Shown: in pieces, positions 1 through 64,000 of the stretch
Layout of the letters: each line of letters opens with the position of its first letter
Position numbering within the stretch: position 1 is the stretch's first letter
Assembly: GCA_947650365.1 (NCBI GenBank)
Contig: OX393555.1
Location: 79,489,995 to 79,553,994 of the forward strand
DNA: 64,000 bases
DNA from: Chamaelirium japonicum
Lineage: Eukaryota; Streptophyta; Magnoliopsida; Liliales; Melanthiaceae
Direction: 5' to 3'
Notes under the pieces: model-generated
The model's input: the letters and a program-made list of their open reading frames with translations, nothing else
What the model was told of the DNA's origin: nothing
Databases searched by the model: none
Position numbers and translations under genes: made by a program

Positions 1-430
1 GATCCATTCTAATTCATTAGCAAGATCCATTCTAATTCATTTGTACGATCTATTCTATTTCATTTTAATTCATTAGTATGATCCATTCGTACGATCCATT
101 CTAATTCCTTCGCACGAATGTATCCATTCTAATTCATTCATACAATCCATTCTAATTCTTTCGCACGAATGTATCTATTCTAATTCATTCGTACCATCCA
201 TTCTAATTCATTCGCACAATCTATTCGAATTCATTCTTACGATCCATTCTAATTCCTTCGTACGATCCATTGTAATTCCTTCGTACGATCCATTCTATTT
301 CATTCGTATGATCCATTCTAATTCCTTCGTACGATCCATTCTAATTCATTCCCATGAATGTATCCACTCTAATTCCTTCGCACAATCTATTCTAATTCAT
401 TCATACGATCCATTCTATTTCATTCGCACG
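1..430 (+). repeat. Plus-type block, end of an upstream 5.4-kb unit
   Basis: C-rich units on the + strand. The variant order resembles the end of the plus arm at about 5420-5848, and the block ends in the same junction word, CGCACGATCGTAGGAATTAG. It therefore looks like the tail of a 5.4-kb unit that begins outside the window. Confidence 0.9.
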
Positions 431-3157
431 ATCGTAGGAATTAGAATGGATCGTACGAATGAGTAAGAATGGATCGTATGTATGAATTAGAATGGATACA
501 TTCATGGGAATGAATTAGAATGGATCGTACGAATGAATTAGAATGGATCATACGAATGAAATAGAATGGATCATACGAAGGAATTAGAATGGAATGTGCG
601 AATGAATTAGAATGGATCGTGCGAATGAATTAGAATGGATCGTACGAATGAATTAGAATGGATCGTACGAATGAATTATAATGGATCGTGCAAATGAATT
701 AGAATGGATCGTATGAATGAATTAGAATGGATGGATGAATGAATTAGAATGGATACATTCGTGCGAATGAATTAGAATGGATCATACGAAGAAATTAGGG
801 TGGATCGTACGAATGAATTAGAATGGATACATTCGTGTGAAAGAATTAGAATGGATTGTATGAATGAATTAAAATGGATCGTATGAATGAATTAGAATGG
901 ATCGTGCGAATGAATTACAATGGATCGTACGAATAAATAAGAATGGATCGTATGAATGAATTAGAATGGATCGTGCGAATGAATTAGAATGGATCGTACG
1001 AATAAATTAGAATGGATACATTCGTGCGAATGAATTAGAATGGATCGTACGAATGAGTAAGAATGGATCGTACGAATGAAATAGAATGGATCGTACGAAT
1101 AAATTAGAATCGATCGTGCTAATGAATTAGAATGGATCGTACGATTAAATTAGAATGGATCGTGCTAATGAATTAGAATGGATCGTACGAATGAATTAGA
1201 ATAGATTGTGCGAATGAATTAGAATGGATCGTACGAATGAAATAGAATGGATCGTATGAATGAATTAGAATGGATCGTACGAATGAAATAGAATGGATAC
1301 ATTCGTGCGAATGAATTAGAATGGATTGTAGGAATGAGTAAGAATGGATCGTACGAATGAAATAGAATGGACCGTACGAATGAATTAGAATGGATCGTAC
1401 TAATGAATTAGAATGGATCGTACGAATGAATTAGAATAGATTGTGCGAATGAATACATTCGTGCGAATGAATTAGAATGGATCGTATGAATGAATTAGAA
1501 TGGATCATATGAATGAATTAGATTGGATAGTATGAATGAATTCGAATAGATCGTACGAATGAATTCGAATGGATACATTCATGCAAATGAATTAAATTGG
1601 ATCATACGAAGGAATTAGGGTGGATCGTACGAATGAATTAGAATGGATACATTCGTGCAAAAAAATTAGAATGGATCGTATGAATGAATTAGAATGGATC
1701 GTATGAATGAATTAGAATGGATCGTGCGAATGAATTAGAATGGATCGTACGAATGAATTAGAATGGATCGTGCGAATGAATTAGAATGGATCGTACGAAT
1801 GAATTAGAATAGAATGGATACATTCGTACGAATGAATTAGAATGGATCGTACGAATGAATTAGAATGGATCGTACGAATGAATTAGAATAGACTGGATAC
1901 ATTCGTGTGAATGAATTTGAATGGATCGTGCGAATGAATTAGAATGGATTGTACGAATGAATTAGAATGGATACATTCGTGCGAAAGAATTAGAATGGAT
2001 TGTATGAATGAATTAGAATGGATCGTATGAATGAATTAGAATGGATCGTACTAATGAATTAGAATGGATACATTCGTGCGAAAGAATTAGAATGGATTGT
2101 ATGAATGAATTTGAATGGATCGTACGAATGAATTAGAGTGGATCGTATGAATAAATTAGAATGGGTCGTGCGAATGAATTAGAATGGATCATATGAATGA
2201 ATTAGAACGGATTCATTCATGCGAATGAATTAGAATGGATCGTACGAATGAGTAAGAATGGATCATATGAATGAAATAGAATGGATGGTACGAATGAATT
2301 AGAATGGATCGTGCGAATGAATTAGAATGGATCGTATGAATAAATTAGAATGGATCGTGCGAATGAATTAGAATGGATCGTATGAATGAATTTGAATGGA
2401 TCGTACGAATGAATTAGAATGGATACATTCGTGCGAATGAATTAGAATGGATCATACGAAGGAATTAGGGTGGATCGTACAAATGAATTAGAATAGATAC
2501 ATTCGTGTGAAAGAAATAGAATAGATTGTATGAATGAATTAGAATGGATCGTATGAATAATTTAGAATGGAGTGTATGAATGAATTAGAATGGATCGTAC
2601 GAAGGAATTAGAATGGATATATTCGTGCAAAAGAATTAGAAAGGATTGTATGAATGAATTAGAATGGATCGTATGAATGAATTAGAATGGATCATGCGAA
2701 TGAATTAGAATGGATCGTACAGATGAATTTGAATGGAGCGTATGAATGAATTAGAATGAATCGTGCGAATGAATTAGAATGGATCATACGAATGAATTAG
2801 AATGGATACATTCGTGCGAATGAATTAGAATGGATCGTACGATAAATTAGAATGGATACGTTCGTGCGAATGAACTAGAATGGATCGTGCTAATGAATTA
2901 GAATGGATCGTACGAATGAATTAGAATGGATCATACGAAGGAATTAGGGTGGATCGTACAATTGAATTAGAATGGAAACATTCGTGCGAAAGAATTAGAA
3001 TGGATTGTATTAATGAATTAGAATGGATCGTGCAAATGAATTAGAATGGATCGTGCGAATGAATTAGAATGGTTCATACGAATGAATTAGAATAGATTGT
3101 GCGAATGAATTAGAATGGATCGTACGAATGAATTAGAATGGATCGTATGAATGAATT
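430..3157 (-). repeat. Minus-type arm of 5.4-kb unit, copy 1
   Basis: About 2.7 kb of GAATTAGAATGG units. It is entered through CGATCGTAGG and left through GAATTACCATGATC. It carries the ordered marker GAATTAGGGTGG then GGATACATTCGTGCGAAAG (near 797, 1613 and 2466) and a GGAAACATTCG variant at 2974, also seen at 8440 and 18615 in the related arms. Confidence 0.93.
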
Positions 3158-5841
3158 ACCATGATCTATTCTAATTCTTTCGCACGAATGTATCCATTCT
3201 AATTCATTCGTACGATCCATTCTAATTCATTCAAACGATCCATTCTAATTCATTCCTACGATCCATTCTAATTCATTTGCACGATCCATTCTAATTCATT
3301 CGCATGAATGTTTCCATTCTAATTCATTCCAACGAATGTATCCATTCTAATTCATTTGTACGATCCCTTCTAATTCATTTGCACGATCCAATCTAATTCA
3401 TTCGCACAATCTATTCTAATTCCTTCGTACGATCCATTCTATTTCATTCGTACGATCCATTCTTACTCATTCGTACAATCCATTCAAATTCATTCGCACG
3501 AATGTACCCATTCTAATTCATTCGTACGATCCCTTCTAATTCATTCGCACGATCCATTCTAATTCATTCATACGATCCATTCTAATTCATTCGTATGATC
3601 CATTCTAATTCATTCGTACGATCCATTCTAATTCATTAGCACGATCCATTCTAATTCATTCATACGATCCATTCTAATTCATATGATCCATTCTAATTCA
3701 TTCATACGATCCATTCTATTTTATTCGTATGATCCATTATAATTCATTCATACGATCCATTCTATTTCATTCGTACGATCCATTCTTACTCATTCGTACG
3801 ATCCAATCTAATTCATTCGCACGATCCAATCATATTCATTCGTACGATCCATTCTAATTCATTCGTACGATCCATTCAATTTCATTCGTACGATCCATTC
3901 TTACTTATTCGTACGATCCATTCTAATTCTTTCGCACGAATGTATCCATTCTAATTAATTCGTACGATCCATTCTAATTCATTCGCACGATCCATTCTAA
4001 TTCACTCATACGATCCATTCTAATTCATTCGTACGATCCATTCTAATTCATTCATACAATCCATTCTAATTCTTTCGCACGAATGTATCCATTATAATAT
4101 ATTCATACGATCCATTCTAATTCATTCGCACGATCCATTCTAATTCATTCATACGATCCATTCTAATTCATTTGTACGATCCATTCTAATTCATACGTAC
4201 GATTCATTCGAATTCATTCATACGATCCATTCTAATTCATTCATACGATCCATTCTAATTCATTTACATGAATGTATCCGTTCCAATTCATTCGTACGAT
4301 TCATTCTAATTCATTCGGACGATCCAATCTAATTCATTCGCACGATCCATTCTAATTCATTTGTACGATCCATTCTATTTCATTCGTACGATCTATTCTT
4401 ACTCATTCGTATGATCCATTCTAATTCATTCCCATGAATGTATCCATTCTAATTCATTCGTACGATCCATTCTAATTCATTTGCAGGATCCATTCTAATT
4501 CATTCATACGATCCATTCTAATTCATTCATACGATCCATTCTAATTCATTCATACGATCCATTCTACTTCATTCTACGATCCATTCTTACTCATTCGTAC
4601 GATCCATTCTAATTTATTCGCACGAATGTATCCATTCTAATTCATTCGTACGATCCATTCTAATTCATTCGCACGAACCATTCTAATTCATTCATACGAT
4701 CTATTCTAATTCGTTCGTACGATCCATTCTATTTCATTCGCACAATCTATTCTAATTCATTCGTACGATCCATTCTAATTCATTAGCACGATCCATTCTA
4801 ATTCATTCGTACGATCCATTCTATTTCTTTCGTACGATCCATTCTTACTGATTCGTACTATCCATTCTAATTCATTCGCACGAATGTATCCATTCTAATT
4901 CATTCGTACGATCCATTCTAATTCATTCGCACGATCCATTCTAATTCATTCATACGATCCATTCTAATTCATTCGCACGAATGTATCCATTATAATTCAT
5001 TCGTACGATCCATTCTAATTCATTCGCACAATCTATTCTAATTCATTCGTATGATCCATTCTAATTCATTAGCACGATCCTTCCTAATTCATTCGTACGA
5101 TCCATTCTATTTTATTCGTACGATCCATTCTTACTTATTCGTACGATCCATTCTAATTCATTCGCACGAATGTATCCATTCTATTCTAATTCATTCGTAC
5201 GATCCATTCTAATTCATTCGCACGATCCATTCTAATACATTCATACAATCTATTCTAATTCATTCGTACGATCCATTCCAATTCATTCGCACAATCCATT
5301 CTAATTCTTTCATACGATTCATTCTAGTTCATTCATACAATCCATTCTAATTCTTTCGCACAAATGTATCCATTCTAATTCATTTGTACGATCCACCCTA
5401 ATTCCTTCGTATGATCCATTCTAATTCATTCGCACGATTGTATCCATTCTAATTCATTCGTACGATCCATTCGAATTCATTCATACGATCCATTCTAATT
5501 CATTCGTACGATCCATTCTAATTCATTCATAAGATCCATTCTAATTCCTTCGTACGAATATATCCATTCTAATTCATTCATAGAATCCATTCTAATTCTT
5601 TCACACGAATGTATCCATTCTAATTCATTCGCACAAACTATTCTAATTCATTCGTACGATCCATTCTAATTCCTTCGTACGATCCATTCTAATTCCTTCG
5701 TACGATCCATTCTATCTCATTCGTATGATCCATTCTAATTCCTTCATACGATCCATTCTAATTCATTCCCATGAATGTATCCACTCTAATTCATTCGCAC
5801 AATCTATTCTAATTCATTCATACGATCCATTCTATTTTATT
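430..5841. repeat. 5.4-kb two-armed higher-order unit, copy 1
   Basis: A minus arm followed by a plus arm. The starting junction CGCACGATCGTAGG is at 426 and again at 5842, a spacing of 5416 bp, and the order of variants after each junction is alike. The two arms are inverted at unit level, so the whole segment could fold back imperfectly. Confidence 0.8.
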
Positions 5842-5848
5842 CGCACGA
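3158..5848 (+). repeat. Plus-type arm of 5.4-kb unit, copy 1
   Basis: About 2.7 kb of C-rich units. CATTCTTACT markers lie at 4587 and 4845, exactly 258 bp apart, showing the 11-unit higher-order repeat. The arm is not a mirror image of the preceding minus arm in its variant order. It resembles 8.6-11.2 kb in the next copy. Confidence 0.93.
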
Positions 5849-8800
5849 TCGTAGGAATTAGAATGGATCGTACGAATGAGTAAGAATAGATCGTATGTAT
5901 GAATTAGAATGGATACATTCATGGGAATGAATTAGAATGGATCGTACGAAGGAATTAGAATGGATCATACGAATGAAATAGAATGGATCGTACGAAGGAA
6001 TTAGGATGGAACGTGCGAATGAATTAGAGTAGATCGTGCGAATGAATTAGAATGTATCGTACGAATGAATTAGAATGGATCGTACGAATGAATTAGAATG
6101 GATCGTTCAAATGAATTAGAATGGATCGTATGAATGAATTAGAATGGATGTACGAATGAATTAGGATGGATACATTCGTGTGAATGAATTAGAATGGATC
6201 ATACAAAAAAATTAGGGTGGATCATACGAATGAATTAGAATGGATACATTCGTGTGAAAGAATTAGAATGGATTGTATGAATGAATTAGAATGGATCGTA
6301 TGAATGAATTAGAAAGGATCGTGCGAATGAATTACAACGAATCGTACGAATGAATAAGAATGGATCGTATGAATGAATTTGAATGGATCGTGCGAATGAA
6401 TTAGAATGGATCGTACGAATGAATTAGAATGGATACATTCGTGCGAATGAATTAGAATGGATCGTACGAATGAGTAAGAATGGATCGTACGAATGAAATA
6501 GAATGGATCGTACGAATGAAATAGAATGGATCGTACGAATGAATTAGAATGGATCGTGCTAATGAATTAGAATGGATCGTACGAATAAATTAGAATAGAT
6601 TGTGTGAATGAATTAGAATGGATCGTACGAATAAATTAGAATGGATCGTCCGAATGAATTAGAATAGATTGTGCGAATGAATACATTCGTGCAAATGAAT
6701 TAGAATGGATCGTATGAATGAATTAGAATGGATCGTATGAATGAACTCGAATGGATCGTACGAATGAATTAGAATGGAAACATTCGTGCGAATGAATTAG
6801 AATGGATCATACGAAGGAATTAGGGTGGATCGTACGAATGAATTAGAATGGATACATTCGTGCAAAAGAATTAGAATTGATTGTATGAATGAATTGGAAT
6901 GGATCGTATGAATGAATTAGAATGGATCGTGCGAATGAATTAGAATGGATCGTACGAATAAATTAGAATAGATCGTGCGAATGAATTAGAATGGATCGTA
7001 CAAATGAATTAGAATAGAATGGATACATTCGTACGAATGAATTAGAACGGATCGTATGAATGAATTAGAATGGATCGTACAAATGAATTAGAATAGATTG
7101 GATACATTCGTGCGAATGAATTAGAATGGATCATGCGAATGAATTAGATTGGATCGTGCGAATGAATTAGAATGGATCGTACGAATGAATTAGAATGGAT
7201 ACATTCATACGAAAGAATTAGAATGGATTGTATGAATGAATTAGAATGGATCGTATGAATGAATTAGAATGGATCGTGCGAATGAATTAGAATGGATCGT
7301 ACGAATGAATTAGAATAGATACATTCGTTCGAAAGAATTAGAATGGATTGTATGAATGAATTTGAATGGATCGTACGAATGAATTAGAATGGATCGTATG
7401 AATGAAGTAGAATGGATCGTGCGAATGAATTAGAATGGATTGTATGAATGAATTAGAACGGATACATTCATGCGAATGAATTAGAATGGATCGTACGAAT
7501 GAGTAAGAATGGATCGTACGAATGAAATTGAATGGATCATATGAATGAATTAGAATGGATCGTGCGAATGAATTAGAATGGATCGTGCGAATGAATTATA
7601 ATGGATCGTACGAATGAGTAAGAATGGATCATACGAATGAAATAGAATGGATCGTATGAATGAATTTGAATGGATCGTACGAATGAATTAGAACGGATCG
7701 TGCGAATGAATTAGAATGGATCGTGCAAATGAAATATAATGGATCGTACGAATGAATTACAATGGATCGTATGAATGAATTAGAATGGATCGTGCGAATG
7801 AATTAGAATGGATCGTATGAATGAATTTTAATGGATCGTACGAATGAATTAGAATGGATACATTCGTGCGAATGAATTAGAATGGATCATACAAAGGAAT
7901 TAGAGTGAATAGTACAAATGAATTAGAATAGATACATTCGTGCGAAAGAAATAGAATCGAATGTATGAATGAATTAGAATGGATCGTATGAATAAATTAG
8001 AATGGATGGTATGAATGAATTAGAATGGATGGTACAAAGGAATTAGAATAGATCATACGAATGAATTAGAATGGATCGTACGAATGAATTAGAATGGATC
8101 GTACGAATGAATTAGAATGGATCGTGCGAATGAATTAGAATGGATCGTATGAATGAATTAGAATGGATCATGCGAATGAATTAGAATGGATCATACGAAT
8201 GAATTTGAATGGATCGTATGAATGAATTAGAATGGATCGTGCGAATGAATTAGAATGGATAGTACGATTGAATTAGAATGGATACATTCATGCGAATGAA
8301 TTAGAATCGATCGTACGATGAATTAGAATGGATACATTCGTGCGAATGAATTAGAATGGATCGTGCTAATGAATTAGAATTGATCGTACGAATGAATTAG
8401 AATGGATCATCCGAAGGAATTAGGGTGGATCGTACGAATAAATTAGAATGGAAACATTCGTGCGAAAGAATTAGAATGGATTGTATGAATGAATTAGAAT
8501 GGATCATGCAAATGAATTAGAATGGATCGTGCGAATGAACTAGAATGGATCGTACGAATGAATTAGAATAGATTGTGCGAATGAATTAGAATGGATCGTA
8601 CGAATGAATTAGAATGGATCGTATGAATGAATTAGCACAATCCATTATAATTCTTTCGCACGAATGTATCCATTCTAATTCATTCGTACGATCCATTCTA
8701 ATTCATTCATACAATCCATTCTAATTCATTCCTACGATCCATTCTAATTCATTTGCACGATCCATTCTAATTCATTCACATGAATGTTTCCATTCTAATT

Positions 8801-11190
8801 CATTCGCACGAATGTATCCATTCTAATTCATTCGTACGATCCACTCTAATTCATTCGCACGATCCAATCTAATTCATTCGCACAATCCATTCTAATTCAT
8901 TCGTACGATCCATTCTATTTCATTCGTACGATCCATTCTTACTCATTCGTACGATCCATTCTAATTCATTCGCACGAATGTACCCATTCTAATTCATTCA
9001 TACAATCCCATCTAATTCATTCACAGGATCCATTCTAATTCATTCATACGATCCATTCTAATTCATTTGTACGATCCATTCTAATTCATTCGTACGTTCC
9101 ATTCTAATTCATTAGCATGATCCATTCTAATTCATTCATACGATCCATTCTAATTCATACGATCCATTCTAATTCATTCATACGATCCATTCTATTTTAT
9201 TCGTATGATCCATTCTAATTCATTCATACGATCCGTTCTATTTCATTCGTACGATCCATTCTTACTCATTCGTACGATCCAATCTAATTCATTCGCACAA
9301 TCCAATCATATTCATTGGTACCATCCATTCTAATTCATTCGTGCGATCCATTCTATTTCATTCGTACAATCCATTGTTACACATTCGTACGATCAATTCT
9401 AATTCATTCGCACGAATGTATCTATTCTAATTCATTCGTACGATCCATTATAATTCATTCGCATGATCCATTCTAATTCATTCATACGATCTATTCTAAT
9501 TCATTCGTACGATCCATTCTAATTCATTCATACAATCCATTCTAATTCTTTCGCACGAATGTATCCATTCTAATTCATTCGTACGATCCATTATAATTCA
9601 TTCGCACGATACATTCTAATTCATTCATACGATCCATTCTATTTCATTCGTACAATCCATTCTTACTCATTCATACGATCCATTCTAATTCATTCGCATA
9701 AATGTATCCATTCTAATTCATTCGTACAATCCATTCTAATTCATTCGCAAGATCCATTCTAATTCATTCATACGATCCATTTTAATTTATTCGTACGATC
9801 CATTCTAATTCATTCATACGATCCATTCTATTTCATTCGTACGATCCATTCTTACTTATTTGTACGATCCATTCTAATTCATTCGTACGATCCATTCTAA
9901 TTCATTCGCACGATCCATTCTAATTCATTCATACGATCCATTCTAATTCATTCATACGATCCATTCTAATTCATTCGCACAATCTATTCTAATTCATTCG
10001 TACGATCCATTCTAATTCATTCAAACGATCCATTCTAATTCATTCGCACGAATAGATCCATTCTAATTCATTTATACGATCCATTCTAATTCATTCGCAC
10101 GATCCAATCTAATTCATTCACACGATCCATTCTAATTCATTCGTACGATCCATTCTATTTCATTGGTACAATCCATTCTTACTCATTTATACGATCCATT
10201 CTAATTCATTTGCACGAATGTATCCATTCTAATTCATTCATACAATCCATTTTAATTCATTCGCACGATCCATTCTAATTCATTCATAGGATCCATTCTA
10301 ATTCATTCGTACGATCCATTCTAATTCATTCATACGATCCATTCTATTTCATTCGTACGATCAATTCTTACTCATTCGTACGATCCATTCTAATTCATTC
10401 GTACGAATGTATCCATTATAATTCATTCGTAAGATCCATTCTAATTCATTCGCACGATCCATTCTAATCCATTCATACGATCCATTCTAATTTATTCGTA
10501 CGATCCATTCTAATTCATTCGCACAATCTATTCTAATTCATTCGTACGATCCATTCTAATTCATTAGCACGATCCATTCTAATTCATTCGTACGATCCAT
10601 TCTATTTCTTTCGTACGATCTATTCTTACTGATTCGTTTGATCCATTCTAATTCATTCGCATGAATGTATCCATTCTAATTCATTCGTACGATCCATTCT
10701 AATTCATTCGCACGATCCATTCTAATTCATTCATACGATCCATTCTAATTCATTCATACGATCCATTCTAATTCATTCGCACGAATGTATCCATTCTAAT
10801 TCATTCGTACGATCCATTCTAATTCATTCGCACAATATATTCTAATTCATTCGTACGATCCATTCTAATTCATTAGCACGATCCGTTCTAATTCATTCGT
10901 ACGATCCATTCTAATTCATTCGCACGATCCATTCTAATTCATTCATACGATCCATTCTAATTCATTCATACAATCCATTCTAATTCTTTCGCACGAATGT
11001 ATCCATTCTAATTCATTTGTACGATCCACCCTAATTCCTTCGTATGATCCATTCTAATTCATTTGCACGAATGTATCCATTCTAATTCATTCGTACGATC
11101 CATTCGAATTCATTCATACGTTCCATTCTAATTCATTCATACGATCCATTCTAATTCATTCATACGATCCATTTTAATTCATTCGCACTA
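5842..11190. repeat. 5.4-kb two-armed higher-order unit, copy 2
   Basis: Minus arm 5849-8632 plus the first part of the plus block. The offset to copy 1 grows from 5416 to 5633 bp along its length. The right edge is soft because the following sequence is more of the same repeat. Confidence 0.65.
5849..8632 (-). repeat. Minus-type arm of 5.4-kb unit, copy 2
   Basis: About 2.8 kb of minus-type units, entered through the same CGATCGTAGG junction as at 430. It shares marker order with 430-3157, including the GGAAACATTCG variant (8440 against 2974). It ends at GAATTAGCACAATCC followed by a CTTTCGCACGAATG unit, as copy 1 does near 3165-3190. Confidence 0.93.
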
Positions 11191-14100
11191 ATGTATTCAT
11201 TCGCACAATCTATTCTAATTCATTCGTACGATCCATTCTAATTCATTAGCACGATCTATTCTAATTCATTCGTACGATCCATTCTATTTCATTCGTATGA
11301 TCTATTCTAACTCATTCATACGATGCATTCTAATACATTCGCACGAATGAATCCATTCTAATTCATTCGTACGATCCATTCTAGTTCATTCACACAAACC
11401 ATTCTAATTTATTCATACGATCCATTCTAATTCATTCGTACGATCCATTCTAATTCATTCGCACAATCTATTCTAATTCAATCGTACGATCCATTCTAAT
11501 TCATTAGCACGATCTATTCTAATTGCTTCGTACGATACATTCTATTTCATTCGTACGATCCATTCTTACTTATTCGTACAATCCATTCTAATTCATTTGC
11601 ACGAATGTATCTATTCTAATTCATTCGTACGATCCATTCTAATTCATTCGTACGATCCATTCTAATTCATTCGCACGATCCATTCTAATTCATTCATACG
11701 ATCCATTCTAATGCATTTGTACGATCCATTCTAATTCATTCGTTCGATCCATTCTAATTCATTAGTACTATCCATTCTAATTGATTCATACGATCTATTC
11801 TAATTTATACGATCCATTCTAATTCATTCATACGATCCATTCTATTTCATTCGTATAATCCATTCTAATTCATTCATACCATCCATTCTATTTCATTCGT
11901 ACGATCCATTCTTACTCATTCGTACGATCCAATCTAATTCATTCGCACGATCCAATCATATTCATTCGTACGATCCATTCTAATTCATTCGTACGATCCA
12001 TTCTATTTCATTCATACGTTCCATTCTTACTCATTCGTACGATCCATTCTAATTCATTCGCACGAATGTATCCATTCTAATTCATTCGTACGATCCAATC
12101 TAATTCCTTCGCACGATCCTTTCTAATTCATTCATATGATCCATTCTAATTCATTCATACGATCCATTCTAATTCATTCATACAATCCATTCTAATTCTT
12201 TTGCACGAATGTATCCATTCTAATTCATTCGTACGATCCATTCTAATTCATTCATACGATCCATTCTAATTCATTCGTACGATCCAGTCTAATTCATACG
12301 TATGATCTATTCGAATTCATTCATAAGATCCAGTCTAATTCATTCATACGATCCATACTAATTCATTCGCACGAATGTATCCATTCTAATTCATTCGTAC
12401 GATCCATTCTAATTCATTCACACGATCCAATCTAATTCATTCGCACGATCCATTCTAATTCATTCGTACGATCCATTCTATTTCATTCGTACGATCCATT
12501 CTTACTCATTCGTACGATCCATTCTATTTCATTCCTACGATCCATTCTATTTCATTCGTACGATCCATTCTTACTGATTCATACGATCCATTCTAATTCG
12601 TTCGCACGAATGTATCCATTCTAATTCATTCGTACGATCCATTCTAATTCATTCGCACGATCCATTCTAATTCATTCATACGATCCATTCTAATTCATTC
12701 GCACGAATGTATCAATTCTAATTCATTCGTATGATCCATTCTAATTCATTCGCACAACTTATTCTAATTCATTCGTACGATCCATTCTAATTCATTAGCA
12801 CGAACCATTCTAATTCATTCGTACGATCCATTCTATTTCATTTGTACGATCCATTCTTACTCATTCGTACGATCCATTCTAATTCATTCGCACGAATGTA
12901 TCCATTCTATTCTAATTCATTCGTATGATCCATTCTAATTCATTCGCACGATCCATTCTAATTCATTCATACGATCCATTCTAATTCATTCGTACGATCC
13001 ATTCTAATTCATTGGCACGATCCATTCTAATTCATTCATACAATCCATTCAAATTCATTCATACAATTCATTCTAATTCTTTCGCACAAATGTATCCATT
13101 CTAATTCATTCGTACGATCCACCCTAATTCCTTCGTATGATCCATTCTAATTCATTCGGACGAATGTATCCATTCTAATTCATTCGTATGATCCATTCGA
13201 ATTTATTCATACGATCCATTCTAATTCATTCATATGATCCATTCTAATTCATTAGCACGAAATGTATTCATTCGGACAATCTATTCTAACTCATTCGTAC
13301 GATCCATTCTAACTCATTAGCACGATCCATTCTAATTCATTCGTACGATCCATTCTATTTCATTCGTACGATCCATTCTTACTCATTCGTACGATCCATT
13401 CTAATTCATTCGCATGAATGTATCTATTCTAATTAAGTCATACGATCCATTCTAATTCACTCGCACGATCCATTCTAATTCATTCGTACGATCCATTCTA
13501 ATTCATTCGCACAATCTATTCTAATTCATTCGTATGATCCATTCTAATTCATTAGCACGATCCTTTCTAATTCATTCGAACGATCCATTCTATTTCATTC
13601 GTACGATCCATTCTTAGTCATTCGTACGATCCATTCTAATTCATTCGCATGAATGTATCCATTCTTATTCATTCGTACGATCCATTCTAATTCATTCGCA
13701 CGATCCATTCTAATTTATTCGTACGATCCATTCTAATTCATTCGTACGATCCATTCTAATTCATTCGCACGATCCATTCTAATTCATTCATACGATCCAT
13801 TCTAATTCATTCGTACAATCCACCCTAATTCCTTCGTATGATCCATTCTAATTCATTCGCACGAATGTTTCTATTCTAATTCATTTGTACGATCAATTCG
13901 AATTCATTTATATGATCCATTTTAAATCTTTTGCATGATCCATTCTAATTCATTCATACGAACCATTCTAATTCATTCGTACGATCCATTCTAATTCATT
14001 CGCACGATCCATTCTAATTCATTTGCATGATCCATTCTAATTCCTTCGTACGATCCATTCTATTTCATTTGTATGATCCATTCTAATTCCTTCGTACGAT

Positions 14101-14897
14101 CCATTCTAATTCATTCCCATGAATGTATCCATTCTAATTCATACGTACGATCCATTCTTACTCATTCGTACTATCCATTCTAATTCATTCGCACGATCCA
14201 TTCTAATTCATTTGCACGATCATTTCTAATTCATTCATACAATCCATTCTAATTCTTTTGCACGAATGTATCCATTCTAATTCATTCGTACGATCCATTC
14301 TAATTCCTTCGTACGATCCATTATAATTCCTTCGTACGATCCATTCTAATTCCTTTGTACGATCCATTCTATTTCATTCGTATGATCCATTCTAATTCCT
14401 TCTTACGATCCATTCTAATTCATTCCCATGAATGTATCTATTCTAATTACTTTGTACGATTCATTCTAATTCATTCGTACGATCCATTCTTTTGTATGTA
14501 TCCATTCTAATTTAATCGTACGATCCATTCTAATTCATTCGCATGAACCATTCTAATTCATTCATTCGATCCATTCTAATTCATTCGTACAATCCATTCT
14601 AATTCATTCGCACGATCCATTCTAATTCATTCTTACGATCCATTCTAATTCTTTCGTACGATCAATTCTAATTCATTCGCACAATCTATTCTAATTCATT
14701 CGTACGATCCATTCTAATTCATTAGCACGATCGATTCTAATTTATTCATACGATCCATTCTATTTTATTCGTACGATCCATTCTTACTCATTCGTACGCT
14801 CCATTCTAATTCATTCGCACGATCCATTCTAATTCATTCATACGATCCATTCTATTCTATTCGTACGATCCATTCTTACTCATTCGTATGATCCATT
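8633..14897 (+). repeat. Long plus-type block
   Basis: About 6.3 kb of C-rich units. The first 2.5 kb repeats 3158-5841 with an added segment of about 217 bp: the ATTTGTACGATCCACCC marker is at 5382 and 11015, 5633 bp apart instead of 5416. CATTCTTACT markers at 10368 and 10626 are 258 bp apart. From about 10.6 kb it matches 22.5-26.8 kb. The block ends where CATTCATGGGAATG turns the array to minus-type. Confidence 0.92.
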
Positions 14898-15027
14898 CAT
14901 GGGAATGAATTAGAATGGATCATACGAAAGAATTAGAAAGGATCGTACGAATGAATTAGAATAGATTGTGCGAATGAATTAGAATGGATCATATGAATGA
15001 ATTAGAATGGATTGTGCTAATGAGTAA
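14898..15027 (-). repeat. Short minus-type block
   Basis: Begins at CATGGGAATGAATTAG, the complement of the CCCATGAATG variant, and ends in TGAGTAAGAT. It has a homologue at 26841-26968 with the same flanks. Confidence 0.88.
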
Positions 15028-15063
15028 GATTAATTCTTACTTATTCGTACGATCCATTCTAAT
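15028..15063 (+). repeat. Micro-inverted plus-type stretch (about 36 bp)
   Basis: One and a half plus-type units lie between two minus-type blocks. The left edge is a near-hairpin (AGTAAGA, 5-base loop, TCTTACT) and the right edge is the 40-bp palindrome at 15043-15082. Confidence 0.85.
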
Positions 15064-15082
15064 TAGAATGGATCGTACGAAT
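15043..15082. repeat. Perfect 40-bp palindrome at a strand switch
   Basis: The two 20-base halves are exact reverse complements, centred between 15062 and 15063 on CTAATTAG. Half a plus-type unit and spacer meets its own complement. It is the longest perfect palindrome I noticed and could extrude as a cruciform. Confidence 0.92.
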
Positions 15083-15538
15083 GAATTAGAATGGATTGTA
15101 TGAATGAATTAGAATGGGTCGTGCGAATGAATTAGAATGGATCGTACGAATGAATTAGAATGGATACATTCATGTGAAAGAATTAGAATGGATTGTATGA
15201 ATGAATTAGAATGGATCGTATGAATGAATTAGAATGGATCGTGCGAATGAATTAGAATGGATCGTATGAATAAAATGGAATGGATCGTACGAATGAATTA
15301 GAATGGATCGTGCGAATGAATTAGATTGGATCGTGCAAATGGATCGTACGAATGAATTAGAATGGATTGTACGAATGAATTAGAATGTATTGTACGAATG
15401 AATTAGAATAGATTGTGGGAATGATTTAGAATGTATCGTACGAATGAATTAGAATGGATCGTATGAATGAATTAGAATGGATCGTACGAATGAATTAGAA
15501 TGGATACATTCGTGCGAAAGAATTAGAATGGATCGTGC
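15064..15538 (-). repeat. Minus-type block
   Basis: Minus-type units from the palindrome to the switch GATCGTGCTAATTCATTC. It matches 27003-27527 at an offset of about 11.99 kb, and the same closing junction word occurs at 32370 and (as GTGCTGATTC) near 62308. Confidence 0.9.
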
Positions 15539-17800
15539 TAATTCATTCAAATGATCCATTCTAATTCATTCATACGATCTATTCTAATTCATTCGAACAA
15601 TCTATTCTAATTCATTCGTATGATCCATTTTAATTCATTCGCACGATCGATTCTAATTCATTTGAACGATCCATTCTAATTCATTCATACAATCCATTCT
15701 AATTCTTTCGCAAGATTGTATCCATTCTAATTCATTCGTACGATCCACACTAATTCCTTCGTATGATCCATTCTAATTTATGCGTACGATCCATTCTAAT
15801 TCATTCATACGATCCATTCTAATTCATTCATACAATCTATTCTAATTCGTTCGCACGAATGTATCTATTCTAATTCATTCGTACGATCAACCCTAATTCC
15901 TTCGTATGATCTATTCTAATTCATTCGCTCGAATGTATCCATTCTAATTCATTCGTACGATCCATTCTAATTCATTTGTACTATCCACCCTAATTCCTTC
16001 GTATGATCCATTCTAATTCATTCGCACGAATGTATCCATTCTAATTCATTCGTACGATCCATTCGAATTCATTCATACGATACACTCTAATTCATTCGCA
16101 CGAATGTATCCATTCTAATTCATTCGTACGATCCATTCTAATTAATTCGCACGATCCAATTTAATTCATTTGCACGATCCATTCTAATTCATTCGTACGA
16201 TCTATTTTATTTCATTCGTACGATCCATTCTTACTCATTCGTACGATCCATTCTGATTCATTCACACGAATATATCCTCATTCGCACGATCCATTCTAAT
16301 TCATTTGCACGATCCATTCTAATTCATTCATTCAGTCCATTCTAATTCTTTCGCACCAATGTATCCATTCTAATTCATTCGTACGATCCACCCTAATTCC
16401 TTCGTATGATCCATTCTAATTCATTCGCACGAATGTATCCATTCTAAATCATTCGTACGATCCATTCGAATTCATTCATATGATCCATTCTAATTCATTC
16501 ATACGATCCATTCTAATTTATTCGCACGAATGTATCCATTCTAATTCATTCATACGATCCATTCTAATTCATTCGCACAATCTATTCTAATTCATTCGTA
16601 CGATCCATTCTAATTCAATCGCACGATCCATTCTAATTCATTCGCACAATCTATTCTAATTCATTCATACAATCCATTCTAATTCTTTTGCACGAATGTA
16701 TCTATTCAAATTCATTCGTACGATCCATTCTAATTCCTTCATATGATCCATTCTAATTCCTTCGTACGATCCGTTCTATTTCATTCGTATGATCCATTCT
16801 AATTCCTTCGTACGATCCATTCTAATTCATTACCATGAATGTATCCATTCTAATTCGTACGTACGATCCATTCTAATTCATTCATACGATCAATTCTAAT
16901 TCATTCGCACGAATATATCCATTCTAATTCATTCGTATGATCCATTCTAATTCATTCGCACGATCCATTCTAATTCATTCGTACGATCCATTCTGATTCA
17001 TTCATACGATCCATACTAATTCATTAGCACGAATGTATCCATTCTAATTCATTCGTGCGATCCTTTCTAATTCATTCTAATCCATTCTAATTCATTCGTA
17101 CGATCCATTCTAATTTCATACGTACGATCCATTCTAATTCATTCATACGATCCATTCTAATTTATTCGCACGAATATATCCATTCTAATTCATTCGTACG
17201 ATCCATTCTAATTCATTCGCACGAATGTATCCATTCTAATTCATTCTAATTCCTTCGTATGATTCATTCGTACGATCCATTCTAATTCCTTCGCACGAAA
17301 ATATCCATTCTAATTCATTCGTACATACGATACATTCTAATTCATTCGCACGATCTATTCTAATTCATTCATACGATCTATTCTAATTCATTCATACAAT
17401 CCATTCTAATTCTTTCGTACGAATGTATCCATTCTAATTAATTCATACAATCCATTCTAATTCTTTCGCACGATCCATTCTAATTCCTTCGTACGATCCA
17501 TTCTAATTCATTCGTAAAATCCATTCTAATTCATTCGCACCATCCATTCTAATTCATTCATACGATCCATTCTAATTCATTTATACAATCCATTCTAATT
17601 CTTTCACACGAATGTATCCATTCTAATTCATTCGTACGATCCACCCTAATTCCTTCGTATGATCCATTCTAATTCATTCGCACGAATGTATCCATTCTAA
17701 TTCATTCGTAATATCCATTCGAATTCATTCATACGATCCATTTTAAATCATTCATACATTCCATTCTAATTCATTTATACGATCCATTCTAATTCATTTA
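15539..17800 (+). repeat. Plus-type block, right part of 12-kb segment copy 1
   Basis: C-rich units rich in the ACCCTAATTCC variant (15735, 15891, 15985, 16388, 17642). It carries a truncated unit, GTATCCTCATTCG near 16276, with counterparts at 28288 and 63068. It ends at ATTTATACGAATGAAATAG, turning to minus-type. Confidence 0.9.
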
Positions 17801-18765
17801 TACGAATGAAATAGAATGGATCGTACGAATGAATTAGAATGGATCGTGCAAATGAATTAGAATGGATCGTGCGAATGAATTAAAATGGATCGTACGAATG
17901 AGTAAGAATGGATCATACGAATGAAATAGAATGGATCATATGAATGAATTAGAATGGATCGTACGAATGAATTAGAATAGATCGTGCGAATGAATTAGAA
18001 TGGATCGTGCGAATGAATTATAATGGATCGTACAAATGAATTAGAATGGATCGTATGAATGAATTAGAATGGATCATGCGAATGAATTAGAATGGATCGT
18101 ATGAATGAATTTGAATGGATCGTACGAATGAATTAGAATGGATACATTCGTGCGAATGAATTAGAATGGATTATACGAAGGAATTAGGGTGAATCGTAGA
18201 AATGAATTAGAATAGATACATTCGTGTGAAAGAAATAGAATGGACTGTATGAATCAATTAGAATGGATCGTATGAATAAATTAGAATGGATCGTATGAAT
18301 GAATTAGAATGGATCATACAAAGGAATTAGAATGGATACATTCATGCGAAAGAATTATAAAGGATTGTATGAATGAATTAGAATGGATCGTATGAATGAA
18401 TTAGAATGGATCATGCGAATGAATTAGAATGGATCGTACGAATGAATTTTAATGGATCGTATGAATGAATTAGAATGGATCATGCGAATGAAATAGAATG
18501 GATCGTACGAATGAATTAGAATGGATCGTGCTAATGAATTAGAATGGATCGTACGAATGAATTAGAAGGGATCATACGAAGGAATTAGGGTTGATCGTAC
18601 GAATGAATTAGAATGGAAACATTCGTGCGAAAGAATTAGAATAGATTGTATGAATGAATTAGAATGGATCGTGCAAATGAATTAGAATGGATCGTGCGAA
18701 TGAATTAGAATGGATCGTACGAATGAATTAGAATAGATTGTGCGAATGAATTAGAATGGATCGTA
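17801..18765 (-). repeat. Minus-type block, shortened third copy of the 5.4-kb minus arm
   Basis: Marker order matches roughly 7.5-8.6 kb: GAATTAGGGTG then AGATACATTCGTG with AAGAAATAG near 18185-18240, and GGAAACATTCG at 18615 (compare 8440 and 2974). It lacks the first part of the arm. It ends in a different junction, at the palindrome 18754-18775. Confidence 0.85.
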
Positions 18766-18775
18766 CGATCCATTC
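18754..18775. repeat. 22-bp palindrome at minus-to-plus switch
   Basis: A perfect palindrome centred on CGTACG joins a minus-type unit to a plus-type unit through their common spacer (GGATCGTACGATCC in the middle). Confidence 0.9.
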
Positions 18776-18779
18776 GAAT

Positions 18780-20480
18780 TCATTCATACGATCCATTCTA
18801 ATTCATTCGTACGATCCATTCTAATTCATTCATACAAACCATTCTATTTCATTCGTACGAACCATTCTTACTCATTCATACGATCCATTCTAATTCATTC
18901 GCACGAATGTATCCATTCTAATTCATTCATACGATCCATTCTAATTCATTCGCACGATCCATTCTAATTAAATCATACGATCCATTCTAATTCATTCGTA
19001 CGATCCATTCTAATTCATTCGCACAATCTATTCTAATTCATTCGTACGATCCATTCTAATTCATTAGCACGATCCATTCTAATTCATTCATACGATCCAT
19101 TCTATTTCTTTCGTACGATCCATTCTTACTGATTTGTACGATCCATTCTAATTCATTTGCACGAATGTATCGATTCTAATTCGTTCGTACGATCCAGTCT
19201 AATTCATTCGCACGATCCATTCGAATTCATTCATTCGATCCATTCTAATTCATTCATACGATCCATTCTAATTCATTCGCACGAATGTATCCATTGTAAT
19301 TCATTCATACGATCCATTCTAATTCATTTACACAATCTATTCTAATTCATTCGTACGATCCATTCTAATTCATTAGCACGATCCATTCTAATTCATTCGT
19401 ACGATCCATTCTATTTCATTCGTACGATCCATTCTTACCTATTCGTACGATCCATTCTAATTCATTCGCACGAATGTATCCATTCTATTCTAATTCATTC
19501 GTACGATCCATTCTAATTCATTCGCACGATCCATTCTAATTCATTCATACAATCCATTCTAATTCATTCATACGATCCATTCTAATTCATTCGCACGATC
19601 CATTGTAATTCATTCATACGATCCATTCTAATTCATTCATACAATCCATTCTAATTCTTTCGCACGAATGTATCCATTCTAATTCATTTGTACGATCCAC
19701 CCTAATTCCTTCGTATTATCCATTCTAATTCATTCGCACGAATGTATCCATTCTAATTCATTCGTACGGTCCATTCGAATTCATTCCTACGATCCATTCT
19801 AATTCATTCATACGATCCATTCTAATTCATTCATACGATCTATTCTAATTTATTCGCACGAATGTATTCATTCGCACAATCTATTCTAATTCATTCGTAC
19901 GATCCATTCTAATTCATTAGCACAATCCATTCTAATTCATTCGTACGATCCATTCTATTTCATTCGTATGATCTATTCTAACTCATTCGTACGATCCATT
20001 CAAATTCATTCACACGAATGAATCCATTCTAATTCATTCGTACGATCCATTCTAATTCATTCGCACGAACCATTCTAATTCATTCGTACGATCCATTCTA
20101 ATTCATTCGTACGATCCATTCTAACTCATTCGCACAATCTATTCTAATTCATTTGTACGATCCATTCTAATTCATTAGCACGATCCATTCTAATTCATTC
20201 GTATGATCCGTTCTATTTCATTCGTACGATCCATTATTACTCATTCGTACGATCCATTCTAATTCATTCGCACGAATGTATCCATTCTAATTCATTCGTA
20301 CGATCCATTCTAATTCATTCGTACGATCCATTCTAATTCATTCGCACGATCCATTCAAATTCATTCGCACGATCCATTCTAATTTATTCATACGATCCAT
20401 TCTAATTCATTCGTACAATCCATTCTAATTCATTAGCACTATCCATTCTAATTCATTCATACGATCTATTCTAATTTATA
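18780..20480 (+). repeat. 3.46-kb duplication, copy 1
   Basis: Private landmarks recur 3460-3461 bp downstream: the AATTAAATC variant (18966/22425), the CTATTCTAATTC unit (19481/22942), CACACGAATGAATCC (20011/23471) and the shortened CTAATTTATA unit (20472/23932). Edges are approximate. Confidence 0.8.
18868..19125 (+). repeat. 258-bp higher-order repeat copy
   Basis: Spans two CATTCTTACT markers and includes the AATTAAATCATACG private variant. Its counterpart 3461 bp downstream is 22329-22586. The next marker (19435) is 309 bp on, that is 258 plus one 23-mer and one 28-mer; the downstream copy shows the same 309 (22587 to 22896). Confidence 0.85.
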
Positions 20481-21160
20481 CGATCCATTCTAATTCATTC
20501 ATACGATCCATTCTATTTCATTCGTATGATCCATTCTAATTCATTCATATGATCCATTCTATTTCATTCGTACGATCCATTCTTACTTATTCGTACGATC
20601 AAATCTAATTCATTCGCACGATCCAATCATATTCATTCATACGATCCATTCTAATTCATTCGTACGATCCATTCTTACTCATTCGTACGATCCATTCAAA
20701 TTCATTCCCACGAATGTATCCATTCTAATTCATTCGTACGATGCATTATAATTCATTCGCACGATCCATTCTAATTCATTCATACGATCCATTCTAATTC
20801 ATTCGTACGATCCATTCTAATTCGTTCATACAAACCATTCTAATTCATTCATACGATCCATTCTAATTCATTCGTACGATCCATTCTAATTCATTCATAC
20901 GATCCATTCTATTTCATTCGTACAAACCATTCTTACTCATTCATACGATCCTTTCTAATTCATTCGCACGAATGTATCCATTCTAATTCATTCGTACGAT
21001 CCATTCTAATTCATTCGCACGATCCATTCTAATTAAATCATACGATCCATTCTAATTCATTCGTACGATCCATTCTAATTCATTCGCACAATCTATTCTA
21101 ATTCATTCGTACGATCCATTCTAATTCATTCGCACAGTCTATTCTAATTCATTCGTATGT
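20160..21160 (+). repeat. 1.0-kb tandem duplication, copy 1
   Basis: The stretch around 20170-20520 reads almost the same as 21170-21520 at an offset of exactly 1000 bp. Both have the TATGATCCGTTCTATTTC unit, the AGCACTATCC spacer and the shortened CTAATTTATACGAT unit (20472 and 21472). Confidence 0.75.
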
Positions 21161-22160
21161 TCTATTCTAATTCATTAGCACGATCCATTCTAATTCATTC
21201 ATATGATCCGTTCTATTTCATTCGTACGATCCATTCTTACTCATTCATGCGATCCATTCTAATTCATTCGCACGAATGTATCCATTCTAATTCATTCGTA
21301 CAATCCATTCTAATTCATTCGTACGATCCATTCTAATTCATTCGCACGATCCATTCTAATTCATTCGCACGATACATTCTAATTCATTCGTACGATCCAT
21401 TCTAATTTATTCGTACAATCCATTCTAATTCATTAGCACTATCCTTTCTAATTCATTCATACGATCTATTCTAATTTATACGATCTATTCTAATTCATTC
21501 ATATGATCCATTCTATTTCATTCGTACGATCCATTCTTACTTATTCGTACGATCCAATCTAATTCATTCGCACGATCCAATCATATTCATTCGTATGATC
21601 CATTCTAATTCATTCGTACGATCCATTCTATTTCATTCATACGATCCATTCTTACTCATTCGTACGATCTATTCTAATTCATTCGCACGAATGTATCCAT
21701 TCTAATTCATTCGTACGATCCATTCTAATTCATTCGCACGATCCATTCTAATTCATTTATACGATCCATTCTAATTCATTCGTACGATCCATTCTAATTC
21801 ATTCATACAAACCATTCTAAATCTTTCGCACGAATGTATCCATTCTAATTCATTCGTACGATCTATTCTAATTCATTCGCCCGATCCATTCTAATTCATT
21901 CATACGATCCATTCTAATTCATTTGTACGATCCATTCTAATTCATACGTACGATTCATTCGAATTCATTCATACGATCTATTCTAATTCATTCATACGAT
22001 CCATTCTAATTCATTCGCACGAATGTATCCATTCTAAATCATTCGTATGATCCATTCTAATTCATTCGCATGATCCAATCTAATTCATTCGCACGATCCA
22101 TTCTAATTCATTCGTACGATCCATTCTATTTCATTCGTACAATACATTCTTACTCACCAT
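21161..22160 (+). repeat. 1.0-kb tandem duplication, copy 2
   Basis: Second copy of the previous segment, drifting out of register toward its right end, where the private variants no longer match. It lies inside the interval between the two 3.46-kb copies. Confidence 0.7.
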
Positions 22161-22239
22161 TCTAATTCATTCGCACGAATGTATCCATTCTAATTCATTC
22201 GTACGATCCATTCTAGTTCATTCGCACGATCCATTCTAA

Positions 22240-23940
22240 TTCATTCATACGATCCATTCTAATTCATTCGTACGATCCATTCTAATTCATTCATACGATC
22301 CATTTTATTTCATTCGTACGATCCATTCTTACTCATTCATACGATCCATTCTAATTCATTCGCATGAATGTATCCATTCTAATTCATTCGTACGATCCAT
22401 TCTAATTCATTCGCACGATCCATTCTAATTAAATCATACGATCCATTCTAATTCATTCGTACGATCCATTCTAATTCATTCGCACAATTTATTCTAATTC
22501 ATTCGTACGATCCATTCTAATTCATTAGCACGATCCATTCTAATTCATTCGTACGATCCATTCTATTTCTTTCGTACGATCCATTCTTACTGATTCGTAC
22601 GATCCATTCTAATTCATTCGCACGAATGTATCCATTCTAATTCGTTCGTACGATCCATTCTAATTCATTCGCACGATCCATTCGAATTCATTCATACGAT
22701 CCATTCTAATTCATTCGTACGATCCATTCTAATTCATTCGCACGAATGTATCCATTCTAATTCATTCGTACGATCCATTCTAATTCATTCACACAATCTA
22801 TTCTAATTCATTCGTACGATCCATTCTAAATCATTAGCACGATCCATTCTAATTCATTCGTACGATCCATTCTATTTCATTCGTACGATCCATTCTTACC
22901 TATTCGTACGATCCATTCTAATTCATTCGCACGAATGTATCCATTCTATTCTAATTCATTCGTACGATCTATTCTAATTCATTCACACGATCCATTCTAA
23001 TTCATTCATACAATCCATTCTAATTCATTCATATGATCCATTCTAATTCATTCGCACGATCCATTCTAATTCATTCATACGATCCATTCTAATTCATTCA
23101 TACAATCCATTCTAATTCTTTCGCACGAATGTATCCATTCTAATTCATTTGTACGATCCACCCTAATTCCTTCGTATGATCCATTCTAATTCATTTCAAG
23201 AATGTATCCATTCTAATTCATTCATACGGTCCATTCGAATACATTCCTACGATCCATTCTAATTCATTCATACGATCCATTCTAATTCATTCATACGATC
23301 TATTCTAATTCATTCGCACGAATGTATTCATTCGCACAATCTATTCTAATTCATTCGTACGATCCATTCTAATTCATTAGCACGATCCATTCTAATTCAT
23401 TCGTACGATCCATTCTATTTCATTCCTATGATCTATTCTAACTCATTCGTACGATCCATTCAAATTCATTCACACGAATGAATCCATTCTAATTCATTCG
23501 TACAATCCATTCTAATTCATTCGCACGAACCATTCTAATTCATTCGTACGATCCATTCTAATTCATTCGTACGATCCATTCTAATTCATTCGCATAATCT
23601 ATTCTAATTCATTCGTACGATCCATTCTAATTCATTAGCACGATCCATTCTATTTCATTCGTATGATCCGTTCTATTTCATTCGTACGATCCATTCTTAC
23701 TCATTCGTACGATCCATTCTAATTCATTCGCACGAATGTATCCATTCTAATTCATTCGAACGATCCATTCTAATTCATTCGTACGATCCATTCTAATTCA
23801 TTCGCACGATCTATTCTAATTCATTCGTACGATCCATTCTAATTCATTCGTACGATCCATTCTAATGCATTCGTACAATCCATTCTAATTCATTAGCACT
23901 ATCCATTCTAATTCATTCATACGATCTATTCTAATTTATA
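22240..23940 (+). repeat. 3.46-kb duplication, copy 2
   Basis: Counterpart of 18780-20480 with the same run of private variants. Single-base differences are scattered, so the two copies are old enough to have diverged slightly. Confidence 0.8.
22329..22586 (+). repeat. 258-bp higher-order repeat copy
   Basis: Same arrangement as 18868-19125, including the AATTAAATCATACG unit, at an offset of 3461 bp. Shared private variants show it came from duplication of a longer segment, not independent formation. Confidence 0.85.
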
Positions 23941-25528
23941 GGATCCATTCTAATTCATTCATACGATCCATTCTATTTCATTCGTATGATCCATTCTAAT
24001 TCATTCATTTGATCCATTCTATTTCATTCGTACGATCCATTCTTACTCATTCGTACGTTCCAATCTAGTTCATTCGCATGATCCAATCATATTCATTCGT
24101 ACGATCCATTCTAATTCATTCGTACGATCCATTCTATTTCATTCATACGATCCATTCTTACTCATTCGTACCATCCATTCTAATTCATTCGCACGAATGT
24201 ATCCATTCTAATTCATTCGTACGATCCAATCTAATTCCTTCGCACGATCCTTTCTAAATCATTCATACGATCCATTCTAATTCATTCGTACGATCCATTC
24301 TAATTCATTCATACAATCAATTCTAATTCTTTTGCACGAATGTATCCATTCTAATTCATTCATACGATCCATTCTAATTCATTTGCACGATCCATTCTAA
24401 TTCATTCATACGATCCATTCTAATTCATTCATACGATCCATTCTAATTCATATATACGATCCATTCGAATTCATTCATACGATCCTGTCTAATTCTTTCA
24501 TATGATCGATACTAATTCATTCGCACGAATGTATCCATTCTAATTCATTCATACGATCCATTCTAATTCATTCGCACGATCCAATCTAATTCATTCGCAC
24601 GATCCATTCTAATTCGTTCGTACGATCTATTTTATTTGATTCGTACGATCCATTCTTACTCATTCGTACTATCCATTCTATTTAATTCGTACGATCCATT
24701 TTTACTGATTCGTACGATCCATTCTAATTCGTTCGCACGAATGTATCCATTCTAATTCATTCGTACGATCCATTCTAATTCATTCGCACGATCCATTCTA
24801 CTTCATTCATACGATCCATTCTAATTCATTCATATGATACATTCTAATTCATTCGCACGAATGTATCAATTCTAATTCATTCGTACGATCCATTCTAATT
24901 CAATCGCACAACCTATTATAATTCACTCGTACGATCCATTCTAATTCATTAGCACGATCCATTCTAATTCATTCGTACGATCCATTCTATTTCATTCGTA
25001 CGATCCATTCTTACTCATTCGTACAATCCATTATAATTCATTCGCACGAATGTATCCATTTTATTCTAATTCATTCATACGATCCATTCTAATTCATTCG
25101 CACGATCCATTCTAATTCATTCATACGATCCATTCTAATTAATTCGTACGATCCAGTTTAATTCATTCGCACGATCCATTCTACATTCATACTATCCATT
25201 CTAATTCATTCATACAATCCATTCTAATTCTTTCGCACGAATGTATCCATTCTAATTCATTCGTACGATCCACCCTAATTCCTTTGTACGATCCATTCTA
25301 ATTCATTCGGATGAATGTATCCATTCTAATTCATTCGTACGATCCATTCGAATTCATTCATACGATCCATTCTAATTCATTCATGCGATCCATTCTAATT
25401 CATTCGCACGAATGTATTCATTCGAACAATCTATTCTAATTCATTCGTACGATCCATTCTATTTCATTAGCACGATCCATTCTAATTCATTCGTACGATC
25501 CATTCTATTTCATTCGTACGATCCATTC

Positions 25529-25786
25529 TTACTCATTCGTACGATCCATTCTAATTCATTCGCACGAATGTATCCATTCTAATTCAGTCATACGATCCAT
25601 TCTAATTCATTCGCACGATCCATTCTAATTTATTCATACGATCCATTCTAATTCATTCGTACGATCCATTCTAATTCATTCGCACAATCTATTCTAAGTC
25701 ATTCGTACGATCCATTCTAATTCATTAGCACTATCCATTCTAATTCATTCGTACGATCTATTCTATTTCATTCGTACGATCCATTC
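25529..25786 (+). repeat. 258-bp, 11-unit higher-order repeat (clear example)
   Basis: From one CTTACTC marker to the next lie eleven units: one plain 23-mer, a 28-mer after a CGCAC spacer, then spacers CATAC, CGCAC, CATAC, CGTAC, CGCACAATC, CGTAC and AGCAC, then the CTATTTC unit and the CTTACTC unit. Ten 23-mers plus one 28-mer give exactly 258 bp. The same spacing is seen at 4587/4845, 10368/10626, 18868/19126 and 22329/22587. Confidence 0.9.
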
Positions 25787-26840
25787 TTACTCATTCGTAC
25801 GATCCATTCTAATTCATTCGCATGAATGTATCCATTCTAATTCATTCGCATGAATGTATCTATTCTAATTCATTTGTACGATCCATTCTAATTCATTCGC
25901 ACGATCCATTCTAATTCATTCGTACGATCCATTCTCATTCATTCGTACGATCCATTCTAATTCATTCATACGATCCATTCTAATTCATTCGCACGATCCA
26001 TTCTAATTCATTCATGCGATCCATTCTAATTCCTTCGTACGATCCATTCTAATTCATTCCCATGAATGTATCGATTCTAATTCATACGTATGATCCATTC
26101 TTACTCATTCGTACTATCCATTCTAATTCATTCGCACGATCGATTCTAATTCATTTGCACGATCCATTCTAATTCATTCATACAATCCAGTCTAATTCTT
26201 TTGCACGAATGTATCCATTCTAATTCATTCGTACGATCCATTCTAATTCCTTCGTTCGATCCATTATAATTCCTTCGTACGATCCATTCTAATTCCTTCG
26301 TATGATCCATTCTATTTCATTCGTATGATCCATTCTAATTCCTTCGTATGATCCATTCTAATTCATTCCCATGAATGTATCCATTCTAATTCCTTCGTAC
26401 GATTCATTCTAATTCATTTGTACGATCCATTCTTTCGTATGTATCCATTCTAATTTATTCGTACGATCAATTCTAATTCATTCGCCCGATCCATTCTAAT
26501 TCATTCGTACGATCCATTCTAATTCATTCATACGATCCATTCTAATTCATTCGCACGATCCATTCTAATTCATTCTTACGATCCATTCTAATTCTTTCGT
26601 ACGATCAATTTTAATTCATTCGCACAATCTATTCTAATTCATTCGTACGATCCATTCTAATTCATTAGCACGATCCATTCTAATTTATTCATATGATCCA
26701 TTCTATTTCATTCGTACGATCCATTCTTACTCGTTCATACGATCCATTCTAATTCATTCGCACGATCCATTCTAATTCATTCATACGATCCATTCTATTA
26801 CATTCGTACGATCCATTCTTACTCATTCGTACGATCCATT

Positions 26841-26968
26841 CATGGGAATGAATTAGAATGGATCATACAAAAGAATTAGAAAGGATCGTACAAATGAATT
26901 AGAATAGATTGTGCGAATATATTAGAATGGATCATATGAATGAATTAGAATGGATTGTGCTAATGAGT
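26841..26968 (-). repeat. Short minus-type block
   Basis: Homologue of 14898-15027, entered through the same CATTCATGGGAATG junction and ending in the hairpin at 26962-26988. Confidence 0.88.
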
Positions 26969-26988
26969 AAGATCAATTCTTACTCATT
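26962..26988. repeat. Perfect hairpin: 11-bp arms, 5-base loop
   Basis: AATGAGTAAGA, loop TCAAT, then TCTTACTCATT. It marks the left edge of the micro-inversion. The homologous site in the other 12-kb copy (near 15020) has one arm mismatch. Confidence 0.9.
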
Positions 26989-27002
26989 CGTACGACCCAT
27001 TC
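26969..27002 (+). repeat. Micro-inverted plus-type stretch (about 34 bp)
   Basis: Short plus-type stretch between the hairpin and CATTCTAATTAGAATG. Matches 15028-15063; here a GACCC change shortens the perfect palindrome. Confidence 0.85.
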
Positions 27003-27527
27003 TAATTAGAATGGATCGTACGAATGAATTAGAATGGATTGTATGAATGAATTAGAATGGATCGTGCGAATGAATTATAATGGATCGTACGAATAAATTA
27101 GAATGGATACATTCGTGCGAAAGAATTAGAATGGATTGTATGAATGAATTAGAATAGATCGTACGAATGAATTAGAATGGATCGTATGAATGAATTAGAA
27201 TGGATCGTGCGAATGAATTTGAATGGATCGTATGAATGAAATAGAATGGATCATACGAATGAATTAGAATGGATCGTGCGAATGAATTAGATTGGATCGT
27301 GCGAATGGATCGTACGAATGAATAAGAATGGATCATACGAATGAATTAGAATGTATTGTACGAATGAATTAGAATAGATTGTGCGAATGATTTAGAATGG
27401 ATCGTACGAATAAATTAGAATGGATCGTACGAATGAATTAGAATGGATCGTATGAATGAATTAGAATGGATCGTACGAATGAATTAGAATGGATACATTC
27501 GTGCGAAAGAATTAGAATGGATCGTGC
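27003..27527 (-). repeat. Minus-type block
   Basis: Matches 15064-15538 but is about 50 bp longer, close to two extra units. It closes with GATCGTGCTAATTCATTC. Confidence 0.9.
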
Positions 27528-30068
27528 TAATTCATTCATACGATCCATTCTAATTCATTCGTACGATCTATTCTAATTCATTCGCACAATCTATTCTAAT
27601 TCACTCGTACGATCTATTCTAATTCATTCGCACGATCCATTCTAATTCATTTGCATGATCCATTCTAATTCATTCATACAATCCATTCTAATTCTTTCGC
27701 AAGAATGTATCCATTCTAATTCATTCGTACGATCCACCCTAATTCCTTCGTATGATCCATTCTAATTCATTCGCACGATCCATTCTAATTCATTCATACG
27801 ATCAATTCTAATTCATTCATACAATCCATTCTAATTCTTTCACACGAATGTATCCATTCTAATTCATTCGTACGATCAACCCTAATTCCTACGTATGAAC
27901 CATTCTAATTCATTTCCATGAATGTATGCATTCTAATTCATTCGTACGATCCATTCTAATTCATTCGTACTATCCACCCTAATTCCTTCGCATGATCCAT
28001 TCTAATTCATTCGCACGAATGTATCCATTCTAATTCATTCGTATGATCCATTCGAATTCATTCAAACGATCCATTCTAATTCATTCATACGATCCACTCT
28101 AATTCATTCACACGAATGTATCCATTCTAATTCATTCGTACGATCCATTCTAATTAATTCGCACGATCAAATCTAATTCATTTGCATGATCCATTCAAAT
28201 TTATTCGTACGATCTATTTTATTTCATTCGTACGATCCATTCTTACTCATTCGTACGATCCATTCAAATTCATTCGCATGAATGTATCCTCATTCGCACG
28301 ATCCATTCTAATTCATTTGCACGATCCATTCTAATTCATTCATATAATCCATTCTAATTTTTTCGCACCAATGTATCCATTCTAAATCATTCGTACGAAC
28401 CACCCTAATTCCTTCGTATGATCGATTCTAATTCATTCGCACGAATGTATCCATTCTAATTCATTCGTACGATCCCTTCGAATTCATTCATATGATCCAT
28501 TCTAATTCATTCATACGATCCATTCTAATTTATTCGCACGAATGTATCCATTCTAATTCATTTGTACGATCCATTCTAATTCATTCGCACAATCTATTCT
28601 AATTCATTCGTACCATCCATTCTAATTCATTCGCACGATCCATTCTAATTCATTTGCACGATCCATTCTAATTCATTCATACAATCCATTCTAATTATTT
28701 TGCACGAATGTATCCATTCAAATTCCTTCGTACGAACCACTCTAATTCCTACATATGATCCATTCTAATTCCTTCGTACGATCCATTCTATTTCATTCGT
28801 ATGATCCATTCTAATTCCTTCGTATGATCCATTCTAATTCATACGTACGATCCATTTTAATTCATTCATACGATCCATTCTAATTCATTCGCACGAATGT
28901 ATCCATTCTAATTCATTCGTACGATCCATTCTAATTCTTTCGCACGATCCATTCTAATTCATTCGTACGATCCATTCTTATTCATTCATAGGATCCATTC
29001 TAATTCATTCGTGCGATCCATTCTAATTCATTCTAATCCATTCTAATTTATTCGTACGATCCATTCTAATTTTATACGTACGATCCATTCTAATTCATTC
29101 TAATTCATTCATACGATCCATTCTAATTCATTCGCACGAATGTATCCATTCTAATTCATTCGTACGATCCATTCTAATTCATTCGCACGAATGTATCCAT
29201 TCTAATTCATTCGTACGATCCATTCTAATTCATTCGTACGTACGATCCATTCTAATTCATTCGTACGTACGATCCATTCTAATTCATTCGCACGATCCAT
29301 TCTAATTCATTAATACGATCCATTCTAATTCATTCATACAATCCATTCTAATTCTTTCGCACGAATGTATCCATTCTAATTCATTCATACAATCCATTCT
29401 AATTCTTTCGCACGATCCATTCTAATTCATTCGTACGATCCATTCTAATTCATTCGCACCATCCATTCTAATTCATTCATACGATCCATTCTAATTCATT
29501 TATACAATCCATTCTAATTCTTTCGCACGAATGTATGCATTCTAATTCATTCGTACGATCCACCCTAATTCCTTCGTATGATCCATTCTAATTCATTCGC
29601 ACGAATGTATCCATTCTAATTCATTCGTACGATCCATTCGAATTCATTCATACAATCCATTCTAATTCATTCATACGATCCATTCTAATTCATTCGCACG
29701 AATGTATTCATTCGAACAATCTATTCTAATTCATTTGTACGATCCAGTCTAATTCATTAGCCCCATCCATTCTAATTCATTCATACGATCCATTCTATTT
29801 CATTCGTACGATCCATTCTTACTCATTCGTACGATCCATTCTAATCCATTAGCACGAATGTATCTATTCTAATTCATTCATACGATCCATTCTAATTCAT
29901 TAGCCCGATTCATTCTAATTCATTCATACGATCCATTCTATTTCATTCGTACTATCCATTCAAATTCATAAAATCCATTCTAATTTCATTCATACGATCC
30001 ATTCTAATTCATTCTTACTCATTCTAATTCATTCGTAAAATCCATTCATATGATCTAATTCTTTCGTA
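27528..30068 (+). repeat. Plus-type block with a degraded right edge
   Basis: Matches 15539-17730 as far as about 29690. The last 130 bp (29940-30068) are irregular, with shortened units such as ATTCATAAAATCC and GATCTAATTC, before the switch ACAATGAATTAG. Confidence 0.9.
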
Positions 30069-31101
30069 CAATGAATTAGAAAGGATACATTTGTGCGAAT
30101 GAATTAGAATGGATCGTATGAATGAATTAGACTGGATCATACGAATAAAATAGAATGGATCGTACGAATGAATTAGAATGGATCGTACTAATGAATTAGA
30201 ATGGATCGTACGAATGAATTAGAATAGATTGTGCGAATGAATACATTCGTGCGAATGAATTAGAATGGATCGTATGAATGAATTAGAATGGATCGTATGA
30301 ATGAATTAGAATGGATCGAATGAATGAATTCGAATGGATCGTACGAATGAATTAGAATGGATACATTCGTGCGAATGAATTAGAATGGATCATACAAGGG
30401 AATTAGGGTGGATCGTACGAATGAATTAGAATGGATCGTACTAATGAATTAGAATGGATCGTACGAATGAATTAGAATAGATTGTGCGAATGAATTAGAA
30501 TGGATCGTACGAATGAACTAGAATGGATCGTATGAATGAATTAGAATGGATCCTGAGAATGAATTAGAATGGATCGTACGAATGAATTAGAATAGATACA
30601 TTCGTGCGAATGAATTAGAATGGATCGTAAGAATGAGTAAGAATTAGAATGGATTGTATGAATGAATTAGAATGGATCGTATAAATGAATTAGAATGGAT
30701 CGTGCGAATGAATTAGAATGTATTGTGCTAATGAGTAAGAATGGATGGTACGAATGAAATATAATAGATCATCAGAATGAATTAGAATAGATCGTGCTAA
30801 TAAATCAGAATGGATCGTACGAATGAATTAGAATAGATTGTGCGAATGAATTAGAATAGATCGTGCGAATGAATTAGAATGGATACATTCATGCAAATGA
30901 ATTAGAATGGATCGTATGAATGAATTAGAATGGATCGTATGAATGAATTCTACTGGATCGTACGAATGAATTAGAATGGATACATTCGTGCGAATGAATT
31001 AGTATGGATCATACGAAGGAATTAGGGTGGATCGTACGAATGAATTAGAATGGATACATTCGTACGAAAGAATTAGAATGGATCATATGAATTAGAATGG
31101 A
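30069..31101 (-). repeat. Minus-type block
   Basis: Minus-type units holding the complement of the usual order (GAATTAGGGTGG next to GGATACATTCG, near 30410 and 31023). It ends through GGATACATTCGTACGATCC, where a 28-mer spacer joins a plus-type unit. Confidence 0.9.
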
Positions 31102-31858
31102 TACATTCGTACGATCCATTCTAATTCATTCATACGATCCATTCTATTTCATTCGTGCGATCCATTCATACTCATTCGTACGATCCATTGGAATTCATTC
31201 GTACGATCCATTCTAATTCATTCGCACAATCTTTTCCAATTCATTCGTACGATCCATTCTAATTCATTAGCACGATCCATTCTAATTCATTCATACGGTC
31301 CATTCTATTTCATTCGTATGATCCATTCTTACTTATTTATACGATCCATTCTAATTCATTCGCATGAATGTATCCATTCCAATTCATTCGTACGATCCAT
31401 TCTATTTCATTCATACGATCCATTCTAATTCATTCCTACGATCCATTCTAATTCATTCGAACAAAAGTAAGCATTCTAATTCATTCGCACGATCTATTCT
31501 AATTCATTCGTACAATCCATTCCAATTCATTCGTACGACCCATTCTAATTCATTCATACGATCCACCCTAATTCCTTCGTATGATCCATTCTAATTCGTT
31601 CGCACGAATGTATCTATTCTAATTCATTCTAATTCATTCGCACGATCCATTCTAATTCATTCATACGATCCATTCTAATTCATTCACACGATCCATTCTA
31701 ATTCATTCGCACGAATGTATCCATTCTAATTCATTCATACGATCCATTCTAATTCATTCGCACAATCTATTCTAATTCATTCATACGATCCATTCTAATT
31801 CATTCGTACGATCCATTCTAATTCATTCGCATGATCCATTCTAATTCATTCATACGAT
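31102..31858 (+). repeat. Plus-type block
   Basis: C-rich units including CTATTTC and ACCCTAATTCC variants. It ends at CATACGATCGATCGTGC, a spacer-to-spacer join centred on CGATCG. Confidence 0.9.
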
Positions 31859-32370
31859 CGATCGTGCTAATGAATTAGAATGGATCGTATGAATGAATTA
31901 GAATTGATCGTACGAATGAAATAGAATGGATCGTACGAATGAATTAGAATGTCGTATGAATGAATTAGAATGGATCGTGCGAATGAATTAGAATGGATCG
32001 TACGAATGAATTAGAATGGATATATTCGTGCGAACGAATTAGAATGGATCGTACGAAGGAGTAAGAATGGATCGTACGAATGAAATAAAATGGATCGTAC
32101 AAATGAATTAGAATGGATCGTGCGAATGAATTAGATTGGATCGTGCGAATGAATTAGAATGGATCGTACGAATGAATTAGAATGGATACATTCGTGCGAA
32201 TGAATTAGAATGGATACATTCGTGCGAATGAATTAGAATGGATCGTGCAAATGAATTAGAAAGGATCGTACGAATGAATTAGAATAGATCATATGAATGA
32301 GTTAGAATGGATCATACGAATGAATTAGAATCGATACATTCGTATGAAAGAATTAGAATGGATCGTGCTA
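31859..32370 (-). repeat. Minus-type block
   Basis: Minus-type units closing with GATCGTGCTAATTCATTC, the junction word also found at 15535 and 27524, so this edge probably shares their origin. Confidence 0.9.
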
Positions 32371-32491
32371 ATTCATTCATACGATCCATTCTAATTCATT
32401 CGTACGATCCATTCTAATTCATTCACACAATCTATTCTAATTCATTCGTACGATCCATTCTAATTCATTCGCACGATCCATTCTAATTCAT
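32371..32491 (+). repeat. Short plus-type block (about 120 bp)
   Basis: Five plus-type units between minus-type blocks, ending abruptly in CTAATTCATGGATCG with no spacer. Confidence 0.88.
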
Positions 32492-35150
32492 GGATCGTAT
32501 GAATGAATTAGAATGGATACATTCGTGCGAATGAATTAGAATGGATACATTCGTGCGAATGAATTAGAATGGATTGTACGAATGAATTAGAATGGATGCA
32601 TTCGTGCGAAAGAATTAGAATGGATCGTACGAATGAATTAGAATGGATCATACGAAGAAATTAGGGTGGATCGTACGAATGAATTAGAATGGATCGTACG
32701 AAGGAATTAGAATGGATCGTACGAAGGAATTAGAATGGATACATTCGTGCAAAAGAATTAGAATGGATCATACGAAGGAATTAGGGTGGATCGTACGAAT
32801 GAATTAGAATTGATACATTCGTGCGAAAGAATTAGAATAGATTGTTTGAATGCATTAGAATGGATCGTATGAATGAATTAAAATGGATCGTGCGAATGAA
32901 TTAGAATGGATCGTATAAATGAATTAGAATAGATTGTATGAATGTATTCGAATGGATCGTACGAATGAATTAGAATGGATACATTTGTGCGAATGAATTA
33001 GAATGGATCATACGAAGGAATTTGGGTGGATCGTACGAATGAATTAGAATAGATACATTCATGCGAAAGAATTAGAATGAATTAGGATGGATCGTACGAA
33101 GGAAATAGATTGGATACATTCGTGCGAATGAATTAGAATGGATCGTATGAATGAATTAGAATGGATCGTACGAATGAATTAGAATGGATCGTACGAAAGA
33201 ATTAGAATGGATCGTGCTAATGAATTAGAATGGATCATACGAATGAATTAGAATAGATTGTGCGAATAAATTAGAATGGATCATACGATTGAATTAGATT
33301 GGATCGAATGAATGAATTAGAATGGATCGTGCGAATGACGTAGAATGGATCGTACGAATGAATTAGAATGGATACATTAGTGCAAATGAATTAGAATGGA
33401 TCGTACGAATGAGTTAGAATGGATCGTACGAGTGAAATAGAATGGATCGTACGAATGAATTAGAATGGATCGTGCGAAGGAATTAGAATGGATCATACGA
33501 ATGAAATAGAATGGATCGTATGAAGGAATTAGAATGGATCGTACGAAGGAATTAGAATGGATCATACGAAGGAATTAGAATGGATCGTACGAATGAATTA
33601 GAATGGATCGTACGAATGAGTAAGAATGGATCGTACGAATGAAATAGAATAGATCGTACAAATAAATTAGAATGGATCATACGAATGAGTAAGAATGGAT
33701 CGTACGAATGAAATAGAATAGATCGTACGAATGAATTAGAATGGATCATGCTAATGAATTAGAATGGATCATACGAATGAATTAGATTAGATTGTGCGAA
33801 TGATGAATTAGAATGGATCGTGCGAATGAATTAGATTGGTTCGTGCGAATGAATTAGAATGGATCGTACGAATGAATTAGAATGAATACATTCATGAGAA
33901 TGAATTAGAATGGATCGTACGAATGAATTAGAAAGAATACATTCGTGAGAATGAATTAGAATGGATCGTATGAATGAATTAGAATGGATCGTATGAATGA
34001 ATTCGAATAGATCGTACGAAGGAATTAGAATGGATCGTATGAATGAATTAGAACGGATCGTGCGAATGAGTTAGAACGGATCGTACGAATGAATAAGAAT
34101 GGATACATTCGTGCAAATGAATTAGAATGGATCGTACGAATGAGTAAGAATGGATCGTACGAATGAAATAGAATGGATCGTACGAATGAATTTGAATGGA
34201 TCGTGCGAAAGAATTAGATTGGATCATGAAAATGAATTAGAATGGATCATACAATTGAATTAGAATGGATACATTCGTGCGAATAAATTAGAATGGATCG
34301 TACGAATGAATTAAAATGGATACATTCGTGCAAATGAATTAGAATGGATCATGCAAATAAATTAGAATGGATCGTACGAATGAATTAGAATGGATTGTAT
34401 AAATAAATTAGAATGGATCGTACGAATGAGTAAGAATGGACCGTACAAATGAAATAGAATGGATCGTACGAATAAATTAGATCATACAATCCATGGGAAT
34501 GAATAAGAATCGATCGTACGAATGAATTCCTTAGCACGAATGAATTAGAATGGATCATACGAATGGATTGTACGAAGTAATTAGAATGAATTAGAATGGA
34601 TCGTACGAATGAATTAGAATGGATCGTATGAATAAATTAGATTGGATCGTGCGAATAAATTAGAATGGTTCGTACGAATGAATTAGAATGGATACATTCG
34701 TGCGAATGAATTAGAATGGATCGTATGAATGAATTAGAATGGATCGTATGAATAAATTCGAATGGATCATACGTATGAATTATAATGGATCGTACGAATG
34801 AATTAGAATGGGTCGTATGAATGAATTAGAATGGATCATACGAAGGAATTAGAATGGATCGTACGAAGGATTTAGAATGGATCGTACGAAGGAATTAGAA
34901 TGGATCGTACGAATGAATTAGAATGGATACATTCGTGCAAAAGAATTAGAATGGATTGTATGAATGAATTAGAATGGATCGTACAAATGAATTCGAATAG
35001 ATCGTGCGAATGAATTAGAATGGATCGTACGAATGAATTAGAATAGATTGTGCGAATGAATTAGAATGGATCGAACGAATGAATTAGAATGGATACATTC
35101 GTGCGAATGAATTAGAATGGATCGTATGAATGAATTAGAATGGATCGTAC
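32492..35150 (-). repeat. Minus-type block with a scar at 34.5 kb
   Basis: About 2.7 kb of minus-type units. GAGTAAG markers at 34142 and 34428 are 286 bp apart, that is 258 plus one 28-mer. At 34480-34570 the order is disturbed (ACAATCCATGGGAATG, then GAATTCCTTAGCACGAATG), as expected from small leftover plus-type pieces. Confidence 0.9.
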
Positions 35151-35164
35151 GTACGATCCATTCT
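35137..35164. repeat. 28-bp palindrome at minus-to-plus switch
   Basis: Perfect palindrome centred on CGTACGTACG. Both spacers are kept, so GTAC is doubled, unlike the single CGTACG at 18766. Confidence 0.9.
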
Positions 35165-35787
35165 TACTCATTCATACGATCCATTCTAATTCATTCGCAC
35201 GATCCATTCTAATTCATTCATACGATCCATTCTAATTCATTCATACATTCAATTCTAATTCTTTCGCACGAATTTATCCATTCCAATTCATTCGTACGAT
35301 CCACCCTAATTCCTTCGTATGATCCATTCTAATTCTTTCGCACGAATGTATTCTAATTCATTCGTACGATCCATTCTAATTCATTTGTATGATCCATTCT
35401 AATTCATTCATATGATCCAATCTAATTCATTCATACGATCCATTCTAATTTATTCGCACGAATATATCCATTCTAATTCATTCATACGATCCATTCTAAT
35501 TCATTTGCACGATCCAATCTAATTCATTCATACGATCCATTCTAATTCATTCGTACGATCCATTCTAATTCGTTCGCACGAATATATCCATTCTAATTCA
35601 CTTGCACGATCTATTCTAATTCATTCGCATGATCCATTCTAATTCATTCATACGATCTATTCTTACTCATTCGTACGATCCATTCTAATTCATTCGCACG
35701 AATGTATCCATTCAAATTCATTCATACGATCCATTCTAATTCATTTGTACGATCCATTCTAATTCATTTATACAATCCATTCTAATT
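35151..35787 (+). repeat. Plus-type block
   Basis: C-rich units with the ACCCTAATTCC marker near 35303. It ends in the perfect 22-bp palindrome at 35775-35796, centred on CTAATTAG. Confidence 0.9.
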
Positions 35788-35796
35788 AGAATGGAT
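35775..35796. repeat. 22-bp palindrome at plus-to-minus switch
   Basis: ATCCATTCTAA meets its exact complement. Same class as the palindromes at 15043, 47742, 48119, 56170 and 56549. Confidence 0.9.
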
Positions 35797-38700
35797 CGTA
35801 CGAATGAATTAGAATGGATCGTACGAATGAATTAGAATGGATCGTGCGAATTAATAAGAATGGATCGTACGAATGAATTAGAATGGATACATTTGTGCGA
35901 ATGAATTAGAATGGATCGTACGAATGAGTAAGAATGGATCGTACGAATGAAATAGAATGGATCGTACGAATGAATTAGAATGGATCGTGCGAATGAATTA
36001 GATTGGATCGTGCGAATGAATTAGAATGGATCGTACAAATGAATTAGAATGGATACATTCGTGCGAATGAATTAGAATGGATCGTACGAATGAATTAGAA
36101 TGGATACATTCATTCAAATGAATTAGAATGAATCGTGCGAATGAATTAGAATGGATCGTACGAATGAATTAGAATGGATCATATGAATAAATTAGAATGG
36201 ATCGTATGAATGAGTAAGAATGGATCGTACGAATGAGTAAGAATGGATCGTACGAATGAAATAGAATGGATCGAACGAATGAATTAGAATGGATCGTGCG
36301 AATCAATTAGATTGGATCATGCGAATGAATTAGTTTGAATGGGCCGTACGAATGAATAAGAATAGATCGTGCGAATGAATAAGAATGAATTAGAATGGAT
36401 TATATGGAATGAATTCGAATGGATCGTACGAATGAATTAGAATGGATACATTCGTGCGAATGAATTAGAATGGATCCTACGAAGGAATTAGGGTGGATCG
36501 TATGAATGAATTAGAATGGATACATTCGTGCGAAATAATTAGAATGAATTAGAATGGATCGTACGAAGGAATTAGAATGGATACATTCGTGTGAATGAAT
36601 TAGAGTGGATCGTATGAATGAATTAGAATGGATCGTACGAATGAATTAGAATGGATCGTACGAAAGAATTTGAATGGATCGTGCTAATTAATTAGAATGG
36701 ATCAAACGAATGAATTAGAATAGATTGTGCGAATGAATTAGAATGGATCGTACAATTGAATTAGATTGGATCGTATGAATGAATTAGAATGGATCATGCG
36801 AATGGATTAGAATGGATCGTACAAATGAATTAGAATAGATATATCCGTGCGAATGAATTAGAATGGATCGTACGAATGAGTAAGAATGGATCGTACGAAT
36901 GAAATAGAATTGATCGTACGAATGAATTAAAATGGATCGTGCTAATGAATTAGAATGGATCGTACGAATGAATTAGAAAAGATTGTGCGAATGAATTAGA
37001 ACGGATCGTATGAATGAATTAGAATGGATACATTCGTGTGAATGAGTCAGAATGGATAGTATGAATGAATTAGATTGGATTGTATGAATGAATTAGAATG
37101 GATCGTACGTATGAATTAGAATGGATACATTCATGGGAATGAATTAGAATGGCTTATTCAAAAGAATTAGAATGGATCATATAAATGAAATAGAATGGAT
37201 CGTATGAAGGAATTAGAATGGATCGTGCGAAGGAATTGGAATGGATGGTACGAAGGAATTAGAATGGATCGTACGAATGAATTAGAATGGATCGTACAAA
37301 TGAGTAAGAATGGATCATACGAATGAAATAGAATGGATCGTACGAATGAATTAGAATGGATTGTGCTAATGAATTAGAATGGATCGTACGAATGAATTAG
37401 AATAGATCGTATGAATGAATTAGAATGGATCGTGCGAATGAATTAGATTGGATCGTGCAAATGAATTAGAATGGGTCGTACAAATGAATTAGAATGGATA
37501 CATTCGTCCGAATGAATTAGAATGGATCGTATGAATGAATTAGAATGGATCGTATGAATGAATTCGAATGAATCGTACGAAGGAATTAGAATGGATCGTA
37601 TGAATGAATTAGAATGGATCGTGCGAATAAATTAGAATGGATCGTACGAATGAATTAGAATGGATACATTCGTGCGAATGAATTAGAATGGATGGTACGA
37701 ATGTGTAAGAATGGATCGTACGAATGAAATAGAATGGATCGTACGAATGAATTAGAATGGATCGTGCGAATGAATTAGATTGGATCGTGCGAAAGAATTA
37801 GAATGGATCGTACGAATGAATTAAAATGGATACATTCATGCGAGTGAATTAAAATGGATCGTACAAATGAATTAGAATGGATACATTCGTGCAAATGACT
37901 TAGAATGGATCGTTCGAATGAATTAGAATGGATCGTGCGAATGAATTAGAATTGATCGTATGAATGAATTAGATTGGATCGTATGAATTAATTAGAATGG
38001 ATCGTGATAATGAATTAGAATGGATCGTACGAATGAATTAGAATAGATTGTACGAATGAATTAGAATGGATCGTACGAATGAATTAGAGTGGAACATGCG
38101 AATGAATTAGAATGGATCGTACGAATGAATTAAAATGGATACATTCGTGCGAATGAATTAGAATGGATCGTACGAATGAATTAGAATTGATACATTCGTG
38201 CGAAAGAATTAGAATGGATTGTGCGAATGAATTAGAGTGGATCGTGCGATGAATTAGAATGGATCGTACGAATGAATTAGAATGGATCATATGAATGAAT
38301 TCGAATGGATCGTATGAATGAATTAGAATGGATCGTATGAATGAATTCGAATGGATCTTACGAATGAATTAGAATGGATCATGCTAATGAATTAGAATGG
38401 ATCATATGAATGAATTAGAATGGATCGTATGAATGAATTAGAATAGATCGTATGAATGAATCAGAATGGATCGTGCTAATGAATTAGAATGAATCATACG
38501 AATGAATTAGAATAGATTGTGCGAATGAATTAGAATGGATCGTTTGAATGAATTAGAATGGATACATTCGTGCGAATGAATTAGAATGGATCGTATGAAT
38601 GAATTAGATTGCATCGTTTGAATGAATTAGAATGGATCGTACGTATGAATTAGAATGGATACATTCGTGCAAAAGAATTAGAATGGATTGTATGAATGAA

Positions 38701-39657
38701 TTAGAATGGATCGTGCAAATGAATTAGAATGGATAAATTCGTGCGAATGAATTAGAATGGATCGTGTGAATGAATTAGAATGGATTTGAATGGATCTTGA
38801 AAATGAATTAGAATGGATCGTACGAATGATTTAGAATGGATACATTCGTGCGAATGAATTAGAATGGATCGTACGAATGAGTAAGAATGCATCGTACGAA
38901 TGAAATAGAATGGATCGTACGAATGAATTAGAATGGATCGTGCTAATGAATTATAATGGATCGTACGAATGAATTAGAATAGATTGTGCGAATGAATTAG
39001 AATGGATCGTACGAATGAATTAGAATGGATACATTCGTACGAATGAATTAGAATGGATCGTTTGAATGAATTAGACTAGATTGTATGAATGAATTAGAAT
39101 GGATTGTACGTATGAATTAGAATGGATACATTTATCGGAATGAATTAGAATGGATCGTACGAAGGAATTAGAATGGACCATACGAATGAAATAGAATGGA
39201 TCGTATGAAGGAATTAGAATGGATCGTACGAAAGAAATAGAATGGATCGTACGAATGAATTAGAATGGATCGTGCTAATGAATTAGAATGGATCATACGA
39301 ATGAATTAGAATGGATCATATAAATGAATTAGAATGGATCATATGAATGAATTAGAATGGATACATTCGTGCGAATGAATTAGAATGGATCGTATGAATG
39401 AATTAGATTGGATCATATGAATGTATTAGAATGGATCGTACGTATGAATTAGAATGGATACCTTCATGGGAATGAATTAGAATGGATCGTACGAAAGAAT
39501 TAGAATGGATCATACGAATGAAATAGAATGGATCGTAGGAAGGAATTAGAATGGATCGTATGTTATGAATGAATTAAAATGGATCGTACGTATGAATTAG
39601 AATGGATACATTCATGGGAATGAATTAGAATGGATCGTACGTAGGAATTAGAATGGA
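35788..39657 (-). repeat. Longest minus-type block (about 3.9 kb)
   Basis: GAATTAGAATGG units throughout, with the complements of all the main variants (GAAATAG, GAGTAAG, TTAGGG, GGATACATTCG). Small irregularities occur near 36330-36420 and 38780. It ends at the GGATCC palindrome 39645-39670. Confidence 0.92.
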
Positions 39658-39670
39658 TCCATTCTAATTC
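39645..39670. repeat. 26-bp palindrome centred on GGATCC
   Basis: GAATTAGAATGGA and its complement meet exactly at the minus-to-plus switch. An equivalent lies at 41123-41148, 1478 bp on. Confidence 0.92.
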
Positions 39671-40524
39671 ATTCTAATTCATTCGTACGATCCATTCTAA
39701 TTCATTCATACAATCCATTCTAATTCTTTCGCACGAATGTAACGATTCTAATTCATTCGTACGATCCACCCTAATTCCTTCGTATGATCCATTCTAATTC
39801 ACTCGCACGAATGTATCCATTCTAATACATTCGTACGATCTATTCGAATTCATTCATACGATCCATTCTAATTCATTCATAAGATCCATTCTAATTCATT
39901 CGCACGAATGTATCCATTCTAATTCATTCGTACGATCCATTCTAATTCATTCGCACAATCTATTCTAATTCATTCATACGATCCATTCTAATTCATTCGC
40001 ACGTTCCATTCTAATTCATTTGTACGATCCATTCTAATTCATTCATACAATCCATTCTAATTCTTTTGCACGATTGTATCTATTCTAATTCCTTCATACG
40101 ATCAATTCTAATTCTTTCGTACAATCCATTCTAATTCATTCGTACGATCCAATCTAATTCATTCATATGATTCATTCATATGATTCATTCTTTTTCTTTT
40201 GCACGAATGTATCCATTCTAATTCATTCGTACGATCCATTCTAATTCCTTCGTACGATCCATTCTAATTCCTTCGTAAGATCCATTTTAATTCCTTCGTA
40301 CGATCCATTCAAATTCATTCCCATGAATGTATCTAATCTAATTCATACGTACGATCCATTCTAATTCATTCATACGATCCAATCTAATTCATTCATACGA
40401 TCCACTCTAATTAATTCGCACGAATGTATTCAATCTAATTCATTCTAATTCCTTCGTACGATCCATTTTAATTCCTTCGTACGATCCATTCGAATTCATT
40501 CATACGATCCATTCTAATTCATTC
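39658..40524 (+). repeat. Plus-type block
   Basis: C-rich units starting with a doubled CTAATTCATT and ending at ATTCAATGGATCATATG. It contains shortened units near 40165-40200 (ATTCATATGATTCATTC). Confidence 0.9.
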
Positions 40525-41135
40525 AATGGATCATATGAATGAATTAGATTGGATCGTATGAATGAACTAGAATGGATCGTACGTATGTATTAGAATGGAT
40601 ACATTCATGGGAATGAATTAGAATAGATCGTACGAAGGAATTAGAATGGATCATACGAATGAAATAGAATGGATCATACGAAGGAATTAGAATGGATCGT
40701 ATGAAGGAATTAGAATGGATCGTACGAATGAATTAGAATGGATACATTCGTGCAAAAGAATTAGAATGGATTGTACGAATGAATTAGAATGGATCGTATG
40801 AATGAATTAGAATGGATCGTATAAATGAATTAGAATGGATACATTCGTGCGAATGAATTAGAATAGATCGTATGAATGAATTAGATTGGATCGTATGAAT
40901 GAATTAGAATGGATCGTACGTATGAATTAGAATGGATACATTCATGGGAATGAATTTGAATGGATCGTACGAAGGAATTATAATGGATCATACGAATTAA
41001 ATAGAATGGATCGTACGAAGGAATTAGAATGGATCGTAGGTTATGAATGAATTAGAATGGATCGTACGTATGAATTAGAATGGACATATTCATGGGAATG
41101 AATTAGAATGGATCGTACGAAGGAATTAGAATGGA
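40525..41135 (-). repeat. Minus-type block
   Basis: Matches about 39050-39657, including GTTATGAATGAATTAG near 41040 and the closing GGATCC palindrome. Confidence 0.9.
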
Positions 41136-41148
41136 TCCATTCTAATTC
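41123..41148. repeat. 26-bp palindrome centred on GGATCC
   Basis: Exact equivalent of 39645-39670 in the second 1.48-kb copy, at the minus-to-plus switch. Confidence 0.92.
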
Positions 41149-42876
41149 ATTCTAATTCATACGTACGATCCATTCTAATTTATTCAGACAATCCATTCTA
41201 ATTCTTTCGCATGAATATATCCATTCTAATTCATTCGTACGATCCACCCGAATTCCTTCGTATGATTCATTCTAATTTATTCGCCCGAATGTATCCATTC
41301 TAATTCATTAGTACGATCTATTCGAATTCATTCATACGATCCATTCTAATTCAATCATACGATCCATTCTAATTCATTCACACGAATGTATCCATTCTAA
41401 TTCGTTCGCACAATCTATTCTAATTCATTCCTACGATCCATTCTAATTCATTCGCACGATCCATTGTAATTCATTTGTACGATCCATTCTAATTCATTCA
41501 TACAATCCATTCTAGTTCTTTTGCATGAATGTATCCATTCTAATTCATTCGTACGATCCATTCTAATTCCTTTGTACGATCCATTCTAATTCCTTCGTAC
41601 TATCCATTCTAATTTATTCGTACGATCCAATCTAATTCATTCATATGATCCATTCTAATTCTTTTGCACGAATGTATCCATTCTAATTCATTCTTACGAT
41701 CCATTCTAATTCCTTCGTACGATTCATTCTAATTCATTCGTACGATCCATTCTAATTCCTTCGTACAATCCATTCTAATTCATTCCCATGAATGTATCCA
41801 TTCTAATTCATATGTACGATCCATTCAAATTCATTCATACGATCCTATCTAATTCATTCGTACGATCCATTCTAATTCATACAATCTATTCTAATTCATG
41901 CGATCCATTCTAATTCATTCATACGATCCGTTCTAATTCATTCGTACGATCCATTCTAATTCCTTCGTACGATCCATTCTAATTCATTCCCATGAATGTA
42001 TCCATTCTAATTCATACGTACGATCCATTCAAATTCATTCATACGATCCAATCTAATTCCTTCGTACGATCCATTCGAATTCATTCATACGATCCATTCT
42101 AATTCATTCATATGATCCATTCTAATTCATTCGCACGAATGTATCCATTCTAATTCATTCGTATGATCCATTCTAATTCATTCGCACGATCCAATCTAAT
42201 TCATTCGCACGATCCATTCTAATTCATCATTCGTACAATCTATTCTAATTCATTCGTACGATCCATTCTAATTCATTAGCACGATCCATTCTAATTCATT
42301 CGTACGATCCATTCTATTTCATTCGTACGATCTATTCTTACTCATTCGTACGATCAATTCTAATTCATTTGCACGAATGTATCCATTCTAATTCATTCAT
42401 ACGATCCATTCTAATTCATTCACACGATCCATCATATTCATTCATACGATTCATTCTAATTCATACGTACGATCCATTCTAATTCAATCGTATGATCCAT
42501 TCTAATTCATTAATACGATCCATTCTAATTCATTCGCACGATCCATTCTAATTCATTCGTACGATCCATTCATACTCATTCGTACGATCCATTCTAATTC
42601 ATTCGCACGAATGTATCTATTCTAATTCATTCGTACGATCCATTCTAATTCCTTCGTACGATCCATTCAATTTCGTTCATACGATCCATTCTAATTCATT
42701 CATACAATCCATTCTAATTCTTTCGCACGAATGTATCCATTCTAATTCATTCGTACGATCTACCCTTAGTCCTTCCTATGATCCATTCTAATTCATTCGC
42801 ACGAATATATCCATTCTAATTCATTCGTACGATCCATTCGAATTCATTCATACGATCCATTCTAATTCATTCGCAC
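41136..42876 (+). repeat. Plus-type block
   Basis: C-rich units. From about 41890 it matches the start of the second 8.45-kb copy (50400 on) at an offset of 8509 bp, including the rare CTACCCTTAGTCC unit near 42760. It ends at TTCGCACGAAGGAGTTAG. Confidence 0.92.
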
Positions 42877-43640
42877 GAAGGAGTTAGAATGGATCATATG
42901 AATGAATGAATTAGAATAGATCATACGTACGAATGTATTAAAATTGATACATTCGTGCGAAAGAATTAGAATGGATTGTATGAATGAATTAGAATGGATC
43001 GTATGAATGAAATAGAATAGATCGTACGAAGGAATTAGAATGGATCGTACGAATGAATTAGAATGGATACATTCGTGCGAATGAATTAGAATGGATCATA
43101 CGAATGAGTAAGAATGGATCGTACGAATGAATTAGAATGGATCGTGCTAATGAATTAGAATTGATCATGCGAATGAATTAGAATGGATCGTACGAATGAA
43201 TTAGAATGGATCGTACGAATAAATTAGAATGGATCGTGCGAATGAATTAGAATGGAACGTACGAATGAATTAGAATGTATACATTCGTGTGAATGAATTA
43301 GAATGGATCGTACGAATGAGTAAGAATGGATCGTACGAATGAAATAGAATGGATCGTGCGAATGAATTAGAATGGTTCGTATGAATTAATTAGAATGGAT
43401 CGTATGAATGAATTAGAATGGATCGTGCGAATGAATTAGAATGGATCGTACGAATGAATTAAAATGGATACATTCGTGCGAATGAATTAGAATGGATCAT
43501 ACAAAGGAATTAGGGTGGATTGTACGAATGAATTAGAATGGATACATTCGTGCGAAAGAATAAGAATGGATTGTATGAATGAATTAGAATGGATCGTATG
43601 AATGAATTAGAATGGATTGTACAAATAAATTAGAATGGAT
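42877..43640 (-). repeat. Minus-type block
   Basis: Starts with the rare GAAGGAGTTAG and a doubled GAATGAATGAATTAG; ends at AGAATGGATTATTCTAATTC, a join centred on the A/T-rich core. Partner: 51387-52149. Confidence 0.92.
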
Positions 43641-44700
43641 TATTCTAATTCATTCGTGCCATCCATTCTAATTCATTTGTACGATCCATTCTAATTCATT
43701 CGTATGATCCATTCTAATTCATTCATACGATCCATTCTTACTCATTCGTACGATCCTCTGTAATTCATTCGCACGAATGTATCTATTCTAATTCATTCGT
43801 ACGATCCATTCTAATTCATTCGCACGATCCATTCTAATTCATTCATACGATCCATTCTAATTCATTCGTACGATCCATTCTAATACATTCAAACGATCCA
43901 TTCTAATTCATTCAAACAATCCATTCTAATTCTTTTGCACGAATATATCCATTCTAATTCATTCGTACGATCTATTCTAATTCATTCGTATGATCCATTC
44001 TAATTTATTAGCACGATCCATTCTAATTGATTCGTACGATCCATTCTATTTCATTCGTACGATCCATTCATACTCATTCGTACGATCCATTCTAATTCAT
44101 TCGCACGAATGTATCCATTCTAATTCACTCGTACGATCCCTTCTAATTCATTCGTACGATCCATTCTAATTCATTCATACGATCCATTCTAATTCATTCA
44201 TACGATCCATTCTAATTCATTCGTATGATCCATTCTAATTCATTCGCACGATCTATTCTAATTCATTCATACGATCCATTCTAATTCATTCGCACGAATG
44301 TATCCATTCTAATTCATTCGCACGATCCACCCTAATTCATTCGTACGATCCATTCTAATTCCTTCGTACGATCCATTCTAATTCCTTCGTACGATCCATT
44401 CTAATTCATTCCCATGAATGTATCCATTCTAATTCATACGTATGATCCATTCTAATTCATTCTATTTCATTCTAATTCATACGATCAATTCTAAGGAATT
44501 CATTCGTACGATCCATTCTAATTCATTCGCACGATCCATTCTAATCCATTCTAATTTACTCCCATCCATTCTAATTCATTTGTACGATCCATTCTAATTC
44601 ATTCGTACGATCCATTCTAATTCATTCGCACGAATGTATCGATTCAAATTCATTCGTATGATCCATTCTAATTCATTCCCACGATCCATTCTAATTCATT
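43641..44700 (+). repeat. Plus-type block
   Basis: Contains a disturbed patch at 44455-44575 (CTAAGGAATTCATTCG and CTAATCCATTCTAATTTA), shared with the partner block 52150-53176, which is 33 bp shorter. Ends at CATTGAGTAAGAATGG. Confidence 0.92.
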
Positions 44701-45003
44701 GAGTAAGAATGGATCGTACGAATGAAATACAATGAATCGTATGAATGAATTAGAATAGATTGTGCGAATAAATTACAATGGATTGTACAAATGAATTAGA
44801 TTGGATCGTATGAATGAATTTGAATGGATCGTGCGAATGAATTAGAATGGATCGTATGAATGAATTAGAATGGATACATTCGTGCGAATGAATTAGAATG
44901 GATCGTACGAATGAATAAGAATGGATCGTACGAATGAAAAAGAATGGATTGTACGAATGAATTAGAATGGATCGTACGAATGAATTAGAAAAGATTGTAC
45001 GAA
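44701..45003 (-). repeat. Minus-type block
   Basis: Begins inside a GAGTAAGAATGG unit and ends where a spacer reads GTACGAATGTATCC. The partner 53177-53430 lacks 46 bp (two units). Confidence 0.9.
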
Positions 45004-45480
45004 TGTATCCATTCTAATTAATTCCTTTGTGCGATCCATTCTAATTCATTAGCACGATCCATTCTAATTCATTCGTACGATCCATTCTAATCATTCACAC
45101 GAATGGATCTTACTCATTCATACGATCCATTCTAATTCATTAGCACGATCCATTCTAATTCATTTGTACGATCCATTCTAATTCATTCATACAATCCATT
45201 CTAATTCTTTGGCACGAATGTATCCATTCTACTTCATTCGTACGATCCATTCTAATTCCTTCGTACGATCCATTCTAATTCCTTCGTACGATCCATTCTA
45301 ATTCATTCGTACGATCCACCCTAATTTCTTTGTATGATCCATTCTAATTCATTAGCACGATCTATTCTAATTCATTCGTACGATCCATTCTACTTCATTC
45401 GTACGATCCATATTCTAATACATTCGTACATATGATCCATTCTAATTCATTCATTCGTACGATCCATTCTAATTCCTTCG
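45004..45480 (+). repeat. Plus-type block
   Basis: Includes irregular units CTAATCATTCACACG near 45090 and ATCCATATTCTAATAC near 45408, both kept in the partner 53431-53910. Ends at CCTTCGTGCGAATG. Confidence 0.9.
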
Positions 45481-46253
45481 TGCGAATGAATTAGAATGGA
45501 TCATATGAATGAATTCGAATGGATCGTACGAATGAATTAGAATGGATACATTCAAGCGAATGAATTAGAATGGATCATACGAAGGAATTAGGGTGGATCG
45601 TACGAATGAATTAGAATGGATACATTCGTGCGAAAGAATTAGAATGGATTGTATGAATGAATTAGAATGGATTATATGAATAAAATAGAATGGATCGTAT
45701 GAAGGAATTAGAATGGATCGTACGAATGAATTAGATTGGATACATTCGTGCGAATGAATTAGAATGGATCGTACGAATGCGTAAGAATGGATCGTACAAA
45801 TGAATTAGAATGGATCGTGCGAATGAATTAGAATGGATCGTATGAATGAATTAGAATGGATCGTGCGAATGAATTAGAATGGATCATACGTATGAATTAG
45901 AATGAATCGTATGAATGAATTAGAATGGATTGTGCGAATGAATTAGAATGGATCGTACGAATGAATTAGAATGGATCGTACGAATGAATTAGAATGGATC
46001 GTACGAATGAATTAGAATGGATCGTGCGAATGAATTAGAATGGATCATACGAATGAATTAGAATGGATACATTCAGGCGAATGAATTACAATGGATCGTA
46101 CGAATGAGTAAGAATGGATCGTATGAATTTAATAGAATGGATCGTATGAATGAATTAGAATTGATCGTGCTAATGAATTAGAATGGATCATACAAATGAA
46201 TTAGAATGGATCATACAAATGAATTAGAATGAATTAGAATGGATTGTACGAAT
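45481..46253 (-). repeat. Minus-type block
   Basis: Contains the rare 28-mer forms GGATACATTCAAGCG and GGATACATTCAGGCG, both kept in the partner 53911-54682. Ends at GTACGAATGTATCC followed by a shortened CTAATTCTACGATCC unit. Confidence 0.92.
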
Positions 46254-47753
46254 GTATCCATTCTAATTCTACGATCCATTCTAATTCATTTGCACGATGC
46301 AATCTAATTCATTCGCACGATCCATTCTAATTCATTCGTACGATCCATTCTATTTCATTCATACGATCCATTCTTACTTATTCGTACGAACCATTCTAAT
46401 TCATTCGCACGAATGTATCCTCATTCGCACGATCCATTTCTAATTCATTAAAATGATCCATTCTATTTCATTCGTACGATCCATTCTTACTCTTTCGTAC
46501 GATCCATTCTAATTCATTCGCACGATCCAATCTAATTCATTCGCACGATCCATTCTAATTTATTCATTCGATCCATTCTATTTCATTCATACGATCCATT
46601 CTTAGTCATTCTTACGATCCATTCTAATTCATTCGCACAAATGTATCCATTCTAATTCATTCGTATGATCCATTCTAATTCATTCGCACGATCCATTCTA
46701 ATTCATTCATACGATCCATTCTAATTCATTCGTACGATCCATTCTAATTCATTTGCACGATCCATTCTAATTCATTCATACGATCCATTCTAATTCATTC
46801 ATACAATCCATTCTAATTCTTTCTCACGAATGTATCCATTCTAATTCGTTCGTACGATCCACCCTAATTCCTTCGTATGATCAATTCTAATTCATTCGCA
46901 CGAATGTATCCATTCTAATTCATTCGTACGATCCATTCGAATTCATTCTTACGATCCATTCTAATTCATTCATACGATCCATTCTAATTCATTCACACGA
47001 ATGTATTTATTCTAATTAATTCGTACGATCCATTCGAATTTATTCGCACGATCCAATCTGATTCATTCGCACGATCCATTCTAATTCATTCGTATGATCC
47101 ATTCTATTTCATTCGTACGATCCATTCTAATTCATTCGCATGAATGTATTCATTTTAATTCATTCTTATGATCCATTCTAATTCATTCGCACGATCCATT
47201 CTAATTCATTCGTACGATCCATTCTAATTCATTCGTACGATCCATTCTAATTCATTCGCATGATCCATTCTAATTGATTCATGTGATCCATTCTTATTCA
47301 TTCATACAATCCATTCTAATTCTTTCGCACGAATGTATCCATTCTAATTCATTCGTACGATCCACCCTAATTCCTTCGTATGATCCATTCTAATTCATTC
47401 GCACGAATGTATCCATTCTAATTCATTCGTACGATCCATTCGAATTCATTCATACGATCCATTCTAATTCATTCATACGATCCATTCTAATTCATTCGCA
47501 CGAATGTATCCATTCTAATTCATTCGTACGATTCATTCTAATTCTTTCGCACAATCTATTCTAATTCATTCGTACGATCCATTCTAATTCATTGGCACGA
47601 TCCATTCTAATTCATTTGTACGATCCATTCAAATTCATTCATACGACCCATTCTAATTCTTTTGCACGAATGTATCCATTCTAATTCATTCGTACGATCC
47701 ATTCTAATTCCTTCGTGCGATTCATTCTAATTTCTTGGTACGATCCATTCTAA
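46254..47753 (+). repeat. Plus-type block
   Basis: About 1.5 kb of C-rich units, with the truncated GTATCCTCATTCG unit (also at 16276, 28288 and 63068) and an ACCCTAATTCC unit. Partner 54683-56183. Ends at the palindrome 47742-47765. Confidence 0.92.
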
Positions 47754-47765
47754 TTAGAATGGATC
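47742..47765. repeat. 24-bp palindrome at plus-to-minus switch
   Basis: GATCCATTCTAA joined to its exact complement. Left edge of the first 379-bp inverted module. Confidence 0.92.
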
Positions 47766-47853
47766 ATGTAAATGAATTAGAATGGATAGATTCGAGCGAA
47801 TGAATTAGAATCGATCGTACAAATGAATTAGAATGGATCGTATGAATGAATTA
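47754..47853 (-). repeat. Minus-type block of the 379-bp module, unit 1
   Basis: About four minus-type units, including GGATAGATTCGAGCG, ending at GAATTAGCACGATCC. Repeated at 48133-48232. Confidence 0.9.
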
Positions 47854-48132
47854 GCACGATCCATTCTAATTCTTTCGCACGAATGTATCCATTCTAATTC
47901 ATTCGTACGATTCATTCTAATTCTTTCACACAATCTATTCTAATTCATTCGTACGATCCATTCTAATTCATTGGCACGATCCATTCTAATTCATTTGTAC
48001 GATCCATTCTAATTCATTCATACAATCCATTTTAATTCTTTTGCACGAATGTATCCATTCTAATTCATTCGTACGATCCATTCTAATTCCTTCGTACGAT
48101 TCATTCTAATTTCTTGGTACGATCCATTCTAA
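47854..48132 (+). repeat. Plus-type block of the 379-bp module, unit 1
   Basis: About 280 bp of plus-type units, including TTGGCACGATCC and TTTCTTGGTACG, ending at the next TAATTA palindrome. Confidence 0.9.
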
Positions 48133-48146
48133 TTAGAATGGATCGT
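48119..48146. repeat. 28-bp palindrome at plus-to-minus switch
   Basis: Same join as 47742-47765, two bases longer on each side, 379 bp downstream. Confidence 0.92.
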
Positions 48147-48232
48147 GCAAATGAATTAGAATGGATACATTCGAGCGAATGAATTAGAATGGATCGTACA
48201 AATGAATTAGAATGGATCGTATGAATGAATTA
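48133..48232 (-). repeat. Minus-type block of the 379-bp module, unit 2
   Basis: Near copy of 47754-47853, ending at the same GAATTAGCACGATCC junction. Confidence 0.9.
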
Positions 48233-48660
48233 GCACGATCCATTCTAATTCTTTCGCACAAATATATCTATTCTAATTCATTCGTACGATCCATTCTAAT
48301 TCATTCATACGATCTACTCTAATTCATTCGTACGATCCATTCTAATTAATTTGCACGATCGATTCTAATTCATTTGCACGATCCATTCTAATTCATTCAT
48401 ACGATCCATTCTAATTCATTCATATGATCCAATTCGCACGATCCCTTCTAATTCATTCGTACGATCCATTCTAATTCATACGTACAATCTATTCTAATTC
48501 ATTCGTACGATCCATTCTAATTTATTAGCACGATCCATTCTAATTCATTCATACAATCTATTTAAATTCTTTCGCACGAATGTATCCATTCTAATTCATT
48601 CGTATGATCCACCCTAATTCCTTCATATAATCCATTCTAATTCATTTGCACGAATGTATC
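48233..48660 (+). repeat. Plus-type block
   Basis: Starts like the plus part of the module, then departs from it (shortened ATGATCCAATTCGCACG near 48425). Ends at GTATCATGCTAATGAATTAG. Partner 56664-57090. Confidence 0.9.
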
Positions 48661-49405
48661 ATGCTAATGAATTAGAATGAATCGTATGAATTAGAATAGA
48701 TTGTATGAATGAATTAGAATGGATCGTACGAATGAATTAGAATAGATCGTGCGAATGAATTAGAATGGATCATACGAATGAATTAGAATGGATATATTCG
48801 TGCGAATGAATTAGAATGGATCGTATGAATGAATTAGAATGGATCGTATGAATGAATTTGAATGGATCGTGCGAATGAATTAGCATGGATCGTACGAATG
48901 AATTAGAATGGATCGTATGAATGCATTAGAATGGATCATGCAAATGAATTAGAATGGATCGTATGAATGAAATAGAATGGATCGTATGAATAAGAATGGA
49001 TCGTACGAAGGAATTAGAATGGATCATACGAATGAAATAGAATCGATCGTACGAAGGAATTAGAATGGATCGTACGAAGGAATTAGAATGGATACATTCG
49101 TGCAAAAGAATTAGAATGGATTGTATGAATGAATTAGAATGGATCGTGCAAATGAATTAGAATGGATCGTGCGAATGAATTAGAATGGATCGTACGAATG
49201 AATTAGAATAGATTGTGCGAATGAATTAGAATGGATCGTACGAATGAATTAGAATGGATCGTACGAATGAATTAGAATGGATACATTCGTGCGAATGAAT
49301 TAGAATAGATCGTATGAATGAGTAAGCATGGATCGTACGAATGAATTAGAATGGATACATTTGTGCAAAAGAATTAGAATGGATTGTACGAATGAGTTAG
49401 AATGG
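48661..49405 (-). repeat. Minus-type block
   Basis: Contains the shortened units GTATGAATTAGAATAG near 48690 and GTATGAATAAGAATGG near 48980. The partner 57091-57858 has one extra 23-bp unit. Ends at the palindrome 49397-49416. Confidence 0.92.
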
Positions 49406-49416
49406 ATCCATTCTAA
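49397..49416. repeat. 20-bp palindrome centred on GGATCC
   Basis: TTAGAATGGA and its complement at the minus-to-plus switch. The partner near 57859 has GAATCC and has lost the perfect symmetry. Confidence 0.9.
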
Positions 49417-49910
49417 TTCATTCGCACGATCCATTCTAGTTCATTCGCATGTATGTATCCATTATAATTCATTCGTACGATCCATTCTAATTCATTCATA
49501 CGATCCATTCTAATTCATTCGTTCAATCCATTCTAATTCATTTGCATGATCCATTCTAATTCATTCGCACGAATGTATCCATTCTAATTCATTCACACGA
49601 ATGTATCCATTTTAATTCATTCGTACGATCCATTCTAATTCATTTGCACAATCCAATCTAATTCATTCTCATGATCCATTCTAAATCATTCGTACGATCC
49701 ATTCTATTTCATTCGTACGATCCATTCTTACTCATTCGTACGATCCATTCTAATTCATTCGCACAAATGTATCCATTCTAATTCATTCGTACGATCCTTT
49801 TTAATTCGTTCGCACGAACCATTCTTATTCATTCATACGATCCATTCTAATTCATTCGCACGATCCATTCTAATTTATTCATACGATCCATTCTAATTCA
49901 TTCATACGAA
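49406..49910 (+). repeat. Plus-type block
   Basis: C-rich units with CATGTATGTATCC near 49448. Partner 57859-58360. Ends at CATACGAATTAGAATGG. Confidence 0.9.
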
Positions 49911-50316
49911 TTAGAATGGATCGTATGAATGAATCGTGCGAATGAATTAGAATGGATCGTGCATATGAATTAGAATGAATTGTTGATCGCACGAATGAAT
50001 TATAATAGATCGTGCTAATGAATTAGAATGTTTTAGAATGGATTAGAATAGATTGTGCGAATGAATTAGAATTGATTGTAGATTGTACGAATGAATTAGA
50101 ATAGATTGTGCAAATGAATTAGAATGGATCATATGAATGAATTAGAATGGATTGTATGAATGAATTAGAATGGATCGTACGAATGAGTAAGAATGGATCG
50201 TACGAATGAAATAGAATGGATCGTACGAATAAATTAGAATGGATCGTGCTAATGAATTAGAATGGATCGTACGAATGAATTAGAATAGATTGTGCGAATG
50301 AATTAGAATTGATCGT
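49911..50316 (-). repeat. Minus-type block bridging the two 8.45-kb copies
   Basis: To about 50025 it matches 58361-58480. It then has a disordered patch (ATGTTTTAGAATGGATTAG, GATTGTAGATTGTACG) and from about 50100 matches 61500-61719 at an offset near 11.4 kb. It is the join between the duplicated copies. Confidence 0.88.
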
Positions 50317-51386
50317 ACGATCCTCCCTAATTCCTTCGTATGATCCATTCTAATTCATTCGCAGAATGTTTCCATTCTAATTCATTCGTATGATCCATTC
50401 TAATTCATACGATCCATTCTAATTCATTCATACGATCCATTCTAATTCATTCGTACGATCCATTCTAATTCCTTCATACGATCCATTCTAATTCATTCCC
50501 ATGAATGTATCCATTCTAATTCATACGTACGATCCATTCAAATTGATTCATACGATCCAATCTAATTCCTTCGTACGATCCATTCGAATTCATTCATATG
50601 ATCCATTCTAATTCATTCATATGATCCATTCTAATTCATTCGCACGAATGTATCCATTCTAATTCATTCGTATGATCTATTCTAATTCATTCGCATGATC
50701 CAATCTAATTCATTCGCACGATCCATTCTAATTCATCATTCGCACAATCTATTCTAATTCATTCGTACGATCCATTCTAATTCATTAGCACGATCCATTC
50801 TAATTCATTCATACGATCCATTCTATTTCATTCGTACGATCTATTCTTACTCATTCGTACGATCAATTCTAATTCATTTGCATGAATGTATCCATTCTAA
50901 TTCATTCATACGATCCATTCTAATTCATTCGCACGATCCATCATATTCATTCATACGATTCATTCTAATTCATACGTACGATCCATTCTAATTCAATCGT
51001 ATGATCCATTCTAATTCATTAATACGATCCATTCTAATTCATTCGCACGATCCATTCTAATTCATTCGTACGATCCATTCATACTCATTCGTACGATCCA
51101 TTCTAATTCATTCGCACGAATGTATCTATTCTAATTTATTCGTACGATCCATTCTAATTCCTTCGTACGATCCATTCAATTTCGTTCATACGATCCATTC
51201 TAATTCATTCATACAATCCATTCTAATTCTTTCGCACAAATGTATCCATTCTAATTCATTCGTACGATCTACCCTTAGTCCTTCCTATGATCCATTCTAA
51301 TTCATTCGCACGAATATATCCATTCTAATTCATTCGTACGATCCATTCGAGTTCATTCATACGATCCATTCTAATTCATTCGCACG
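50317..51386 (+). repeat. Plus-type block
   Basis: Opens with GATCGTACGATCCTCCC, which recurs at 61713-61729, then from about 50400 matches 41891 on. Ends at GCACGAAGGAGTTAG as 42876 does. Confidence 0.92.
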
Positions 51387-52149
51387 AAGGAGTTAGAATG
51401 GATTATATGAATGAATGAATTAGAATAGATCATACGTACGAATGTATTAAAATTGATACATTCGTGCGAAAGAATTAGAATGGATTGTATGAATGAATTA
51501 GAATGGATCGTATGAATGAAATAGAATAGATCGTACGAAGAAATTAGAATGGATCGTACGAATGAATTAGAATGGATACATTCGTGCGAATGAATTAGAA
51601 TGGATCATACAAATGAGTAAGAATGGATCGTACGAATGAATTAGAATGGATCGTGTTAATGAATTAGAATTGATCATGCGAATGAATTAGAATGGATCGT
51701 ACGAATGAATTAGAATGGATCATACGAATAAATTAGAATGGATCGTGCGAATGAATTAGAATGGAACGTACGAGTGAATTAGAATGTATACATTCGTGTG
51801 AATGAATTAGAATGGATCGTACGAATGAGTAAGAATGGATCGTACGAATGAAATAGAATGGATCGTGCGAATGAATTAGAATGGTTCGTATGAATTAATT
51901 AGAATGGATCGTATGAATGAATTAGAATGGATCGTGCGAATGAATTAGAATGGATCGTACGAATGAATTAAAATGGATACATTCGTGCGAATGAATTAGA
52001 ATGGATCATACAAAGGAATTAGGGTGGATCGTACGAATGAATTAGAATGGATACATTCGTGCGAAAGAATTAGAATGGATTGTATGAATGAATTAGAATG
52101 GATCGTATGAATGAATTAGAATGGATTGTACAAATAAATTAGAATGGAT
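51387..52149 (-). repeat. Minus-type block
   Basis: Partner of 42877-43640 at 8509 bp, with only scattered single-base changes (for example GTGTTAATG against GTGCTAATG). Confidence 0.92.
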
Positions 52150-53176
52150 TATTCTAATTCATTCGTACGATCCATTCTTATTCATTTGTACGATCCATTC
52201 TAATTCATTCGTACGATCCATTCTAATTCATTCCTACGATCCATTCGTACTCATTAGTACGATCCATTCTAATTCATTCGCACGAATGTATCCATTCTAA
52301 TTCATTCGTACGATCCATTCTAATTCATTCGCACGATCCATTCTAATTCATTCATACGATCCATTCTAATTCATTCGTACGATCCATTCTAATTCATTCA
52401 AACGATCCATTCTAATTCATTCATACAATCCATTCTAATTCTTTCGCATGAATGTATCCATTCTAATTCATTCGTACGATCTATTCTAATTCATTCGTAC
52501 GATCCATTCTAATTTATTAGCATGGTCCATTCTAATTGATTCATACGATCCATTCTATTTCATTCGTACGATCCATTCATACTCATTCGTACGATCCATT
52601 CTAATTCATTCGCACGAATGTATCCATTCTAATTCATTCGTACGATCCATTCTAATTCATTCGTACGATCCATTCTAATTCATTCATACGATCCATTCTA
52701 ATTCATTCATACGATCCATTCTAATTCATTCGTACGATCCATTCTAGTTCATTCGCACGATCTATTCTAATTCATTCATACGATCCATTCTAATTCATTC
52801 GCACGAATGTATCCATTCTAATTCATTCGCACGATCCACCCTAATTCATTCGTACGATCCATTCTAATTCTTTCGTACGATCCATTCTAATTCATTCCCA
52901 TGAATGTATCCATTCTAATTCATACGTATGATCCATTATAATTCATTCTAATTCATACGATCCATTCTAAGGAATTCATTCGTACGATCCATTCTAATTC
53001 ATTCGCACGATCCATTCTAATCCATTCTAATTTATTCCCATCCATTCTAATTCATTTGTACGATCCATTCTAATTCATTCGTACGATCCATTCTAATTCA
53101 TTCGCACGAATGTATCCATTCTAATTCATTCGTATGATCCATTCTAATTCATTCCCACGATCCATTCTAATTCATT
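52150..53176 (+). repeat. Plus-type block
   Basis: Partner of 43641-44700, 33 bp shorter around the disturbed patch near 52930-52975. Confidence 0.92.
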
Positions 53177-53430
53177 GAGTAAGAATGGATCGTACGAATG
53201 AAATATAATGAATCGTATGAATGAATTAGAATAGATTGTGCGAATAAATTAGAATGGATTGTACAAATGAATTAGAATGGATCGTATGAATGAATTAGAA
53301 TGGATACATTCGTGCGAATGAATTAGAATGGATCGTACGAATGAATAAGAATGGATCGTACGAATGAAATAGAATGGATTGTACGAATGAATTAGAATGG
53401 ATCATACGAATGAATTAGAATAGATTGTAT
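53177..53430 (-). repeat. Minus-type block
   Basis: Partner of 44701-45003 lacking two 23-bp units. Confidence 0.9.
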
Positions 53431-53910
53431 GAATGTATCCATTCTAATTCATTCCTTTGTGCGATCCATTCTAATTCATTAGCACGATCCATTCTAATTC
53501 TTTCGTACGATCCATTCTAATCATTCACACGAATGGATCTTACTCATTCATACGATCCATTCTAATTCATTAGCACGATCCATTCTAATTCATTTGTACG
53601 ATCCATTCTAATTAATTCATACAATCCATTCTAATTCTTTTGCACGAATGTATCCATTCTACTTCATTCGTACGATCCATTCTAATTCCTTCGTACGATC
53701 CATTCTAATTCCTTCGTACGATCCATTCTAATTCATTCGTACGATCCACCCTAATTTCTTCGTATGATCCATTCTAATTCATTAGCACGATCTATTCTAA
53801 TTCATTCGTACGATCCATTCAATTTCATTCGTACGATCCATATTCTAATACATTCGTACGTATGATCCATTCTAATTCATTCATTCGTACGATCCATTCT
53901 AATTCCTTCG
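53431..53910 (+). repeat. Plus-type block
   Basis: Partner of 45004-45480, keeping CTAATCATTCACACG and ATCCATATTCTAATAC. Confidence 0.9.
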
Positions 53911-54682
53911 TGCGAATGAATTAGAATGGATCGTATGAATGAATTCGAATGGATCGTACGAATGAATTAGAATGGATACATTCAAGCGAATGAATTAGAA
54001 TGGATCATACGAAGGAATTAGGGTGGATCGTACGAATGAATTAGAATGGATACATTCGTGCGAAAGAATTAGAATGGATTGTATGAATGAATTAGAATGG
54101 ATTGTATAAATAAAATAGAATGGATCGTACGAAGGAGTTAGAATGGATCGTACGAATAAATTAGATTGGATACATTCGTGCGAATGAATTAGAATGGATC
54201 AAACGAATGCGTAAGAATGGATCGTACAAATGAATTAGAATGGATCGTGCGAATGAATTAGAATGGATCGTATGAATGAATTAGAATGGATCGTGCGAAT
54301 GAATTAGAATGGATCATACGTATGAATTAGAATGAATCGTATGAATGAATTAAAATGGATTGTGCGAATGAATTAGAATGGATCGTACAAATGAATTAGA
54401 ATGGATCGTACGAATGAATTAGAATGGATCGTACGAATGAATTAGAATGGATCGTGCGAATGAATTAGAGTGGATCATACGAATGAATTAGAATGGATAC
54501 ATTCAGGTGAATGAATTACAATGGATCGTACGAATGAGTAAGAATGGATCGTATGAATGTAATAGAATGGATCGTATGAATGAATTAGAATTGATCGTGC
54601 TAATGAATTAGAATGGATCGTACAAATGAATTAGAATGGATCATACAAATGAATTAGAATGAATTAGAATGGATCGTACGAA
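53911..54682 (-). repeat. Minus-type block
   Basis: Partner of 45481-46253, keeping the CATTCAAGCG and CATTCAGG forms of the 28-mer. Confidence 0.92.
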
Positions 54683-56183
54683 TGTATCCATTCTAATTCT
54701 ACGATCCATTCTAATTCATTTGCACGATCCAATCTAATTCATTCGCACGATCCATTCTATATCATTCGTACGATCCATTCTATTTCATTCATACGATCCA
54801 TTCTTACTTATTCGTACGAACCATTCTAATTCATTCGCACGAATGTATCCTCATTCGTACGATCCATTTCTAATTCATTCATATGATCCATTCAATTTCA
54901 TTCGTACGATCCATTCTTACTCATTCGTACGATCCATTCTAATTCATTCGCACGATCCAATCTAATTCATTCGCACGATCCATTCTAATTTATTCATTCG
55001 ATCCATTCTATTTCATTCATACGATCCATTCTTAGTCATTCATACGATCCATTCTAATTCATTCGCACGAATGTATCCATTCTAATTCATTCGTACGATC
55101 CATTCTAATTCATTCACACGATCCATTCTAATTCATTCATATGATCCATTCTAATTCATTCGTACGATCCATTCTAATTCATTCGCACGATCCATTCTAA
55201 TTCATTCATACGATCCATTCTAATTCATTCATATAATCCATTCTAATTCTTTCTCACGAATGTATCCATTCTAATTCATTCGTACGATCCACCCTAATTC
55301 CTTCGTATGATCAATTCTAATTCATTCGCACGAATGTATCCATTCTAATTCATTCGTACGATCCATTCGAATTCATTCTTACGATCCATTCTAATTCATT
55401 CATACGATCCATTCTAATTCATTCACACGAATGTATTTATTCTAATTAATTCGTACGATCCATTCTAATTCATTCGCACGATCCAATCTAATTTATTCGC
55501 ACGATCCATTCTAATTCATTCGTACGATCCATTCTATTTCATTCGTACGATCCATTCTAATTCATTCGCACGAATGTATCCATTCCAATTCATTCGTATG
55601 ATCCATTCTAATTCATTTGCACGATCCATTCTAATTCATTCGTACGATCCATCCTAATTCATTCGTACGATCCATTCTAATTCATTCGCATGATCCATTC
55701 TAATTCATTCATATGATCCATTCTTATTCATTCATACAATCCATTCTAATTCTTTCGCACGAATGTATCCATTCTAATTCATTCGTACGATCCACCCTAA
55801 TTCCTTCGTATGATCCATTCTAATTCATTCGCACGAATGTATCCATTCTAATTCATTCGTACGATCCATTCGAATTCATTCATACGATCTATTCTAATTC
55901 ATTCATACGATCCATTCTAATTCATTCGCACGAATGTATCCATTCTAATTCATTCGTACGATTCATTCTAATTCTTTCGCACAATCTATTCTAATTCATT
56001 CGTACGATCCATTCTAATTCATTGGCACGATCCATTCTAATTCATTTGTACGATCCATTCTAATTCATGCATACAACCCATTCTAATTCTTTTGCACGAA
56101 TGTATCCATTCTAATTCATTCGTACGATCCATTCTAATTCCTTCGTACGATTCATTCCAATTTCTTGGTACGATCCATTCTAA
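54683..56183 (+). repeat. Plus-type block
   Basis: Partner of 46254-47753, the same length within a few bases. Ends at the palindrome 56170-56197. Confidence 0.92.
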
Positions 56184-56197
56184 TTAGAATGGATCGT
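56170..56197. repeat. 28-bp palindrome at plus-to-minus switch
   Basis: Equivalent of 47742-47765 but two bases longer each side, because the spacer reads GATCG here and GATCA there. Confidence 0.92.
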
Positions 56198-56284
56198 GCA
56201 AATGAATTAGAATGGATACATTCGAGCGAATGAATTAGAATGGATCGTATAAATGAATTAGAATGGATCGTATGAATGAATTAG
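56184..56284 (-). repeat. Minus-type block of the 379-bp module, unit 1
   Basis: Partner of 47754-47853 in the second 8.45-kb copy. Confidence 0.9.
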
Positions 56285-56562
56285 CACGATCCATTCTAAT
56301 TCTTTCGCACGAATGTATCCATTCTAATTCATTCGTACGATTCATTCTAATTCTTTCGCACAATCTATTCTAATTCATTCGTACGATCCATTCTAATTCA
56401 TTGGCACGATCCATTCTAATTCATTTGTACGATCAATTCTAATTCATTCATACAATCCATTTTAATTCTTTTGCACGAATGTATCCATTCTAATTCATTC
56501 GTACGATCCATTCTAATTTCTTCGTACGATTCATTCTAATTTCTTGGTACGATCCATTCTAA
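56285..56562 (+). repeat. Plus-type block of the 379-bp module, unit 1
   Basis: Partner of 47854-48132. Confidence 0.9.
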
Positions 56563-56576
56563 TTAGAATGGATCGT
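56549..56576. repeat. 28-bp palindrome at plus-to-minus switch
   Basis: 379 bp after 56170-56197, the same spacing as in copy 1. Confidence 0.92.
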
Positions 56577-56663
56577 GCAAATGAATTAGAATGTATACAT
56601 TCGAGCGAATGAATTAGAATGGATCGTACAAATGAATTAGAATGGATCGTATGAATGAATTAG
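56563..56663 (-). repeat. Minus-type block of the 379-bp module, unit 2
   Basis: Partner of 48133-48232. Confidence 0.9.
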
Positions 56664-57090
56664 CACGATCCATTCTAATTCTTTCGCACGAATGTATCCA
56701 TTCTAATTCATTCGTATGATCCATTCTAATTCATTCATACGATCTATTCTAATTCATTCGTACGATCCATTCTAATTCATTTGCACGATCGATTCTAATT
56801 CATTTGCACGATCCATTCTAATTCATTCATACGATCCATTCTAATTCATTAATATGATCCAATTCGCACGATCCCTTCTAATTCATTCGTACGATCCATC
56901 CTAATTCATACGTACAATCTATTCTAATTCATTCGTACGATCCATTCTAATTTATTAGCACGATCCATTCTAATTCATTCATACAATCTATTTAAATTCT
57001 TTCGCACGAATGTATCCATTATAATTCATTCGTATGATCCACCCTAATTCCTTCATATAATCCATTCTAATTCATTTGCACGAATGTATC
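56664..57090 (+). repeat. Plus-type block
   Basis: Partner of 48233-48660, keeping the shortened ATGATCCAATTCGCACG unit. Confidence 0.9.
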
Positions 57091-57858
57091 ATGCTAATGA
57101 ATTAGAATGAATCGTATGAATTAGAATAGATTGTATGAATGAATTAGAATGGATCGTACGAATGAATTAGAATAGATCGTGCGAATGAATTAGAATGGAT
57201 CATACGAATGAATTAGAATGGATATATTCGTGCGAATGAATTAGAATGGATCGTATGAATGAATTAGAATGGATCGTATGAATGAATTTGAATGGATCGT
57301 GCGAATGAATTAGCATGGATCGTACGAATGAATTAGAATGGATCGTATGAATGCATTAGAATGGATCATGCAAATGAATTAGAATGGATCGTATGAATGA
57401 AATAGAATGGATCGTATGAATAAGAATGGATCGTACGAAGGAATTAGAATGGATCATACGAATGAAATAGAATCGATCGTACGAAGGAATTAGAATGGAT
57501 CGTATGAAGGAATTAGAATGGATCGTACGAAGGAATTAGAATGGATACATTCGTGCAAAAGAATTAGAGTTGATTGTATGAATGAATTAGAATGGATCAT
57601 GCAAATGAATTAGAATGGATCGTGCAAATGAATTAGAATGGATCGTACGAATGAATTAGAATAGATTGTGCGAATGAATTAGAATGGATCGTACGAATGA
57701 ATTAGAATGGATCGTACGAATGAATTAGAATGGATACATTCGTGCGAATGAATTAGAATGGATCGTATGAATGAGTTAGAATGGATCGTACGAATGAATT
57801 AGAATGGATACATTTGTGCAAAAGAATTAGAATGGATTGTACGAATGAGTTAGAATGA
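57091..57858 (-). repeat. Minus-type block
   Basis: Partner of 48661-49405 with one extra unit near 57500 (GTATGAAGGAATTAG). Confidence 0.92.
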
Positions 57859-58360
57859 ATCCATTCTAATTCATTCGCACGATCCATTCTAGTTCATTCG
57901 CATGTATGTATCCATTATAATTCATTCGTACGATCCATTCTAATTCATTCTTACGATCCATTCTAATTCATTCGTTCGATCCATTCTAATTCATTTGCAC
58001 GATCCATTCTAATTCATTCGCACGAATGTATCCATTCTAATTCATTCACACGAATGTATCCATTTTAATTCATTCGTACGATCCATTCTAATTCATTCGC
58101 ACAATCCAATCTAATTCATTCTCATGATCCATTCTAAATCATTCGTACGATCCATTCTATTTCATTCGTACGATCCATTCTTACTCATTCGTACGATCCA
58201 TTCTAATTCATTCGCACAAATGTATCCATTCTAATCATTCGTACGATCCTTTTTAATTCGTTCGCACGATCCATTCTAATTCATTCATACGATCCATTCT
58301 AATTCATTCGCACGATCCATTCTAATTTATTCATACGATCCATTCTAATTCATTCATAAG
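57859..58360 (+). repeat. Plus-type block
   Basis: Partner of 49406-49910, keeping CATGTATGTATCC. Ends at CATAAGAATTAGAATGG. Confidence 0.9.
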
Positions 58361-58733
58361 AATTAGAATGGATGGTACGAATGAATCGTGCGAATGAATT
58401 AGAATGGATCGTGCATATGAATTAGAATGGATTGTAGATCGTACGAATGAATTAGAATAGATCGTGCTAATGAATTAGAATGTTTCGTACGAATGAATTA
58501 GAATAGATTGTGCGAATGATGTATTAGAATGGATCGTGCGAATGAATTAGATTGGATCATGCGAAAGAATTAGAAGGGATCATACGAATAAATTAGAAAG
58601 GATACATTCGTGCGAATGAATTAGAATGCATCGGATGAATGAATTAGATTGAATCGTATAAATGAATTAGAATGGATCGTATGAATGAATTAGAATGGAT
58701 CGTACGAATGAATTAGAATGAATTAGAATGGAT
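58361..58733 (-). repeat. Minus-type block
   Basis: The first 120 bp match 49911-50025; the rest is different minus-type repeat. It closes with a doubled GAATTAGAATGAATTAG and the GGATCC palindrome 58720-58745. Confidence 0.9.
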
Positions 58734-58745
58734 CCATTCTAATTC
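58720..58745. repeat. 26-bp palindrome centred on GGATCC
   Basis: Same join as 39645-39670 and 41123-41148, including the doubled AATGAATTAG just upstream, but outside their duplication. Confidence 0.92.
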
Positions 58746-60642
58746 CTTCGTACGATCCATTCTAATTCATTCCCATGAATGTATCCATTCTAATTCATAC
58801 GTACGATCCATTCTAATTCATTCTTAACATACGATCCATTCTAATTCCTTCGTACGATCCATTCTATTTCATTCGTATGATCCATTCTAATTCCTTCGTA
58901 CGATCCATTATGATTCTTTCCCTTGAATGTATCCATTTGAATTCATACGTACGATCCATTCTAATTCATTCATACGATCCAATCTTATTCATTCATACGA
59001 TCCATTCTAATTCATTCGTACGAATGTGTCCATTATAATTCATTCATACAATCCATTCTAATTCATTCGCCCAATCTATTCTAATTCATTTGTATGATCC
59101 ATCCCAATTCATTAGCACGATTCATTCTAATTCATTCGTACGATCCATTCTATTTCATTCGTACGATCCATTCTTACTCACTCGTACGATCCATTCTAAT
59201 TCATTCGCACGATCTATTCTAATTCATTCATACGATCCATTCAAATTCATTAGCACGATCCATTCTAATTAATTCATACGATCCATTCTATTTCATTCAT
59301 ACGATCCATTCTTAGTCATTCATACGATCCATTCTAATTCATTCGCATGAATGTTTCCATTCTAATTCATTCGTACGATCCATTCAAATTCATTCGCACG
59401 ATCCATTCTAATTCATTTGTACGATCCATTAAAATTCATTCATACAATCTATTCTAATTCTTTCGCACGAATGTATTCATTCTAATTCATTCGTACGATA
59501 CATTCTAATTCATTCACACGATCCATTCTAATTCATTCATACGATCCATTCTAATTCATTCGCATGATCCATTCTAATTCATTCGCACAATCCATTCTAA
59601 TTTCTTTGTACGATCCATTCTAATTCCTTCGTACGATCTATTCTATTTCATTTGTATGATCCATTCTAATTCCTTCGTACGATCCACTCTAATTCATTCC
59701 CATGAATGTATCCATTCTAATTCATACGTACGATCAATTCTAATTCATTCATACGATCCAATCTAATTCATTCATACAATCCATTCTAATTCATTTACAC
59801 GAATGTATCCATTCTATTTCATTCGTACGATCCATTCTAATTCATTCGCATAATCTATTCTAGTTCATTCGTACGATCCATTTTAATTCATTAGCACGAT
59901 CCATTCTAATTCATTCATACGATCCATTCAATTTCATTCATACGATCCATTCTTACACATTCATACGATCCATTCTAATTCATTCGCACGAATATATCCA
60001 TTCTAATTCATTCGTACGATCCATTCTAATTCATTCGCACGATCCATTCTTATTTATTCTTTCGATCCATTCTAATTCATTCATACAATCCATTCTAATT
60101 CTTTCGCACGAATGTATCCATTCTAATTGATTCGTACGATCCAGCCTAATTCCTTCGCATGATCCATTCTAATTCATTCGCACGAATGTATCCATTCTAA
60201 TTCATTCGTACGATCCTTTCGAATTCATTCATACGATCCATTCTAATTCATTCATACGATCCATTCTAATTTATTCGTACGATCCATTCTAATTCATTCG
60301 CACGAATGTATCCATTCTAATTCATTCGCACGATCCATTCTAATTCATTCGCAAAATCTATTCTAATTTATTTATAAGATCTATTCTAATTCATTAGCAC
60401 GATCCATTCTAATTCATTCGTACGATCCATTCTATTTCATTCGTACGATCCATTCTTACTCATTAGCACAATCCATTCTAATTCCTTCGTACGATCCATT
60501 CTAATTCATTCCCATGAATGTATCCATTCTAATTCATACATACGATCCATTCTAATTAATTCGCACGATCCATTCTAATTCATTCGTACGATCCATTCTA
60601 ATTCATTTGCATGATCCATTCTAATTCATCGTACGATCCATT
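58734..60642 (+). repeat. Plus-type block
   Basis: About 1.9 kb of C-rich units with several CCCATGAATG and CTATTTC variants. Odd units: TTCTTAACATACG near 58822 and CCCTTGAATGTATCC near 58920. Ends at ATCGTACGATCCATTGTGCG. Confidence 0.9.
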
Positions 60643-61198
60643 GTGCGAATGAAATAGAATGGATCATGCGAATGAATTAGAATGTATACATTCGTGCGAA
60701 TGAATTAGAATGAATCGTATGAATGAATTAGAATGGATCGTATGAATGAATTCAAATGGATCGTACGAATGAATTAGAATGGATACATTCGTGCGAATGA
60801 ATTAGAATGGATCATACGAAGGAATTAGGGTGGATCATACGAATGAATTAGAATGGATACAATCGTGCGAAAGAATTAGAATGGATTGTATGAATGAATT
60901 TGAATGGATCGTATGAATGAATTAGAATGGATCGTGCGAATGAATTAGAACGGATCATACGAATGAATTAGAATGGATCGTATGAATGAATTAGAATGGA
61001 TCGTGCGAATGAATTTGAATGGATCGTACGAATGAATTAGAATCGATACATTCGTGCGAATGAATTAGAATGGATCGTACGAATGAATTAGAATGGATCG
61101 TACGAAGGAATTAGAATGGATCATACGAATGAATTAGAATGGATACATTCGTGCGAATGAATTAGAATGGGTCATACGAAGGAATTAGGGAGGATCGT
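60643..61198 (-). repeat. Minus-type block
   Basis: Minus-type units with the TTAGGGTGG and GGATACAATCGTG order. Closes at the palindrome GATCGTACGATC (61193-61204). Confidence 0.9.
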
Positions 61199-61440
61199 AC
61201 GATCAATTCTAATTCATTCGCACAATCTATTCTAATTCATTCGTACTATCCATTCTAATTCATTAGCATGATCCATTCCAATTTATTCGTACGATCCATT
61301 CTATTTCATTCGTACGATCCATTCTTACTCATTCGTACGATCCATTCTAATTCATTCGCACGATCCATTCTAATTCATTCATACGAACCATTCTATTTCA
61401 TTCGTACGATCCATTCATACTCATTCGTACGATCCATTCA
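61199..61440 (+). repeat. Plus-type block, start of third 12-kb copy
   Basis: Holds the CTATTTC then CTTACTC order and ends in CATTCATGGGAATG, matching the ends of the blocks before 14898 and 26841. Confidence 0.9.
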
Positions 61441-61718
61441 TGGGAATGAATTAGAATGGATCATACGAAGGAATTAGAAAGGATCGTACGAATGAATTAG
61501 AATAGATTATGCGAATGAATTAGAATGGATCATATGAATGAATTAGAATGGATTGTATGAATGAATTAGAATGGATCGTACGAATGAGTAAGAATGGATC
61601 GTACGAATGAAATAGAATGGATCGTACGAATAAATTAGAATGGATCATGCTAATGAATTAGAATGGATCGTACAAATGAATTAGAATAGATTGTGCGAAT
61701 GAATTAGAATTGATCGTA
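61441..61718 (-). repeat. Minus-type block
   Basis: Starts like 26841 and ends at GATCGTACGATCCTCCC, as 50311-50327 does. Confidence 0.9.
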
Positions 61719-61860
61719 CGATCCTCCCTAATTCCTTCGTATGATCCATTCTAATTCATTCGCAAAATGTTTCCATTCTAATTCATTCGTATGATCCATT
61801 CTAATTCCTTCGTACGATCCATTCTAATTCATTCGTACGATCCATTCTAATTCATTAACA
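61719..61860 (+). repeat. Short plus-type block
   Basis: About 140 bp. The first half matches 50317-50400, including the shortened GCAAAATGTTTCC 28-mer. Ends at CATTAACATGAATGAATTAG. Confidence 0.88.
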
Positions 61861-62308
61861 TGAATGAATTAGAATGGATCATATGAATGAATTAGAATGA
61901 ATCGTGCGAATGAATTAGAATGGATCATACATGCGAAAGAATTAGAATAGATTGTATGAATGAATTAGAATGGATCGTATGAATGAATTAGAATGGATCA
62001 TATGAATGAATTAGAATGGATCGTATGAATGAATTAGAATGGATCAAGCGAATGAATTAGAATGGATCATATGAATGAAATAGAATGGATCGTACGAATG
62101 AATTAGAATGGATCGTACGAATGAATTAGAATGTATTGTATGAATGAATTAGAATAGATTGTGCGAATAAATTAGAATGGATCGTACGAATAAATTAGAA
62201 TGGATCGTATGAATGAAGTAGAATGGATCGTATGAATGAATTAGAATGGATCATACGAATGAATTAGAATGGATACATTCGTGCGAAAGAATTAGAATGG
62301 ATCGTGCT
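61861..62308 (-). repeat. Minus-type block
   Basis: Resembles 27003-27527 and ends in GATCGTGCTGATTCATTC, a one-base variant of the junction at 15535 and 27524. Confidence 0.9.
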
Positions 62309-64000
62309 GATTCATTCATACGATCCATTCTAATTCATTCGTACGATCTATTCTAATTCATTCGCACAATCTATTCTAATTCATTCGTATGATCCATTCT
62401 AATTCCTTCGCACGATCTATTCTAATTCATTTGCACGATCCATTCTAATTCATTCATACAATCCATTCTAATTCTTTCGCAAGAATGTATCCATTCAAAT
62501 TCATTCGTACGATCCACCCTAATTCCTTCGTATGATCCATTCTAACTCATTCGAACGATCCATTCTAATTCATTCATACGATCCATTCTAATTCATTCAT
62601 ACAATCCATTCTAATTCTTTCGCACGAATCTATCCATTCTAATTCATTCGTACGATCAACCCTAATTCCTTCGTATGATCCATTCTAATTCATTCGCATG
62701 AATGTATCCATTCTAATTCATTCGTACGATCCATTCTAATTCATTCATACTATCCACCCTAATTCTTTCGTATGATCTATTCTAATTCATTCGCATGAAT
62801 GTATCCATTCTATTTCATTCGTACGATCCATTCGAATTCATTCATACGATCCATTCTAATTCATTCATACGATCCACTCTAATTCATTCGCACGAATGTA
62901 TCCATTCTAATTCATTCGTACGATCCATTCTAATTCATTCGCACGATCCAATCTAATTCATTTGCACGATCCATTCTAATTCATTCGTACGATCTATTCT
63001 ATTTTATTCGTACGATCCATTCTTACTCATTCGTATGATCCATTCTAATTCATTCGCACGAATGTATCCTCATTCCCACGATCCATTCTAATTCATTTGC
63101 ACGATTCATTCTAATTCATTTGCACGATCCATTCTAATTCATTCATACAATCCATTCTAATTCTATCACACCAATGTTTCCATTCTAATTCATTCGTATG
63201 ATCCATCCTAATTCCTTCGTATGATCCATTCTAATTCATTCGCACGAATGTATCCATTCTAATTCATTCGTACGATCCATTCGAATTCATTCATACAATC
63301 CATTCTAATTCATTCGCACAATCAATTCTAATTCATTCGTACGATCCATTCTAATTCATTCGCACGATCCATTCTAATTCATTTGCACGATTCATTCTAA
63401 TTCATTCATACAATCCATTCTAATTCTTTTGCACGAATGTATCAATTATAATTCATTCGTACAATCCATTCTAATTCTTTCATATGATCCATTTTAATTC
63501 CTTCGTATGATCCATTCTATTTCATTCGTATGATCCATTCTAATTCCTTCGTACGATCCATTCTAATTCATTACCATGAATGTATCCATTCTAATTCATA
63601 TGTACGATCCATTCTAATTCATTCATACGATCCATTCTAATTCATTCGCACAAAGGTATCCATTCTAATTCATTCGTACGATCGATTCTAATTCATTCGC
63701 ATGATCCATTCTAATTCATTAGTACGATCCATTCTGATTCATTCATACGATCCATTCTAATTCATTCGCACGAATGTATCCATTCTAACTCATTCGTACG
63801 ATCCATTCTAATTCATTCGCACGAATGTATCCATTCTAATTCATTCTAATTCCTTCGTATGATCCATTCGTATGATCCATTCTAATTCCTTCGCCCGAAA
63901 ATATCCATTCTAATTCATTCGTACGTACGATCCATTCTAATTCATTCGCACGATCCATTCTAATTCATTCATACGATCCATTCTAATTCATTCATACAAT
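62309..64000 (+). repeat. Plus-type block to the window end
   Basis: C-rich units in the order seen after 15539 and 27528: repeated ACCCTAATTCC, the truncated CCTCATTCC unit near 63068, then CCATGAATG and a doubled TTCATTCTAATTCC near 63840 (compare about 17240). Confidence 0.9.

Follow-up and report, generated by a model that had tools for sequence, protein, structure and literature searches.

A 64-kb satellite array of 23-bp units with nested kilobase-scale duplications and a recurring 258-bp local pattern

The window analyzed here is a continuous stretch of 64,000 bp filled by non-coding satellite DNA that is built from a single 23-letter unit. At the largest scale it consists of a single feature:

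1..64000, strand alternating: one satellite array of the 23-bp unit GATCCATTCTAATTCATTCGTAC and a 28-bp form, in 59 blocks

Insertion of 5 bp, ATGTA, after GA in the 23-bp unit gives the 28-bp form (GA[ATGTA]TCC). Wraparound alignment to the 23-bp consensus resolved 2781 units over the 64 kb, 2120 of them 23 bp and 312 of them 28 bp long, and the remainder were of other lengths or were fragments at block ends. Unit identity averaged 92.3%, and units with at least 80% identity covered 95.1% of the bases. By a lenient test, in which short fragments align easily, no 100-bp stretch in the 64 kb had a mean unit identity below 72%. A two-state orientation path divided the array into blocks of uneven length, from 52 to 8078 bp, separated by 58 switches. 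Exact inverted arms of at least 9 bp were seen near 20 of these switches, a raw count taken without a control. The motif CATTC occurs 2589 times in the 64 kb and GAATG 1692 times. Among 2116 23-mers, CpG positions were the most variable for C/T and G/A; for example, G20 was changed to A in 26.3%. Rare one-step variants showed no CpG excess, with 14 of 4098 opportunities before G (0.0034) vs 0.0046–0.0060 elsewhere, in a count from which 43 ambiguous variants were dropped. Decay by CpG methylation, considered as a cause, agrees with the first of these results and not with the second.

A coding or RNA function was considered and rejected, as the 64-kb window holds no open reading frame of at least 150 amino acids, and scans for tRNAs and for Rfam families (at gathering score) gave no match. 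From the nature of the array, we infer that it is eukaryotic satellite DNA, and it is probably heterochromatic. A blastn search with positions 18868-22868 found no match among plasmids and phages, where a low-complexity filter may hide such a query, and searches of IMG/VR contigs and of GTDB species contigs, each with two exact patterns, were likewise negative. Since the sequences searched come from viruses, plasmids, and prokaryotes, these results have little bearing on a eukaryotic satellite. In the literature, four unit strings matched 0 papers, though the satellite may nonetheless have been published.

A sequence-only reading of this DNA had described a higher-order repeat (HOR) of 258 bp and 11 units. 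We counted 59 exact copies of the motif CATTCTTACT on the + strand and 30 of its reverse complement; exact copies stand 258 bp apart at 4582/4840, 18863/19121, 20670/20928, 22324/22582, and 25524/25782. The corresponding stretches, to which a sixth is added by units of the TTACT class, are given here with the order of their unit variants:

4578..4835, + strand: 258-bp, 11-unit stretch between TTACT units, order KcEca.TUS.TK
10359..10616, + strand: 258-bp, 11-unit stretch between TTACT units, order K.Eca.cUS.TK
18859..19116, + strand: 258-bp, 11-unit stretch between TTACT units, order KcEca.cUSaTK
20666..20923, + strand: 258-bp, 11-unit stretch absent from the earlier reading, order K-Eca.aa.aTK
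22320..22577, + strand: 258-bp, 11-unit stretch between TTACT units, order K-Eca.cUS.TK
25520..25777, + strand: 258-bp, 11-unit stretch between TTACT units, order KcEca.cUS.TK

When parsed into units, all six come to 11 units with similar order strings. The strict string KcEca.cUS.TK was found once, and one of the six (20666..20923) is without U and S. Neighboring variants have strong preferences (US at 16.9 times and TK at 13.9 times the product of their frequencies), so the order is non-random, and the proposal of ordered variants is borne out by these preferences together with the sixfold recurrence of a similar 11-unit stretch. Five pairs had been placed 258 bp apart, and the spacing holds for all five, although their coordinates were about 5 too high. 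The pair reported at 10368/10626 does consist of TTACT units 258 bp apart, but its letters, AATTCTTACT and TATTCTTACT, are not the exact motif. As for the other spacings that had been read as 258 plus or minus whole units, 281 and 286 were both seen among exact-motif neighbors and 309 in 3 of 66 tolerant neighbors; 235 does not occur anywhere in the full list of exact-motif spacings, and the tolerant list covered the 20 commonest values.

Alpha-satellite HORs are characterized by successive multimer copies, at least three, whose mutual identity (about 95% or more) greatly exceeds that of monomers, and by an autocorrelation peak. This array resembles them in having variants in a preferred order, here without a run of highly identical 258-bp copies. 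How far 258 bp exceeds chance depends on the measure used. For the tolerant TTACT class it is the commonest adjacent spacing (6 of 66 vs 0.81 expected), and in 5000 random placements within blocks, P was 0.0002 for 258 bp and 0.016 for any spacing of at least 100 bp reaching 6. Across all pairs of TTACT units, no lag from 1 to 60 units, 11 included, had |z| above 2.5. Autocorrelation of the whole sequence, scored against 60 unit shuffles, gave z values of 17.2 at 97 bp, 16.3 at 120, and 12.0 at 286, and of 14.9, 14.1, 12.9, 10.7, 9.0, 8.1, and 6.2 along 143, 166, 189, 212, 235, 258, and 281. The excess is greatest at 97-120 bp and declines steadily through 258, which lies above the shuffles but not above its neighbors. 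The earlier reading had named a lack of excess at 258 bp over other sums of 23 and 28 as the outcome that would refute it, and this is the outcome seen, the value at 258 (z 8.1) falling between those at 235 (9.0) and 281 (6.2).

Window comparisons are more favorable to a local signal. There were 462 starts of 258-bp windows at least 90% identical at lag 258, which puts it behind two other lags in the range 100-599, 503 (744 windows) and 379 (719 windows), both of which also reach at least 95%; the maxima in 60 unit shuffles were 106 at lag 258 and 303 at any lag from 100 to 599. Exact unit identity at lag 11 was 0.0357 vs 0.023 (SD 0.0035) in shuffles. Both results exceed the shuffles and thus indicate that some local 258-bp duplication happened. 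Mean unit similarity at lag 11 was not outstanding (0.8141 vs 0.8115, SD 0.0018). A lag of 148 units was outstanding (similarity 0.8646, exact identity 0.159), and it fits the 3.46-kb shift described below. No 258-bp window reached 95% identity at lag 258, and the maximum of 93.8% is unremarkable since even the unit shuffles attained 95.0% at one lag or another. There were 0 K-K-K trimers at 11-unit steps, so three successive multimer copies do not occur. Tandem Repeats Finder (periods up to 500) reported no 258-bp array, though it did report 189-bp arrays, listed here with the other smaller tandem repeats:

42953..43639, - strand: 189-bp (7 × 23 + 28) local tandem array, 3.6 copies, from Tandem Repeats Finder
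51462-52148: second occurrence of the 189-bp array, from Tandem Repeats Finder
47441..48435, no strand assigned: 379-bp local tandem repeat (99-bp inverted plus 280-bp direct block), up to 97.7% identical
55872-56867, no strand assigned: 379-bp tandem repeat in the second 8.43-kb copy (below), counterpart of 47441..48435

At 258 bp we found neither three or more tandem copies, nor multimer identity of about 95%, nor an autocorrelation peak, and few windows have their best partner at that distance; the likening of the 258-bp pattern to a true alpha-satellite HOR is not upheld.

Higher-order repetition is nonetheless present, at the kilobase scale, in the following copies:

173..11030, no strand assigned: pair of ~5.4-kb copies with orientation switches, shifts 5417/5476
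10792..29800, no strand assigned: copies ~12 kb apart, shifts 11943, 12012, and 12131
18734..25700, + strand: tandem pair of ~3.46-kb copies carrying 258-bp pairs along, shifts 3460/3461
41850..50330, no strand assigned: copy 1 of an 8.43-kb tandem duplication, with orientation blocks 24-37 and approximate ends
50359..58760, no strand assigned: copy 2 of the 8.43-kb tandem duplication, with orientation blocks 38-51 and approximate ends

In global alignments, which leave gaps out and follow a scheme lenient to long gaps, identities were between 94 and 98%: 97.73% over 8337 aligned bp for the 8.43-kb pair (189 mismatches, 12 gaps), 94.0% over 3343 aligned bp for the 3.46-kb pair (18 gaps), 94.5% over 5053 aligned bp for the 5.4-kb pair (24 gaps), and 95.3% over 4294 and 95.2% over 3777 aligned bp in two overlapping comparisons of the 12-kb copies. 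BLAST counts gaps, and its floor was set at 85%, a level close to that of many unrelated pairs within this satellite; it gave 96.6% and 98.1% for two parts of the 8.43-kb pair (the latter running 2497 bp without a gap), 88.9% over 4693 columns for the 3.46-kb pair, 86.2% over 5441 columns for the 5.4-kb pair, and 85.7-86.9% for the 12-kb copies. By these values the 8.43-kb duplication is the firmest, whereas the 3.46-, 5.4-, and 12-kb copies, at 86-89%, are near the floor. The case for those three comes from long diagonals along which windows of 95-99% follow without a break, and the best windows of the 3.46-kb pair reach 98.8% at 3460 and 98.4% at 3461. The ungapped diagonals richest in windows of at least 95% were 8430 (4020 windows), 8509 (2255), 11943 (766), and 3461 (731), followed by 3460 (713), 5476 (582), and 5417 (551).

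The two adjacent 8.43-kb copies, the only two in the window, are tandem multi-unit blocks of high identity, and the 14 orientation blocks of copy 1 recur in copy 2 in the same order and at nearly the same lengths. The lengths in bp are 1736/1065, 767/767, 1060/1027, 305/258, 470/471, 779/779, and 1501/1501 for blocks 24-30 vs 38-44, and 99/99, 280/280, 99/99, 427/427, 748/770, 497/497, and 412/377 for blocks 31-37 vs 45-51. C/T differences between these copies were at 5.8% before G vs 2.9-3.3% in other contexts. Many gaps between the kilobase-scale copies equal one unit or several units added together (23, 28, 46, 115, 120, 161, and 166 bp), which fits unequal exchange or slippage, though some have other lengths (27, 19, 15, 13, and 10 bp).

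Several of the 258-bp pairs can be traced to these larger copies. We compared the first (A) and second (B) 258-bp segments of the five exact pairs, leaving out the pair near 10363. The A segments of 4582, 18863, 22324, and 25524 are 95.3-98.4% identical to one another although kilobases apart, whereas A and B within the same pair are 86.7-89.7% identical. The B segments of 18863 and 22324 are 96.1% identical, and those of 4582 and 25524 only 85-88% to these and to each other. Consequently, a 3461-bp shift relates the pairs at 18863 and 22324 as copies, and those at 4582 and 25524 have only their first half in common. The 20670 pair stands apart from the kilobase-scale groups: its A matches the other A segments at 92-93%, and its B matches A of 18863 and 22324 at 94.6%. 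Seven places at least 90% identical at lag 258 fall into the groups {10217, 18760, 22168} (95-97%) and {11194, 19857, 23317} (94-98%), with {20563} single, its identity to each of the rest being 91% or less. This suggests about three origins for the lag-258 near-duplications, the placement of 11194 being thin (94% in its group, 93% to 22168).

Best partners point the same way. Among 28320 of 63743 windows in the whole stretch with an ungapped direct partner of at least 95%, the best lay at 5-13 kb for 21558, at less than 600 bp for 141, and at 258 bp for 0. Far distances offer more diagonals, and the fairest contrast is therefore within the region of the original observation, where the best ungapped direct partner was at 3460/3461 bp for 2759 of 6663 windows vs 17 of 6663 at 258 bp. 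What recurs at 258 bp is a local pattern that much larger duplications largely carry along, and not a regular HOR; multi-kilobase copying with internal inversions is the scale at which this satellite is organized.

The 23-bp unit and its form with a 5-bp insertion fill the window, with 58 orientation switches and nested duplications of about 3.5, 5.4, 8.4, and 12 kb. We think it likely that the whole is best explained as a non-coding satellite with nested kilobase duplications, in which 258 bp is a local 11-unit stretch, several of whose occurrences are kilobase-scale copies. For mechanism and function we infer the following. Unequal exchange or replication-based copying (template switching or break-induced replication) may take place between imperfectly aligned units. 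Where such copying acted on blocks of several kilobases, with occasional inversion, it would produce large tandem duplications, and misaligned copying would add or remove whole units while ordered stretches were passed along. To judge from what is generally known of satellites, the DNA would serve as bulk structural heterochromatin rather than as a gene for a protein or an RNA.

Ordered variants with strong neighbor preferences would also be expected of a functional centromere or another protein-binding array that depends on variant order, and satellites often mark centromeres. Block copying alone also gives ordered variants, however, and we regard such a function as unlikely. It is rather less likely still that the 8.43-kb cassette, with its 14 alternating-strand blocks, is an orientation-patterned HOR whose inversion pattern is inherited with the unit and may matter for chromatin folding. 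More doubtful again is a true 258-bp, 11-unit HOR that has decayed by unit gain and loss. The six stretches of similar order, their significant spacing, and the count of lag-258 windows above all shuffles are what such decay might leave. Against it stand the lack of trimers, of 95% windows at 258 bp, and of a Tandem Repeats Finder array; an autocorrelation that is a steady shoulder, with no unit-level TTACT lag beyond the |z| threshold; and copies that are more alike kilobases away than next to each other. Satellite arrays are hard to assemble, and the kilobase duplications and orientation switches might be assembly or read artefacts (fold-back reads or mis-joined haplotypes), to which we give equally little credence: fold-back reads should leave near-identical mirrors, whereas the best mirror identity at the 58 junctions (ungapped, 200 bp) reaches at least 88% in only 5, and reads rich in indel errors would not be expected to give the gap-free 2497 bp at 98.1% in the 8.43-kb pair, though a second haplotype may have been mis-joined there.

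Returning to the reading of nested kilobase duplications, the nearest organizational parallel is human HSat2,3, which like this array has a CATTC-rich short repeat in kilobase-scale units (PMC4022460). That study describes the repeat as one presumed to come from CATTC, gives unit sizes of 1.77 kb for chromosome 1 and 3.6 kb for DYZ1 of the Y, and set aside reads matching both strands as possible inversion breakpoints (PMC4022460). With CATTC and GAATG frequent here, the present unit may or may not descend from such a pentamer. The unit here differs in being 23 or 28 bp, with orientation blocks of 52 to 8078 bp. Of six HSat2,3 subfamily 24-mers from that source, none occurred within 3 mismatches and the closest was HSat3A2 at 4 of 24, in an uncontrolled comparison limited to these 24-mers. 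Satellite subarrays that change orientation over kilobases are also shared with the macro-dyads of Tribolium, symmetries that the study describes as documented to date only in that genus (PMC13081366). Tribolium arrays tend to form symmetric pairs with conserved inversion sites (PMC13081366), whereas the blocks here are uneven and their 200-bp flanks are not close mirrors. Mirror identity in ungapped 200-bp flanks was 49-91.5% at the 58 junctions, which is not the near-symmetric inverted arrangement of the Tribolium type.

Outside satellite evolution, this window is ordinary. Within it, the scale of organization of the satellite is corrected from 258 bp to multi-kilobase blocks, with which several of the 258-bp cases ride along. 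The window would make a compact case in which to study how satellites with short units gain order and orientation switches.

The order of the 14 alternating-orientation blocks, stretches of satellite on alternating strands, is kept between the two copies of an 8.43-kb tandem duplication. This duplication and further repeats above the level of the single satellite unit are as follows:

41850-58760: 8.43-kb tandem duplication, copies 97.7% identical with gaps left out
47441-48435 and 55872-56867: 379-bp local tandem repeat, one occurrence per 8.43-kb copy
42953-43639 and 51462-52148: 189-bp tandem array, 3.6 copies
39254-42210: copy pair spaced by about 1.478 kb, with orientation switches inside

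The 379-bp repeat spans a 99-bp inverted block and a 280-bp direct block, and the 189-bp period is composed of seven 23-bp units and one 28-bp form (7 × 23 + 28). As a short higher-order repeat, the 189-bp array is more regular than the 258-bp pattern, the recurring 11-unit stretch proposed as such in the sequence-only reading. Aligned across 1319 bp and interrupted by 15 gaps, the copies about 1.478 kb apart are 92.5% identical.

Across the whole window, exact inverted arms of at least 9 bp lie close to 20 of the 58 orientation switches, an uncontrolled raw count. Evidence for CpG-specific mutation in the window's satellite is mixed, pointing both ways; the whole-window CpG observed/expected ratio is 2.15 because the consensus of the 23-bp unit itself carries two CpG.
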